64,000 nt of DNA from Antennarius striatus (Eukaryota; Chordata; Actinopteri; Lophiiformes; Antennariidae): positions 1,071,501 to 1,135,500 of the forward strand of contig NC_090788.1 of the NCBI RefSeq assembly GCF_040054535.1. The letters are read 5' to 3'. Below are positions 1-64,000 of the stretch, in pieces; within the stretch, counting starts at the first letter, position 1, and every line of letters starts with the position of its first letter. The notes beneath the pieces are model-generated. The model made no database searches. It was not told where the DNA came from and was given only the letters and a program-made list of their open reading frames with translations. Position numbers and translations under genes: made by a program.

Positions 1-602
1 CTTGGGATGACTTTACCCGTCATTTGGGACAACTTCATCGTCCTATTCTAACAAACTTTTATGATCGTTTCCATTCTGCTGCTGTTTGACATAGGCGTAC
101 GTTAAACATGTTATTATGTATGTAGCGTGTTCTAACGCTGTCACGCAAGGTTGTTTTTCAGGCTGTTCTGGATCTTTAACGACTTGTTTAATCACCGCCT
201 AAGGAACTGATTGAACTTGTGCACCGACTCTGCGTCTACTTCTAATCACCGATCAATTCTTGATGAATTCTTTACTAGCTTTGCAGCATTAAAAACTTTA
301 TGTGAAGAAGTTCATTAATTTTTATAACGTCAAGTATAAACTTTTCAGCTGCAGCATGAAAATACTGCTCAGACGTTCATGCAGCAGAACTGATCAATAA
401 ATTATTGATAAAATTATTGATTTTTAATTTTTTTAATAAACGACTTGAAACATTTTGCGGTTCAAACTGGTTGCGTTCCGTGTTTCTCATACGTATCTAT
501 GGAACTGGTTCAGGCAGGAGACTTCAGCTGCAACCAGCCAATCATGCGATGTCTCATCCTGTGGCCACACCCTCCTCATCTGTATAATTTATGCGTACTC
601 AC
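1..602. other. pof1b intron, no recognisable feature
   Basis: This is AT-rich sequence left of the last exon seen, which ends in a good minus-strand donor at 602-601. I see no further exon, RNA gene or repeat family in it. Confidence 0.5.
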
Positions 603-1430
603 CCTCAGGTCCTCGGACATGTGGAGGAGCTCCTCCCTCAGGCTGCTGAAGGTGGACAGCAGGAGGCGCATGCTCTTATCAGCCGTCAGGCGCGTCTGAG
701 GAGAAACCACAAGTCTACACGTCAAGGCCACGCCCACTTCGTCCGCCATGACGCCGCCAGAGCGTCACGGGAAGACTCACCTGCAGCAGGTAGCGGATCT
801 GCTGTTTGGTGAGTTCGGTGGCGCCTTTGGGGAGTAAAGCCTCCACTTCCTCCTTCTCCACCTGAGACGCGATCAAAGACCGAGAAAGAAAGAAAGAAAA
901 ATGCATGAGGAATTAAAAAAACCCAATTTCGGATAACTTGATCCAGAATTTTGGATAACTTGATTCAGAATTTTGGATAACTTGATCCAGAATTTTGGAT
1001 AACTTGATCCAGAATTTCGGATAACTTGGTTTGGGATAACTCTTCCTCCATGTGTTTTTCCAACATAGTTAAAGACCAGTTACCGTGGCAACATATGCTG
1101 TTAGACGAAGCATCAGGCTAATGACCAAGCTAGCCATCAGGCTGAGAGGCAGATTAAGCTAGCTGTTTGACTATCTTAGCTTAGCATTAGCGGTTCAACC
1201 AGTTCATTCAGTGCGGACGCGATGATTCATCGCTAACAGCTCCTATAGCTCAGGTTGTGTGTGTGGGAGTCGACCGTCAACACCAGGCCCCGCCTCCCTG
1301 AGGTGGAGCTACCAATCCAGATGTTCCACACGTGGAATCGCACGCGTGTGATGGCCGTCGCTTCTCACCTTGTAGTTGACGCTGGGATCCAGCTGGTGCT
1401 TCCTGGAAGACAGGAAGTAAGAACAATGAG

Positions 1431-1499
<69 letters not shown>

Positions 1500-4400
1500 A
1501 TCTACTGATGCTGCGAACGTCTGTGACATTTAACCATGATGCACTGCAGCTAAACATCAAGGATTTCAATCTACAACGTAATCTGTTAGTGAATGTTCTG
1601 GTTGTCTTCCACACGGTCCAGGTTCACGCAGTGAAACAGTCCGGGTTCATTCAGACATTATTTTATTTTTAACATTATTTAATTCTTCTTCTGTGGTTTC
1701 TATGTGTGAGAACTTAGCATCTTAGCATCTGCTAGCTGACGTGTTGGACTTACTTCCCACGTATCTTAGCGACATGCTCGGAGATGCAGGAGTGGATGTC
1801 GCAGTTCTTCCTGTAGACGTCGGCCAGCAGCTCGCCGAAGTAGCGCGTGTCCAGCTTGGTGGGGGAGGGGACGTTCCGGAGCTCGGTCCTCACCTCCGTC
1901 CTGGAGATCCTCTCCACGGCCGGGGGGGGCTTGGCCTGGATCACGTTGACGATCTCCACCTCCTCTACCTCCACCACTTCCTCTTCCTCCTCCTCTTCTT
2001 CCACTTCCTCTTCCTCCTGGGAGAGGAAGTAAAACAATTCTGTGTTTTTCCAACATAGTTTAAGATTAGTTACCGTGGCAACATATGCTGTTAAACTAAG
2101 CATCAGGCTAATGGTCAAGCTAGTCGTAAGGCTAGATTGTTAAGCCAGCTGTTTGACTAGCTTAGTTTAGCGTTAGCGGTTCAACCAGTTCATTCAGTGC
2201 TGACAAAGTGATTCATCGCTAACAGCTCCTATAGCTCATGCTAGCTGTATAGAAAGGCGGAGCTACGTCCTTGACTCCGCCCTCAAGTGTCTTCATACTT
2301 TTGGCCATGTAGTAAATTATCTGGCGGCCCTAAACTCCACCCGCCTCCTCCTGCGGGTACTATAAACCAAACACACCCTTCAACACCTTCATCTGCATGT
2401 AGCTGCGAGCTAAAAGCTGCCTTCACTATAATAACTTGTGTTAATGGCAGGAAATGATGACATCATCAAGACGCGCCAGTCCAACATTAAAGCAGGAGAG
2501 CTGAACGTGGACACAGTGACGGAACCGGTCCAACCAGGAAGCTAATGACTTGTGGTTAGCATCAATAACCAATAATCAGGTGATGTCATCATGATGTCAT
2601 CGCTCTACAAGTAGCATCGTCTTCAACTGTTAGATTTCTTTCCCAGAATGCACCTGGAAGTCATGTCTGACAAATGTTTCATGTGAGCAAAGACGTTTGC
2701 GTGTACACATATTGATTTATTATGGATTATTTGCGTGTGAATGGTGGGTTCTGATGGCGTGTTTGAGCGGCGATGTGTGCAGTCATGCGTGTGAAGTGTT
2801 CAGTACATCGGGATGATGTCACGCCTTCTTGAATTTCAAACCCGCGGCAGCGAGGACCAGTCGAGCTGGATTCCTGACGGAGCCCAGCGGCGTCTCAAGC
2901 TCCGACACGAGTGTCAACAGAAGGGTTAACGCCGGATTAGACGCCAAAAACCCCCCAGCTGGGCCACGCCCGGGTTTCAGAGCACACTACCTGAAGCCGA
3001 CGCCCACGGCGCACAGCCAATGAGGGAAAGACTGGAATATAATGGAGCCGATGTGAGGAGAAACTTTGAAAGGCGTCTAAACGGTGTGATCTGATTGGTC
3101 ATTCAGGCTGAACACAAAACAGGAAGTTCCTCCAAACAGGAACTGGATCAAACCAACATACAAACATCGACCCACAGCGGACAGAAAAAGAATCCATGCC
3201 CTTCAAAGCACTGGTTTGTCTTGATGCTACCGCTAAGTTAGCATCGTGTTGTTTATCAGAGGCCCCGCCCACCAGCATCGATTCATCGCACTGAACATGA
3301 AAACACAAACGCTGAAGCCAATAACGTAATTTATCCTTTTTGTAAATTAATAGGCCAATAAAGTCCTTAACTGATAAATTAATAACGTTTGTCTACTAAT
3401 GTTATCATTTTTGTTAATTATTTATTGGCTTATTTATCATTATTTGTGTTTATTTTTTATTAGTTTTATTATTAAGTATCAGTGTTTTTTTCTTGCCAGG
3501 CCAATAACATAAGTCCTGAACCGAAAATAATAAAATTAAATTGACTAAAATAACAATAATTTTACAATATTGGCTGATTATTTGTATTTTTTTGGCTCAT
3601 TTATTATAATTATTATAACTATTATAAATCATTTATTTTTTACCTGTCCAATATCGTAATAAATCAAGTTATTAGCCAAAAATCAGTTGGGGACTTTAAT
3701 TTGGTTATTAATCCACTACATTTCAAAAATAATTTATTTTGTCATCAGCTGTTTCGACTTTATTGGCTTCAACAGCCGGTTTCCCCTCCCAGTTTGTGAT
3801 TGGACGAGAGTCTGTTTGTTGTTGTCATAATAAACTGTATATTTTGAACCAAAACACAACCTAGCGCTGGAGGCTAAGCTAATTAGCTGACAACCCTCCT
3901 CTACTGGGGGGTCTTCTGCTCTTCCCTTCAGACACCGTCTGCTACTGTTTGGCGCTCCGGCCCCGACGTCATGTGACATCGTAATCAGTCGCCACGGTAA
4001 CTTCCCGTGAAGACTCGACATTCCTCAGTGTGGCTAGAGACGCCAGAGCGGCGCTAAAGCCGCTAACGAGTTTACTCTGTGCTCTGCGTCAGTCAGCGGG
4101 CCACGCCCTTAAATCCCACCTGAGATCCCACCTGTCACCAACTCCCCCTTCCGCCAGACGACTCCCGTCTGACCTTTGACCCTCTTCAAGAGCAAACGCG
4201 TCGTCATGGATTTAGACGCTGATGATGCGGCTCAAAAGCTAAAGCTAACGGTTGTTAGCGTCTGCAGAACATTTATCAGGACCTGATTCGTCCAATTACT
4301 GTAGACACATTTGAACTCATGACCAGCCGTCGCCCTGACGACGGGCTCTAAAGGTAACAAAGGGCTCTCTGTTCACCTGAGGTTCAGGTGAATGTGTTGT

Positions 4401-6069
4401 TTGTTTAGCCACGCCCTCCTCATTAACCCCTCCCCCATCAGGACGGATTAACGAAACACAACCAAACGTCGACGTTGGCATCTTTTTTAATCCCACAGGA
4501 CTGAACTTGTTCCGACACCTTCAACGTTTATTTTCTACTTTTTAAGATTCAATTTGACCTTCGACATTTTATGGTCTCCCTGTTTCCATGGTAACACCTC
4601 GACAGCCTTTAACAAACTGGAACGGCACCTATGAACGGGAGCGAAATCCAAATTAAATACTGAGATAAATAACTTCATGGCCAAGCTGAGAGACACGCCC
4701 CCTTCAGGTGAGAAGGGGGCGTGTCAGCTGACAGGATTACACCAATCAGATCGAGCAGAAAACACCTGCGTTCTGGAAAACCCACCAAATGAACGCGGCG
4801 ACGATCAGACGACCTTTCCGTGCTATTTCCACATCCTGCGGTTTATTTCGCCGTCGGGTCGTAGCCAATGATTTTCTTTTAAATTCCACAGAACACCTGT
4901 GGTGGGCGGGGCCCAGGTGTTTTCTGCCCCTCCCTTTCTGATTGGAATGCAGGTGAGATTATCGCTCCCGTAAACGTGATGAATCACAACACCTGCTTCA
5001 CGCGACAACCGTCACACACTCAACGCCATGTGTTCAAATCTGAAAGAATGCACACGCCCAAAGCAAAGGACTCTGGGTAGCCAGCAGACACGCCCCAATC
5101 CGACACCCGTCCTGAGAGTTTCGACGGTTGTTTTGATTGTGATAGAGGTGTGAATGTGGGGGCAGGGCCAGGTTGAATCCGTTTCCTCATGTGAACTAAG
5201 AAGTTTTGCTTTTGTGCGTCGACAAATTCCCATGACCAGGTGTCACGCAGGTGGGCGTGGCCAACAGGTGGGATCCTCCGGGTGGTTGTTGGCTCTCGTG
5301 TTGAGATCAGATCAGTTTGTCAGGTGAATCCAGCAGGAAGACGATGACCTCATCTTCATCTGGTCAGAGCGACGCCAAACCGTCAGGGGCCAAAGTCCAG
5401 GTCGCCACGGCAACGGGATAAAAAGGCAAGCAGGAAGTGCTGAAGAATTCAACTCTGCAGCCAATCAGAGGCCACCAGAACAATAACAGTCCAGGTTCAC
5501 GCAGTGAAACAGTCTAGGTTCACACAGTGAAACGATCACTTTTTGTGGCCTCTGGATAGCAACGCTATGCTAACTATGCTGCTGACCGCACCTCAATAAT
5601 ACCAACTTAATGGCTACACAACGTTACCATGGCGACTCCGTCACAAACTTGGACTCCCTGATGATCCAAAACAAAACCGACTGGATAGAAACATTCTGGA
5701 GGGTCGGGACGTGATCCGATCCCGAAAACAACCTGTTCAAGTTTGTAGCGGATCCGAATGACGGAGGATCTGTGTTAACGTTCACCACTGAACCGTTAGC
5801 GAAGCGGCGGTACGCCTGACACGCGGTTCCATGTTGGAGGTTAGCGCTGAAGCTGAAGCTGAAGCTGAAGACTGATGTTTTCAAATCAACTTTTCATTAC
5901 CTGAAACGTGTCGCGACAAGTTCTGAGTTCATTTCAACAGACATACATTTAGTGTGTCAGACGTCTGTGGGGGGTGTGGGGGGGTTAGCTTCAGCTAGCA
6001 TTAGCAGCGCAGATTCTTCTCCAGGACAACCACAACCAAAAACAAGGCTTCCATTGTGGGCTGGATTTA

Positions 6070-6131
<62 letters not shown>

Positions 6132-7792
6132 CTCCTCTACACTGGGCTCCGGGACAGGACTGGACGACTGGCTGAATATTGATGAAGAGACGCTCTGAAA
6201 CGAGGATGGAGAAGAAGAAGAAACAGGGGTCAGAGTTCACCAGAAGACCAACGCCGTGGCCAAATGCCAGCGGCGTGACCTCACCTTGAGGAAAACGCTT
6301 TCAGCCCCGCCCTTAAACGCAACTCAAACCAATAAAACGCTTGTTTTACTACGGGATCTTTACGGCCTGGCGAGGGTAATGGGGTGGAACAGAGGGATTG
6401 TGGGTCATTAGGCAGGTGGAGGCGGTCCCACCGGTTCCACGCCGCCCGCTCAGCGTGGTCACTTCATGGGAAGGCATTAATGACAGGTTAAAGGTCAAGG
6501 TGAAGAAGTGATGACTGATGGGAGGGCGCTGGCCCTTTAAGAAGACGTTAGAGGAATGTGAGGGCGTGGCTGGGCGTGTCACACCTCCCTGTGAGAAGAA
6601 CCAGGATGAGAGATGTTCTCAAGCAGAACTAAATCAGCTGACGAGGACGTCCTCTAGCTCCGCCCTCAACAGGAAGTGTACGTCTGTTAGCTTCCAGATT
6701 AACATCGCTAGCGTGGATTTTGTGTTTACAAGTTAAAACGACGTAGGCGGAGGAGAGACGGAGGGAGGGCGGGGCTATTTCCACGATTAGTCTGTGACGA
6801 TCAGTCTGTGAAAACAAACCACTCAAAAAGACCCAAAACTTGACCTATAATATATGTTTTATCCTGATTTAATGTGCAGTAACACGATATGTGTGTTTAA
6901 TGATTTACTGGGGACTTTTTTATTCTAATATTTGTGTTTAAATCTACATTAACAGACACAAAGTGGAGTAAGACGATGAAAATAAGATTTAATTTTCAAG
7001 ACAACCGACATCTAATTGAGAATGACATAACTTGAAACAACACAGGCAAATTTTCTACTAAAAACAACGTAATTTTCTACTAGAATTCACTCTTTTTAGA
7101 AACATTTAAACCCTGAGGCTCCTCAGGCGCAGCGGTGAATTCTAACAGGAAGAATTTCAACAATCTGAATCCAAAGTTTGAAGGATTTGGGTTCAATTTT
7201 CTCTTTAAAGCAGCAGAGAACTCATTTAACAAACATTTAACAAACATTTAACAAACATTTAACAAACATTTAACGCCTGACAAAGAATGAATGATGGAAT
7301 AATAAGAATAAGAATGTTGTGGAGCCATTCACACCTGGGCCACACTTGGATCGGATCCAGATGTGGACCAGTTCTACCAAAGCAAACCGGTTTAGAACCG
7401 CTTTATGAAACAATTCGGAATTCTTTCTCCACTAAAATCCTAAATGTCGCCCTGCCGGGTCTCACCTCCACCGCGCTCTGCGGGTACAGCAGCTCGGAGC
7501 CCTGGCTGCTGACGCTCAGGTGCTGCATACCTTGCAGGTAAACCGGAGACATGACCTGCTGCATCATTGGCTGCTGCATCAGCACGTAGGACGGCTGCTG
7601 CACGGCCTGCTGCACCGGGACCAGGTACCGGACCGTCTCGTAGCCGTTCACCGCGTACGGCCCCGGGGAGCGGGGCACCGGGCCGGCGCTGAGCACCGAG
7701 CCGGCGCTGAGCACCGTGCTGGCCGCCGGCTCCGGGGAGGCCACCCTCACCGTCCGGTAGGTCGTCGTCTTCTGGCTGGTCTGGACGGACAT
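603..7792 (-). CDS. pof1b: POF1B-like actin-binding/junctional coiled-coil protein, 5' half (runs off left edge)
   Basis: Six coding exons fit in phase on the minus strand: 7792-7466, 6194-6132, 2016-1754, 1402-1369 (34 nt), 861-781 and 695-603, giving 287 codons. The rest of the gene lies left of the window. The start is the ATG at 7792, opening MSVQTSQKTTTYRTVRV and followed by a Gln/Val/Met-rich head. Exon 3 begins with a Glu/Val-rich stretch and then carries KLDTRYFGELLADVYRKN. Later exons carry LPKGATELTKQQIRYLLQ and MRLLLSTFSSLREELLHM. I recognise these as the conserved core of vertebrate POF1B (human KLDPRYFGELLADL, FTKQQIRYILQ, LVLSTFSNIREEL). POF1B binds non-muscle F-actin, sits at tight junctions and desmosomes, and is linked to ovarian failure in humans. 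The C-terminal coiled coil would lie outside the window. The head differs from the mammalian head and could be lineage-specific. Identity is firm; the first exon is less certain. Confidence 0.85.
928..1029. repeat. 22-bp tandem repeat in pof1b intron
   Basis: About 4.7 copies of a 22-bp unit with core GGATAACTTGATCCAGAAT lie in the intron between exons 4 and 5. Copies differ by single changes (TTC/TTT, ATCC/ATTC). Confidence 0.85.
1051..1252. repeat. Local direct duplication, copy A
   Basis: About 200 bp, from TGTGTTTTTCCAACATAGTT to CTAACAGCTCCTATAGCTCA, recurs in the same orientation at 2041-2238 with scattered changes. The two copies bracket pof1b exon 3 and the 34-nt exon 4. Confidence 0.85.
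1433..1497. repeat. (TG)n microsatellite
   Basis: A nearly pure TG run of about 30 units lies in the intron between pof1b exons 3 and 4, about 30 bp upstream (in gene sense) of the 34-nt exon. Confidence 0.95.
2041..2238. repeat. Local direct duplication, copy B
   Basis: Partner of 1051-1252. It starts about 25 bp from the acceptor of pof1b exon 3. Confidence 0.85.
2239..6067. other. pof1b intron 2, mostly unannotated
   Basis: Large intron of pof1b. Besides the AT-rich repeat at 3320-3730 it shows scattered TTAGC/GCTAA words and a short tandem GAAGCT run near 5849-5870. A short segment (about 5490-5515) matches 1618-1640. I found no exon with both splice sites and a convincing protein match. 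Confidence 0.5.
3320..3730. repeat. AT-rich dispersed repeat (family shared with 15730-16085)
   Basis: AT-rich stretch with repeated phrases such as GCCAATAACGTAAT, AAGTCCTGAACCGA and TTATTAGCCAAAAA. The same phrases occur in both orientations within it and again at 15730-16085 in a different gene's intron. This looks like a palindromic non-autonomous element, but I could not define exact ends. Confidence 0.5.
6068..6129. repeat. (TG)n microsatellite abutting a splice donor
   Basis: About 30 TG units. On the minus strand this run starts immediately after the donor of pof1b exon 2 (6131-6130). Confidence 0.95.
7222..7274. repeat. 11-bp tandem repeat
   Basis: About five copies of CATTTAACAAA in pof1b intron 1. 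Confidence 0.9.
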
Positions 7793-8978
7793 GTCGAGGA
7801 GGAACCGGACGGGCTGTGACGGAAAAAAGGGGGTGCGGGGGGGGTTCCGGTGGTTGTTTTTCAGGCGGAACGGGGACGGGACCGGACCCCGCGGAGGTGG
7901 CTCCTGTTCCGGGTGTAGAGGAGCTGAAGGGCCGCTGACTGGAGCTCCTTCACGCACACGGATTCCACACGACTGGGGAGGCGCCGAGATGTGCGCAAAT
8001 ACCGCACATCCAGCGGGAGGGGCCAGAACGGAGCTCCAGGAGCGGATCCTGACAGGTCGGGCTGAAAAAATGGGTCAAGAGCCCAGAAACTCACCCCCCA
8101 CCTGAGAAGCGTTCAGGGCCCCTGGACACCGGAAACGCGTCTGTCCCGTCCGTGGAATCCATTCGTTTATTCATTTATAAGTTTACACGCAGTTAGAAAC
8201 TTTTAACTGGGCGGAAAAAAATACGTGACGTGTATCTTCAACCCCCCCGTAGGAATAAATGGGGTGTGTTTACGTTAGGCCGCCACCAGGTGGCGACAAA
8301 CTCCCTCCAGTAAGGCTGACACCTGCTTGACTCACCTGCGTGGACAGTTTCCACCTCTTCTTGTCCCCAACTTGAACCAACAGAGTGTTTAAATATGAAT
8401 TTAAATATGAAATAATATAAGAAGAAATGTGATATTTCACTTCCTGACATGCGCAGACGTGATATTCAAGTCAGACGTTGCAGGTTTTGTGCGTTTTCAC
8501 ACACAAATACTTGAAATGTGGATTTCTGAATTTTAAAACTACAGAAAATAAAATTATAAATAAATCAACGTTTCTTTAACAGAAAAATCTGTTTCGGTTG
8601 CTGGTAAACTGTTTAGTTTTACATAAATGGGTATCGTAAAAATTGTACACTTTAATTTTTATCTAAAGTGCTGAAGTGATTAAGTTGTTGTGACGTCACA
8701 AAATCATTGATTTATTTTATTTCGTATATTTAATCCTGCCTGTTTTAATAATAGAATTTAGTTATTAATTTCTATTTGTTTCTAGTGCTTCAGAATTAAA
8801 CTCATGACGTATTTTCACGTGAGAAACAAGAGAGAATTTGCAAATATATTAAAGAATGTCGTCTTCATATTTGTTTTGTGTTAAATAATAATGATTTTAA
8901 TCGTATTTTAAGAGGTTTACGGTTGTTTCCGGCCTGTCTGATGAGTCGGCAGCGCCGCCATTGATGTTTGAATTCAAA
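7793..8978. other. Divergent intergenic region between pof1b and p33monox
   Basis: The GC-rich part next to 7793 (to about 8110) should hold the pof1b 5' UTR and promoter. The remainder is AT-rich with no gene. Open frames here are CpG-rich shadows without protein similarity. Confidence 0.5.
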
Positions 8979-8988
8979 TCTCGCGAGA
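8979..8988. promoter_or_regulatory. TCTCGCGAGA core-promoter palindrome of p33monox
   Basis: A perfect TCTCGCGAGA palindrome. This motif is well known in TATA-less vertebrate housekeeping promoters. It lies just upstream of a likely first exon. Nearby GCCGCCATTG (8953-8962) and AATGGCTGCC (9059-9068) resemble YY1 sites. Use as the promoter is inferred. Confidence 0.6.
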
Positions 8989-8999
8989 ATCTGCGAGAG

Positions 9000-9161
9000 G
9001 ATGAGACGAGATTTGAAGGTCCCGTTACCACAGCTGCTGGCGGAGGTGTCGGTAACAATAATGGCTGCCAGCGGCCGTCTCCGTGTCTTCCTGCCCGCTC
9101 CGGTCGCCAATTGAGGGTCGCGAATGTTCCAGTCGTCGTCTTGAAGCACCTGTTACATCCG
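9000..9161 (+). other. Probable non-coding exon 1 of p33monox
   Basis: GC-rich stretch downstream of the TCTCGCGAGA motif, ending at the strong donor CCG|GTGAGA (9161/9162). An ATG at 9060 opens a frame of only 17 codons, which would be a short upstream ORF. The transcription start is a guess. Confidence 0.45.
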
Positions 9162-10019
9162 GTGAGAGGAAACAACGCAGACTTTATGAAAACATCGTGT
9201 TTGTTTGTCGTTGTTTGTTGTTGATCCGCCGAGCATCTCGTCCTGCAGCACCGGGCGGGTCCGGTGTCCTCACCGAACTACATTTATAAAAAAGAGAATT
9301 TAACGACGGGACGCTTATCGGTGGAAATATTTAGTTTAAAATTCGATTTACTTCTTACTTGTGTTCGATTAATGAATTCGGGATGAGTTAAATCCACCAA
9401 AAATGATTAATTTTACTGGAATTGCGTGTTTTAAAATTAATTCCTCTGCTTCCTCCATCATTGCCCCACATTAACAAGTCTGTTTGGAGGTCATTTAAAA
9501 CAGACATGATTGTAATTCACATTTAAAGTAAATTAATGTGGAGCTCTGTTTTTATCAAAATTTCCATTCAATTCCTCAGGATTTATTTTGGTGTAACAAA
9601 AACAATTTAAAATGGTGAATTTCCAAATGGAGTTTGGTTCGGATGAGATTCGACCTGAATCAGAGGTGATGTGGGGGCATTTCGCTCCATCGGCCGTTTA
9701 TTTATTATTTTTTTTATTTTTGATTGATTAATTTTATAATGCCCAAAAAAAATGAACAATATATAAAATGTTTAGGACGTTTAGAAGTTTATTCAGCCAT
9801 AAAATAACCCGCTGATGGCGGTGAATTTGTCTGTTTTCAACTGTTTACTCCTTTAAATTGTGAATTTTAATACATTTGAGCTCCTTGTTCTCTAGCGAAC
9901 CGTTTGACGTCCTTAAAATAAATATTATTTAGCCTTTAAGTCCAAAAACAGAAGGTAAACAATCTAGAATGTCTTATTTTAACAAATGCAAATAAAATAA
10001 TGAAGCAGGTTTGGTTTCT

Positions 10020-10023
<4 letters not shown>

Positions 10024-10090
<67 letters not shown>

Positions 10091-10099
10091 CACACACAC
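10024..10099. repeat. (CA)n microsatellite
   Basis: About 35 CA units with one CG interruption, in the first intron of p33monox. Confidence 0.95.
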
Positions 10100-10609
10100 G
10101 TTTTTGTGTTATACTGACATATTTTTTTAAGTAAATGTGACGAACAACGGAAATGAATCGTTCCGGTCGGACAGGAATGATGACCTCATGAAGGGAAATA
10201 ATATTTATGAGACGTTAAAATCCAACACAAATCATTGGAGGAAGATGAGGAGCGTCTTCCTCCTCCTCCTGTCGGTCTCCATGGCGATGAGGAATAGGAA
10301 GAGGAGGGTCCACAGAGCCGTTAAAGATTGTGTGTGTGTGTGTGTGTGTGTGTGTTCTCTCTGGCTTTAGTTCTGCTCTGACGTGGCTGCTTACCCATAA
10401 TGCATTGCCAGAGGGTGTTGTATGTCTCGGATAGACCGGTGTAACCACCGCCGCCGCTGCCTGAGCCAGGGGATCGTAGCAGGAAGGTAGGACCCCACCC
10501 CACCCAGTTCAGACGCCATGTTTATGGAGGCCGTGGTTGACTCCGCCCATTTTGTTCTGATGCAGGAACCTCCAACGTCGGACGCGTTTCATCCAACGGC
10601 GCTGACGTG

Positions 10610-10692
10610 ATGTCGGGTTCAGGAGAACTTCCAGGTCAGCGTTTGACCTTTGTGTGTCTGTGAGGGGGTGGTGGCTTGAGGAACGACCCCCA

Positions 10693-10738
<46 letters not shown>

Positions 10739-10916
10739 TCAGCCCTCAAGGGACCTGGGATGGGCGGGATGAAGCTCCCCATCGGGATGACCCGGCGGGC
10801 CATCAGCTACGACGACAACCTGGAGGCCCCCATGTCCACGCCCCCCCATGACATCAGCATCAACAAACTGTGGCGGCGCCCCGTCATCCCGGAGAGGAAG
10901 TTTGCTCACCTGGCGG

Positions 10917-10963
<47 letters not shown>

Positions 10964-13278
10964 AGGTGAGCGTCACGCCAGGGTGCCGCTGTTAAATGAT
11001 GATGATGATGATGCACACTTTCCTCCAGGAGGAGGAGTCTGGCACCGTCAGTCATCCGACTGCGTCGGGTGGCGCCCCCTCCAGGTCTCCAGCGGTGGTG
11101 AAGTCCAAGGCCTCGTCCGTCATCGTGAACTCCCTCATCACCAGTAGGTCACTGATGATGATGATGATGATGAAGAGGAGGGTGATGATGATGATGACCT
11201 GCTGCTCTTCCTCTCAGAGCAGACTCAAGACAGCGTGTACACGTTTGAGCAGAGGGCGGGGCTTAGCGACACCAGCTACACGCCCCACAAAGGCCTCACG
11301 GCAGAGGAGACCAGACACCACCACCGCGCCCCAGAATCCCTCATGGTACGACTCACACATGAGGTCGCCATGACGATGACGTGATGTCGCCATGACAACA
11401 TCATGATAAACGTCAGCTTTATTGTTCGTACCTTATATGAACGACCCACAGTCAACACAGGCAGTACAACAGGCAGTACAACAGGCAGTACAACAGGCAG
11501 GACAACAGGCAGTACAACAGGCAGGACAACAGGCAGTACAACAGGCAGGACAACAGGCAGTACAACAGGCAGGACAACAGGCAGTACAACAGGCAGGACA
11601 ACAGGCAGTACAACAGGCAGGACAACAGGCAGGACAACAGGCAGTACAACAGGCAGTACAACAGGCAGTACAACAGGCAGTACAACAGGCAGTACAACAG
11701 GCAGTACAACAGGCAGTACAACAGGCAGTACAACAGGCAGTACAACAGGCAGTACAACAGGCAGTACAACAGGCAGTACAACAGGCAGGACAACAGGCAG
11801 TACAACAGGCAGGACAACAGGCAGTACAACAGGCAGGACAACAGGCAGTACAACAGGCAGGACAACAGGCAGGACAACAGGCAGTACAACAGGCAGTACA
11901 ACAGGTAGTACAACAGGCAGTACAACAGGCAGTACAACACAGGCAGTACAACAGGCAGTACAACACAAAGTATAAAATGAAACACAAAGGGAGGGTAAAC
12001 ATCTCCATACATTCTCTATATCCACTCCTGTAGGTGAAGTGATGTGTGCGGGGGGGGTGGGTGGGTGGGGTGGTCAGGTGATGGGGGGAGCAGCGCAGCG
12101 TGAGGGTAGAGTGGTGTCGCCATGGCGACGTCAAGATGTCGTCATGGCGGCACCATGACGCCGTGACAGTACCATGATGACTTTGTGATGTTGCCGTGAC
12201 GATGACACGTGATATCGCCATGACAACACGTTACCCTCGCCTGTTAAAGAACCAGTCCAACCAGTCTCTTTCTCCCATTTTGGATGTTACATGGATTGTG
12301 TTTCTGTAGCAACGCTTCTGATCTGTTTGTTTGTTTGTTTGTTTGTTTGTTTTTGGACGAAAGATTACTTGATAAATAGATTTCTCATAGTCAGGCTATG
12401 TGAAATCAATAATAATGAATAATTATACTCACATAAAACTGTTTAACCTGATTTGCCTTCAGACTGAAGCCTGTTGTTGTTTGTTGTTGTTGTTTGTTGT
12501 TGTTTATTGTTGTTGTTTATTGTTGTTGTTTGTTGTTGTTTATTGTTGTTGTTTAGAAGCTGCAGATCCAGAGCCTGGAGTCCAGAGAGGAGTCCACCCA
12601 GTCCTCCCCGTCCAACACGCCGCAGCCGTCCCCCAAACAGCAGCGCAGGTACGCCAGCATCCTGTCAGCCTGTGGCCCCGTCGCCATGGGAACAAACTCT
12701 GACCTCTGTGTGACCCATCCGTGCAGGGGCTGGTTCAGCAGCGCGGGGTCGGAGGTCAGCCTCGGCTCTTCCGGCAGCAGCGTGGAGGGAGGGGGTGGAG
12801 CCGTGGAGCGCTGGAGCGTGTTCGGGCCGCGGCCGGCCGTCCAGAAGTCGACCTCTGACCTCGGATCGGATCCGGCTGCAGGTAAACACCGACTGACCCA
12901 CTGACTGTTGGCACGCCAGGGCCAATCAGGAAGAGTATTTCGGCTCAGAGACGACCTTCAGCCCGGCGGTAAACACAAACATCGGTAAACACGCCGCACC
13001 CCCGTCTCTGATTGGCCGCCCTGCCCCCCGCCGTTATAAAACTCGTGTCGGACGAGTCGCGGCGGGAAACGGCGTTCCAGATGATTCAGCAGGCGGAGAC
13101 GACTCGGATCGTTCCTCCAAGTTGCTTTCAGGTAGGCGGCGCTGATATTTACAGCGTGACTCTAAACACATCTCCACCTGAAGGTCACTGATCAGAAGGT
13201 ATTGATTATCTTAGTTATTTTATTATTCCTTCCACACTCGTTCAATTTCGGAGGGAACGAACGGCAGCAAAGAGTAAT

Positions 13279-13324
<46 letters not shown>

Positions 13325-13843
13325 AAAACGTATCTGGGGCGTGGCTAATGCATTGGTGTGGGCGTGTCCCACATGCACGCTCTGATTGGTTGGACCTCTC
13401 CTCGCCAATAAAAGCAAAATCTATTGATAAAGGTTGAATAAATTAAATGTATTATTATTTAATGTTATTTATTTAATATTAATATTATTATTACTATAAT
13501 ATCATTATTTACTGATCAATAATTAATAATCTGTGTTCCACTCGTGAATCCGACACAGAATCCAACAGGATTCATCCCAAAAAAAAATTTAAAACCTTTA
13601 CTTAATGTTATAATTTTTCTTTTCCCAGCAGGCTTTGCGTTGCAGACGTACTTCGGCGCCCAGAAGCCGACGCCCATGGAGGTCATGAAGGCTCAGGGCA
13701 CCCGATTGGCCGACAACCTGACCACTCAGATGGTAGCCCCGCCCAAAATGGAGATCCCCATGGCGGAGGCTCGAAGGAGGGGGGGGCAGCCTCACAAGCT
13801 TAAGCCCCGAGACATCAACATCCTGACCCCCACCAGCTTCTGA
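10610..13843 (+). CDS. kiaa1191: Putative monooxygenase p33MONOX (KIAA1191 orthologue)
   Basis: Seven coding exons join in phase: 10610-10634, 10743-10918, 11029-11143, 11218-11345, 12557-12648, 12727-12881 and 13632-13843. They encode 300 aa plus stop, close to the human length. Matching blocks include KLPIGMTRRAISYDDNLE, PVIPERKFAHLAE, SVIVNSLITKQTQDSVYTFE, SYTPHKGLTAEET, SPKQQRRGWFSSAGS, and the C-terminal HKLKPRDINILTPTSF. The family is called a putative NADPH-dependent flavin monooxygenase and was reported to bind NRDN1/NOXIN-type and APP-pathway partners; I see no classical Rossmann motif in it. Two intron ends are made of (TG)n (see findings). A poly(A) signal lies at 14561. Orthology is near certain; the enzymatic role is not shown by sequence. 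Confidence 0.95.
10694..10736. repeat. (GT)n in p33monox intron, next to acceptor
   Basis: About 21 GT units ending six bases before the exon 2 acceptor AG (10741-10742), replacing the usual polypyrimidine tract. Confidence 0.95.
10919..10960. repeat. (GT)n containing a splice donor
   Basis: The exon 2 donor GAG|GTGTGTGTG is itself the first unit of a roughly 21-unit GT run. Confidence 0.95.
11457..11965. repeat. 12-bp minisatellite (about 42 copies) in p33monox intron 4
   Basis: Tandem units of ACAGGCAGTACA with a second variant carrying GGACA. The two variants alternate in ordered blocks, with a pure run in the middle. Because 12 is a multiple of 3, several frames on both strands stay open across it. 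It lies wholly in an intron, so none of these frames is counted as coding. Confidence 0.95.
12472..12553. repeat. TTG/TTA-rich simple repeat before exon 5
   Basis: TGTTGTTGTTTATTGTTG-type run of about 80 bp, directly preceding the exon 5 acceptor at 12556 and serving as its pyrimidine-containing tract. Confidence 0.85.
13282..13318. repeat. (TA)n microsatellite
   Basis: About 17 TA units in p33monox intron 6. Confidence 0.95.
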
Positions 13844-14560
13844 GCCCCGCCCAATCCGCTCCCTCAGGAGGCGGAGCCTGATGGGGGTGGGGTGGGGTCT
13901 CCTTTAAATGCACTTTATCCCATTTGTTCCCGGACGAGCTCCATTATCTCTCCTTCAGCACGTCCTCCCCTTCAGCACGTCTCCCATCATGCATCACTCT
14001 CGTCACGCGGCGTGTCATTAGCAATGCGTTCGCTTGTCCTTCCTCTGACAGTTAAAGTGGGCGCCGCAAAGCAGACATGTCTTCTGCGTGTAAATGTGTG
14101 GTTAGTTCGAACTGGAACGTTCTCTGGAACCGCTGGTGGTTTGGTTCAGGAGTGTTTTAATGCTGAAAAGAAAGCTAACTGCTAGCTCCATGCTAGCTCC
14201 ATGCTAGCTCCATGCTAGCACGGTAGGGACCTCATCCTTCTAAGACTGTAAAGGAACCCTGAACGCATCAGAGCGAGACACGCTCGTCTTTACCTGGACG
14301 GTTGACCGTATCCGTGGCCCCTGGAGGGGCGTGGCCCCCAGAGATGCACCTGAACAGGTGTGAACGATTACCTGATGGGTGTTTTCTGGGTTGTTATTGC
14401 GGTGTGAATTCTTGTTTGCTGATGTTGCGGCGCATCGGTGAGGTCATTCCTGAGTCTTTAAATGAACGTAAATGTGCTCGTGTTTAAATTGTGACGCCGT
14501 TTCCTTGAAGTTTGTTCCTGACTGAAGTTTTTTCCTTTTAGAAAATGCTTTCAAGTTGAA

Positions 14561-14566
14561 AATAAA
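14561..14566 (+). terminator. Poly(A) signal of p33monox
   Basis: AATAAA 718 bp after the stop codon, followed by a T-rich stretch. Upstream, at about 14180-14215, the 3' UTR holds three GCTAGCTCCAT repeats. Confidence 0.6.
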
Positions 14567-14765
14567 TGTTTTACCTTTGATTTTACGGCTTGTAGTCAAA
14601 TAAATGTGTGTAGTACTTCATCACTGCCTTTAGAGGGCGCCAACTCACCATCTGCTTCCTCATCCAGCAGCTATTCTTCCCAATTAAAATAAGAATAAAT
14701 GAGGTCATGTGGTTAAAGAGGAGATGATTTCAAGGCTTTTATCGTTCAGGTTGAGTAGAAAGTGC

Positions 14766-14771
14766 TTTATT
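14766..14771 (-). terminator. Candidate poly(A) signal of the minus-strand ARHGAP gene
   Basis: TTTATT on the plus strand is AATAAA on the minus strand, 460 bp beyond the RhoGAP stop. The two genes converge with about 200 bp between their signals. Confidence 0.45.
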
Positions 14772-15142
14772 TAAAAACTGTTTCCATGCACATTCTGGAA
14801 AAACATTCGGTTTGATTCCTGGGAAATTCCTGCATCCAAGAAGGTTAATCGGAGCGATCCGATTGTGTCTAAATCCCCGTGGGTCTGTCTTGTGTTCAGA
14901 GCAAAGGCGGTTTTTATTTTTGGGTTGGTTAATGCATAAAAAGTCGAAGGTTTCCAGAGTCCGTTGTGTGATTCAGATCTCTAGAATTGAGTCAGTTGGA
15001 AGTTTTGGGGTCAAGAGGAACTGATTCCCAGCTGGAATTCTAGTATCAGGTTCCCTGGTTGATGTTCTCTCCAGTTATGAGCTCTTAAAGTTCATCAAAG
15101 TTCTGGACATTTGTAGTAGAACATTCAAAACATTTGGAGCAA

Positions 15143-15192
15143 CCAGGAAGTCTGACTTCAGGTTTGATTGATCCTGAAGTCAGACTTCCTGG
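15143..15192. repeat. Perfect 20-bp hairpin in ARHGAP 3' UTR
   Basis: Arms 15143-15162 and 15173-15192 are exact reverse complements around a 10-nt loop. It is transcribed if the 3' UTR reaches the signal at 14771. Confidence 0.9.
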
Positions 15193-15230
15193 AACCAGTT
15201 TGCATAAATGTCCGTGTCTGCTGTCTGTTC

Positions 15231-18200
15231 TCAAAGACTTCCTCCTCCTCTTCCTCCTGCTCGTCTCCTGAACTCGCCGTACATCTGGAAGAACAGCTCC
15301 ATCTCCTTCTGCAGCGTGGTGTTCCTCAGGTCGGCGTCGGCTTTGGCGTGCTCCATGTGGCGGATCTTGATCTCGGCGACGCTTTGGCTCCGCCTCTGTT
15401 GCTCCAGACTGATCCGTAGGACCACGACCTGCCGCTTCAGGACGTCGTTACAGCGCTCCAACCTGCAGCACACACACATTGTCTGTCACGTAACACACTA
15501 CACTTCAACATTTATTGATTGGACTTTATTGATCCTGTGCTTCAGCCAAGTTACTCCAATCAGCTTTTGTTTTCTAGATTGAACAAAAGGAACCCTGAAA
15601 AATGCGTTCAGATTGCGTCTCTGGCTTTGATTGTTCGTTGTCTTTTTCATTTCACTTTTTACTTCCTGTTTCTACAGAAACAAAACAAAAACATTCATTC
15701 TACATTTTCTTGAATTGTTACTCCATTGCTCCTGCGAAAAACAATAACCCAACAGTAGCCGATAACGTAGTAAATTTGCTCATTTTTGAAATGGAAAAAG
15801 GCCAAAAACGTAATAAAAGTCCTGAACCGATAACATTTTTTTTGGCTAATAATGTAATAATTTATTGCTAATTTATTAATTCTTGTCCCTAGCCCCTAAT
15901 TTTTACATTAGCCAAAAGTTATTACCGGTACTTTTTCTGTTTAGAACTTGTAATAAATTATTGGCCTATTGCATTTTGAAAACTGGTACATTTATTAGTT
16001 TATCAACTGTTACTACGCTATTAGCCAAAAAGTTATATGTTAAATGTTCAGGACTTTTATCACGTTATTGGCTGTTATGACGTTATTTATTTGTTTGACT
16101 CTCAACCTCCTCTGGTTGAAAACATGGCCGATTGCACATGGAGTTAACACAAATCTACGTTAGACTACATTTAAATGAGTCTCGGCAGAAGTTCAGCTTA
16201 AATAAAATCTAAACGATGTTGATTTGATGCTTTTGAACACTAACAACCCTCCAATTCTGTCTTTTTAACCAAAATAAGGTGCAATAAAGGGGCAACAGTT
16301 GTTGAAAAGGGACAGAACAGACCCTGTAACTACCAGTCCCTTGTTAAATAAGTTGGACAAGATTTGACACCCTGAAGTTCAAAATAATGATGGTGCATGT
16401 TGGCGTCCCACCTCTGTATCCTGGCCTGGTACTCTGCCCTCTGCTGGCTCATCTGCTGCTGCAGCTCGGCCAGGAGGGAGTGAGCGTCTCTGGGTTGCGG
16501 TTGGGGCTCGGGTCCCTGGACTGCCGGCGGACTGCAGGGCAGGAACACGTCTGAGCTCCCTGTACTTAAAGGACTGTCACTAGGGTCAGAACAGGATTCT
16601 GGGGAGTTAGGATGTTGGATGTCGTCATCTTCATTTTCATCTTCATCCTCTTCATCTTTGTCTTCATGTCGGTCACTGTTTTCCTCCTCCAATGCATGGC
16701 CAGAAGATGTTTCCTCATATCTCTTTGGCACCATGTCAGGATGAACAGCAGCCACGACGTTGTCACTCTCATCCAAAGGTAGAACCTCACAAGAAGACCA
16801 TGAAGACGAGTCTCTAGTCTGCCCTGCCTCCTCCAGCTTCAGCTCCTCTTCCTCAGCTCCACTATTACCTCCTGACTCATTGGTTTCAACACGTTCAGTA
16901 TCGACATCGTCCATTGTTTGACGATGAGTCGTGATATGTAGGTTATCGTAGGCAGAGAGAGTGCTGTCCTCTTGGGCTTCGCTGCTGTCCCCGCTGAATA
17001 CCTCTGGCACTGCATCCTGTTTCCTTTCACTGCCAGAGCCCCAGAACCCAAGACTTGTCTCTTCAGAACCAGACCAGGCCTTTTCCCAGCCCATGAGCAT
17101 CAACCTCGGCTTTGAACTGTCTGGTCGTGGGTCTTGTAAGAGGAGGCTAGTTGTAGAGACTTGACCATTCACAGTGGATTGGCCAGTACGTTGCTGATGA
17201 TAGTCTATGTTGGCTTGAATGGGCTGACTGGATGAGGGCAGGGGGTAAAAACAGTTCTCAGGGTGGGAGGAGGTGTAGCGATGACCCAGATGTTTCTTCG
17301 GACCAGAGGACACATCTGATTTGGCAGCAGTGGAGTAGATAGAGCTAGAACATTGAGGATGGTTGGAGGAAAGAGGTGAAAGTAGGGAGAAAAGATCGAT
17401 ATTAGTACGTCTGGGATGGATCTTTGTGCGAATGTTGACTTTGAGTTATTGACATTGGCGTGTCCTGAGGTACACCTGATCTGGTGTGTTGTACCTGGAG
17501 TTCTCTGCGTCTACGGTGGACTGCCTAGCCTCTCTGGAGCTTTCGGTGATAAGGGGGAGGGAAAGCTGGCGAAGGCAGGGTGGCGGGTGGAGATGAGGCT
17601 GCCTCAGGGCACCCGGTGATGCGTGCAGATCCCCAGGTTGTCGGGCGAAGGTGGACGAGGGGATTTTAATGAATAGAGACTCGTGTTCCCTGATCAGCTC
17701 CAACATCAGTACCTGGACCAGTGCCGCACCTATCAGACAAATTGTTCTTTAAGGAACCCCTTTTGGTTCTGTCAGCAGATGCAAGATTAATATTTCTTGT
17801 CGGTGTACCTCCCATGATGCTTTGCGGGTCTTCAGCTTTGGCTCGGAGTATGTTTGGCCCAAACACAGTAGCCAAGTTCTGGCCGGTCATCTTATTACTG
17901 CTGGAGTGATTCTGGACCTCGTTTAGGAACCTGAACACAAGCAAAGAACCTGCAGACCTCTTGGAACATTTGGAACCAACCAGGTATTCCAAAAAAGTTC
18001 TATGATGTCAGAAGTTAACAGTACAGATACAAGATGTAGTAGAACTTACTGGCAGATAAACTTGAGAAGGTTGAAGTTTGCAACTGGCAACTCACAAAGA
18101 TGAGTCCTCAACTCGCCTAGACCCTGAAAGAGGAAGAAGAACATGATGAGGAAAGAAAGAAGAAGGGTTTTGTCTCCCTTTAATGCGTCAATATCAGGAC

Positions 18201-19348
18201 AGAAGTTCAGGTACCAGCGTGCGATCACTCAATAGCTTCCGACCACACAGAAGGAATTCCTGGTACCGACCGTAAGGCACCAGAGGCTCCGGAAGCTGTC
18301 GGAGGTAAAGCTTCAGCAGTGACGCCACCGTGTGGACATCTGTGCCACTGCAGCCAGAACAAACCAAAGAATTTGGTTCTCAAACGGTAAAAGAATCAAT
18401 CTGGAAACATTGCCAACAGAAAGGATGGTACCTGTTGAAGGACGGTCTCTCGCCTGCATCAAAAGCCTCCTGCAACTCTTTGACCAGACTGGCTTGTCCC
18501 GGCTGGCGAAACAGGCCCACCTCATGCAGACCATGTTCCCGGATGAACGTCGCACACTGTTCCACCACTAGAGGAACCAAACGCACCCCGTAACGTCGCT
18601 CATACAACACGGTCTCTTCCAGACTCTGACCGAAGACCCCTGCAAGCAAAGAAGAAACCGGCAAAACCAGGTACAATGTTATACACTTATGCCTCACGTC
18701 ATCACAAGTTGACAGTTTTGTGGTTGTTTTCTGGGTGTGCACCTGTGAACTGGATCCAGACGCCCTTGTTGAGACTCTTAAGCCACTCGTCGCCCTGACC
18801 AGCGCTGTTGGACAGGAAGAAGTACGAGCCAGGGCTGGCCAGCACATCCCTGTTACCTGCAACAAGACCCTGAGATGCTAAGCTACCATCCCAACCATGA
18901 CTCAATGCTGTTGTAGTCCACTTCAGGACCATTCAAGGTGACTGACCACACCTTTCATCAGCTCCATCCAAAGCTGACTCAAGTGATGTCAGTCTGAGGC
19001 AATTTAGCGACTTTAGATTCAGACTAAAATGTAGTTTCAAAATTAAAGTTTTCAAAAGCAGTCGTCTCAACCTGAAGGTATCTGAGGTGTCTTCAACCCC
19101 CCAACCACAGACTTTTTTTTGGCCCCCACCTTGGCAGTGAATCCGGCGCCCTTGCATTCCCACACAAAGTCACCTCAGATAGAATCCGAAATATACTTAG
19201 TCAGCTTTTCACTGATTCACTTAAAGGCAATGCGCAGGTAGAGCTGTGGAGGGATTAACAGGTAATACGATGATGATGATGGTATGTGTGCCTCACCTTT
19301 GTGGCCCGTACTGTCATGTTTCCAGGACTTGAAGCAGCTGAGACCCAT
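15231..19348 (-). CDS. Rho GTPase-activating protein of the ARHGAP22/24/25 (FilGAP) family
   Basis: Nine minus-strand exons join in phase: 19348-19297, 18856-18743, 18639-18432, 18347-18215, 18123-18050, 17930-17809, 17729-17495, 17344-16412 and 15462-15231 (700 aa). The RhoGAP domain runs from about residue 55 to 255. It has GLFRQPGQ (arginine finger R100), [19 protein letters not shown] and [19 protein letters not shown] long Ser/Glu/Asp-rich linker follows, then a C-terminal coiled coil ending [20 protein letters not shown], typical of this family. It should stimulate GTP hydrolysis on Rac/Rho-type GTPases at the cell cortex. Only the last part of a PH domain is seen ([19 protein letters not shown]). 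The usual strands with the Trp/Arg-rich ligand site were not found, so the true N terminus may be missed. ARHGAP22/24 fit the RhoGAP core best; [10 protein letters not shown] and FLLCG recall ARHGAP25. Confidence 0.85.
15730..16085. repeat. AT-rich dispersed repeat, second copy
   Basis: Shares GCCAATAACG / GTCCTGAACCGATAACA / TTATTGGCTAATA-type phrases with 3320-3730, again with internal inverted copies. It lies in the last intron of the ARHGAP gene. Confidence 0.5.
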
Positions 19349-20900
19349 CCTGAGATCCCTCACTGGGTGAAACCTCAACGTGTGGGAGATGCTCAGTGTA
19401 AACTCAGGATAATATCAGCATTCTGGTCAGATTGCATCAATTCTTAAAGTTTCTTTGGTCATTGATTGGTTACAGCATCACCCAGAGTCTTTGGTTTGCT
19501 AGACCCAGTCCAGAAAGCCCTTGGTCTTTTGCATTCTGGTAGATTTATGTTCACAAAGACTTGGTTCCTGCGGGGAAATGTCCTTGGAGGATGTGGTCGT
19601 GTGAATCCAGGTTCAACAAAAGAACCTAGAGTCTTAAAGTGGTCCAGGTCGGCCTTGTGGGGATTTTGGAGGTTGGACACCCTAAAAAGGGGATGAGTGT
19701 GAATGTCTTACCTAGCAGGTATGCTAGTTCTGGGAAATTGTCCCCCAGAGGACAATTTCCCAGAACTTCCTTGTATTGATGCTAACCTCAAGTTAGCATA
19801 GATGGATGTGAAGGCTTGGAGACAAGGTTCAGCATTAAAATAGGCACCTCAAAGAGATGTTTCCTGGCGGATATATAGACTCATAAATACTGATTCCTGG
19901 ATATTTCACCAATTACACTTTACAGGAAGTAAAGTGGGAGTTTTTACCTGAAGTTCTCAGTGAATATTGTCTTATAAGATGTTAGAAAAGTGGTTAAAGG
20001 TGAATGTAGTGCCTTAACAAGACTTCTAGTTCTGGGTAATGTGGACTTCTACAGTTTCTGATGTGTCCTTCCGATAAAAAAAAGTCTAATAGGTTATTGT
20101 TCTGCATTATAATAGAGATTTAAACACTATGGAGGTTTCAGGAGGAGACTTTACCTGGTAAAGACTCACCTGAGGGGTACCTGATCTGACATTCAGGAGC
20201 GTTTCCTGGTGGACATACTGTCTTGTGAAACAAAAAGGAAGTACATCTTGAAGAGAACTTCCTGTCTTGCCATTGGAGGTAGCTCCAGGTTGTTGGAACT
20301 TTGTGAAACTCAAATCAGGCTCAGTTTTCCTTGGTTGTTTCCACTTCCTGTGGATGCAAAGAAAATTCTGGTCGTTCACTAATGAGACAAACTCCGTCCA
20401 AGTTTCTCCAGAAAACATCCGTCTGGTTCCTGAATCTTCCCTGAGTTCAAACCACCAGGGAAAAGATCTCAAACTCCAGGCTGGACAAGCCGGTTCGTCT
20501 TCCCTTCCAGATCCAGAACCTCAGCCGGTCCTCCTTCATCCGGTCACCTGACGCACCAGGACTCAGACGTCTGCCTTCGCTCCTCGTCTCCGGATGACTT
20601 CATCATGTCTCCATCTTTCTACTCCATCGTCCTCGGGGGGAAAAACCAACGCTCCCGTAGGTATTCTTTGTCCCTGTCTGTCCTCTGGCTCACGCCTGAC
20701 CGTCCCGACCGCCGTCCACACGTCTGAACGTCCTCCTCATCCCTCCTCTTCCTCTCCTCATCCCTCTTCTTCCTCGGTGTCCGTCTCTCCGTCCCTTTGT
20801 CTCCGTCCCCCCTCGTCTTCCTCTACCTCCTCTCACCCTCTCTCTCTCCATTTCCCATCAGTGTGTGTGCCCCCTTGTTACCCCCCTCCCCATTTACCCC
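19349..20900. other. Region upstream of the ARHGAP start
   Basis: No supported coding exon. It should contain the ARHGAP promoter and any missed upstream PH exons. It holds the perfect hairpin at 19726-19767 and a pyrimidine-rich tract at about 20730-20900 whose Ser/Pro-rich open frame looks compositional. Confidence 0.4.
19726..19767. repeat. Perfect 18-bp hairpin
   Basis: Arms 19726-19743 and 19750-19767 are exact reverse complements with a 6-nt loop. Confidence 0.9.
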
Positions 20901-20913
20901 ATCAATAACTCAG

Positions 20914-20914
20914 A

Positions 20915-20954
<40 letters not shown>

Positions 20955-21077
20955 TGTGCATTAGGAAAATTGGTTCTCTGCGACGCAGCACTGTTTTACT
21001 AAAGTAATCACAGCTGATGGTGAGAGAGAGAGAGACGTGCAATGGCTTTATTCTGCTGCAGCACACACACACACACA

Positions 21078-21108
<31 letters not shown>

Positions 21109-21111
21109 CAC

Positions 21112-21146
<35 letters not shown>

Positions 21147-21219
21147 TCACCATGATTCAAGTGGACATAAAGCGAAAGGCCGGTCGGCCCAGTCAACTTT
21201 TGAACTCAATTAAAGTACG

Positions 21220-21253
<34 letters not shown>
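20914..21253. repeat. Microsatellite cluster (GT)n, (AC)n, (TC)n
   Basis: (GT)n at 20914-20951, (GA)n at about 21021-21033, interrupted (AC)n at 21062-21143 and (TC)n at 21224-21253, all within 340 bp. Confidence 0.95.
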
Positions 21254-21255
<2 letters not shown>

Positions 21256-22927
21256 TATACAGTATATTTATTACAATTTGTTAGTAATCAATACAAACAA
21301 TCACACTTTCATTCCTCCTGCAGGCTGAAATACACACCAGATGTCCAGAAGTATTTGGACGCCTCATTGCCTGTTTATTATTGTCGTATTTTTTATAGTT
21401 TATTGCTTATTTTGCATAAATTTATGACATGAAGTCACTCGGTTGTGACATCATCACAGGTTTGCTGCGACATCAGCCAATCAGAATGTTCTCCACCTGT
21501 TTCTTCCCAATCGCTCAAGCCCCGCCCTAATGAGCTGCACCTGTGCCTCCTTCACCTCCTCCTCCTCTGGTTTCTTTCCTGTGGGAAGAGGAAACGTTGG
21601 TTTTTCGGTTTTTTTGGGCGTCCGTCTTCTTCTCATCGCCGCTGAGAGCTTTCCCTCCATCCGTCGATACGTCCGACCGTCACGCTCTTCATCACCAACG
21701 TGGCTCTCCGCTAAATTAAATGCCTGCTCCTCCCCCGGTGTTCTGAACCCACCGGAGGCAGGAAGAAAAACGACCCTGGTTGACAGGAAGTGGGTAAAAC
21801 TGGGAGAAGATGGAGTCACATCCTAGCCACACCCCTCTCTGACATCACCAGAGGAACTTTGACCTTTGGCACCTGACGGGGGAAGGATGTCGTTCAGCTA
21901 CGTTGATTTGATGCTACTTTTAGCAGCGACAGATTTAGCAAAGCTAAAAGCACTTTGAATTTTTATTGTAAACTTGACCTTCAAATGTCAAAGGTACAGG
22001 AAGTTACAGGCGGGTCAGCTGACTCCATCAGGACCCACCCACGTCTTCCTCGGGGGGGAACTCGATCCGGTCCTGAAGGCACAGGATGAGTTTTAATGGG
22101 GATTCTTAGCGATTAGCAGTTAGCAGCTAACAAATTAGGAGATAGTGTCTTCAGAGGTGAGCTAACGCTAGCTAAAGTCATCAAATCAGAAGCTGGGACT
22201 CGTGGCACCAGCGCTGCGTTCAAAGACCTCCAGGAATCCAGGATGAATGTCTGCTATGTGTCTCCACGGCGACGTGACGTCACATGACGTCCTGCATCAT
22301 CAGGTCAGAACACTCTGTCTCCCCATGTGGGATGAAAGAAGAGCCCGTCCCAGGTCGGATCGGGTCGGGGTGGGGGGAGTCCGGGGGGGTCGAGGCTGGA
22401 GCTCCGTTTTCACTGCAGCCGAGTGGTTTCCATGGTTTTATAGAAGAACATCTCGGTTGTCTGAGGAACAGGTTTTATAGAGTCGGATGAAATTTCTGTC
22501 GCTGCAGACGAGAGAAGTGACCTCAGCAAGGAGACGAGGAGACGAGGAGGTGAGGAGACGAGGAGACAGGGAGGTGAGGAGTTGTTGCAACACAGGTGAG
22601 CAGAAAAATCGAAAAATCTCTTTAAAAACCGAGGAGAGCAGAAATTCGCTGAAAATGACGATTCTATGAAAACAGGCACAAAAGATGTTTTAATACGTTT
22701 GTGATGTTCGGGACGGTTTTTTAATGTTGAGTATTTATTCATCGAGAGAAGATCCAGAACATCTGAACCATCAAAACGTTGTCATTTATATTTTTATGAA
22801 ATGAAAAGTTGTTGTTTTTTATTTTATATCAGAATTAATTTGGATTGTTTGTATTTAGTTACTTTCGAAAGGTAACAACTGCAGGAACAGAACACCTTTT
22901 TAAAAAAGTAATTGTTCTTCATGCGCA
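21254..22927. other. Intergenic, no supported gene
   Basis: The open frame at 21481-21819 (minus, 112 codons, Arg/Glu-rich) has no family match, splice context or promoter that I can see. A GA-rich purine repeat (GAGGAGACGAG units) lies at about 22500-22580. Confidence 0.4.
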
Positions 22928-23212
22928 CATGGACAAAAGTATTGGGACATCTGGTCCTTACACCCACAAAAATTTAATTTGAAATGATTCCATTATTCAG
23001 GATTTCTTCTAACAGCTTCCACTCCTCTAAAGGTTTTCTTACAAATTTTGTCCCAAATGTTCTTGGGTTTTGTTCTGAGTCAGTGAAGTCAGGTCAAGTT
23101 CACAGTCATCTTCATCTTCATCTTCATCACCAAACACCCCAAACCGGTTCTTCATGAACCTGCTTGGTGCAGATTGGAAGCATAGGTTAGTGTCCACATA
23201 CTTGTGGACAAA
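22928..23212. mobile_element. Probable MITE-like element
   Basis: It begins GGACAAAAGTATTGGGACA and ends with a related inverted phrase TGTCCACATACTTGTGGAC. The style GGACAAAAGTATTxGGACA is common at the ends of fish Tc1/mariner-type non-autonomous repeats. No transposase is present. Ends are approximate and no target-site duplication was confirmed. A related phrase (AGAAGTATTTGGAC) occurs at 21348. Confidence 0.45.
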
Positions 23213-23282
23213 ACAGTACCTTCAAGAAACACTGGCCAATGATGGTTGTCGGCATGGTCCAGTGTCCTGATGTAGGCCTCAC

Positions 23283-23838
23283 CGGCAGTCGTGGTGGGTC
23301 TAGTGGTGGGTTTAGTGGTGGGTTTAATTGTCCAGAGGTTGGTTTAATGGTGAGTCTAGTGGTGGGTTTAGTGGTGGGTTTAATTGTCTAGGGGTGGGTC
23401 CGGTGGTGGGTCTGGAGGGTCTGGTGGGACTACTAGTGGGTCTAGTGGTGGGTCTGGTAACTCTAGTGGTGGGTCTAGTGGTGGGTCTAATGGTGGGTCT
23501 AATGGTGGGTCTAGTGGTGGATCTGGTAGGTCTAATGGTGGGTCTAGTGGTGGGTCTGGTGGTGGGTCTAGTGGTGGGTCTGGTGGTGGGTTTAATGGTG
23601 GGTCTAATGGTGGGTCTGGTAGGTCTAATGGTGGGTCTAATGGTGGGTCTGGTAGGTCTAATGGTGGGTCTAGTGGTGGGTCTAGTGGTGGGTCTAATGG
23701 TGGGTCTGGTAGGTCTAATGGTGGGTCTGGTAGGTCTAATGGTGGGTCTAATGGTGGGTCTGGTAGGTCTAATGGTGGGTCTAGTGGTGGGTCTGGTGGT
23801 GGGTCTAGTGGTGGGTCTGGTGGTGGCTTTGGTGGTGA
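23283..23838. repeat. 12-bp G-rich minisatellite (about 45 copies)
   Basis: Tandem GGTGGGTCTAGT units with variants ending AAT or GGT and interspersed six-base-shorter GGTAGGTCT units. It stays open on the plus strand as Gly/Ser-rich or hydrophobic repeats, but has no exon context. Confidence 0.95.
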
Positions 23839-26046
23839 GTGCTGGGGGCCCTTAAATGAGTGACAACAGTCCTGCAGCTTGTCAGCAGCAGCGATTCCTC
23901 CTCAGAACAGATTTACAGCTGATCGGCGACAGCTGGGTCGGTCGGCATGTAGCTGCATTCCTGAGGGGACACCTCCTCCACAACCACTGACACCCCCTCA
24001 CATTGTCGCCTATAGAAGGCAAACCACCTTCCGAGAGTCAACCGACACCTTAAAAAATACCTTCTGGGATTAAAATGTGAGTTTTATTGGGAATGCAATG
24101 TTCGGTATTTTAGTTCTTCTAACTGAACAACACGGGATGGAAAAACGGGAGTATTCTAACTGTCTTCAGGTCGTGGGCGGTGCCGATCATTCGATACCCT
24201 GGAGGAGAAGAGTAGGTGACGAAAAGATGAATTAGAAATATCGCAGTTAAAGTCAGAAGCCCCTGCTGTGAATGTATGACTGCTATTTGTGGCAGGAGGT
24301 GTTTCCATTGCTGTGGATTTGTTGCCACGCTCCAAACTTACGATCATCCGCGGAATGTTCTCTGGTGGTATTAAATGGGCCAAATGAAAGATTCTACATC
24401 GGGAAAGATTTATACCTACAAAATCCCTAAAATGCATCAAAAATAATTCCCCCCACTAGGGGGCGTGGGCGGGTTTTTGTCAGCATTTGTTGTTCTTTCT
24501 GTTAGCAAGATTCAAGTAATTCCAAAGAATCCCACCAAGTTCCATGGACTTCCGGCGCCGGAGGCTGGACAGACATCGGTGGATTGGTCGACCTTGGTCG
24601 GGTCTTACGCCAACTTCGGCTCGTACCCCTTGCCAAGGTCAACCAATCCTATACGTGTCAGGCTGTTTCTGTATAGAGGCTAAATAAAGGTCCTCCTGAA
24701 ATACATATGTTGGTCCAGGATGTCTGAGTCAGTATCTGGAACATTTTTTGATTGCTTGATTACGATTTATGGATTATTTCCCTAGAAATCTGGGATTACT
24801 TCCTATCTCTTGCTATATTTTTCCCCTACGTTTCGTGGAAATAGGTTCAGTAGTTCTGGGAAAATATCCCGCCGTGAAGATAAGGTGGAATAACGTTCCT
24901 GATCCATTTATCCAAAATCCAAAATCTAGTGGAACCTCTGGTATGGTTTGGGTCAATCCATAACATCTGGATCAGGCAGGTCTGACCTCCCTCAAACCTC
25001 TCAGGTGTATTTCTACCTTTTTTATTCAGTGGTGTTTATTTCTTATCCCATAACTGCTCCACAAACCCAATTTCTCCAGAGGGATCGTTATGGTTTCATG
25101 TTATCTCCTCGCCCCTATGGAAATTGCCCTTCTGGCTGGGGGGTCGTAACTTAGCCACCTCCTGGGTAAGCCCTGGAGATAGAGACACCAATGGGTGTGC
25201 AGGTTTGGAGGGATGTAACACTATGTTTAGCTTTGAAAAAAGAGCCGAGGGAAGCAGGAGGAGGAGGAGATGGTAAAAGGAAGGAGGCTTCGAGTGCCAG
25301 CCGGAGAAGACGACCAGAGCTCCAGGACTTTACAGCCAAACGTGACTGGACTGTTTTCATCCAGAGGCAACCGTGTGGCAGGAAAGAGGAAGACCCCGAA
25401 GAGCTTCATTCAGGTGCAGCAACAGTTCTGGTGAGTTACCGTAACGTCCATTGAGTCAGGAAGTCGTTGGGTTGATTTCCACGAATCTTTGGTAGAGGAA
25501 TGTTTCTAATCTTGTTGGGGATGCAGGAATATTTTAGCTCTTTTGTTAAGATTGCACAATTTTCATAAATACTTTTGAGAAAACAAAATCTGAGTCTCCA
25601 GAACCTCTGGGATCCAGATGTATGTATGTCCATCTGGTTCTGTTTGTCCTGTTGAGTAAAGATTAACATTCCTCCAATGTAGACTTAAGCAACAACGGTC
25701 ATTGTAACTCCAACCACTGAGGGATTTTCTTGTAAAATAGTTGGACATGTTTCAATATCAAACATTTTTGTCTTTAAAATTGTCCTTTTTCTGTAAGAAA
25801 AATGTCAGTAAGTTCATCAAAATGGTATTTTTACAAGTAGATCAAAAGATGCCCTGAAGCTTGATTTGATTTCTTGTTGCTCCAAGCACAAAGACCCAGC
25901 ATCATGAATGGTAAAGGACAAAACAACAGTCAAGACCAGCTTTAGAGTCTTAAACTCAGTCTTTCTTCTGTCCACTACAGTCAACAGCAGACCAGTAAAT
26001 TCTGGAGCAGCAGAATCAGGATCAATCCGGTGTGAACAGCTGCACG
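23839..26046. other. Intergenic / upstream of the CLK gene
   Basis: No gene I can support. A frame at 25191-25454 (plus) contains a Lys/Arg/Glu-rich stretch and ends near a donor (CTG|GTGAGT at 25428/25429). It could be a 5' exon of the kinase gene, but the next exon's upstream frame has an in-frame stop. Confidence 0.4.
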
Positions 26047-28073
26047 ATGGGCATGAAGGATGGCCGTGGTGCCTGGAGAGGTAACCCAATCTCCATGTTT
26101 GCTATTGTCCTGCAGGCTAAAGCTATGTTTGTTCATTTTAACGGATGAACGTTGGGGACGTTTTAGTCGGACATGTCCTACAGCCGTTGAATGAATGTGG
26201 ACATATAAAAGTATGGAGGTGTTGAGGTAGAATCTGTACCTTTTTAAGGTTTTTCAGCACAAAACAAAAATCAGTCGTTTCTGTCTTTATGTCCGTTGAT
26301 AGACGACGAGTCCAAAGCCGACTCCTGCGCAGACAGAAGCTACAACGGACGCTCTTCCTGCTCCTCCCAAACAATCAGTAACGTGGTAAGACTCGGGTTC
26401 ATGACCCGGGGAAAGACGTCTCCTTAACCTTTACAACCTTCATAACCTCAAACACAACTTCATCTTCCATCCAGCCGTCTCGGCCTGACGACAACTCGCC
26501 GCCGCCCCTGTGCGCGTTCATTGGTGACAATGCTGTCAACGCTGATGATGATGGAGTAAAGAGGAGTCAGGAGGACCGAAGCTGCGGCAACGATGACAAG
26601 AACCACCTGGACTATCACATCGGACTCGTGATGAAAGAACGATGTACTCGACGCCAACAGTTTGTCTTCTCTGTCCTTGTCGTAGCTTGCGTTGCTATCA
26701 GTTGTTCCCTTCATTGCACTCATTGCATTGGCCAAAATAAATGCTTGTCTTGCACAGATGAGGTAGTTTCTACTCTGGGAGAAGGAGCTTATGGAAAAGT
26801 GGTGGAATGCATCGACCGGGAAAAGTAAGCAACCGTTCCGATCCAATCCGATGCAGGAAGTCTTTTTTATCGCCGCGGTTCCATAAACTTCCACTTGTCA
26901 GCAGAAACAGACGCGTTGCCGTGAAGATCGCCATGAACACTGACTGTTTCCGTGAGGTGGCGAGGTCGGAGATCAAGGTGCTGGAGGAGATCAACCGCCT
27001 GGACGACGACAACATATTGTGAGGGTAGCCGCCGCAGACGTACGCGGGCTAACATTGGGTCGGATTTGGAAACTGGGTTCAGTGGCTCACATGACCCGCC
27101 TCGTGTTTCTCGCCTGTCAGTGCCTGCGTGAGGATGCTGGATTGGTTCGAGTACCGGGGTCACGTCTGCATCGTGCTCGAGCTGCTCGGCATCAGCACCT
27201 TCGAGTTCCTCCAACGCAACAAGTCCCTGACCTTCAGCGTGGATCAGATCCGACACATGGCCTTCCAGATCTTCAAGGCCGTCTGCTGTGAGTGAAGTGT
27301 GAATGATGGTGTGTGTCGCTGTCACCGGCCGTGTGACCTCTGACCTGTTGGTCTCAAGAGTCCTTGATAGATGTGGGAAAACAATGAGAAAAGTTTAGAG
27401 TCAGCTTGAGTCTGTAGAGTATCTACTGCTGAGGGAATTTTGGAAGGTCCTTCTGGGAAGGTTCACTATCGTATGAATACAACAGCAGTGAGACCGGATC
27501 TCGTTCTTTACCGCGTGTTTGCGGATGGATACGACATCAGTGAGACCGGATCTCGTTCTTTACCACGTGTTGGTGGATGGATACAACATCAGTGAGACCG
27601 GATCTCATTCTCGTTGGTGGAGTAAAGACGTAGCTCGTGTGTTCTCGTGACTTTTGCATTCTTTTCAATCTTTATCATTGTTTACGTAACTTATGTATAA
27701 TTAATTATTCACAAGTAAAGTCTATTGGTCTATTGATTGATAAAAATATGTTTTACAATCTGGGGGATTTGTTAAGAGCTAACAAGCTAGCATTGAGCTA
27801 ACAAATAGCAAATAAATTGGTTCATCAACAAACTTTTCTCTTTCTACCTATGAAATTACATTCCTCTTCATTATTTTATAGTTCATGAATGAATGACACC
27901 ATTTCCTGTTGTCTTTCATACAGTTTTGCATCGTAACAACCTGACGCACACAGACCTGAAGCCGGAGAACATTCTGTTTGTGGGCTCCACCTACGACCTG
28001 GTGTGTGACGACAAAACGGTAAAGAGTTGGGAAAAAAAACAAGCTAAAAACTGCATGAGTTTTCATTTCAGCA

Positions 28074-28171
<98 letters not shown>

Positions 28172-29786
28172 AGCAGTGTGACGTGAAGGTAGTGGATTTT
28201 GGCACCGCCACATTCGACCACCAGGACCATCAATCGTTGGTGTCGACGCGCCACTACCGCGCTCCAGAGATCATTCTGGGTACACACACACAGACACACA
28301 CAAACACACACACACACCAACACACACTCGATGCCTACGCTTGTTTAGCTTTGTGTTTTAGCATTAGCTGTGGGTGTTTCTCAGATCTGGGCTGGAGCCA
28401 TTCCTGTGATGTTTGGAGCCTCGGCTGCGTCCTCATGGAGTTCTACTTGGGACGCATCCTGTTCATGGTACGTCTGTTGTTTCCATCTGCGGTAGAGGAG
28501 AGGACGAAACAGTCCGTCTGAGTTTGTCTTGTTGTTCCAGACCCACGACAGTAAAGAACATCTGGCCATGATGGAGAAAGTCCTGGGACCGATTCCCCCC
28601 CATCTGCTGAAGCAGACCAGGTAAGACTTAACGCGGACCCCGTTAGCTAGACTAGCTCACTGGTTGCCTACTCCTTCAGCAGTGCAGGTGCGACCAATCG
28701 CCTGTAGGTGGCAGTAGAGCCGTGTTTGGACAATTAATCAATGTCTAATACCCGAGAAGAGAATAAGACAGGAAGAGACGGATAAGACACCAAACTCTGG
28801 AAGTTGGACTAATTCAGGCAGTTTAGACTCTACATAGACTATTTCATGCTAGTTTGAGGTAAACGTTTTATTTCGTATGTTCGCGTATATTCATAAAAAA
28901 GTTATTTTGCCATCTTTTCGGGGTTGTTTTTGTTGTTTTCTAGAAGAAAACAGCTGTTGAGTGTTACCAGTGTCATTTAAACTAAAAATATTAGCGTCAT
29001 ATCTCCGTTCTGCTCGACATTACTCTACAGAAAGAACTGGTTTGCCCTATTTTTTGGTCAAGAACGGGTGTCTTTACTGAAACCACAGATAACTAAAGAA
29101 CCCAAGAGGCGAGAAACAAAATTTTTTTCATGATGAAAGAAGAGATTCTACACTTTCTTTTGTTAGTCTCATTGTGTTTATAGTCATAGAACTCAATTTC
29201 TTGTGGGCTTTGACAGATCAGTGGAGATGCTCCAAAACTCTAGCAGTCTGGCAGAACTCTGCAGCTAGTGAGTTAAAATCAAGCCTTGCGTTTGATGGAG
29301 AAGAACTCATTTATATTTTGTTTTCCGCTAGTCGGTTTGTGAGTAATCCTTTGACTTCCTGCACGGATCCATGCTACCAACGATTTAAATGAGTGCTAAC
29401 GCCAAGGACGTCTCCTGAAACCACCAACACTATGTTCCTGCGCTGATTCGATCCAGAAAGAAGCATTACGTCCTCAACGAGCGTCTGGACTGGGACGAGC
29501 GGAGCCCCGCAGCCGAGCGCATCAGGAAGCACTGCCAACCGCTGAAGGTAGATGGCGCTCGGATCCACCAATCAGCCATGGCTGCGAGGCGGCGGCAGGA
29601 AGTGACTAACGGTGTGTCTTTCAGCAGTTCATGCTGAGGCGGACGGAGGACGAGCGGCAACTGTTCGACCTGCTCGGATGCATGTTGGAGTTCGACGTGT
29701 GCAGACGGATCACCCTGGAGGAGGCGCTGTGGCACCCGTTCTTCAGCCCACTGAGGACGCAGAAGAAGAAGCAGCATCGAAGCTAG
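26047..29786 (+). CDS. clk4: CLK-family dual-specificity (LAMMER) kinase, CLK4/CLK1-like
   Basis: Twelve coding exons join in phase: 26047-26080, 26303-26385, 26475-26643, 26758-26824, 26905-27018, 27121-27287, 27924-28018, 28177-28279, 28385-28467, 28541-28620, 29457-29547 and 29625-29786 (415 aa). All kinase landmarks are present: [14 protein letters not shown] (Gly loop, about 102-115), VAVK (K125), [13 protein letters not shown] (catalytic D222), VVDFGTAT (D250), STRHYRAPE, and the LAMMER signature [12 protein letters not shown] (311-322). CLKs phosphorylate SR splicing factors in nuclear speckles. The N terminus is only about 95 aa and has few RS dipeptides, unlike the roughly 150-aa RS-rich arm of human CLK1/4. 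A stop (TAA, 25996-25998) precedes the ATG in frame. Intron 7 is largely (GT)n. A poly(A) signal is at 29942. CLK family is certain; the paralogue is inferred from IKVVDFG-type and [12 protein letters not shown] matches and 5q35 neighbours. Confidence 0.9.
27486..27612. repeat. 52-bp tandem repeat in clk4 intron
   Basis: About 2.4 copies of a 52-bp unit beginning CAGTGAGACCGGATCTCGTT. Confidence 0.85.
28078..28170. repeat. (GT)n filling most of a clk4 intron
   Basis: About 46 uninterrupted GT units within the 158-bp intron 28019-28176, ending six bases before the exon. Confidence 0.95.
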
Positions 29787-29941
29787 CATAGCCGCCCACC
29801 ACCGAGAAGCTTCGCTAAAGCATTCCTGTCTACGCCGAGGATTTTTTTTCAACATCACACACCAACAAACGGAAAAAAAGAAAAGTCAAAAGTGACGTTC
29901 CGTTTTTTCCGGCAGCGATTTGTTTTTTTCAGCTGTTGGTC

Positions 29942-29947
29942 AATAAA
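29942..29947 (+). terminator. Poly(A) signal of clk4-like gene
   Basis: AATAAA about 155 bp after the stop codon. Confidence 0.7.
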
Positions 29948-30059
29948 TATTTTGATGTTAGTGTCTTCATTAGAGTCTCATTCGAGCAATCCGGCTTGTC
30001 TGAGCCTGATGATATTTGTGGTAGCAAAATCCATTATTTTGAGGTTAAACCATGAAATA

Positions 30060-30287
30060 GCCCTTACCTTAACCCTTACCCTAACTTTAATCTTTGTCCT
30101 AACTCTAAACTGCAACCCTTACCCTAATCTTGACCCTAAACTTTAACGTTAACCCTAATTTTAACTATAGCCCTGACCTCAATCCTAAAGCTAACCCTAA
30201 CCTTAATCCGAACCCTATCTCTAATCATAATCATAACCTTAACCCCAACCCTAGTCTTAACCCTAACTTTTACCCTAACCCTAAGCT
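30060..30287. repeat. Degenerate interstitial telomere-like repeat
   Basis: About 228 bp of CCCTAA/CCTTAA/CCCTAACTTTA-type hexamer-related sequence. Many units match the vertebrate telomere repeat (CCCTAA strand) but register drifts, so it is old or derived from a related satellite. Confidence 0.75.
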
Positions 30288-30309
30288 GAGTGCTTTTTTA
30301 ACCCGTGCC

Positions 30310-30484
30310 TTAAAGGAACAGTTCACCCAGTCATGAAAATGTGTTGACCATCTACTCAACCCCATGCTGGTGAAGATGAAGGTGACATTTTAGCTTTGAA
30401 TCTTCAGGTGTTCCGGGGAACTAGTGAAGAAACTTCCCATCAGCAGTAGAAGATTCTTTATTTTTGGGTGAACTGTTCCTTTAA
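30310..30484. mobile_element. MITE with 20-bp perfect terminal inverted repeats
   Basis: Left end TTAAAGGAACAGTTCACCCA (30310-30329) is the exact reverse complement of the right end (30465-30484). Total length is 175 bp with no coding capacity. The GTTCACCCA terminus is typical of an abundant fish MITE type (Angel-like; family name from memory). It sits right beside the telomere-like repeat. Confidence 0.85.
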
Positions 30485-32086
30485 TGACACTTATAGCTTC
30501 CCGTCCTAACATTCTGTCAGTTGGGTAGAAATTATTCAAACACGCCAATGAAAAGCTAACATCGTGCTCTCCAGCCCCAGTGCTGCAGACGTGACGATCA
30601 AAACCACTAAAAACATGACAGTGTAATATTTTACCTCTGACATTTATTTAGTTGAGAACACAAAACACTGCTGAAAGCCTGGATTAGACAAATGAGTAGA
30701 GAACCAAAGGTAGATTAGCTTCAACCTCAGCCAATCAGGCTTCAGGTGGACGCTGCAATCTGTCAATCTAAAGTAAATGTGTTGATTCAGACTCATTTAT
30801 CAACATTAAAGCAGATGAGGACTTGTCCACATGACTGAATGTTCCCCCAGCTATAAAATACAACATTACACGGCACCTCAGATAAAGAACCAGCCAACTG
30901 CTATCTGAGAACCATCACGCTAAAGCTGCTCAACCAACCGGACATAATAAAACGACATAAAACACCGTCCAGCAGCCGAGGCCCAGCGGTCATATATGAT
31001 GGTATGGGTTCCAGACTGTCTCATGACATGTTATCTGTCATCTGTGCTGCCTGAGCAGACAGAACACACAACAAACACACCACAGACCACACAACAGACA
31101 CACAACAGACCCACAATAGACCCACAACAGCTGGTTTATTGTGACATCACGAGAAGGACACTTTAAACAGATTCAACTAGAACTCAAGGCTAGCCAACAA
31201 CTGCCTTCAGTCAGTAACAGGCACCCCCTTTGGTGAGATGTAGTCCAAAATTTAACTTCTGTTTTCAGATTTTATGGAAAGTTTCGTGGAAACCTGTCAA
31301 GTAGCAAAGAAAGAGACAATTGGTCCAATTAGGTTTGGGGGTTCCACTACTTCCTGGGAACGGCAGACTCCTTAGAATCCCAACAGAGGCTGGACTTGAC
31401 GAAGGTGCACTTGTAGACTTTCTTCAATAAGTCCATCCTCACCTCCCCCCTCCATCACCGTCTGGATGAAGACATACCTAAGTGGATCACCATGTATTTG
31501 AGATTTCCTCTCCATCAGAACAAAACTGTGCCCCATCAGCAAGAGAAAGAACCCCCACCAAAGTCATTACTTCATGTTCAGGTACTCTCACAAGGACCGT
31601 TTCCTTTCCAAAGTCTGTCACGTGTTCCTCCTTGCATAAGTCCATCTATGTTTAAACATACTTTTAATTATCTTTTACTACATACAGGTAAGCCTCGGGT
31701 TAAGTTGTGAACTGATTCCAGGAGACGCAACGAAAGATGAAAAATGATGTAAGTTTCTACGAGGTAATAATCTGATATATTTTTATTCTGATTGACTGTA
31801 ACACGATATTATGTGCTTTTAATGGTTTACTAGTGATTTTATGATTCCAGTATTTGTGGCAGACACATGTTAAGTGACTTTCTGTAATTGATGTATATTC
31901 GAGAATGACTTACCTCCAAATGACGAAAACAGAGGTTTACCTGTAATGTTTTCAGGTCTATGATAAATTTTGACCTGCATGTAAAGCACTAGTATTCCAA
32001 GTTAAACCAGAACAAGTCTTTCTATGACGATCAGGAACATCTCGTCAATAGAACTTCGTGTTGGCCCCAGTTGTCCCTCATTTCCT
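30485..32086. other. Intergenic between clk4 and gpr119
   Basis: No gene supported. An imperfect CACAACAGAC-type simple repeat lies at about 31060-31125. The gpr119 3' UTR should lie immediately left of 32087, but I could not choose its poly(A) site. Confidence 0.45.
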
Positions 32087-33519
32087 TCACAAGCTAGTCG
32101 TGGAGCGTAGCGCCGCACCGCTAGCCTTGTCCTGGAAGACTATTGGCCGCAGCAGTGACGGGTTGAAGATATCTCCATTGGCGATGCCACGTTGAGTTGG
32201 AGCGTTTGGTGTGTCGTTTTGTTCGTTGATACTCGGTGGTCCAGCAGCCAATAACCTTCCTGAAGAGCAGGAAAACATGGCTGCCAACTGCAGTCGCACC
32301 TCCTTTTGCCAAAAGGCGTAAACCAAAGGGTTGATCAGAGAGTTGGACAGTCCTAAGAGCCACAGGTGGTTCTCCAACAAGCTGGTGAGTTGACACGTTT
32401 CGCACAAGAGTTGTACGATACAAACCACAAAGAAGGGGCACCAGAGCACCAGGAAGCAGCCCACGAGCACCGCCACTGTCCTCAGGGCCTTGACGTGGCT
32501 CCAGTTGAAGGCCCTCAGGTGCTGATGATGCTGGTGGTCCTGATGCTCACTGGTCCTGGAGCCGGCTTGCCTCACCTGGCAGATCTGCCTCTGGTGGGTG
32601 CAGGCGATCTTCAGGATGTCCAGGTAGATGTAGACGAAGACGCAGAGCACCGGGAAGAAGCAAACGCTGAACAAGACGACCATACCCACGTGATGAATGA
32701 CGGAGAAGAACGCGCAGAAACCGTCGTAGCTGTCGGTCTGCAGCTGCCGGACCACGACTGGAGGACAGAGGACACGGGTTCAAGACAAGTTTTTCAAGGC
32801 AAGAATTGTCCCAATTCATACCAAACTTGTTGAATTTGGGATTCAAAATTAGTACGATGATGCCCGAAGTCTCTGAGCCAATGAGAGACTTCCAAAGCAG
32901 TCGATGGTCAGCATAACCTTCTAAGGTAGCGTTAGCTTTAGCAATCAGAACCAATCAGTCGGTTTTGGATCTCACCTGGTAGAAATCCCATCGTGAGGGA
33001 GCTGATCCAGAGCGCCATTAGGAACCCGAACGCCGTCCCCTTCCCAGACAGCTGGGAGTACCTCAGGGGCATCTTGATGGCGGCGTAACGGTCGAGCGAG
33101 ATCAGGAACATGGACATGATGGACGCCGTGCAGGGCGACATCACGAACGCCATCCGCATCAGGCACCGGGTCTTCCCTTGAGCAGTCGGCGTGGAGTTTG
33201 TAGGAGCGCCAATGCCGCCAAATTGGTTCCCGTCTGTGTTGAAGTCCTCAGTGGCCAGACCAGTGATGGCCACACCCACCAGGGCATCAGCTAGGGCCAG
33301 GTTGAGGACGAAGCACCAGCTCTGGCTCCTCCTCCTGAGGAGGAGCTTGAGCAGAGCAGCGGCCACCAGCAGGTTGGTGGACATGATGAGGCACGAGGCG
33401 ATGCTCAGGATGACGCCCATCACCCGAGGCCGCACCTCGCCGTGGGTCATCGGCCAACCAGGGTCCACGCAGTCCAGCGTGGGACCGCCGGCGCTCTCCT
33501 GTCCACACAGGTGAGACAT
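32087..33519 (-). CDS. gpr119: G protein-coupled receptor 119 (lipid-amide receptor)
   Basis: Two coding exons, 33519-32976 and 32757-32087, join in phase 1 to give 404 aa. Seven hydrophobic segments are visible. Class A landmarks: NLALADALVG (D78, D2.50), SLDRYAAIK (D143-R144-Y145), VLWCPFF in TM6 and NSLINPLVYAFWQKEVRLQL (TM7 NPxxY, 324-328). MGVILSIASCLIMSTN, LADALVGVAITGL and HVKALRTVAVLVG match mammalian GPR119, a Gs-coupled receptor for oleoylethanolamide and 2-oleoylglycerol in islet and gut endocrine cells. The start used (MSHLCG) follows an acceptor-like TTCAG; an in-frame ATG at 33567 would add 16 residues. The protein is longer than human (335 aa), mainly in the N terminus, ECL2, a His-rich ICL3 and the C tail. 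The neighbouring slc25a14 matches human Xq26 order. Confidence 0.93.
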
Positions 33520-33764
33520 GTTGATGACCTGAAGGTGGAACTCACAAAGCATATGGAAGAACGGCATCGACCCCGGTTGGATGAGGCGTTGTCACGGCGA
33601 TCCGGAGACGGTAAACGTTTCCTCTGCAGCTCAAAGGGAAAGAACCTGACCTTCATCCGACGTCTCGCTTCTCATCCTCCTTTAAAATCCCTTCAACGAA
33701 TGCAGACGGGTAGAAAACACTCGGCTTTATCTGCAGGTCTGGCATGTCCCCGCCCCCTTACACA

Positions 33765-33809
<45 letters not shown>

Positions 33810-35717
33810 CTCTAGGGTTGACCCTTGTCCTGCCCGCCTGTCATCTATCTTTATTATTCCCATGGACAATGTGAGGAGGGATGAAGGAATGGGATCCGTC
33901 CGAAAACATCAGATTCTCCTGAACGAAGAAGAAGAAGAAGAAGGAAGAGAAGCTTTTCAAGGTTGCTTGGAATTTAAATACGATGGCTCTAAATTTGAAT
34001 TTTGTTCGACATTTGTTGAAAACTGGTCTTATTTGGTTTAAAAGCATGTGAAGGTTCTATTCCGGCTCGGGAACCATCCTGTCGACAAGTTTCCCATAAA
34101 TCCGTCAGGTATTTTTTGTGTGAACAAGCAGCTAAAGTCCAGATGTGGAGTTAAACAGACCGATCAGTGTAGTGGATCTGGCATCGGCCGGCTGGCCTGG
34201 ACGGGTCTGGTTAAACTCTAACCCGGCCGTCCGACCCGGTTCCCAGGGGAGACATCTGGCTCCCGGGACGATTTTCCACTGAGATTCACACACAAATAGA
34301 TTTGACTAATGATGCTCTCTGGCTGCAGACACTCAGAGCGGCGCCTGGCATCCAACGCATCCAACCTGCAGGAAGACTTCAGCTCCTCCTCTTCATCCCC
34401 ACCAGGCTAAAGGCTCATGGGAAAACTTCAGCCAGCTCCAAGATCAGGATTGGATCGTCCTGAAGTTTTTAAAATTAATTGTCTTTAAAATGTTTGTGAA
34501 TTTAGAGAATTGAAGACTTGAGACCTGTTTACACCAGAACCAACCGGATCAGACCTGGTGGGCGGTCGTCCCAGTGCAGCCGTTTCATCGGGTTCAACAT
34601 GAGTCCAGCGCCCCCCCCATCCTGATTGTAGGAATGCCATTCACCCCTGCTAGACCTTTCAGGACCTTTCACAACAAAGCACGGTCAGCAGTAATTGTGC
34701 CCGATCCCCAGCAGCACCCGGGGAGCCCGGATCCTGTTTACGCCTCCGCCGTCCTTCGACCGGACCCCTGAGAGTCCACCTGGGACAGGTACCTGAGCCC
34801 CCCGGGGGTTTTAATCTGAAGGTCGACCCGACAGGAAGGAGTTCTTCTTGACGGACTGAGGAGGTGATGTTGGTGTTTGTTTGTTTGTTTGTTTGTTTGT
34901 TTGTGATGATGTCACACAACAACCGGGTCTCCAGCAGAGGCGTTCAGGTCTTGTTCCGTTAACCTGAAGGTCTAAATGTGTCTTTGATGCTTCAGTTTTC
35001 TCCTGGTCGCACAGAAAATGCTAAAATTGTGTTTTTAACCCTTTAAATTCAAACGTAGCGCATTTGGTTCATAAAATTTTGATTCTTCTACGTCATAAAT
35101 TTCACTTTTTTTCTCAAAAAATCTGATCTATACCTATAGACACACACATCTGCATTTCAAAAAATAGCCCAAATTGTACAAATTAAAGCTAAGTTATACA
35201 ATTTTCAGTGATTTCTTTTTTGACAAATACGTCAGAAGGTTTGTTTAAGACCAAAGAGGAGATTTTCTTTAAAGGGTTAAAGATGTATTTTACCAACTCG
35301 TACAGTTGAGTTCTATCAAAGTGGAACGATTTGTTAAAAGGATTCCAATATCCACCAGTAGGGGGCAGTAATACGTCGATGTATCGCCTGACCTACTTTT
35401 TCCAAAGAAAAGGAAGATGCTAATCACCCCATGATGATGTCACGATGATGTCATTAGGTTAATTAGGTCGATGCTTGGTTGCATCGTTCATGGGGGGTTC
35501 AACTATTGATTTTGGGAGTCCATTTGATATTTAACGCCAAAAGTAAAGTAAAATATTCTAAAAGTTACTGCAAGAAAGGAAGGTTTAAGAATATTTATAC
35601 TAACAACGACGTTAGGGACCGATGAGGCGGTGGTGTTTGGGTATCGATCTGGCACCATTGCGTTTGTGGCGTGAAACGTGTTTCCGTTTCTGCCCCCCCC
35701 CCCCAACCAGACTGAAG
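33520..35717. other. Intergenic between gpr119 and the microprotein gene
   Basis: Contains (CA)n at 33763-33808 and a (TTTG)n run at about 34875-34902. A GC-rich patch at about 34690-34790 ends at a donor-like ACAG|GTACCT and could be a 5' UTR exon of the next gene, without proof. Confidence 0.4.
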
Positions 35718-35963
35718 ATGTCGTTGAAGAAGCGGCTGCTGTCCATGCTGCTGTGCTGCGTTTACTGCCTGGCCTCGCTCTTCTGCCTCCACCCCAACCG
35801 CAACAACTGCTTCTCCACCGGCGCTCGGTGAGTTGGGTCGAGTCTCACCGCCGATGACAACGATTTGGGTCGAGTCTCAGTTTCCTGTCCTCGTAGGAAC
35901 CTGGTGTCGGTCGCCCAGCAGCTCTACCAGCGCGTCATCCGGCTGCTGCGCACCACCCTCTGA
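35718..35963 (+). CDS. Predicted 58-aa single-pass membrane microprotein, unrecognised
   Basis: Two exons, 35718-35827 and 35897-35963, join in phase 2 across a 69-bp intron with GTGAGT and a pyrimidine-rich acceptor ending TCGTAG. An acceptor (C-rich tract then CCAG at 35710) sits 7 nt before the ATG, so a non-coding exon is likely upstream. The product starts MSLKKRLLSMLLCCVYCLA, a basic head and a hydrophobic segment (about residues 7-24), followed by a Cys-containing polar part and an amphipathic tail VAQQLYQRVIRLLRTTL. It could be a signal anchor or a secreted peptide. AATAAA follows at 36300. I do not recognise the family. A chance ORF is possible, but two good splice sites, phase and a poly(A) site agree. 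Confidence 0.5.
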
Positions 35964-36299
35964 CCCCACGCCAGCCGGAACACGAAGATGCTCTTCATCG
36001 GTTAGGAAGAGGGACAGGAAGAGGAACAGGAAGAGGAACAGGAAGTGGAGGGGTGTGGCCGACCTCTTCAGATTTATATTGTGGGGTTGAGATTCGAGTG
36101 ACCTGAAAAGACTTTTACGAAGAATGAGGCTTCAGGAGGTGCTTGGTTTGAATATCCGCCACCTGATAGGTACAGAAGAGATGTTGTCATGAAGCAAACA
36201 ACTTCAACGGCCATTCTTCTGTGATGTAAGATGGTGGTTGCCGTGGTGATGTCACCTCCATTGACAAATTCTTGTTCCCTGCCATGGTGGTGTGAACAC

Positions 36300-36305
36300 A
36301 ATAAA
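36300..36305 (+). terminator. Poly(A) signal downstream of the microprotein ORF
   Basis: AATAAA followed by an A-rich stretch, 337 bp after the stop. Confidence 0.5.
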
Positions 36306-36779
36306 AAAAATTAAGGTTCTGTAATGAAGAACAAAGAGAAGGTGGATGGCTGGAGTGAGGAAGACCGTTGGTGAAGAAGAATTTAAGTTAGTGTTTCTCC
36401 CCGCAGCCAGAAAATGTGTGGGAATATCTGCAGTTACGAAATATGATTATTTAAAATTTGATGTACAAATAATCATCGCTAAAAAGTACTTCAATAAAGC
36501 AAAACAATTTTATAAAAAATGCGTATCTATTTGTCTATCTCTGTTTTTACATATTTCATAAGTGTTTTATATAATTAAGTGTATAACTTTTATATAATTA
36601 TAGTGTATTTTTGTTTTATATAATTATAGTGTATGAAGTGTAATTACAAATATGACCGGCAGGTGGCAGCAGTGCCGCTGTCTGTAGAGATCATGATGGA
36701 GAGAAGAAGACGACTCGGGGGGGGCGCGGGGGGTTTACAGTATGAAGAAGAAGAGCTTCTCCTTCTGACATTAACCCGT
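36306..36779. other. Intergenic upstream of slc25a14
   Basis: AT-rich, with a short tandem phrase (TATAATTATAGTGTAT) at about 36590-36640, then a GC-rich promoter-like region beginning near 36700. No gene seen. Confidence 0.4.
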
Positions 36780-36903
36780 GAGAGATGCTAACAGCGGGCG
36801 AGAAGTTTTCCGCCGCTCCCCGGTGATGCCGACCGGCGGACATGTTGGAAGTGACGGAAAGCGAAGTGAAACGGAAGGCCGCTGATCGTTAGCGACACCA
36901 CAG
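36780..36903 (+). other. Probable non-coding exon 1 of slc25a14
   Basis: CpG-rich stretch ending in the donor CACAG|GTACGT (36903/36904). The next exon carries the start codon. The 5' limit is a guess. Confidence 0.45.
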
Positions 36904-37418
36904 GTACGTTTGTCCCCGACCGGAAGCGGCAGGAACTGTTTGATAACTGTTAGAGCTCGCGCTAAATTCCCACAAGTGTTAGCGGAGTAGCCTCCCAGCT
37001 AGCGGCGGCTAACCGCGGACAGACAGCCGGGGAGGGTCATCTCTGGAGCAAAATTAACGGTTTAGATTTATTAGAAATGTAAATCCAGAATAAAATGACG
37101 CCTCGCGGTTGTTTTGAAAACATTTACGACTTTTGATCAAATCGCACGTGCGCGTGAACGTCATTAAACTTAATTTACTTCTCGTGACACCCGCCGTCTC
37201 CCGAGCCGTCACTCATCTGTGGTCCGGCCTCCTCGGGCTCTCCAGCCAATAGGAATGCTCCGCGTTGATTGACTGACACATCAGCCAATAGGGACGTCGG
37301 AACGGGAGACGCCATGGCTCCGGCTCCGCTTGGGACACAGCGGGCGTCTCTTTCCGGCGCAGTACGCGGGGATGCTGATGCTGAGCCACCGGATTGACTC
37401 GTAGCATCCTCCGACCTA

Positions 37419-40400
37419 ATGTTCCCCGACATGTGGTGTCGCCCCAGGCTCCAGCACTGCGTGGACCTGTGTGTCGCCGGGTTGCTGCTGCTCCTGGCTG
37501 GGCTGCAGCAGGCGGAAGCCGCCGCCGCCGCCGCGGAGATGGCCAGCCTGAACTGGAAGCCGTTCATCTACGGAGGGATGGCCTCGATTGTCGCAGAATT
37601 CGGTGGGTTTGCAGAGCCGAAGCTCCTGCGTTTTCCTTTAATCACGCTTTAATATGCATGGATTTGCTATTTTTCCACCGGTTTCAGGAAGGAAACGATG
37701 CCTCCAGTTGAATTTGTGAAGCTTTTTAACATGTGTGTGTTGTCCTGCAACATGATTTACACTACACACACGTTTAGACTGAGATGAGGTTGGTGGGATG
37801 TTAATTTTTAATTAATTTAGATGCTTTTCTATTCTCCATATTTTTTCACATTTTGCTTTTTGTGCATTTCTTTTGGGGTTTGTGGTTTTTTTCAGTCAAA
37901 CAAAAGCTTATGTATTCATAAAACACTCTTTATGTTTCAGGTGTTTTTAGGGTTTAGACCAGGTTACACGTGTTGTTATGGACAGATCTGACTCCATTAC
38001 ATAGTACAGTGAGTGTTGTAGTCAGTCATTGGTTTTATAAAAGTGTTCAACATTCTCATAAAGTTTGGAACTGCTTAAAAAATCCTGAAAAAATAAAATA
38101 GTTTGGATCCAATGTCATTTGTTTATGCTCTCGTTTTCCGTACAGCTTCTTCGACGTTCGTGGGTCACGTTGGTTGCTGGAGTCATGGATTTTCTTTTTT
38201 ACCACCCAAATCATCTTTGTTCCTTGTTCTAATCACGTTTTCCTCCAACAGGGACGTTCCCCATTGACCTGACCAAGACCCGGCTGCAGGTCCAGGGTCA
38301 GTCCCAGTACACGGAGGTGCGCTACCGGGGGATGTTCCACGCCCTGTTCCGGATTGGGAAGGAGGAGGGCATCCGGGCGCTCTACTCAGGGTAGGAAGTC
38401 TGTCACAGCGTCCGCACATTTGTTCCCTAACGGAGTCCAGACCGGAGATACAGAGAAATGAGCGTCCAGACGCCGTCATGTGACCTCCAGGGGATCTGAG
38501 ACCAGTTTGTGCTCATCGTCACTCAGCCGGTGAAGGTTGACCATAAATAAACGTGTGTGTTTGTCTTCTGAACGTTCAGGTTTCTGCTGCGAGGCTCAGA
38601 CTGTTGTCTCGTCTCACGACAATTATTTATATTCTGATCCCCATCGGGTAAATTATTTAACAATTAGAATAATGATAATAATTATTATTTATTTATTACA
38701 CATCTGTACAGGTCGTACAGACGCATTCACACACTACTACGCACACACACACACACACGCAGAGGGCCTGTAAGCATGGAGACGATTGTAGAGCGGCGGG
38801 CAGCCACATGGGGGTATCGGTGCCACCAGTCAGGGGTCAGGGGTCAGGGGCACCGATCCAGCAACCAGTTTACACTCAGTACTTTTTGGTCCGAGTCCCC
38901 GAGCTGAGATCCACTGGACTGAGGTGCTGCTGACCCGTGTTGGAACACTTTCAAACTGGTTGTTGAGCTGGTTATTAACTGGTTTAGGTTGCTGTTGTCA
39001 TGTGACTCGTTTGTGTTCATGTAAACTGAACATGGAGGGAGGCGGAGCCTGAGGGCTTCACAGAAGAGCAAAACGTTTCAGCGTCTCTTTCAAGACTTCC
39101 TGAAACTTTTAACTCATTGTCTGCTGGCGTTTCGTAAACGTTGATCTACTCCTGTGGATTTCCTCCTCCTCCTCCTCCTCCCCCCAGGATCTCTCCTGCG
39201 CTGCTCCGACAGGCGTCTTACGGGACGATCAAGATCGGGACCTACAACTCTCTGAAGAGGCTGTTTGTGAGTCGTCCAGAAGGTGAGCTAACGCTAATGC
39301 TAACACTTCCTGTTCTGTTTTCCACCTGAAGCCAAACGTGTGAATCTCATAATTGTTCCTCCAGTTTGCCTGGATTTATCTTTAAACCCGATGTCATTCC
39401 ATTTCGTAGCGTAGCCACATTAGCATGCGCTGAGTGCTTCCTGTAGGGGCGGGGCTTGGTGGCCTTGGATGATGTGTTCCTTCATCTCCTCTCCCTCCAG
39501 ATGAGACAATGGTCATCAACGTCTTCTGCGGCGTCGTGTCCGGCGTGTTCTCCTCCTCGCTGGCGAACCCCACCGATGTCCTCAAGGTGATTCCTAATAA
39601 GGTCGAGCGTCTGATGGAGCCCCGCCCCTCACTGCCAGCACGCTGGCGCTAGCGTCGCAGTTAGCCTTTTGTTTCAGAGGAAGCATTTGATTTCCTAGAA
39701 GCTAATTAGAGCCAGTAATGGAAGAACCCGGATTCAAAGCGGAGCGGGTTCGGGGCCACGGGGGCTCGGTGTTGCGTTCAAGTGCGATCCGTGTGTTTTT
39801 GTTGCAGATCCGGATGCAGGCGCAGGGGAGTCTCCTGCAGGGCAGCATGATGTCCAACTTCATCAACATCTACCAGACGGAGGGCACCAGAGGGCTGTGG
39901 AGGGTCAGTCCCCCCGCTGTGTGTTCACGCCCATGCTAATGACGTGTTAGCATAGCTTAATGCAAAGCTAGGGAGACGCTAGCGTGGCTAATGCTAAAGG
40001 AAAAATAGTCGTTTGGTGTTCATAGAGGATAATGCGATTTTGTCTCCGTTTTCCTCTGCAGGGGGTCATCCCCACGGCGCAGCGCGCCGCCATCGTGGTT
40101 GGGGTGGAGCTTCCTGTCTATGACATCACCAAGAAGCACCTCCTGCGCTCGGGGCTGATGGGAGACACCATCCTGACTCACTTCATGTGAGTTTTAATCT
40201 CCTCCGGGTGTGAACGTCACGCTTTAACCCCCCCCCCCCCCCTTCTGACGCCATCTCTGCTCACGCAGCTCCAGCTTCACGTGCGGCCTGGCGGGGGCGC
40301 TGGCGTCCAACCCGGTGGACGTGGTGCGAACCCGCATGATGAACCAGCGCGTCCTGTCGGGGGGGCCCATGTACAAGGGGACGCTGGACGGCGTGATGCA

Positions 40401-40603
40401 GACGTGGAGGAAGGAGGGCTTCTTCGCCCTCTACAAGGGCTTCTGGCCCAACTGGCTGCGACTCGGCCCCTGGAACATCATCGTATCCTTCCACTTCCTG
40501 TTAGCATGTAGCTCATGTAGCATCCTGTGCTAAACGTGTGTTTCTTTAACGCTGGTCTCAGTTCTTCATCACCTTCGAGCAGCTGAAGAAGCTCCCGTTT
40601 TAA
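37419..40603 (+). CDS. slc25a14: Mitochondrial carrier SLC25A14-like (UCP5/BMCP1; SLC25A30 is close)
   Basis: Eight coding exons join in phase: 37419-37602, 38252-38390, 39188-39282, 39501-39586, 39808-39903, 40062-40186, 40269-40482 and 40562-40603 (326 aa). Three carrier repeats carry the signature P-x-D-x-x-K/[21 protein letters not shown] and [69 protein letters not shown] and [20 protein letters not shown] match human SLC25A14 closely. The protein sits in the inner mitochondrial membrane and is thought to carry anions or protons. The first ATG adds a roughly 40-aa Leu/Ala-rich leader before the canonical MASLNWKPF (ATG at 37539), as in mammalian long isoforms, so both starts are plausible. 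GPR119 next door supports SLC25A14 over SLC25A30. Confidence 0.92.
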
Positions 40604-43469
40604 CGCCGGTGGGTTAGCGGAGCAGTCAGTCCACGCCCCCCCCTCAGAGTCACTCCAGTGGTACGATCTGGTATTGTCTCCCCATCCAATCGTTTCTCTT
40701 ATCGGTTTGATTTATCCTCGGTTTTTTTGGTGCTGTTTTAAAGACTGATAATCATGACCTTTTGACACTCCAGGCAGCTAAACGTTCGGTTGTAGCTAAA
40801 ATACAAAAAAATGTGGACGAGAGAGGGGCGGAGCTTCTCACCGGAGGTTAAAGGGGCGGAGTCTTTCAGGATGTGAACTAACCGGGGGACGTGAGGGTAA
40901 CGTGAAGTTGTAGCGTGTTCTAAGCGCTGCATGACAACGCTACATGTGAAGGAAGCGTCGACGATGGAACATCCGAACGTCACGGGAAACTTTCAAACGT
41001 CGTTCTACAATTAAAAAAATTTTTTGTGGTTTTTTAAGGCAGATAGACTCCTCCTCCTCTTCCTCCCCCTCCTCATGCTCCTCTTCCTCTTCCTCACGAA
41101 GGCATTTCTCTTTATTTCCCTCTTTCCGGTTTGCTTCAGCGATCCTCGCCGCTGCCAACGACCCGAGTCGTACTTCTTTAGCGTTCACGTGACGGCGTTC
41201 TGCGCTGCCGCGGGAGTTCGTGCCAACAAACCTAAAATTTATTTTTACATTGATCTGAAAGTTTTGTTTGTTCCGCGTTCTGAAACCCGACGGTCCAGAA
41301 AACCAAACCAAAGCCGGCTACCAACGGCTAACGTTTAGTGCTAACGCTACATTTCAGGTCGTCAGAATTTTGAGAACTTTGTGGGTGAAATGTTATTGTC
41401 GGAAAGGGGTACTGCTAGTCCTTTAGCCTCATTAGCCTGGTTAGCATGCCAAGTGTAGCTATTCGCACATTTTCCATCCTGCACGTTTTCATACATGATG
41501 GATGTGAGAGACGCCAATCTGCTGGAATCAGCCGATGATGAAGATGATGGTGATGATGATGATGATGCGTGATTGAAGATGAAACAATCCTGTGACATCA
41601 TCGCCTGGAAAAGATCAGTTTGTTTAGATGTCGGGATCATAAAGGTTTGGTTTCTCAGTGAAAGTGCGTTAGCTTTAGCATTAGCATAGAGGGAGGTGAC
41701 TGATCTATAAACAGACGTATAAAGTGACTCCACACAGTGTTTATTTAATACATTTATACAGGATTATTGGGGGAGGGGTGTGCATGAACTACTGTTTTTG
41801 TTTGTTTTTTCTCTCTTGAGCCATTTCATCCACCAGTTAGCGGGTTAGCATTAGCATTGCACACCAGTCAGTGCAGATCTCTGCAGCTCTCTATCTAATC
41901 CGGCTAATCCGATCGAACGTTAAAATCTGCTGCGGAGACGTTCAGATGACTAACTGACCGGGAACTGAAGTCTCCGACGGACCCTGAAGGCATCTCCACG
42001 GTGCTTTAGTGGGTCATAGGAGTTTTTCTCGCTGAATTGTTTCCTGTGTTTTTGCACATAGTGAGGGGGCGGGGCTTGTTTACCTCTAGTCGTATCTCTG
42101 GAGGCGTTTCAGCGACGACTGATTTCAGGTCAATTTGAGTCACATGACCCTTAAATCATTGAATTTCAGCAAAAAGATTTAATGTTTTATTTTGTCTGCT
42201 TTGAAGGATTATTTATTTATAGACGTTTTCAACCTTTCCTGCTCTGGTTTGTCATCTTTTTATCTTTCAACCTGAACTGTTACACGATCTGAATTTGTCA
42301 AAGAAAATTGACCAACATTTTAAAAATGTTTTTAAGCAGAGGATGAATTTTAAAAAAAATAGAAGAGGTAATTTTTTTGGGGTCAGATTTAAACCAAGTT
42401 TTTCTTAGATTGTTAGCGCTTCTTGCATAAAGCAGCTGCCCGTTAAGGCTAGACTAAGCTAGGTTAGGCTAATAAAGTGAAATTGCAATAGAAGTGTTGA
42501 ATGTCTTTATGTTACTGCAAGTAAAAAGACGACAACGATAAACGATTGCGATCAGAGACCTACCCCGATGCAGAAGACGACAGCCAGCCCCAACCTGGAC
42601 CGTCGTTCCTTTGGGGAACGGGTCTACAGAATTAACCAGTTAATAAAACACAAATGTTTCAGTCAGAATGATTCTAAATATTTTTGTAAACTTTCCCTTT
42701 CGTCTGTTTCCGTTTGCACTTTGGTGTCGCTGCTGTTTGTGACTTTTATGCTCGTTGGCTTTCTGGTTTCCTGTGGTGGAAGTTTTCTTTTTTCTGGGTT
42801 TGGCTTTATTTGAATTCACTCACATAAACTATTATGCTGTGACTTATTCTGTACCACGTGTTATTATTCAGTGTAATTTCAAAATAAAACCACAGAATGT
42901 TTGCAGCTTCTCCAGGATGGATGTCGGATCTGGAATTAAAGCTGTTGTTTCACCTGTTCTGATTCAGTTATATATTCTTTAAAATAAGTCTGACGGAGGC
43001 ATAAAAGTAAATTATGTTAACTGTCAATAAAATATCAAATAAGTTAAAAGTGGTTTTTGTGTATTTGTGGCTACAAATCGAGTATTTTAGACCGGGTCAG
43101 TGTTGCGTTCAAGGATCATGAAAAAAAATGGGATTTAAATGTTTCAACCTGGGAAAGTGAAGATAACGATCACGGGGGGGGTGGTTAATTGACGAACTAT
43201 GTTCAGGTGTGACACACCTGCACACACCCTCATCTAACGGGCGTGTTCTCGAGCGCGGCTGCTCCGTGTCCACGTTCAGATCCATATCGATCAGTTTGAT
43301 CAGTTATTGGTGCGGTCGCGTCACTGCGTGGAGCTCCAGCAGCAAATATGTTTGCTTAAGTTTCCCGTCACGTTAGTTTTATGTCATTTTCCCGTCACGT
43401 AGGATCATCCTACACGTGTTTTATTCCCCGTGGACGTTTTTAACCGAGCATCTGGGAGTCCGTCCCGCC
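40604..43469. other. slc25a14 3' UTR and intergenic region before btg4
   Basis: No gene supported. A CTCCTC run at about 41042-41100 makes a Glu-rich antisense frame. A GAT/ATG simple repeat lies at 41525-41568. Candidate AATAAA signals occur at about 42471 and 42887. GTTAGC/TTAGCATTAGC words are frequent. Confidence 0.45.
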
Positions 43470-45101
43470 ATGAAGGAGGAGATCGCCGCCGCTGTGTTTT
43501 TCGTGGCCCGGTTGGTGAAGAGGTATGGCTGCCTGGACAACGAGGGTCGGGACCGCTTCGCCGCCGCGCTCACCTCCGTCCTGTTCGAGAGCTACAAAAA
43601 CCACTGGCACCCGAACGCACCATCCAAAGGGCAGGCCTACAGGTGAGCGCGCTGCGGTTTGTCCGCTCCGGCCTGCCGTAGAAACCAGCTGCACCTGTTA
43701 GAACAGGATTCTGTTCAATAAACTCAACAGTAATTTAAAATTAATGAACTATAAATACGGAATTACTATAAATTTAATTTTAAAACGCAAAATTAAAACA
43801 TTTTAGTTTCTTGAAGATCAACTTTTAGTCAACTTTGAATTGAATTGCAAAACGCATGTTTGGTTTAAAGCTGGTTAACTAAATTTAAAGTAAAAAAATA
43901 AAAGAATAAATGGGAAAATGTCTTTTTTTGGAAATAAAATCTACATATTTTCTCTTGCTTTACTTTAAATATTAAACGTCTAATTTCTACCAAAAACAAT
44001 TAAAAGCAGTAGCTACATCCCATCCCTCCAGCGTACACATTACCATGGAAACAAGGAAAGCTCTTCACAGAAATTGTTCAAAAGTGCAGTAAATGATCTA
44101 CATTAGATGTGTGAACAAGTCAACAAACACCAACCAATCAGAACCAGGACTGTCAACATTTACAAACCAAATAGAAAAAACACACAGCTAAAGCTAACTT
44201 TAGCATGTTAGCAGGGTGCTAACTCCGGACTCCAGGTTAGCATTGTGCTATCAGACCTGTCGCTGACGCTGTCTGGTTCCAGGTGTCTCCGTATGAACCG
44301 CGTGCGGCTCCAGGACCCGGTTCTCCAGCAGGCCTGTGAACGCAGCTCGGTCCAGTACGAGGACCTGGGGCTCCCCCAGGAGCTGACGCTGTGGGTGGAC
44401 CCGGGGGACGTGTCCTGCAGGTCAGGAGGTCACAGTCGGTCCTTCTATGCGTTAACCTGAAAGTGGTGCTCAACCCCCTTTGCCCCTCCTCCTCCATCAC
44501 CTGTGCAGGTACGGCGAACACAGCAGCCCGTTCTGCGTCTCGGCGGTGGGCGGCTGTCGCCGTGGAGATGGGGAGTTTTCCCGCCGCATCCACGACGCCG
44601 TGGAGCGCGCCAGCCTCGACATCCCATCGGGAAGCTCTTCGGATGAGGATGAGGAGGGCGGGAGCCACAACAGCTCCATTAGCTCCACCCTCTCCATGCT
44701 CTGCCCCAGTCAGGCCCCGCCCCCCAACCCGGAACCCAAAACCATCCCGACCGTCAGCAACCCCAACAGCGTCTACCGGGTAGGTTGAAGTCGTCATCCT
44801 GTGTCTTCTGAATGCGTTGGATGCTCCATGCTTAAGCGCAGCGCCACCTGCTGGAGCGGAGGTTGTACCGTAACGTTCTCCTCCTCAGTTCAGCGAGTTT
44901 TCTCCCGGCGCTCCTCAGACCTGGCTGAGGGAGAAGAGGAAGGCCTTCGGCGGGGATTCGTTCCCGCCTCACGTCCCCCCTGCTGCAGGCCCGCCCCCCC
45001 AGTTCACCGTCCAGAAAGGGTTCAAGTCCTACCGACCCTCGTTCACCTTCGCCGGGCCACGCGTCGACAAATATCACTGGGTCAGCAAGTCCAGATCCTA
45101 G
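43470..45101 (+). CDS. btg4: BTG/TOB antiproliferative protein, BTG4-like
   Basis: Four exons join in phase: 43470-43642, 44283-44420, 44509-44779 and 44889-45101 (264 aa). BTG box A (HWHPNAPSKGQAYRC, 45-59) and box B (LGLPQELTLWVDP, 86-98) are intact. The start MKEEIAAAVFFVARLVKR is typical of the BTG3/BTG4 branch. Downstream, ERASLDIPSGSSSDEDE and IPTVSNPNSVYRFSEF recall BTG4 (SGTSCDEE, IPKVSNPKSIYQVENL) rather than BTG3. BTG domains recruit the CCR4-NOT deadenylase through CAF1; BTG4 does this to clear maternal mRNA in oocytes and early embryos, so maternal expression is likely. AATAAA lies at 45351. The C-terminal half is longer than in mammals and Pro-rich. Confidence 0.82.
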
Positions 45102-45160
45102 CGGTCCATCGACGCGGAACCAGTTGGGACGAGTTGGGACGACGGCCATGATTCTACCTC

Positions 45161-45219
45161 ATTGTGTGTGTGTGTGTGTGTGTGTGTTTGTTTGTGTGTG
45201 TGTGTGTGTGTGTGTGTGA
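45161..45219. repeat. (GT)n in btg4 3' UTR
   Basis: GT run with one TTTGTTTG interruption, starting about 60 bp after the stop. Confidence 0.95.
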
Positions 45220-45350
45220 TGTAGATGTCTTTAAAGGATTAGTTTATTATTCAGAGATGATTTAAAGGAATGCTGTTTAAGTATGTTTTATGAAACATTG
45301 AAGTATTTTATAGCAAGTCTCCCTTCTAAATGTTTTTAGATTAAAGTGTG

Positions 45351-45356
45351 AATAAA
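45351..45356 (+). terminator. Poly(A) signal of btg4-like gene
   Basis: AATAAA 250 bp after the stop. Confidence 0.7.
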
Positions 45357-46989
45357 GTAACGTTGAACAGTCGTTGAAAAGAAATAAATGCATCCATTTC
45401 AGCTCTGCTGGTTCATTTCGTTGTTTCTCAAACGAGCCGGGACTCTGTTGTGTTTGTGAGGGACCAAAACAAGGCTGAGTCTGGTGTAAAATGGGCTGAA
45501 TGGCTGCGGGTGGTGGTGGTTATACTGGTGGTGTTTTAGTGATTGGTTTGGAGACAATCGGCTAACAGCACTGCCTGTACAGACGCCCCATACGCTGCCA
45601 TAGTGGGGCATTAAACCGTACTATGGGATGCTATCTGGTCATAGTGAATCAATGTGATGACAAAAAGGATCCTGTAAGCTGATTGGATGGTGATTTTTAA
45701 TAACATCAACAATGGAAAGGAACTGCAGGGGCGGTTGCTTTGAAATCCTCTGGGGGGCGCTGTGGACAGATTTAGGTTTATTCACAATGAAACTGGTTTA
45801 AGGTTTAAATAACTCATGTAAACTAAACTCATTGAATCGTGTTCCTGAATGCGGCAGTATAACTTCTCTAAAATATACGTAGCACAGCAGCTATAGCCAA
45901 TAAAGACTGAACAGCAAATATTGATTACATAGCGTAAGGCAATCATTAAAAACATCCACTTTTTTTCTGGTGGGATTTAAAAATATCGGAACAGAAACGG
46001 ATCTGAGACATGATCCTACCGGTTCTGTTTCCAAGAGTCCAACACAAGAGAAACACAACTGTGTGTGTGTGTGTTGGCCTCAAGTCATGTCTTGACTTGC
46101 CCCTGTCCAGCTAGAATTATTGTTGCCATGGTGACAGCAATGTGTCATGTGACAAGCACACACACACACACACACTGGAGCCACTATTATTGGATTGATG
46201 AAGTCAATGCTGTTACAACAAATTTAAAAAAAAAAAAAAAGCTCTGCTATGACGTCATCACACCATCATCCACCTGGACCAATGATTGTCTCTGATTCAG
46301 AGACTCCATCCTCATTAATATCTGACGTCACCTTTAATGGCACCTCAGGAAGACAATTTATTTTACTACAAACAAAAATAAACTTCCACTATTATTTTAT
46401 TGCTTTATAGTTTTATTATTTTGACTTAGTTGCCGCACAGACAAGCCAAATATAAAAACATAAAACTGAAATAAAAGTACGTTTAGATTCTACACTACTA
46501 TTGTAAAATGTTCTCTTCTGTTTAAATAAAGTTTACAGATTCAGAATGCCTCCGTTTTTCCTGATAATACAGATAAAACACTCAAAATCAAACATGACGC
46601 CCCCAAAAAATTGTTTCCAGCTGTTTTATAACAAAATCCTACAAAAATACAAAAAAGACCAACGAAGAAGAATCTACTTCCCCACTGCGGATGTAGTTCT
46701 AAACTATAACTATTGTTAAATTTAACATGAAAATAAACACATATATCAGAAAAGTAATGATTTTTCATTTTAATAATGGATAAACAAGTATTTTATTTTA
46801 TTCACAACACATTTGAAGTCGTCAGAGGACGTAAACCGGAAGAGCGTGTGCGTGTCGTATTTCTAGGCCACAGTTGCGCCAACTGATTAACCAATCAGCT
46901 GTCAGCTACATTCGGTTCTGTGAGCCTCTTATCCAATCACAGCCCCTTTTATTCAGACGTGTCGAAGTCGTCGGTCACATCCGGTCGTA
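45357..46989. other. Intergenic between btg4 and hnrnpab
   Basis: AT-rich and without a supported gene. Two CCAAT boxes (46891-46895 and 46933-46937) lie 100-150 bp before the hnrnpab first exon. Confidence 0.45.
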
Positions 46990-47075
46990 TATAGCTTGCC
47001 ACGAGTTAGCGGCGAATTTGGAGAGTGTCCATTTTGAGCAGAGAGTCTGCGCCTGAATTAATTATTCCGCTGAAA
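46990..47075 (+). other. Probable non-coding exon 1 of hnrnpab
   Basis: Ends at a donor (GAAA|GTAAGA, 47075/47076) about 900 bp before the exon with the start codon. A TCCATTTTGAG element (about 47027) resembles a YY1 site. The transcription start is estimated. Confidence 0.4.
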
Positions 47076-47972
47076 GTAAGAGTTCTGTTTGTTAAAGAAA
47101 TCACGTTAACGTCAAAATATTAAATTAACACCGCGATAGTTTCCACGGTAACGTTCCCCGAGGCGCGGGCCTTTGTCGTGGGTTTTGTTTTCGTGTTAGC
47201 AGGATGTTCGGCTAGCTTTCCGCTAGCCGCAGCGCCGCTAAACACTTTAATGTCGTTACTGCGCTAAACGAACGGACTGGATGTCGGCGGCGGTTTCGGT
47301 TGAGTCGTTTAACAACCGGAAGTTTGTTGTTTATTTCCTTTGTAGCGCCAACTTTGATCTGAAAGGAGACTTGGTTCAAGCTAAGCTAGCTAGCTGGCTA
47401 ACCGGGCCTTTTCTCTTTAACAAGCGGCAACGAATCAACGCGCGGTCCGCTGAAACACCGATCACCGGTCGGTTCTGTTGCGTTTGTTGAATCTTTTTGT
47501 CGTGTTGAGAAAGGTTTTGACACAAACATGATGATAAATGTGTGACTGCAGAAATGTTAAGTATGATGGGATAAATCTGCTAACATTAGCTTGCAGCCCT
47601 GTAGGAAAGTCGCCGTGCGGCGTTCAGGAACACCCGGTAAATATGATAATCGCAACGCGCCGGTTTCTTGCTTTTAAAGTTGGTCGGAGATCCAGTTGTC
47701 AGTTTCAGCTTCTACCGGAACCGCGATCCGGATAAATGGGGCTCCGAACCAGCAGCTTGTTGTTAAAGCTCCATGTTTATTGTGTTCCTGCTGGTTTCTG
47801 GCGGGTTTTTCAAGCAGTGTTGACATCATAGTCGGCTTTACTCGGTTTCCTCTCCTGGCCTTAATAACTTCATTCATACATACTCTGCTTTGTTTGTTTA
47901 CAAATAAACATATGATATGTGTCTTAATATATGTATAATCTATGTCTCAGTCTCTTAGAGCCCACTCCCACG

Positions 47973-50391
47973 ATGGCAGACGCCGAGACTCTTTTCATGG
48001 AGACATCCGACCAGAATGGCGACGAGGACCAGAACGGGGCCGAGCAGGAGCTGATGGTGGGGGAGGACAGTCAGGACAACGGCACGGATGGAGGCAAGAT
48101 TGATGCCAGCAAAGGAGAGGAGGATGCTGGGTGAGTGGATGGATAATCTGTTGACCCGCTGGTGATGGAGCTTCAAACGCGGATCACAGCGAGGACGGAC
48201 GAGATGAGGACAATAGCTCTGGAACTGGATTTTGTTACTCGAGATATTTACACAGAAAAATTTTAATTGTTGATTATTGTTTTTTTCAGAGCAGTTCCAG
48301 TTAAATAACACCACTGTCCCCATTGATTTGTTGAAGTCAAGCTAACATGCAGCAGCTCTGTTTTGTACTTGGACAAACAAATGGATTGTTAACTTAAAAG
48401 CTCAGTCATGTGGCTGTCGGCGTGTGTTTTCCATCATCAGGAGAACGTCTGCCAAAAATCCATATTCTGATATCGACTCATCGCCACATATGTTTTGTAT
48501 TAGTCGTCTATTTGGATCAAACGTAAACTGAATATCAAACATCCACTTTCTGTCTCCAGCATGAAACTGCTTTTAATGAACCATCATTATTTACAATTTG
48601 AAGCGTTTCAGGTATGTGCTAGCTAAAGTAAAGAAGATTAAGATTAGAGTTCATTTGTTCAAATGAATTGTTCTTATCAACAAACATTTGTTTACCTGTG
48701 GAGCATAAAGAGCAGCTGAGTAAAATAAAGAAAAGACACAAAAATAAAAACTTCAGGTTTATTTTTTACGTTTTTCTATCAAACGTAGCAACAATGAGGT
48801 TGAAACCTGTAACTAAGGAATTACTATTATTAACTGGGAAAACAAGTGAAATGTGTGCTAAAGGCAGCTACTGAATCAAATCGTCAGTAAGTAGTAGTAA
48901 GTTAGCTCATTTTAAGTTAATATTAGCAGATAAATAGCGAGTTAGCTTACAAGTCATTGATTTTATTTATCGAGGCAGCCCTACTAAGTTGTCTGTACAA
49001 AACAGACGGCTTAGGGCATTTTAGCATCTTCCTCGGCGCGTCATTTGTTCCCCCGTCTGTCTCGACTTACAGTCCATAATTTGTGCTATGTGTTCTTTGT
49101 CTGGAAGCTTTAATTTCTAGGTTTCCTTCCTCGTTTGCAGGAAGATGTTTGTGGGGGGTCTCAGCTGGGACACGAGTAAAAAAGACCTGAAGGACTACTT
49201 CACCAAATTTGGCGAGGTGTCGGACTGCACCATCAAGATGGATTCCAACACGGGCCGGTCCCGAGGCTTCGGCTTCGTCCTCTTCAAAGACTCGAGCAGC
49301 GTGGATAAGGTGCGTCTCTACCCTCTTCATCATCATCATCATCATCGGGGGGGTCCCGTCCCCTGACAGGCTAACCGTGAGCCGTGTGTCCTCAGGTACT
49401 GCAGCAGAAGGAACACAGACTGGACGGACGCCCAATCGACCCCAAGAGGGCGATGGCGATGAAGAAGGAGCCCGTCAAGAAGATCTTCGTCGGGGGGCTG
49501 AACCCCGACGCCACAGAGGATGCCATCAGGGAATATTTCGGGACCTTCGGAGAGGTGAGCGGCGCTCGGATTTAAACCCGGTTCAGTGGGTGTGAATCTG
49601 GTTCAGCTCAGACGCGTGAAGGAACTTCCTGTTTCCTCTTCCTCCCCCAGATCGAAACCATCGAGCTTCCCATCGACCCAAAGTCGAAGAAGAGGAGGGG
49701 CTTCATCTTCATCACGTACAAAGACGAAGCCTGCGTCAAGAAATGTCTGGAGAAGAAATACCACAACATCGAGGGCGGCCGGGTATGCTGGCTTTTAATT
49801 TGGGGGGATTTCTGGTCCGGCTGCTGTGACCTTTGACCCCCTGTGAACCCTAAACCTTCCATGCCCCCCCCCTACAGTGTGAGCTGAAGATCGCCCAGCC
49901 CAAGGAGGTGTACCAGCAGCAGCAGCAGCAGTATGGCGGCCGCAGCGGCGGCGGCGGCTACGGCGGGCGGGGAAGCCGGGGGCGCGGCGGTAAGGAGGTG
50001 TTTGCATATGAGGTGGTTTGTATAATCGAAACCCCGCCCCCCTCCCCTGACACGTGGGCTCTGATTGGTCGTCGCAGGTCAGGGCCAGAGCTGGAACCAG
50101 GGCTACGGGGGCAACTGGAACCAGGGATACGGCAGCCAGGGCGGCTACGGATACGGAGGATACGGCGGCTACAGCGGATACGGCGGCTACGACTACGCCT
50201 CTAGTTACTATGGTTACGGCCCTGGCTACGATTACAGTAAGTCGATTTGGTGACATCGTAGGCGATCCACGTTTAATGTGGCGTCAAACTGGCAACCCGT
50301 CCTTCCTCTCCGCCCCACAGACCAGGGTAACGCCAACTACGGGAAGACCCCGAGACGGGGGGCCCACCAGGCCAACTACAAGCCCTACTGA
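47973..50391 (+). CDS. hnrnpab: Heterogeneous nuclear ribonucleoprotein A/B
   Basis: Seven coding exons join in phase: 47973-48130, 49141-49309, 49396-49554, 49651-49782, 49878-49989, 50078-50236 and 50321-50391 (319 aa). An acidic head is followed by RRM1 (RNP2 MFVGGL 55-60, RNP1 RGFGFVLF 94-101) and RRM2 (IFVGGL 139-144, RNP1 RGFIFITY 178-185). The tail is Gln/Gly/Tyr-rich with an RGG-type patch and ends [33 protein letters not shown] and [15 protein letters not shown] match vertebrate HNRNPAB. It binds AU-rich and single-stranded RNA and acts in splicing, mRNA transport and stability. The 3' UTR has its own intron (50409-50494), 17 nt after the stop. Poly(A) signal at 50822. Exon 6 (the Gly/Tyr part) is alternatively spliced in mammals. 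Confidence 0.95.
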
Positions 50392-50408
50392 TCACCTGGC
50401 GATTACAG

Positions 50409-50494
50409 GTAAGCCACGATGCGTTCAGGGTCGCGGCAAACCGGGGTCGGCGTTAACTGAGCGTGACGCCTGTCCCCCCGCCCCCCCTCCACAG
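50409..50494 (+). other. Intron in the hnrnpab 3' UTR
   Basis: Donor AG|GTAAGC and acceptor CCACAG|GACTCC flank 86 bp after the stop codon. The stop-to-junction distance (17 nt) is below the usual 50-nt limit for decay. Confidence 0.7.
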
Positions 50495-50821
50495 GACTCC
50501 AGCGATCCAGCGAGACGCCGGCCGGACGGACCCCGACGACTCCACCTCTTTTACAACAGAAGACCATTTGTACAGAAAACAACGGAAATGTAACTTCCTT
50601 TTTTTTTTTTTTTTATCCTTTCATTTTTAGGTTTTATTTCCCCTTCGGTGTTTGTTTTTGTTTTGTTTTCTTTCCCTCCACATTTCCACCAACGGAAGTG
50701 TAATTTTTACTGTACTTTTTGGTACCTGTTTTGATTCTATTGTATTGTAAGGCTTGTATTTTACATGTGTGCTGGCTTTACAGGTTGAAAATCTTGGCGC
50801 TGTAAAGAAGCTTTTTTGACA

Positions 50822-50827
50822 AATAAA
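50822..50827 (+). terminator. Poly(A) signal of hnrnpab
   Basis: AATAAA followed by a T-rich stretch, at the end of a T-rich 3' UTR. Confidence 0.8.
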
Positions 50828-51648
50828 AACTGTTTTCAGTAACTTTTTTCGTTCTGTTGTTTCCAGTCGGGGGGTCGAAAAGATTTGAGTTTTTAAAATT
50901 TTGTTTCTAAATATTTTCTTTTTTTAAGTTGTACAAATGGAAATGTAAAATTTCAAGCTGAGACGTTTTTTTTTTAAATTTCACCTGTTTGTTTTTGACG
51001 TGTGGGATGTGACGGGGGAAAGGAATCCCGCCTCAAACAAATGAAATTCTGCCAATTTTACTTTTTAAGAATTAAGTTTGGATGTTTGTGGAGTTTTGGT
51101 TTTAGAAAGATAAATGTAAATTTTTTTCAGCTAGTGTCTGGAAGCAAAGTAGTAATAAACATTCTCATTGGTAATCTGTGTATTTCTAATATTTAATGTT
51201 TTAATGATGGAAAACGACGATTTTTGTTGATTTTCACTTTTTTAAAAAGCACATTTTAAAAATGACATTTTACTTTGGTTAATGGTTCTGGTTTAAGGAA
51301 CATCTGCCAGACCCAAGGTCCTTCTGCAGAAATTCCCCCACAACATCAACCTGCCTCCTTCCCATAGTGCATCTCGGTCACACGTGTTGCCCAGGTAAAC
51401 GATGCACGTGGACGTCCACGTCATGCAACAGAAAAAGACTCCTCAGGTTCTCCAGTTCTGAGACTCAAACGGTGTTGCTCCTTCAGGCAGAGTCACCTCT
51501 GTTCTGCTGACTTTATCATTAATGTTCCGACTTGTGAAAGTTGTTAAAATATTTAAAACCCGTTTATTCGTGTTTTAAAGAGTCAAATGTTTACACGTGT
51601 AATATCAGTAGCAGGTACATATAGTAGGTCTCACCGTTTCTGGAGACC
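50828..51648. other. Intergenic between hnrnpab and the tRNA cluster
   Basis: AT-rich; no coding exon, RNA gene or repeat family seen. Confidence 0.5.
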
Positions 51649-51721
51649 GTTTCCGTAGTGTAGTGGTTATCACGTTCGCCTCACACGCGCAAGGTCCCCG
51701 GTTCGAAACCGGGCGGAAACA
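51649..51721 (+). tRNA. tRNA-Val(CAC)
   Basis: 73 nt from GTTTCCGTAGTGTAGTGGTT to the discriminator A. B box GGTTCGAAACC is intact, acceptor arms GTTTCCG/CGGAAAC pair, and the anticodon loop CCTCACACG reads CAC. The variable/anticodon-stem edge has CGCGCAAGG where the usual tRNA-Val has CGCGAAAGG. Confidence 0.95.
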
Positions 51722-51872
51722 TTATGACGTGTCAGACACGAGACATGAAAGTTTATCTTATTTACATTTTACAAAACAATACTAATAACCGATAATTCAA
51801 AGAAATTCTCATGAGCGGAAACCACGTTCCTGACACCCGTTGTCACCAGCAGCAGCGTCAATGCACTGGCGC

Positions 51873-51945
51873 GTTTCCGTAGTGTAGAGGTTATCACGTT
51901 CTCCTCACACGCGAAAGGTCCCCGGTTCGAAACCGGCACATCACA
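51873..51945 (+). pseudogene. Decayed tRNA-Val(CAC) copy
   Basis: It matches the neighbouring tRNA-Val from the 5' end through the T arm, with GTAGAGG and GTTCTCC changes. After CCGG the 3' acceptor strand is unrelated (CACATCAC), so the acceptor stem cannot pair. Internal A and B boxes remain, so transcription is still possible. Confidence 0.85.
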
Positions 51946-52078
51946 TTGTGATGTTAAAAACATGAATGTTAACTTAAGTAGAGTTTGAAACCAAAACTAA
52001 CAACTTCCAGAAGCTCCACAGTAAACAACCATATGTGTCAGCCTTTATATAGAGGAGCAGCCTCGAACATGTCAGCAG

Positions 52079-52151
52079 GTTTCCGTAGTGTAGTGGTTAT
52101 CACGTTCGCCTAACACGCGAAAGGTCCCCGGTTCGAAACCGGGCGGAAACA
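52079..52151 (+). tRNA. tRNA-Val(AAC)
   Basis: 73 nt with intact acceptor stem, A and B boxes, and anticodon loop CCTAACACG reading AAC. It lies about 430 bp after the first tRNA-Val, same strand. Confidence 0.95.
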
Positions 52152-52914
52152 TCGTGTCGTTTTGGACACGACCCGTTAATGTTTTTATAACCTACACTTT
52201 GGAAACCAAAACTGGCATCCTATATATAGACTAATAATAGATTGATTATTAGAGGTGAATTGATACACATTTATTTATCCATAGACTCAGTATGGCTGTG
52301 ATGGGCTTCGTGAACCACCAGAGGGCGCACTGGGGTAACCCACAGGCCACTTGGTAGTCATTTCGTCATGTCCACAATTGGACAAGGAAACTCGATGTAT
52401 TGATCAGTGGTTAATGAAAGGATGAAGAAATCAGGCTTTGACGTCTTCTTGTTGGGTTTTTTAGTCTGTTGGTTGTCAGAAGGTAAAATTATTGGATGGA
52501 GGGTTTGCCAAAGACACTTAGGTTGGAGACTTGATCGGGAAGGAACACGTGAAGTTGGGTAACCCCTCCAGGGGGTGAACACCTGGGGGTTGAGAAATGT
52601 AGATCTGTTGATGGGACGGGTTTGAATTGGTATTAAAGCCCAAATTTACGACTGTAAGTGTTACACGTTCAAAATCTGCTCTCAATACTGGTGTGTATTA
52701 AAGATAAACGATTCTTCAGCCTGTGCTAATAATACGTCCAAGAATTATCAACTCTGATGAACCAGGTGAGGCTAGAAAAGTAGACGTCACAACAGACCGG
52801 TACGAGGCCAGAGTCCACCAACACTGTCTGCTATGAAAGCTTCCATCCTTTCCTTGACTTCAATTCAGTTTCAACTGTTGACTGCTTTGGTATTCTGACC
52901 TGGAAAAGTGTCAG
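52152..52914. other. Single-copy DNA before the tandem array
   Basis: No gene seen. The homology shared by all array copies starts near 52915, giving a sharp left edge. Confidence 0.5.
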
Positions 52915-53253
52915 CTGATAGCTCCACCCACTTCATCACCTGATTCCGATCACCTGCCAATTCAAACGCTGCTCATCAGCAGTCAAACCAAGTCTTTGCT
53001 TTATTGTTCTTCACCCGTCAATACCAGACTTTCCAGCATTCACCTCCAGACTGATCTGTTGTCGTCTTCTCCTGATCCTGACCTTCCTTACCTGCTGGTT
53101 CCTGTTCCCCTGAAGGACTAGAGAAGTCTTTACCAGTTGTTCCGTTTGGATCCCACCGTCCCGTTACAGTATGTTCACACATACTTGGACAACAAGCTGA
53201 CTGGAAATGAAGTTATAGAGAGTGTGTTCTTGTTCCAGGTTGGTGGTCTGAAC

Positions 53254-55268
53254 ATGTGTCTGTTGGCAGTTATGTGGAGGGTGGTAACTTTGGTTGCCTT
53301 GGTTACCCTCATCATGACCAGTGGTAAGTCCAGGAGTTGATCAGCCAGTGTTCAAACAGCTGTTAAACATGATTAATTTCTGATTTTTCTGTGTCTCTTT
53401 AGTCCAAAGCCGACCCCCTCCCCATGCGTGAGTATTTTACTGTCAGAATAAATGTCAGGGTTGAGGAGACCAAAACTCTCATGAGGAAACATGAGGAAAT
53501 TTCAAACATTAGTTTCAGGTCATGTCCACACGTAGCCGGGTATTTTCCAACACATAAACGCTCCATGTTGACACTTGAATATTTGTTCTTCTGTTTTTTT
53601 CCTTATTGGAGTCATAAAGACGTGTCCTCAGTCGGGGGTCATCAACCCGCGGCTCTGGAGCCACATGTGGCTCCTTCATCCTTACGCGGTGGCTCCGTGT
53701 AGCATAAGGGGGGGGGGGTAAATATCCAATTGAAATCTGTTAAATTTGGGTTTGTTCATTTTCTGTTGTAATTTTAAATTGGAAAATTATTGTGATCATA
53801 AAACATTAAAATAAAATTAGATTAATTTTTTTTCATTGCTCAAAATATGCATCGCATTGGCTGAAAACTGGTAGGAGCAGAATTCCCATGAACCAGGGAA
53901 AATAAACATGTATGCAAATGATTTTTAAATATTTATTTTCATTGTTCAGTGAAATAGAACTTTGTCTTCTATTTATTTTTGAAATAAATTGAAATAAAGT
54001 GACCTGAATAAACTGTATTTTTTGTTTTCTACGTGGATAATTTGTTCTTTTGAAGTCATTTGACTTCAACTTGGTGTGTTTGCAGTTATTATGTTAAGAA
54101 AATCCAAATGTGTTCATTACTTAAATAAGTTTTAATTTTCTCTGGAGCGCTTCATGGATGTCATCAGCAACACACTATAGTTGTTTATACTAAATGTTAA
54201 ATTAAAACACACTATACACAGCCCCCCCCCCCCCAGTGTTGTTGCTCTCCACCCCCCCATCAGCCCAACTCCGTTCACCTGTCTCCACAGCTGCAGCTCA
54301 TCCTAATCAGACCTACATATCAGCCCCTCCTGCAGGCTCAGCCTTTGTCTCGTCGCTGGAGACTCGTCCTCCTCTCCACTTCCTGCTCTTGGTTTATTTC
54401 TCTGTTCTGTTCACTTCAGAGCTCAAAACGTTTCCCAGTGTTTTCTCTTCTGATCCAAGCGGCTCTCTGAGTGTTGATGGCTGCCTCATCCCTGATTTAA
54501 GTGTTCTGACTCCAGGACAGAAAATCACATTTCAGACTGAAGCATTTTATTCTTAAAACTGATTTCAGAGACAAGAACGTAATAATTAGAAACTGATCAA
54601 TAAATGAAACTGAAATCTTCAGTTTTTACATCCTATAAGTCGCGTAATGAAGTTGAAGCAGTTTCTATTTCTGACATGTGTTGAAGAAGTTATGTTACAA
54701 TTATTAAACTTCAGATAAAACATCAGTGAAGACAGAAGATGAACAAAAAGAACTTGTGAAACAGCAGAAGCAGAGCTGAGCAAATATGAAGCAGAGCAAG
54801 TTTCAGATACTGAGTTCATGTTTACTCTGATCTCAACAAATTGTTTGAACATTTTACGTTCTGATCGAAATACATGACTGAGGAATTCATGAAGGGCTTG
54901 TAAAATGTAAAAATAATACATCTGAGCGTCTTTTAAAGTGTATTTTTTTATTTGAATTGAATAGATGGAAGTCTTCCACCAGTATTGACTACTATGGAGG
55001 CTTCTTGAATGGTGTCAGTCAAGGTCAGAGTGGAGACTTAGATGGAGGTGGCATTGGAAGTGGAAGAGGAGGAGGAGGAGGAGGAAGAAGAGGAGGAGGT
55101 GGAGGAGGACATGGAGGAGGAGGAGGTGGAGGAGGTGGATATGGAGGAGGAAGTGGATATAGAAGAAGAGGTGGAGGAGGAGGTGGATTTGGAGGAGGAG
55201 GAGGAGGAAGAAGAGGAAGAGGAGGAGGAAGAAGAGGAGGAGGAGGTGGAGGTGGAGGCCGGTCCTGA
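53254..55268 (+). CDS. Predicted secreted Gly/Arg-rich protein, array copy 1 (unrecognised family)
   Basis: Three exons join in phase: 53254-53323, 53403-53427 (25 nt) and 54965-55268, giving 132 aa. Exon 1 encodes a classic signal peptide: MCLLAVMWRVVTLVALVTL then IMTS. Exon 2 adds VQSRPPPHA. Exon 3 starts WKSSTSIDYYGGFLNGVSQG and ends in about 75 residues of poly-Gly with Arg, Tyr, His and Phe, coded mostly by GGA triplets. Splice sites are GTAAGT...TTTAG and GTGAGT...AATAG. AATAAA lies at 55418. The exon 1 frame is open further upstream, but an acceptor-like TTGTTCCAG sits 15 nt before this ATG. The product could be a structural or antimicrobial secreted peptide; I cannot name a family. 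Evidence is the shared splice phase in all three copies and the signal peptide. Confidence 0.55.
53630..53720. mobile_element. hAT-like terminal fragment in intron 2 (copy 1)
   Basis: GGGGTCATCAACCCGCGGCT followed by CTGGAGCCACATGTGGCTCC resembles the CAGGGGTCxxCAACC / GGAGCC-xx-TGTGGCTC ends common to vertebrate hAT-type non-autonomous elements. It recurs at 57626-57715 and, eroded, at 61842-61880, so the insertion predates the triplication. The family is inferred by eye. Confidence 0.4.
54237..54306 (+). other. Candidate alternative terminal exon, copy 1
   Basis: After a pyrimidine tract and CCAG, one base plus 22 codons and TAA are open in the phase left by the 25-nt exon. It encodes a tail ending SPTPFTCLHSCSSS. 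Copies 2 and 3 keep the acceptor, the phase and the stop. AATAAA at 54599 could serve it. Confidence 0.35.
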
Positions 55269-55417
55269 GACCTCTGAGCTACTGGTTGGCCCCACAGGAG
55301 GTGACGGTGTCATGGAGACATTTTTCACCATCATGACACCCTGTTGGTCTTTGTTCCTCAAACTTCCTCTCAGACTGCTCTGGTGCTCTGATTGGTAGTT
55401 TCTCTTGGTACAAGATG

Positions 55418-55423
55418 AATAAA
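55418..55423 (+). terminator. Poly(A) signal, array copy 1
   Basis: AATAAA 150 bp after the stop; the same site is found in all three copies. Confidence 0.6.
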
Positions 55424-56018
55424 TAACATCCAAAAGACTGTTGGACTCTTGTCATCCATTAACTACCAATAGATTGTTTCCTTTATTAAATCTCCATCAC
55501 ATGAAGAACTGGAATAACAAACAAACAGTCGTCAGAGAGTTCATGAAAATGATCTCGAAAGAACTCTGAGAGCTTCTGGACTTCATCTCTGATGACGCTG
55601 GTCTGGATGGAGGTTTCTCCACAGAAGGAAGCAGCACATTGATGCCATTGGGTCAGAGATTCATCATTGTATATTATTATATTCCCCAAAAGTCCGTCTC
55701 TGTCTTTAATCTGTTATGCACCAGAAGGTTTCCATATTCTATCACTTGTTTGCTCCACAGAGGGATCTCTGTCATTCATCTTAGCCTCCTGCCTCATATT
55801 GTATGTAGGAACCATGAAGAACGATGAACTTGTTGGGGACACCATTCTGATTGAGCGTTGGTCATTCTGAGATGATATCTTTACAGGAAGTTTAGAGGAA
55901 ATGGATTTCCTGTTTAAAATGACTCAAAAACATCCAACTAGACGTCACATTTGTCCAAAAGAAAAGGACAGAAATCATGAACCAAGCTGAGAGAAAATCA
56001 GAGAAGTAATTGGACAGA

Positions 56019-56875
56019 TAGATACTTTATTAATCCTGGAGATTTTGTATATCCTCTGCTCACAGACATAAATGCACATAGATAAATACTAGATAAATAC
56101 ACAAGAGGAAAACACTGACAATACAGGACTGGACATATACTACACAACAAGTCTAAAGAAAGACTCAACTAAGGAGAACGGTTCAAACAAACAACTAGAA
56201 AGTACAAAGGGTATAACAGAACAGACAGCAGGAGGTCCACTTGGGGGACAACTCCCAGGTACTTGTAGTTTCCCACCACCTCCTTCACCCAGTTCAGCAG
56301 CACAGACCCAAAGGATTCTGGGAGAAACCTGCTCTGGTCCAACCACCTTCTGAGATCGAAGTGTTGACGTCACCTGGTCTGCAGTGAAGATGGTGTTGGT
56401 GGAGGTGGTAGCAGGTAGTTCTGGTGGGGCAGTGCAGTAGAAGGGTTAACACCACCCCAGTCAGCCAATCCAGAGGTGCTGTCCCTGACTGCTATGGGAT
56501 GTTCTAGAGACGCTTCAACCAAGACAACCCCTGCACTTCCAGAGACTTGAGGTACTCAGGTCCAATCTGATCCACCCCCGGTGTTCTGCCACTGAGGAAC
56601 CCGGTAAACACCTTGGTGACTTCTGCTCGAGTGATGGACAAGTCCACCTCAGCCTCTGCTTCAGCCATGGAAGACATGATGATGGGATGGAGGAGATCCT
56701 CGATGTATTCCTTCCACTACCCAACAATATCCTCAGTCGAGGTCAGCAATACGAGTTTCTGCCTCCAAAACCACTCGTGTCCCAGAATACCTGTGAGCTG
56801 CCTCCGGAGTCCCAAGATACAACAAGACTGAACAAGATTCTGTTTTCAGCTTAAAGGAATCTCCTACTTCCAGCA
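56019..56875 (-). mobile_element. LINE fragments (Rex1-like 3' end plus a second RT fragment)
   Basis: Read on the minus strand, 56875-56480 gives broken reverse-transcriptase text such as MAEAEAEVDLSITRAEVTKV and RTPGVDQIGPEYLKSLEVQG, interrupted by stops. From about 56430 to 56240 it gives VGPEQVSPRILWVCAAELGE and a YLG-type motif. The piece ends near GGACAGATAGATACTTTATT (56014-56033), like fish Rex1-type LINE tails. It looks like two LINE pieces joined. Confidence 0.65.
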
Positions 56876-57244
56876 CCCAATGGGGACTGTTGAACCTGTG
56901 GTACTTTTCCACTCATGTCGTCACAGTTCTGATCGCTCCACCCACTTCATCATCTGATTCCAATCACCTGCCAACTCAAACGCTGCTCATCAACAGTCAA
57001 ACCACCCGTCAATACCAGACACTCCAGCATTCACCTCCAGACTGATCTGTTGTCGTCTTCTCCTGATCCTGACCTTCCTTACCTGCTGGTTCCTGTTCCC
57101 CTGAAGGACTAGAGAAGTCTTTACCAGTTGTTCCGTTTGGATCCCACCGTCCCGTTACAGTATGTTCACACATACTTGGACAACAAGCTGACTGGAAATG
57201 AAGTTATAGAGAGTGTGTTCTTGTTCCAGGTTGGTGGTCTGAAC

Positions 57245-59377
57245 ATGCGTCTGTTGGCAGTTATGTGGAGGGTGGTAACTTTGGTTGCCTTGGTTACCCT
57301 CATCATGACCAGTGGTAAGTCCAGGAGTTGATCAGCCAGTGTTCAAACAGCTGTTAAACATGATTAATTTCTGATTTTTCTGTGTCTCTTTAGTCCAAAG
57401 CCGACCCCCTCCCCATGCGTGAGTATTTTACTGTCAGAATAAATGTCAGGGTTGAGGAGACCAAAACTCTCATGAAGAAACATGAGGAAATTTCAAACAT
57501 TAGTTTCAGGTCATGTCCACACGTAGCCCGGTATTTTCCAACACATAAACGCTCCATGTTGACACTTGAATATTTGTTCTTCTGTTTTTTTCCTTATTGG
57601 AGTCATAAAGACGTGTCCTCAGTCGGGGGTCATCAACCCGCGGCTCTGGAGCCACATGTGGCTCCTTCATCCTTACGCGGTGGCTCCGTGTAGCATAAGG
57701 GAGGGGGGCGTAAATGTCCAATTGAAATCTGTTAAATTTGGGTTTGTTCATTTTCTGTTGTAATTTTAAATTGGAAAATTATTGTGATCATAAAACATTA
57801 AAATAAAATTAGATTAATTTTTTTTCATTGCTCAAAATATGCATCGCATTGGCTGAAAACTGGTAGGAGCAGAATTCCCATGAACCAGGTAAAATAAACA
57901 TGTATGCAAATGATTTTTAAATATTTATTTTCATTGTTCAGTGAAATAGAACTTTGTCTTCTATTTATTTTTGAAATAAATTGAAATAAAGTGACCTGAA
58001 TTTTTGAAATTCAGGTCACTCCAAAAACTCCAAGGTGTGTGTGTGTGCGCACCTTGGAGTTTTATATATGCATATATGTAATATATATGCATATATACAG
58101 TATATAAGGAGTATAAACTGTATTTTTTGTTTTCTACGTGGATAATTTGTTCTTTTGAAGTCATTTGACTTCAACTTGGTGTGTTTGAAGTTATTATGTT
58201 AAGAAAATCCAAATGTGTTCATTACTTAAATAAGTTTTAATTTTCTCTGGAGCGCTTCATGGATGTCATCAGCAACACACTATAGTTGTTTATACTAAAT
58301 GTTAAATTAAAACACACTATACACAGCCCCCCCCCCCTCAGTGTTTTTGCTCTCCACCCCCCCATCAGCCCAACTCCGTTCACCTGTCTCCACAGCTGCA
58401 GCTCATCCTAATCAGACCTACATATCAGCCCCTCCTGCAGGCTCAGCCTTTGTCTCGTCGCTGGAGACTCGTCCTCCTCTCCACTTCCTGCTCTTGGTTT
58501 ATTTCTCTGTTCTGTTCACTTCAGAGCTCAAAACGTTTCCCAGTGTTTTCTCTTCTGATCCAAGCGGCTCTTTGAGTGTTGATGGCTGCCTCATCCCTGA
58601 TTTAAGTGTTCTGACTCCAGGACAGAAAAATCACATTTCAGACTGAAGCATTTTATTCTTAAAACTGATTTCAGAGACAAGAACGTAATAATTAGAAACT
58701 GATCAATAAATGAAACTGAAATCTTCAGTTTTTACATCCTATAAGTCGTGTAACGAAGTTGAAGCGGTTTCTATTTCTGAAATGTGTTGAAGAAGTTATG
58801 TTACAATTATTAAACTTCAGATAAAACATCAGTGAAGACAGAAGATGAACAAAAAGAACTTGTGAAACAGCAGAAGCAGAGCTGAGCAAATATGAAGCAG
58901 AGCAAGTTTCAGATACTGAGTTCATGTTTACTCTGATCTAAACAAATTGTTTGAACATTTTACGTTCTGATCGAAATACATGACTGAGGAATTCATGAAT
59001 GGCTTGTAAAATGTAAAAATAATACATCTGAGCGTCTTTTAAAGTGTATTTTTTTATTTGAATTGAATAGATGGAAGTCTTCCACCAGTATTGACTACTA
59101 TGGAGGCTTCTTGAATGGTGTCAGTCAAGGTCAGAGTGGAGACTTAGATGAAGGTGGCATTGGAAGTGGAAGAGGAGGAGGAGGAGGAGGAGAAGGACAT
59201 GGAAGAGGAGGAGGTAGATGTGGAATAGGAGGAGGTGGTGGAGGTGGATTTGGAGGAGGTGGAGGTGGATTTGGAGGAGGAGGAGGTGGATATGGATATG
59301 GAAGAGGAGGAGGAGGAAGAAGAGGAAGAGGAGGAGGAAGAAGAGGAGGAGGAGGAGGAGGTGGAGGCCGGTCCTGA
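57245..59377 (+). CDS. Predicted secreted Gly/Arg-rich protein, array copy 2
   Basis: Exons 57245-57314, 57394-57418 and 59071-59377 join in the same phases as copy 1 (133 aa). Signal peptide MRLLAVMWRVVTLVALVTL, second-exon peptide VQSRPPPHA, then WKSSTSIDYYGGFLNGVSQG. The Gly-rich tail differs from copy 1 in repeat order: it contains GHGRGGGRCGIGGGG and repeated GGFGGGG blocks, with one Cys. AATAAA is at 59527. Near-identity of introns says the copy is very recent, so openness of the frame alone is weak support; the match in structure to the older copy 3 is stronger. Confidence 0.55.
57991..58110. repeat. Copy-2-specific insertion with two perfect hairpins and AT repeat
   Basis: First hairpin: arms 57991-58003 and 58007-58019, 3-nt loop. 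Second: arms 58024-58037 and 58050-58063 around a TG-rich 12-nt loop. A TATATGCATATATG-type repeat follows. Copy 1 lacks this block. Confidence 0.85.
58342..58411 (+). other. Candidate alternative terminal exon, copy 2
   Basis: Same acceptor, phase, 22 codons and TAA as in copy 1, with one amino-acid change near the start (VFAL for VVAL). Confidence 0.35.
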
Positions 59378-59526
59378 GACCTCTGAGCTACTGGTTGGCC
59401 CGACAGGAGGTGACGATGTCATGGAGACATTTTTCACCATCATGACACCCTGTTGGTCTTCGTTCTTCAAACTTCCTCTCAGACTGCTCTGGTGCTCTGA
59501 TTGGTAGTTTCTCTTGGTACAAGATG

Positions 59527-59532
59527 AATAAA
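59527..59532 (+). terminator. Poly(A) signal, array copy 2
   Basis: AATAAA 150 bp after the stop. Confidence 0.6.
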
Positions 59533-60045
59533 TAACATCCAAAAGACTGTTGGACTCTTGTCATCCATTAACTACCAATAGATTGTTTCCTTTATTAAAT
59601 CTCCATCACATGAAGAACTGGAATAACAAACAAACAGTCGTCAGAGAGTTCATGAAAATGATCTCGAAAGAACTCTGAGAGCTTCTGGACTTCATCTCTG
59701 ATGACGCTGGTCTGGATGGAGGTTTCTCCACAGAAGGAAGCAGCACATTGATCCCATTGGGTCAGAGAATCATCATTGTATATTATTATATTCCCCAAAA
59801 GTCCGTCCCTGTCTTTAATCTGTTATGCACCAGAAGGTTTCCATATTCTATCACTTATTTCCTCCACAGAGGGATCTCTGTCATTCATCTTAGCCTCCTG
59901 CCTCATATTGTATGTAGGAACCATGAAGAACAATGAACTTGTTGGGGACACTCGTCTGATTGAGGGTTGGTCATTCTGAGATGATATCTTTACAGGAAGT
60001 TTAGAGGAAATGGATTTCCTGTTTAAAATGACTCAAAAAGCCTTA

Positions 60046-60540
60046 ACTCCAAAAGGAGTTAATGAAATGATCTCTAAAGAACTGTGAGAGCTTCTGGACT
60101 TCATCTCTGATGACGCTGGTCTGGATGGAGGTTTCTCCACAGAAGAAAGCAGCACATTGATCCCATTGAGTCAAAGAGTCCTCATCTTATATTCTTATAT
60201 TCCCCAAAAGTCCCGTCTCTATCTTTAATCTGTTATGGACCAGAGGGTACATAACAGGTTCAATCACTATTTTGCTCCATATATTTATGTCATTCATCTT
60301 GGCCTCCTGCCTCATATTGTATGTAGGAACCATGAAGAACGATGAACTTGTTGGGGACACCATTCTGATTGAGGGTTGGTCATTCTGAGATAATATCTTT
60401 ACAGGAAGTTTAGAGGAAATGGATTTCCTGTTTAAAATGACTTAAAAAATATCCAACTAGACGTCACATTTGTCCAAAAGGAAAGGACAGAAATCATGAA
60501 CCAAGCTGAGAGAAAATCAGAGAAGTAATTGGACAGATAG
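60046..60540. repeat. Extra downstream-module copy (remnant of a lost array member)
   Basis: Repeats the sequence of 59645-60040 but with many more differences than units 1 and 2 show from each other. Details such as GAAGAAAGCAGCAC and AGGAGTTAATGAAATGATCT match copy 3's downstream region (63789-63892) instead. Confidence 0.75.
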
Positions 60541-61100
60541 ATAGAAACCTGCTCTGGTCCAACCACCTTCTGAGATCGAAGTGTTGACGTCACCTGGTCT
60601 GCAGTGAAGATGGTGTTGGTGGAGGTGGTAGCAGGTAGTTCTGGTGGGGCAGTGCAGTAGAAGGGTTAACACCACCCCAGTCTGCCAATCCAGAGGTGCT
60701 GTCCCTGACTGCTATGGGATGTTCTAGAGACGCTTCAACCAAGACAATCCCTGCACTTTCAGAGACTTGAGGTACTCAGGAAAATCTGATCCACCCCCGG
60801 TGTTCTGCCACTGAGGAACCTGGTAAACACCTTGGTGACTTCTGCTCGAGTGATGGACAAGTCCACCTCAGCCTCTGCTTCAGCCATGGAAGACATGATG
60901 ATGGGATGGAGGAGATCCTCAATGTATTCCTTCCACTACCCAACAATATCCTCAGTCGAGGTCAGCGATACGAGTTTCTGCCTCCAAAACCACTCGTGTC
61001 CCAGAATACCTGTGAGCTGCCTCCGGAGTCCCAAGATACAACAAGACTGAACAAGATTCTGTTTTCAGCTTGAAGGAATCCCCTACTTCCAGCACCCAAT
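60533..61100 (-). mobile_element. LINE fragment, unit 2 copy
   Basis: Equivalent to 56330-56875 with the 3' tail part missing: GGACAGATAGATAG runs straight into the sequence that lies about 300 bp further on in unit 1. Confidence 0.65.
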
Positions 61101-61463
61101 GGGGACTGTTGAACCTGTGGTACTTTTCCACTCATGTCGTCACAGTTCTGATCGCTCCACCCACTTTATCATCTGATTCCAATCACCTGCCAACTCAAAC
61201 GCTGCTCATCAACAGTCAAACCGCCCATCAATACCAGACACTCCAGCATTCACCTCCAGACTGATCTGTTGTCGTCTTCTCCTGATCCTGACCTTCCTTA
61301 CCTGCTGGTTCCTGTTCCCCTGAAGGACTAGAGAAGTCTTTACCAGTTGTTCCATTAGGATCCCACCGTCCCGTTACAGTATGTTCACACATACTTGGAC
61401 AACAAGCTGACTGGAAATGAAGTTATAGAGAGTGTGTTCTTGTTCCAGGTTGGTGGTCTGAAC

Positions 61464-63539
61464 ATGCGTCTGTTGGCAGTTATGTGGAGGGTGGTAACTT
61501 TGGTTGCCTTGGTTACCCTCATCATGACCAGTGGTAAGTCCAAGAGTTGATCAACCAGTGTTCAAACAGCTGTGTGTGGAGTCAGACATGAAGTATAAGT
61601 TGTGTAAAAGTTTAAGCTCTTACTGGTTTTTATTTTTCTGTGTCTCTTCAGTCCAAAGCCAGCACCATCGCTATGAGTGAGTATTCTACTGTTAACATAA
61701 CTGTCGTACGTATCCTCAGACACACAGACTGTGTGTTCATCTATTCTAGAAACAGATCAAGACAAAGACGTCAGATTTCACATAATCACAAGGGACATTC
61801 AGTGTTAAACATGAGAAAATTCAGACCCATAAAGGTCAGCCAGGGGTCGTCGTCCCATGGCTCTGGAGCCATAAAATGTAAATATCCACTTGAAGTGTTT
61901 TTTTAGTTGTGTTTGATCATTTTTCTAATTGTAATTGTACATTGTAACCTCATTGTGATCTCAAGACATCAGCATAATCTCTAGACTATTGAGAGCACCT
62001 AGAAGCCGCAGGCGTCGAGGTGACGTAACCACTGCAGGACTTTTAAACATTTTAGCACCATTTTTTCCCCAACAGTGTCTGTAACACAGTGATACCAACC
62101 TTATGTGCAGCAACTTTCCCACTTCAACAACCAGATCGATTGTCTTTAACTTAAAAACTGCATCATGTCTCTTTCTTCATGTTTTCCATCATAAGGGGTG
62201 TGAATGATGTCCAAAATATCTGTTCAAAACACAATCAGACTACAGAAGGCTCTTCTTCTTCCTCCTGTCTCACACAGATGGGTGAAGAGGAAAAAACTAG
62301 CAGCTTATAGTCCGGAAAATTCAATAATATAAAATAAAATGTTATTATTCTTTGTGGATCAAACTGTGCATCAAACTCACTGAAAACCAGCAGGAGCAGA
62401 ATTCCCATTAACCAGCAAAATAAACTAATAATTTTCAAATATTTATTCTTCATTGTTCATTAAAATAGTGCTTTGTTTTCAATTATTTTCTTAAATTCAG
62501 GTCAAGGTTCTCCCACACGCTCCAAAAGCCCACAGGTTATATGAGGATGACGACTCGCTGTGTTTTTTGTTTGCTCCGTGGATAATTTAAGTTCATCTTT
62601 TTGATTCATTTGAATCTTCAACACAATGTGTTTCATTGTTATTTTAAATTTTCCACATTCCCTCAGTGTTTTTGCTCTCCACCCCCCCATCAGCCCAACT
62701 CCGTTCACCTGTCTCCACAGCTGCAGCTCATCCTAACCAGACCTACATATCAGCCCCTCCTGCAGGCTCAGCCTTTGTCTCCTTGTTGGAGACTCGTCCT
62801 CCTCTCCACTTCCTGCTCTTGGTTTATTTCTCTGGTGTCCAAAACACAGTTCTGTTCACTTTACTGTGGAAACCAGGTCCAAACGGCTCTGAGTGTTAAT
62901 GGTTGTCGACCCCTGATTTCAGTGTTCTGACATGATTTAACTTGTCTTTTCAGAATCGATTAGCTTCTAATGACCAGAACAGAAAAGTCATATTTCAGAC
63001 TGAAGCATTTGAACTCTTATAACTGATTTCACGTCCGCACAAAAGTGACAAGAGTACCTCTAATGACAAGAATGTAATAATTAGAAACTGATCAGTGTGT
63101 TGATAAATGAATAGATGAAATTAAAATCAGTTTTTATATTCTATAATGGAGTTGCAGCAGTTACCATTTTTAAAATGTTTTGAAGAAATTATGTTAGTCA
63201 TTAAACTTTATATAAAACATCAGAAAAGACGAACAAAAAACAACTTGTGGAATAACAGAAGTGAATCAGAATTGAGTAAATATGGAGCAGAACAAGTTTC
63301 AGACACTGAGTTCATGTTAATGTTCTTATAAAATCATGAAGGGTTTTTAAATGGTAAAGATAGAAATATAACTGCCTTTTAACATGTAATTCTTTTTATT
63401 TGATTTCTAAAGAGTGCGCTCCACCGTTGGCAGATACCGCGGACTTAGAGGCTCTGAGGGAGACGTTCGTCGACGTGGCAGTGGAGACTGTGGAGGTGGA
63501 GATTGTAGATACGGAGGCTACGAAACACGTGGACGCTAA
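61464..63539 (+). CDS. Predicted secreted Gly/Arg-rich peptide, array copy 3 (short form)
   Basis: Exons 61464-61533, 61652-61676 and 63413-63539 join in the same phases as copies 1 and 2, giving a 73-aa precursor. The signal peptide is identical to copy 2. Exon 2 now encodes VQSQHHRYE. Exon 3 encodes a compact basic tail, VRSTVGRYRGLRGSEGDVRR then RGSGDCGGGDCRYGGYETRG and a final Arg. It has two Cys and no poly-Gly run, and looks like the form before the GGA expansion of copies 1 and 2. Arg/Gly/Tyr richness and small size would fit an antimicrobial or cuticle-type secreted peptide, but this is inference. AATAAA is at 63671. Because this copy is older and its frame and splice sites are still intact, it is the best evidence that the gene is real. 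Confidence 0.6.
62667..62736 (+). other. Candidate alternative terminal exon, copy 3
   Basis: Acceptor CATTCCCTCAG, then one base, 22 codons and TAA in phase with the 25-nt exon. About 97% identical to copies 1 and 2 across 62661-62835, while the DNA on both sides is much more diverged. Confidence 0.4.
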
Positions 63540-63670
63540 GGCCATAATAGAAGTGGAGGTGGAAGCAGCTCCTGAGACCGATGAGCTGCTGGATCGTTCA
63601 GCATCATCATTCAAACTTCATCTCAGACTGCTCTGGTGCTCTGACTTGTAGTTCCTCTTGGTAGAAGATG

Positions 63671-63676
63671 AATAAA
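63671..63676 (+). terminator. Poly(A) signal, array copy 3
   Basis: AATAAA 132 bp after the stop. Confidence 0.6.
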
Positions 63677-64000
63677 TAGCATTCAAAAGACCGTTGGACT
63701 CTTGTCATCCATTAACTACCAATAGATGGTTTCCTCTATTAATTTCCACCACATGAAAAACTGGAACAACAACAAAGAACAGACATCAAGGAGTTAATGA
63801 AATGATCTCTAAAGAACTCTGAGAGCTTCTGGACTTCATCTCTGATGACGCTGGTCTGGATGGAGGTTTCTCCACAGAAGAAAGCAGCACATTGATCCCA
63901 TTGGGTCAGAGATTCATCATTGTATATTATTATATTCCCCAAAAGTCCGTCTCTGTCTTTAATCTGTTATGCACCAGAAGGTTTCCATATTCTATCACTT

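Follow-up and report, generated by a model that had tools for sequence, protein, structure and literature searches.

The window (the whole 64-kb stretch of Antennarius striatus DNA that was analysed) holds a tandem array of three adjoining copies of a small candidate gene for a putatively secreted Gly/Arg-rich peptide. On balance, we favour the interpretation that these copies form an orphan array of genes for secreted, basic, disordered peptides rich in Gly and Arg, which have been mixed by unequal crossing-over or gene conversion. If expressed, the array would constitute a compact orphan secreted-peptide family, in which recent duplicates, a diverged mosaic copy and a cargo altered through its repeats are found within about 11 kb, and would provide a case from an anglerfish relative; if it is not expressed, the region would be an ordinary duplicated relic. 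A first-pass annotation had proposed a tandem array with a signal-peptide-like start and conserved exon phases, all of which were borne out by the sequence. Every junction that it named was exact, and its exons, phases, splice sites, poly(A) signals and peptides were all recovered. Its description of three units was right for two complete units, the third being cut by the end of the window. The predicted features, which can be read directly from the DNA as exon anatomy, are as follows.

53254-53323, + strand: copy 1 coding exon 1, resembling a signal peptide and ending in phase 1
53403-53427, + strand: copy 1 exon 2, a 25-nt micro-exon, phase 2 at its end
54965-55268, + strand: copy 1 coding exon 3, including the stop, for the Gly/Arg-rich cargo
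55062-55258, + strand: GGA-type trinucleotide tract in copy 1 exon 3
55418-55423, + strand: AATAAA 3' of copy 1
57245-57314, + strand: copy 2 coding exon 1
57394-57418, + strand: copy 2 exon 2
59071-59377, + strand: copy 2 coding exon 3 with stop
59168-59367, + strand: GGA-type trinucleotide tract in copy 2 exon 3
59527-59532, + strand: AATAAA 3' of copy 2
61464-61533, + strand: copy 3 coding exon 1
61652-61676, + strand: copy 3 exon 2, identical to that of copy 1 at 18 of 25 nt
63413-63539, + strand: copy 3 coding exon 3, ending in a TAA stop, for the Arg/Gly/Tyr cargo with two Cys
63573-63575, + strand: TGA of copy 3, homologous to and in frame with the stops of copies 1 and 2
63671-63676, + strand: AATAAA 3' of copy 3

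In all three copies, coding exon 1 is 70 nt long and exon 2 is 25 nt long, with phases 1 and 2, and the predicted precursors have 132 (copy 1), 133 (copy 2) and 73 (copy 3) residues. The exon 1 donor reads GTG/GTAAGT in each copy, and the exon 2 donor reads TGC/GTGAGT in copies 1 and 2 and TGA/GTGAGT in copy 3. The acceptor 5' of exon 2 is TTTAG or TTCAG, and that 5' of exon 3 is ATAG in copies 1 and 2 and a weaker AAAG in copy 3; all the introns keep GT-AG ends, even in the diverged copy 3. Poly(A) signals (AATAAA or ATTAAA) were found at 55418 and 55485 for copy 1, at 59527 and 59594 for copy 2, and at 63671 for copy 3. Copy 3 already stops at a TAA 12 codons before the TGA shared with the other copies, with 11 codons between the two. 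Measured to the homologous TGA, exon 3 has 304, 307 and 163 nt in copies 1, 2 and 3, respectively, with an equal remainder by three; the difference between copies 1 and 3 (141 nt) is a multiple of three, for which the chance is 1 in 3. A tblastn search with copies 1 and 3 revealed no further copies in the 64-kb window at E <= 1.

We searched for a combined pattern in which a signal-peptide-like ORF is followed by a consensus donor and a short intron, and a pyrimidine-rich acceptor then leads into a micro-exon with a consensus donor of its own. It occurred three times on the + strand (once per copy), never on the - strand and never in 40 dinucleotide shuffles of the + strand. This pattern was defined after the gene had been seen and the copies share one origin, so the count is supportive and does not amount to a p-value. 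The signal-peptide part, called by a hydropathy rule rather than by SignalP, is a weaker sign of a gene when taken alone: the + strand contains 13 signal-peptide-like ATGs, six in the array and seven elsewhere, with a mean of 0.4 in the shuffles.

No frame other than the Gly frame runs unbroken across exon 3 in both copy 1 and copy 2. Where GGA has changed within the tracts, AGA (Arg) prevails over GAA (Glu) by 11:0 in copy 1 and 9:1 in copy 2; when runs are collapsed, the ratios are 6:0 and 7:1 (p = 0.03 and 0.07), the two copies not being independent. This asymmetry speaks mildly for a role of the Gly frame, although slippage can multiply single events. Assuming cleavage after residue 26, a site taken from a rule of thumb, the predicted mature parts of copies 1 and 2 have about 106–107 residues, with 54–56% Gly, and that of copy 3 has 47 residues, with 26% Gly and two Cys. 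Their predicted pI values range from 10.0 to 11.8 and their net charges from +5 to +11, with 0, 1 and 2 Cys. The cargo of copies 1 and 2 includes YGGFL (approximately 54991-55005 and 59097-59111), the Leu-enkephalin sequence; the flanking basic pairs of opioid precursors are absent, and its occurrence here is probably due to chance.

The units are clearly homologous. Units 1 and 2 are 96.6–98.2% identical in the main blastn pieces and, in 60-column windows, mostly 97–100% identical, with a few windows at 92–95% and values of 73–93% over the Gly tract. Copy 3, by contrast with its own high-identity tracts, has a diverged and gapped core and is thus a mosaic: its intron 1 and most of its intron 2 are diverged and gapped, with 1046 of 1233 aligned positions identical to copy 1 and 807 gap columns in intron 2. 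The tracts concerned are listed below.

61222-61545: upstream DNA and exon 1 of copy 3; from about 61245 on, its identity with units 1 and 2 is about 97–100%
62660-62834: 175-nt patch in copy 3 intron 2 that matches the copy 2 unit at 98%, the flanking intron being diverged
63610-64000: DNA 3' of copy 3, truncated by the end of the window; its identity with units 1 and 2 is about 93%
59646-60448: two tandem copies of a 409-bp stretch 3' of copy 2

The first 196 nt of the second copy of the 409-bp stretch match 63788-63982, 3' of copy 3, at 93.9% identity, and this duplication is possibly the scar of an exchange between units. The mosaic identity of copy 3 and the 409-bp duplication together indicate exchange between units, the mechanism of which we infer to be crossing-over or conversion. 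Exon 1 lies within a recently exchanged or copied tract, and further such tracts may be present in intron 2 and 3' of exon 3. The 175-nt patch of intron 2 is 98–99% identical in all three units (54230-54404, 58335-58509 and 62660-62834), and a conversion tract, a conserved element and a piece of a mobile element are all candidates for it. Unit 2 differs from unit 1 by an insertion of about 114 nt (57990-58110), and inverted-repeat arms lie at 57990-58020. An origin of the array from a Gly-rich exon near 50 kb was considered and rejected, as the units had no blastn match there; the sole blastn match outside the array was that of 62121-62196 to 48367-48441 (73%).

The first-pass annotation had also described a stable leader with a variable cargo, and had read this as the usual pattern of secreted defence, venom-like or reproductive clusters. 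The cargo does differ strongly between copies. However, exon 1 of copies 1 and 3 is identical at 69 of 70 positions (98.6%) and the preceding 220 nt are identical at 218 positions (99.1%; Fisher p = 0.56), so conservation of the leader exon does not exceed that of the adjoining upstream DNA and a constraint on the signal peptide is unsupported. Selection on the cargo is unsupported as well. The leader is therefore stable because the whole tract has been exchanged or copied, and the comparison is silent on selection for the signal peptide; the functional reading drawn from the contrast loses its basis, the leader being like its flank. Since a constant leader and a variable cargo can arise from whole-tract exchange, such a pattern calls for a look at the identity of the flanking DNA before it is read as selection or defence. 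The upstream DNA was taken to be non-coding because a 45-residue frame running into the ATG, open in copies 1 and 2, meets a stop in copy 3; this frame was set aside, and its only Pfam match was a sub-threshold one to a poxvirus polymerase subunit (E = 0.17). A scan of this upstream part for bacterial-type promoters yielded nothing useful.

The family was previously noted as unrecognised, and our searches agree, with no credible relative in Pfam, NCBIfam, the PDB or a set of 5.8 billion proteins. In this protein set, residues 1–66 of copy 1 gave four candidates, none at E <= 1, and the whole of copy 3 gave one candidate, likewise not at E <= 1; these two were the queries, rather than copy 2. 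Candidates had to share five-residue words with the query and to be 0.55–1.75 times its length (about 73–231 and 40–128 aa), so that a much longer annotated model would be missed. Within these length limits, no Antennarius striatus annotation model matched copies 1 and 3. Pfam had no family for copies 1 and 2, and the matches of copy 3 to YxzE (E = 0.0085, 17.5 bits with a cut-off of 40) and to DUF6560 (E = 0.17, below the cut-off) were dismissed as effects of composition. NCBIfam gave no match for copy 3 or an extended copy 1 piece, and the PDB gave none for the latter. Three collections in which fish genes are not expected were likewise negative: viral contigs (copy 3; 36 pattern matches, 0 confirmed), prokaryote contigs (65-aa piece of copy 2; 362 matched, 0 confirmed) and phage records (copy 3 unit; none). 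We found no description of this peptide family in the literature searched. The protein set includes Antennarius striatus (GPR119) and many other fish proteins, and the lack of a match therefore suggests that the array is either a lineage-restricted gene that is missing from the annotation or modelled differently in it, or no gene. Small spliced genes are often missed by annotation. The available part of the striated frogfish genome paper reports that bulk RNA-seq data from 13 tissues were deposited (PRJNA1078610), with gonad and esca not among them (PMC11192929).

The array was compared with known systems. Mature cathelicidins are rich in Gly and Arg in some fish. According to the part of the source available for Atlantic cod, fish cathelicidins resemble the array in having a small secreted precursor, paralogues and a variable peptide on the last exon, and they are encoded by four exons and contain a cathelin-like domain as well as four Cys that form two disulfides (PMC4451034). 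In contrast, the array has three coding exons, no cathelin-like domain in Pfam and no Cys between leader and cargo, with 0, 1 and 2 Cys in the mature parts. The repeat of antifreeze glycoproteins is Thr-Ala-Ala, and the Gly/Arg-rich cargo of the array contains no repeat of this type. The antifreeze glycoproteins of codfish are similar to the array in their secreted low-complexity repeat cargo; in the section of the source consulted, they are tripeptide-repeat, ice-binding polyproteins whose repeats grow by slippage and unequal crossing-over and which have spread as a gene family (PMC8622921). By these features, the array belongs neither to the cathelicidins nor to the antifreeze glycoproteins. 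The secreted glycine-rich proteins of tick cement also combine a signal peptide with a Gly-rich disordered cargo, as far as the portions available of the two sources go (PMC11794139, PMC2901319), and the likeness of the array to them is one of composition only: Gly makes up 54–56% of the predicted mature part in the first two copies but 26% in copy 3, and the signal peptide is a putative one, called by the hydropathy rule.

Under the favoured interpretation of an orphan array, splicing in each copy would join the exon for the signal peptide to the 25-nt micro-exon and this to the cargo exon, and each copy, if transcribed and translated, would yield a secreted, basic and probably disordered Gly/Arg-rich polypeptide. 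Unequal crossing-over or gene conversion between units would keep the upstream DNA, the leader and the 3' end alike, and the GGN-repeat cargo would be altered by slippage and indels. The likeliest action, as the composition suggests, would be extracellular and non-catalytic, as a component of mucus, matrix or adhesive or as a polycation binding membranes or microbes. This interpretation is favoured by the exon lengths, phases and consensus splice sites in the three copies and by the combined pattern, albeit defined post hoc, as well as by the Gly frame, the AGA/GAA bias, the remainder of exon 3, the mosaic identity, the 409-bp duplication and the basic composition. Several observations count against it, among them the earlier stop and the weaker last acceptor of copy 3. 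The main rival is that the region is a relic, either non-functional or non-coding: a stretch duplicated in tandem that was once a gene or is now at most a long non-coding RNA. We consider such a relic possible but somewhat improbable. Its exon-like sequences would persist as the units are recent (copies 1 and 2) or homogenised (exon 1 of copy 3), and the leader conserved no better than the preceding DNA, the early stop of copy 3, and the lack of a matching annotated protein in the protein set are consistent with it. In their mature parts, copies 1 and 3 are also no more alike than shuffles, the score being reached in 349 of 2000, and the mismatches in exon 3 between these copies lack an excess at third codon positions. 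Phase agreement over the whole of exon 3 looked strong, but multiples of three are favoured by the period of the GGA repeat in any case, and in the non-repeat part the agreement varied with the settings from 20/44 to 46/46 columns, overlapping that of the intron windows (0.41–1.0). The GGA repeat is open in several frames by virtue of its composition; yet the Gly frame alone is open in both copies 1 and 2, and this argues against a relic, as do the AGA/GAA asymmetry of the GGA tracts and the retention of GT-AG intron ends, exon lengths and phases in the diverged copy 3.

It is quite unlikely that the array is a secreted defence, venom-like or reproductive cluster, in which a fixed leader would accompany a cargo under diversifying selection imposed by targets such as microbes. 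The predicted mature peptides are basic and Gly/Arg-rich, as this reading would have it, and exon 2 provides a hint, and only a hint, of a diversifying cargo: between copies 1 and 3, 7 of 25 nt are changed, against 6 of 79 in intron 1 (p = 0.013), and all five complete codons that differ alter the amino acid. However, the difference from intron 2 is less clear (187/1233, p = 0.09), exon 3 has no codon-position pattern, the leader is not specially conserved, slippage explains the differences between the repeat tracts of copies 1 and 2, and neither Pfam nor NCBIfam revealed a relative in any defence or toxin family. Taken together, the cargo comparisons neither prove nor exclude a coding, diversifying cargo. 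A further observation at odds with the simple orphan array is that skipping of exon 2 would give copy 3 a second open frame across exon 3. The join of exon 1 to exon 3 then gives 102 codons before a stop, and the stretch stays open in only 97 of 5000 mononucleotide shuffles, so that a second, acidic secreted product using the other frame of exon 3 might be imagined. We regard this as very improbable, since in copies 1 and 2 the corresponding join runs into a stop after 37 codons, and since the part that overlaps the Gly frame is also open in 4275 of 5000 codon-order shuffles and in 2021 of 5000 random synonymous versions, as expected from the codon make-up. A further proposal, itself unlikely, is that the array belongs to a frogfish-restricted family in which recombination repeatedly copies a cassette of upstream DNA and leader onto cargo exons remade by trinucleotide slippage; if this were true, a vertebrate orphan family would have been caught in the act of making new secreted peptides, in a manner similar to the antifreeze genes of cod but with a Gly/Arg product.

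Other features of the window were also recorded. An intergenic part of the units (about 56323-56928, - strand) has a LINE-like look, a resemblance for which Pfam and the PDB gave no match. An ORF at 32938-33591 (- strand) was 100% identical over 68% of the query to the Antennarius striatus glucose-dependent insulinotropic receptor (GPR119), in a search that gave 166 significant proteins among 821 candidates, with many fish among the best 120 of the 166. The GPR119 gene spans 32087-33591 (- strand), the rest of the 371-aa protein agreeing by eye with the ORF at 32087-32779; by this match, the window very probably comes from the striated frogfish or from a species very close to it. Two tRNA-Val genes lie 5' of the array, at 51649-51721 and 52079-52151 (anticodons CAC and AAC), within a three-copy repeat, the middle copy of which (51873-52018, 64% identical) was not called as a tRNA. 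Exon-like ORFs with Pfam matches correspond to a mitochondrial carrier protein (40249-40533, + strand) and a RhoGAP-domain protein (18380-18877, - strand). Two long minisatellites, at 11457-11965 (12-bp unit, 42 copies) and 23291-23837 (12/33/57-bp array), are open in several frames.
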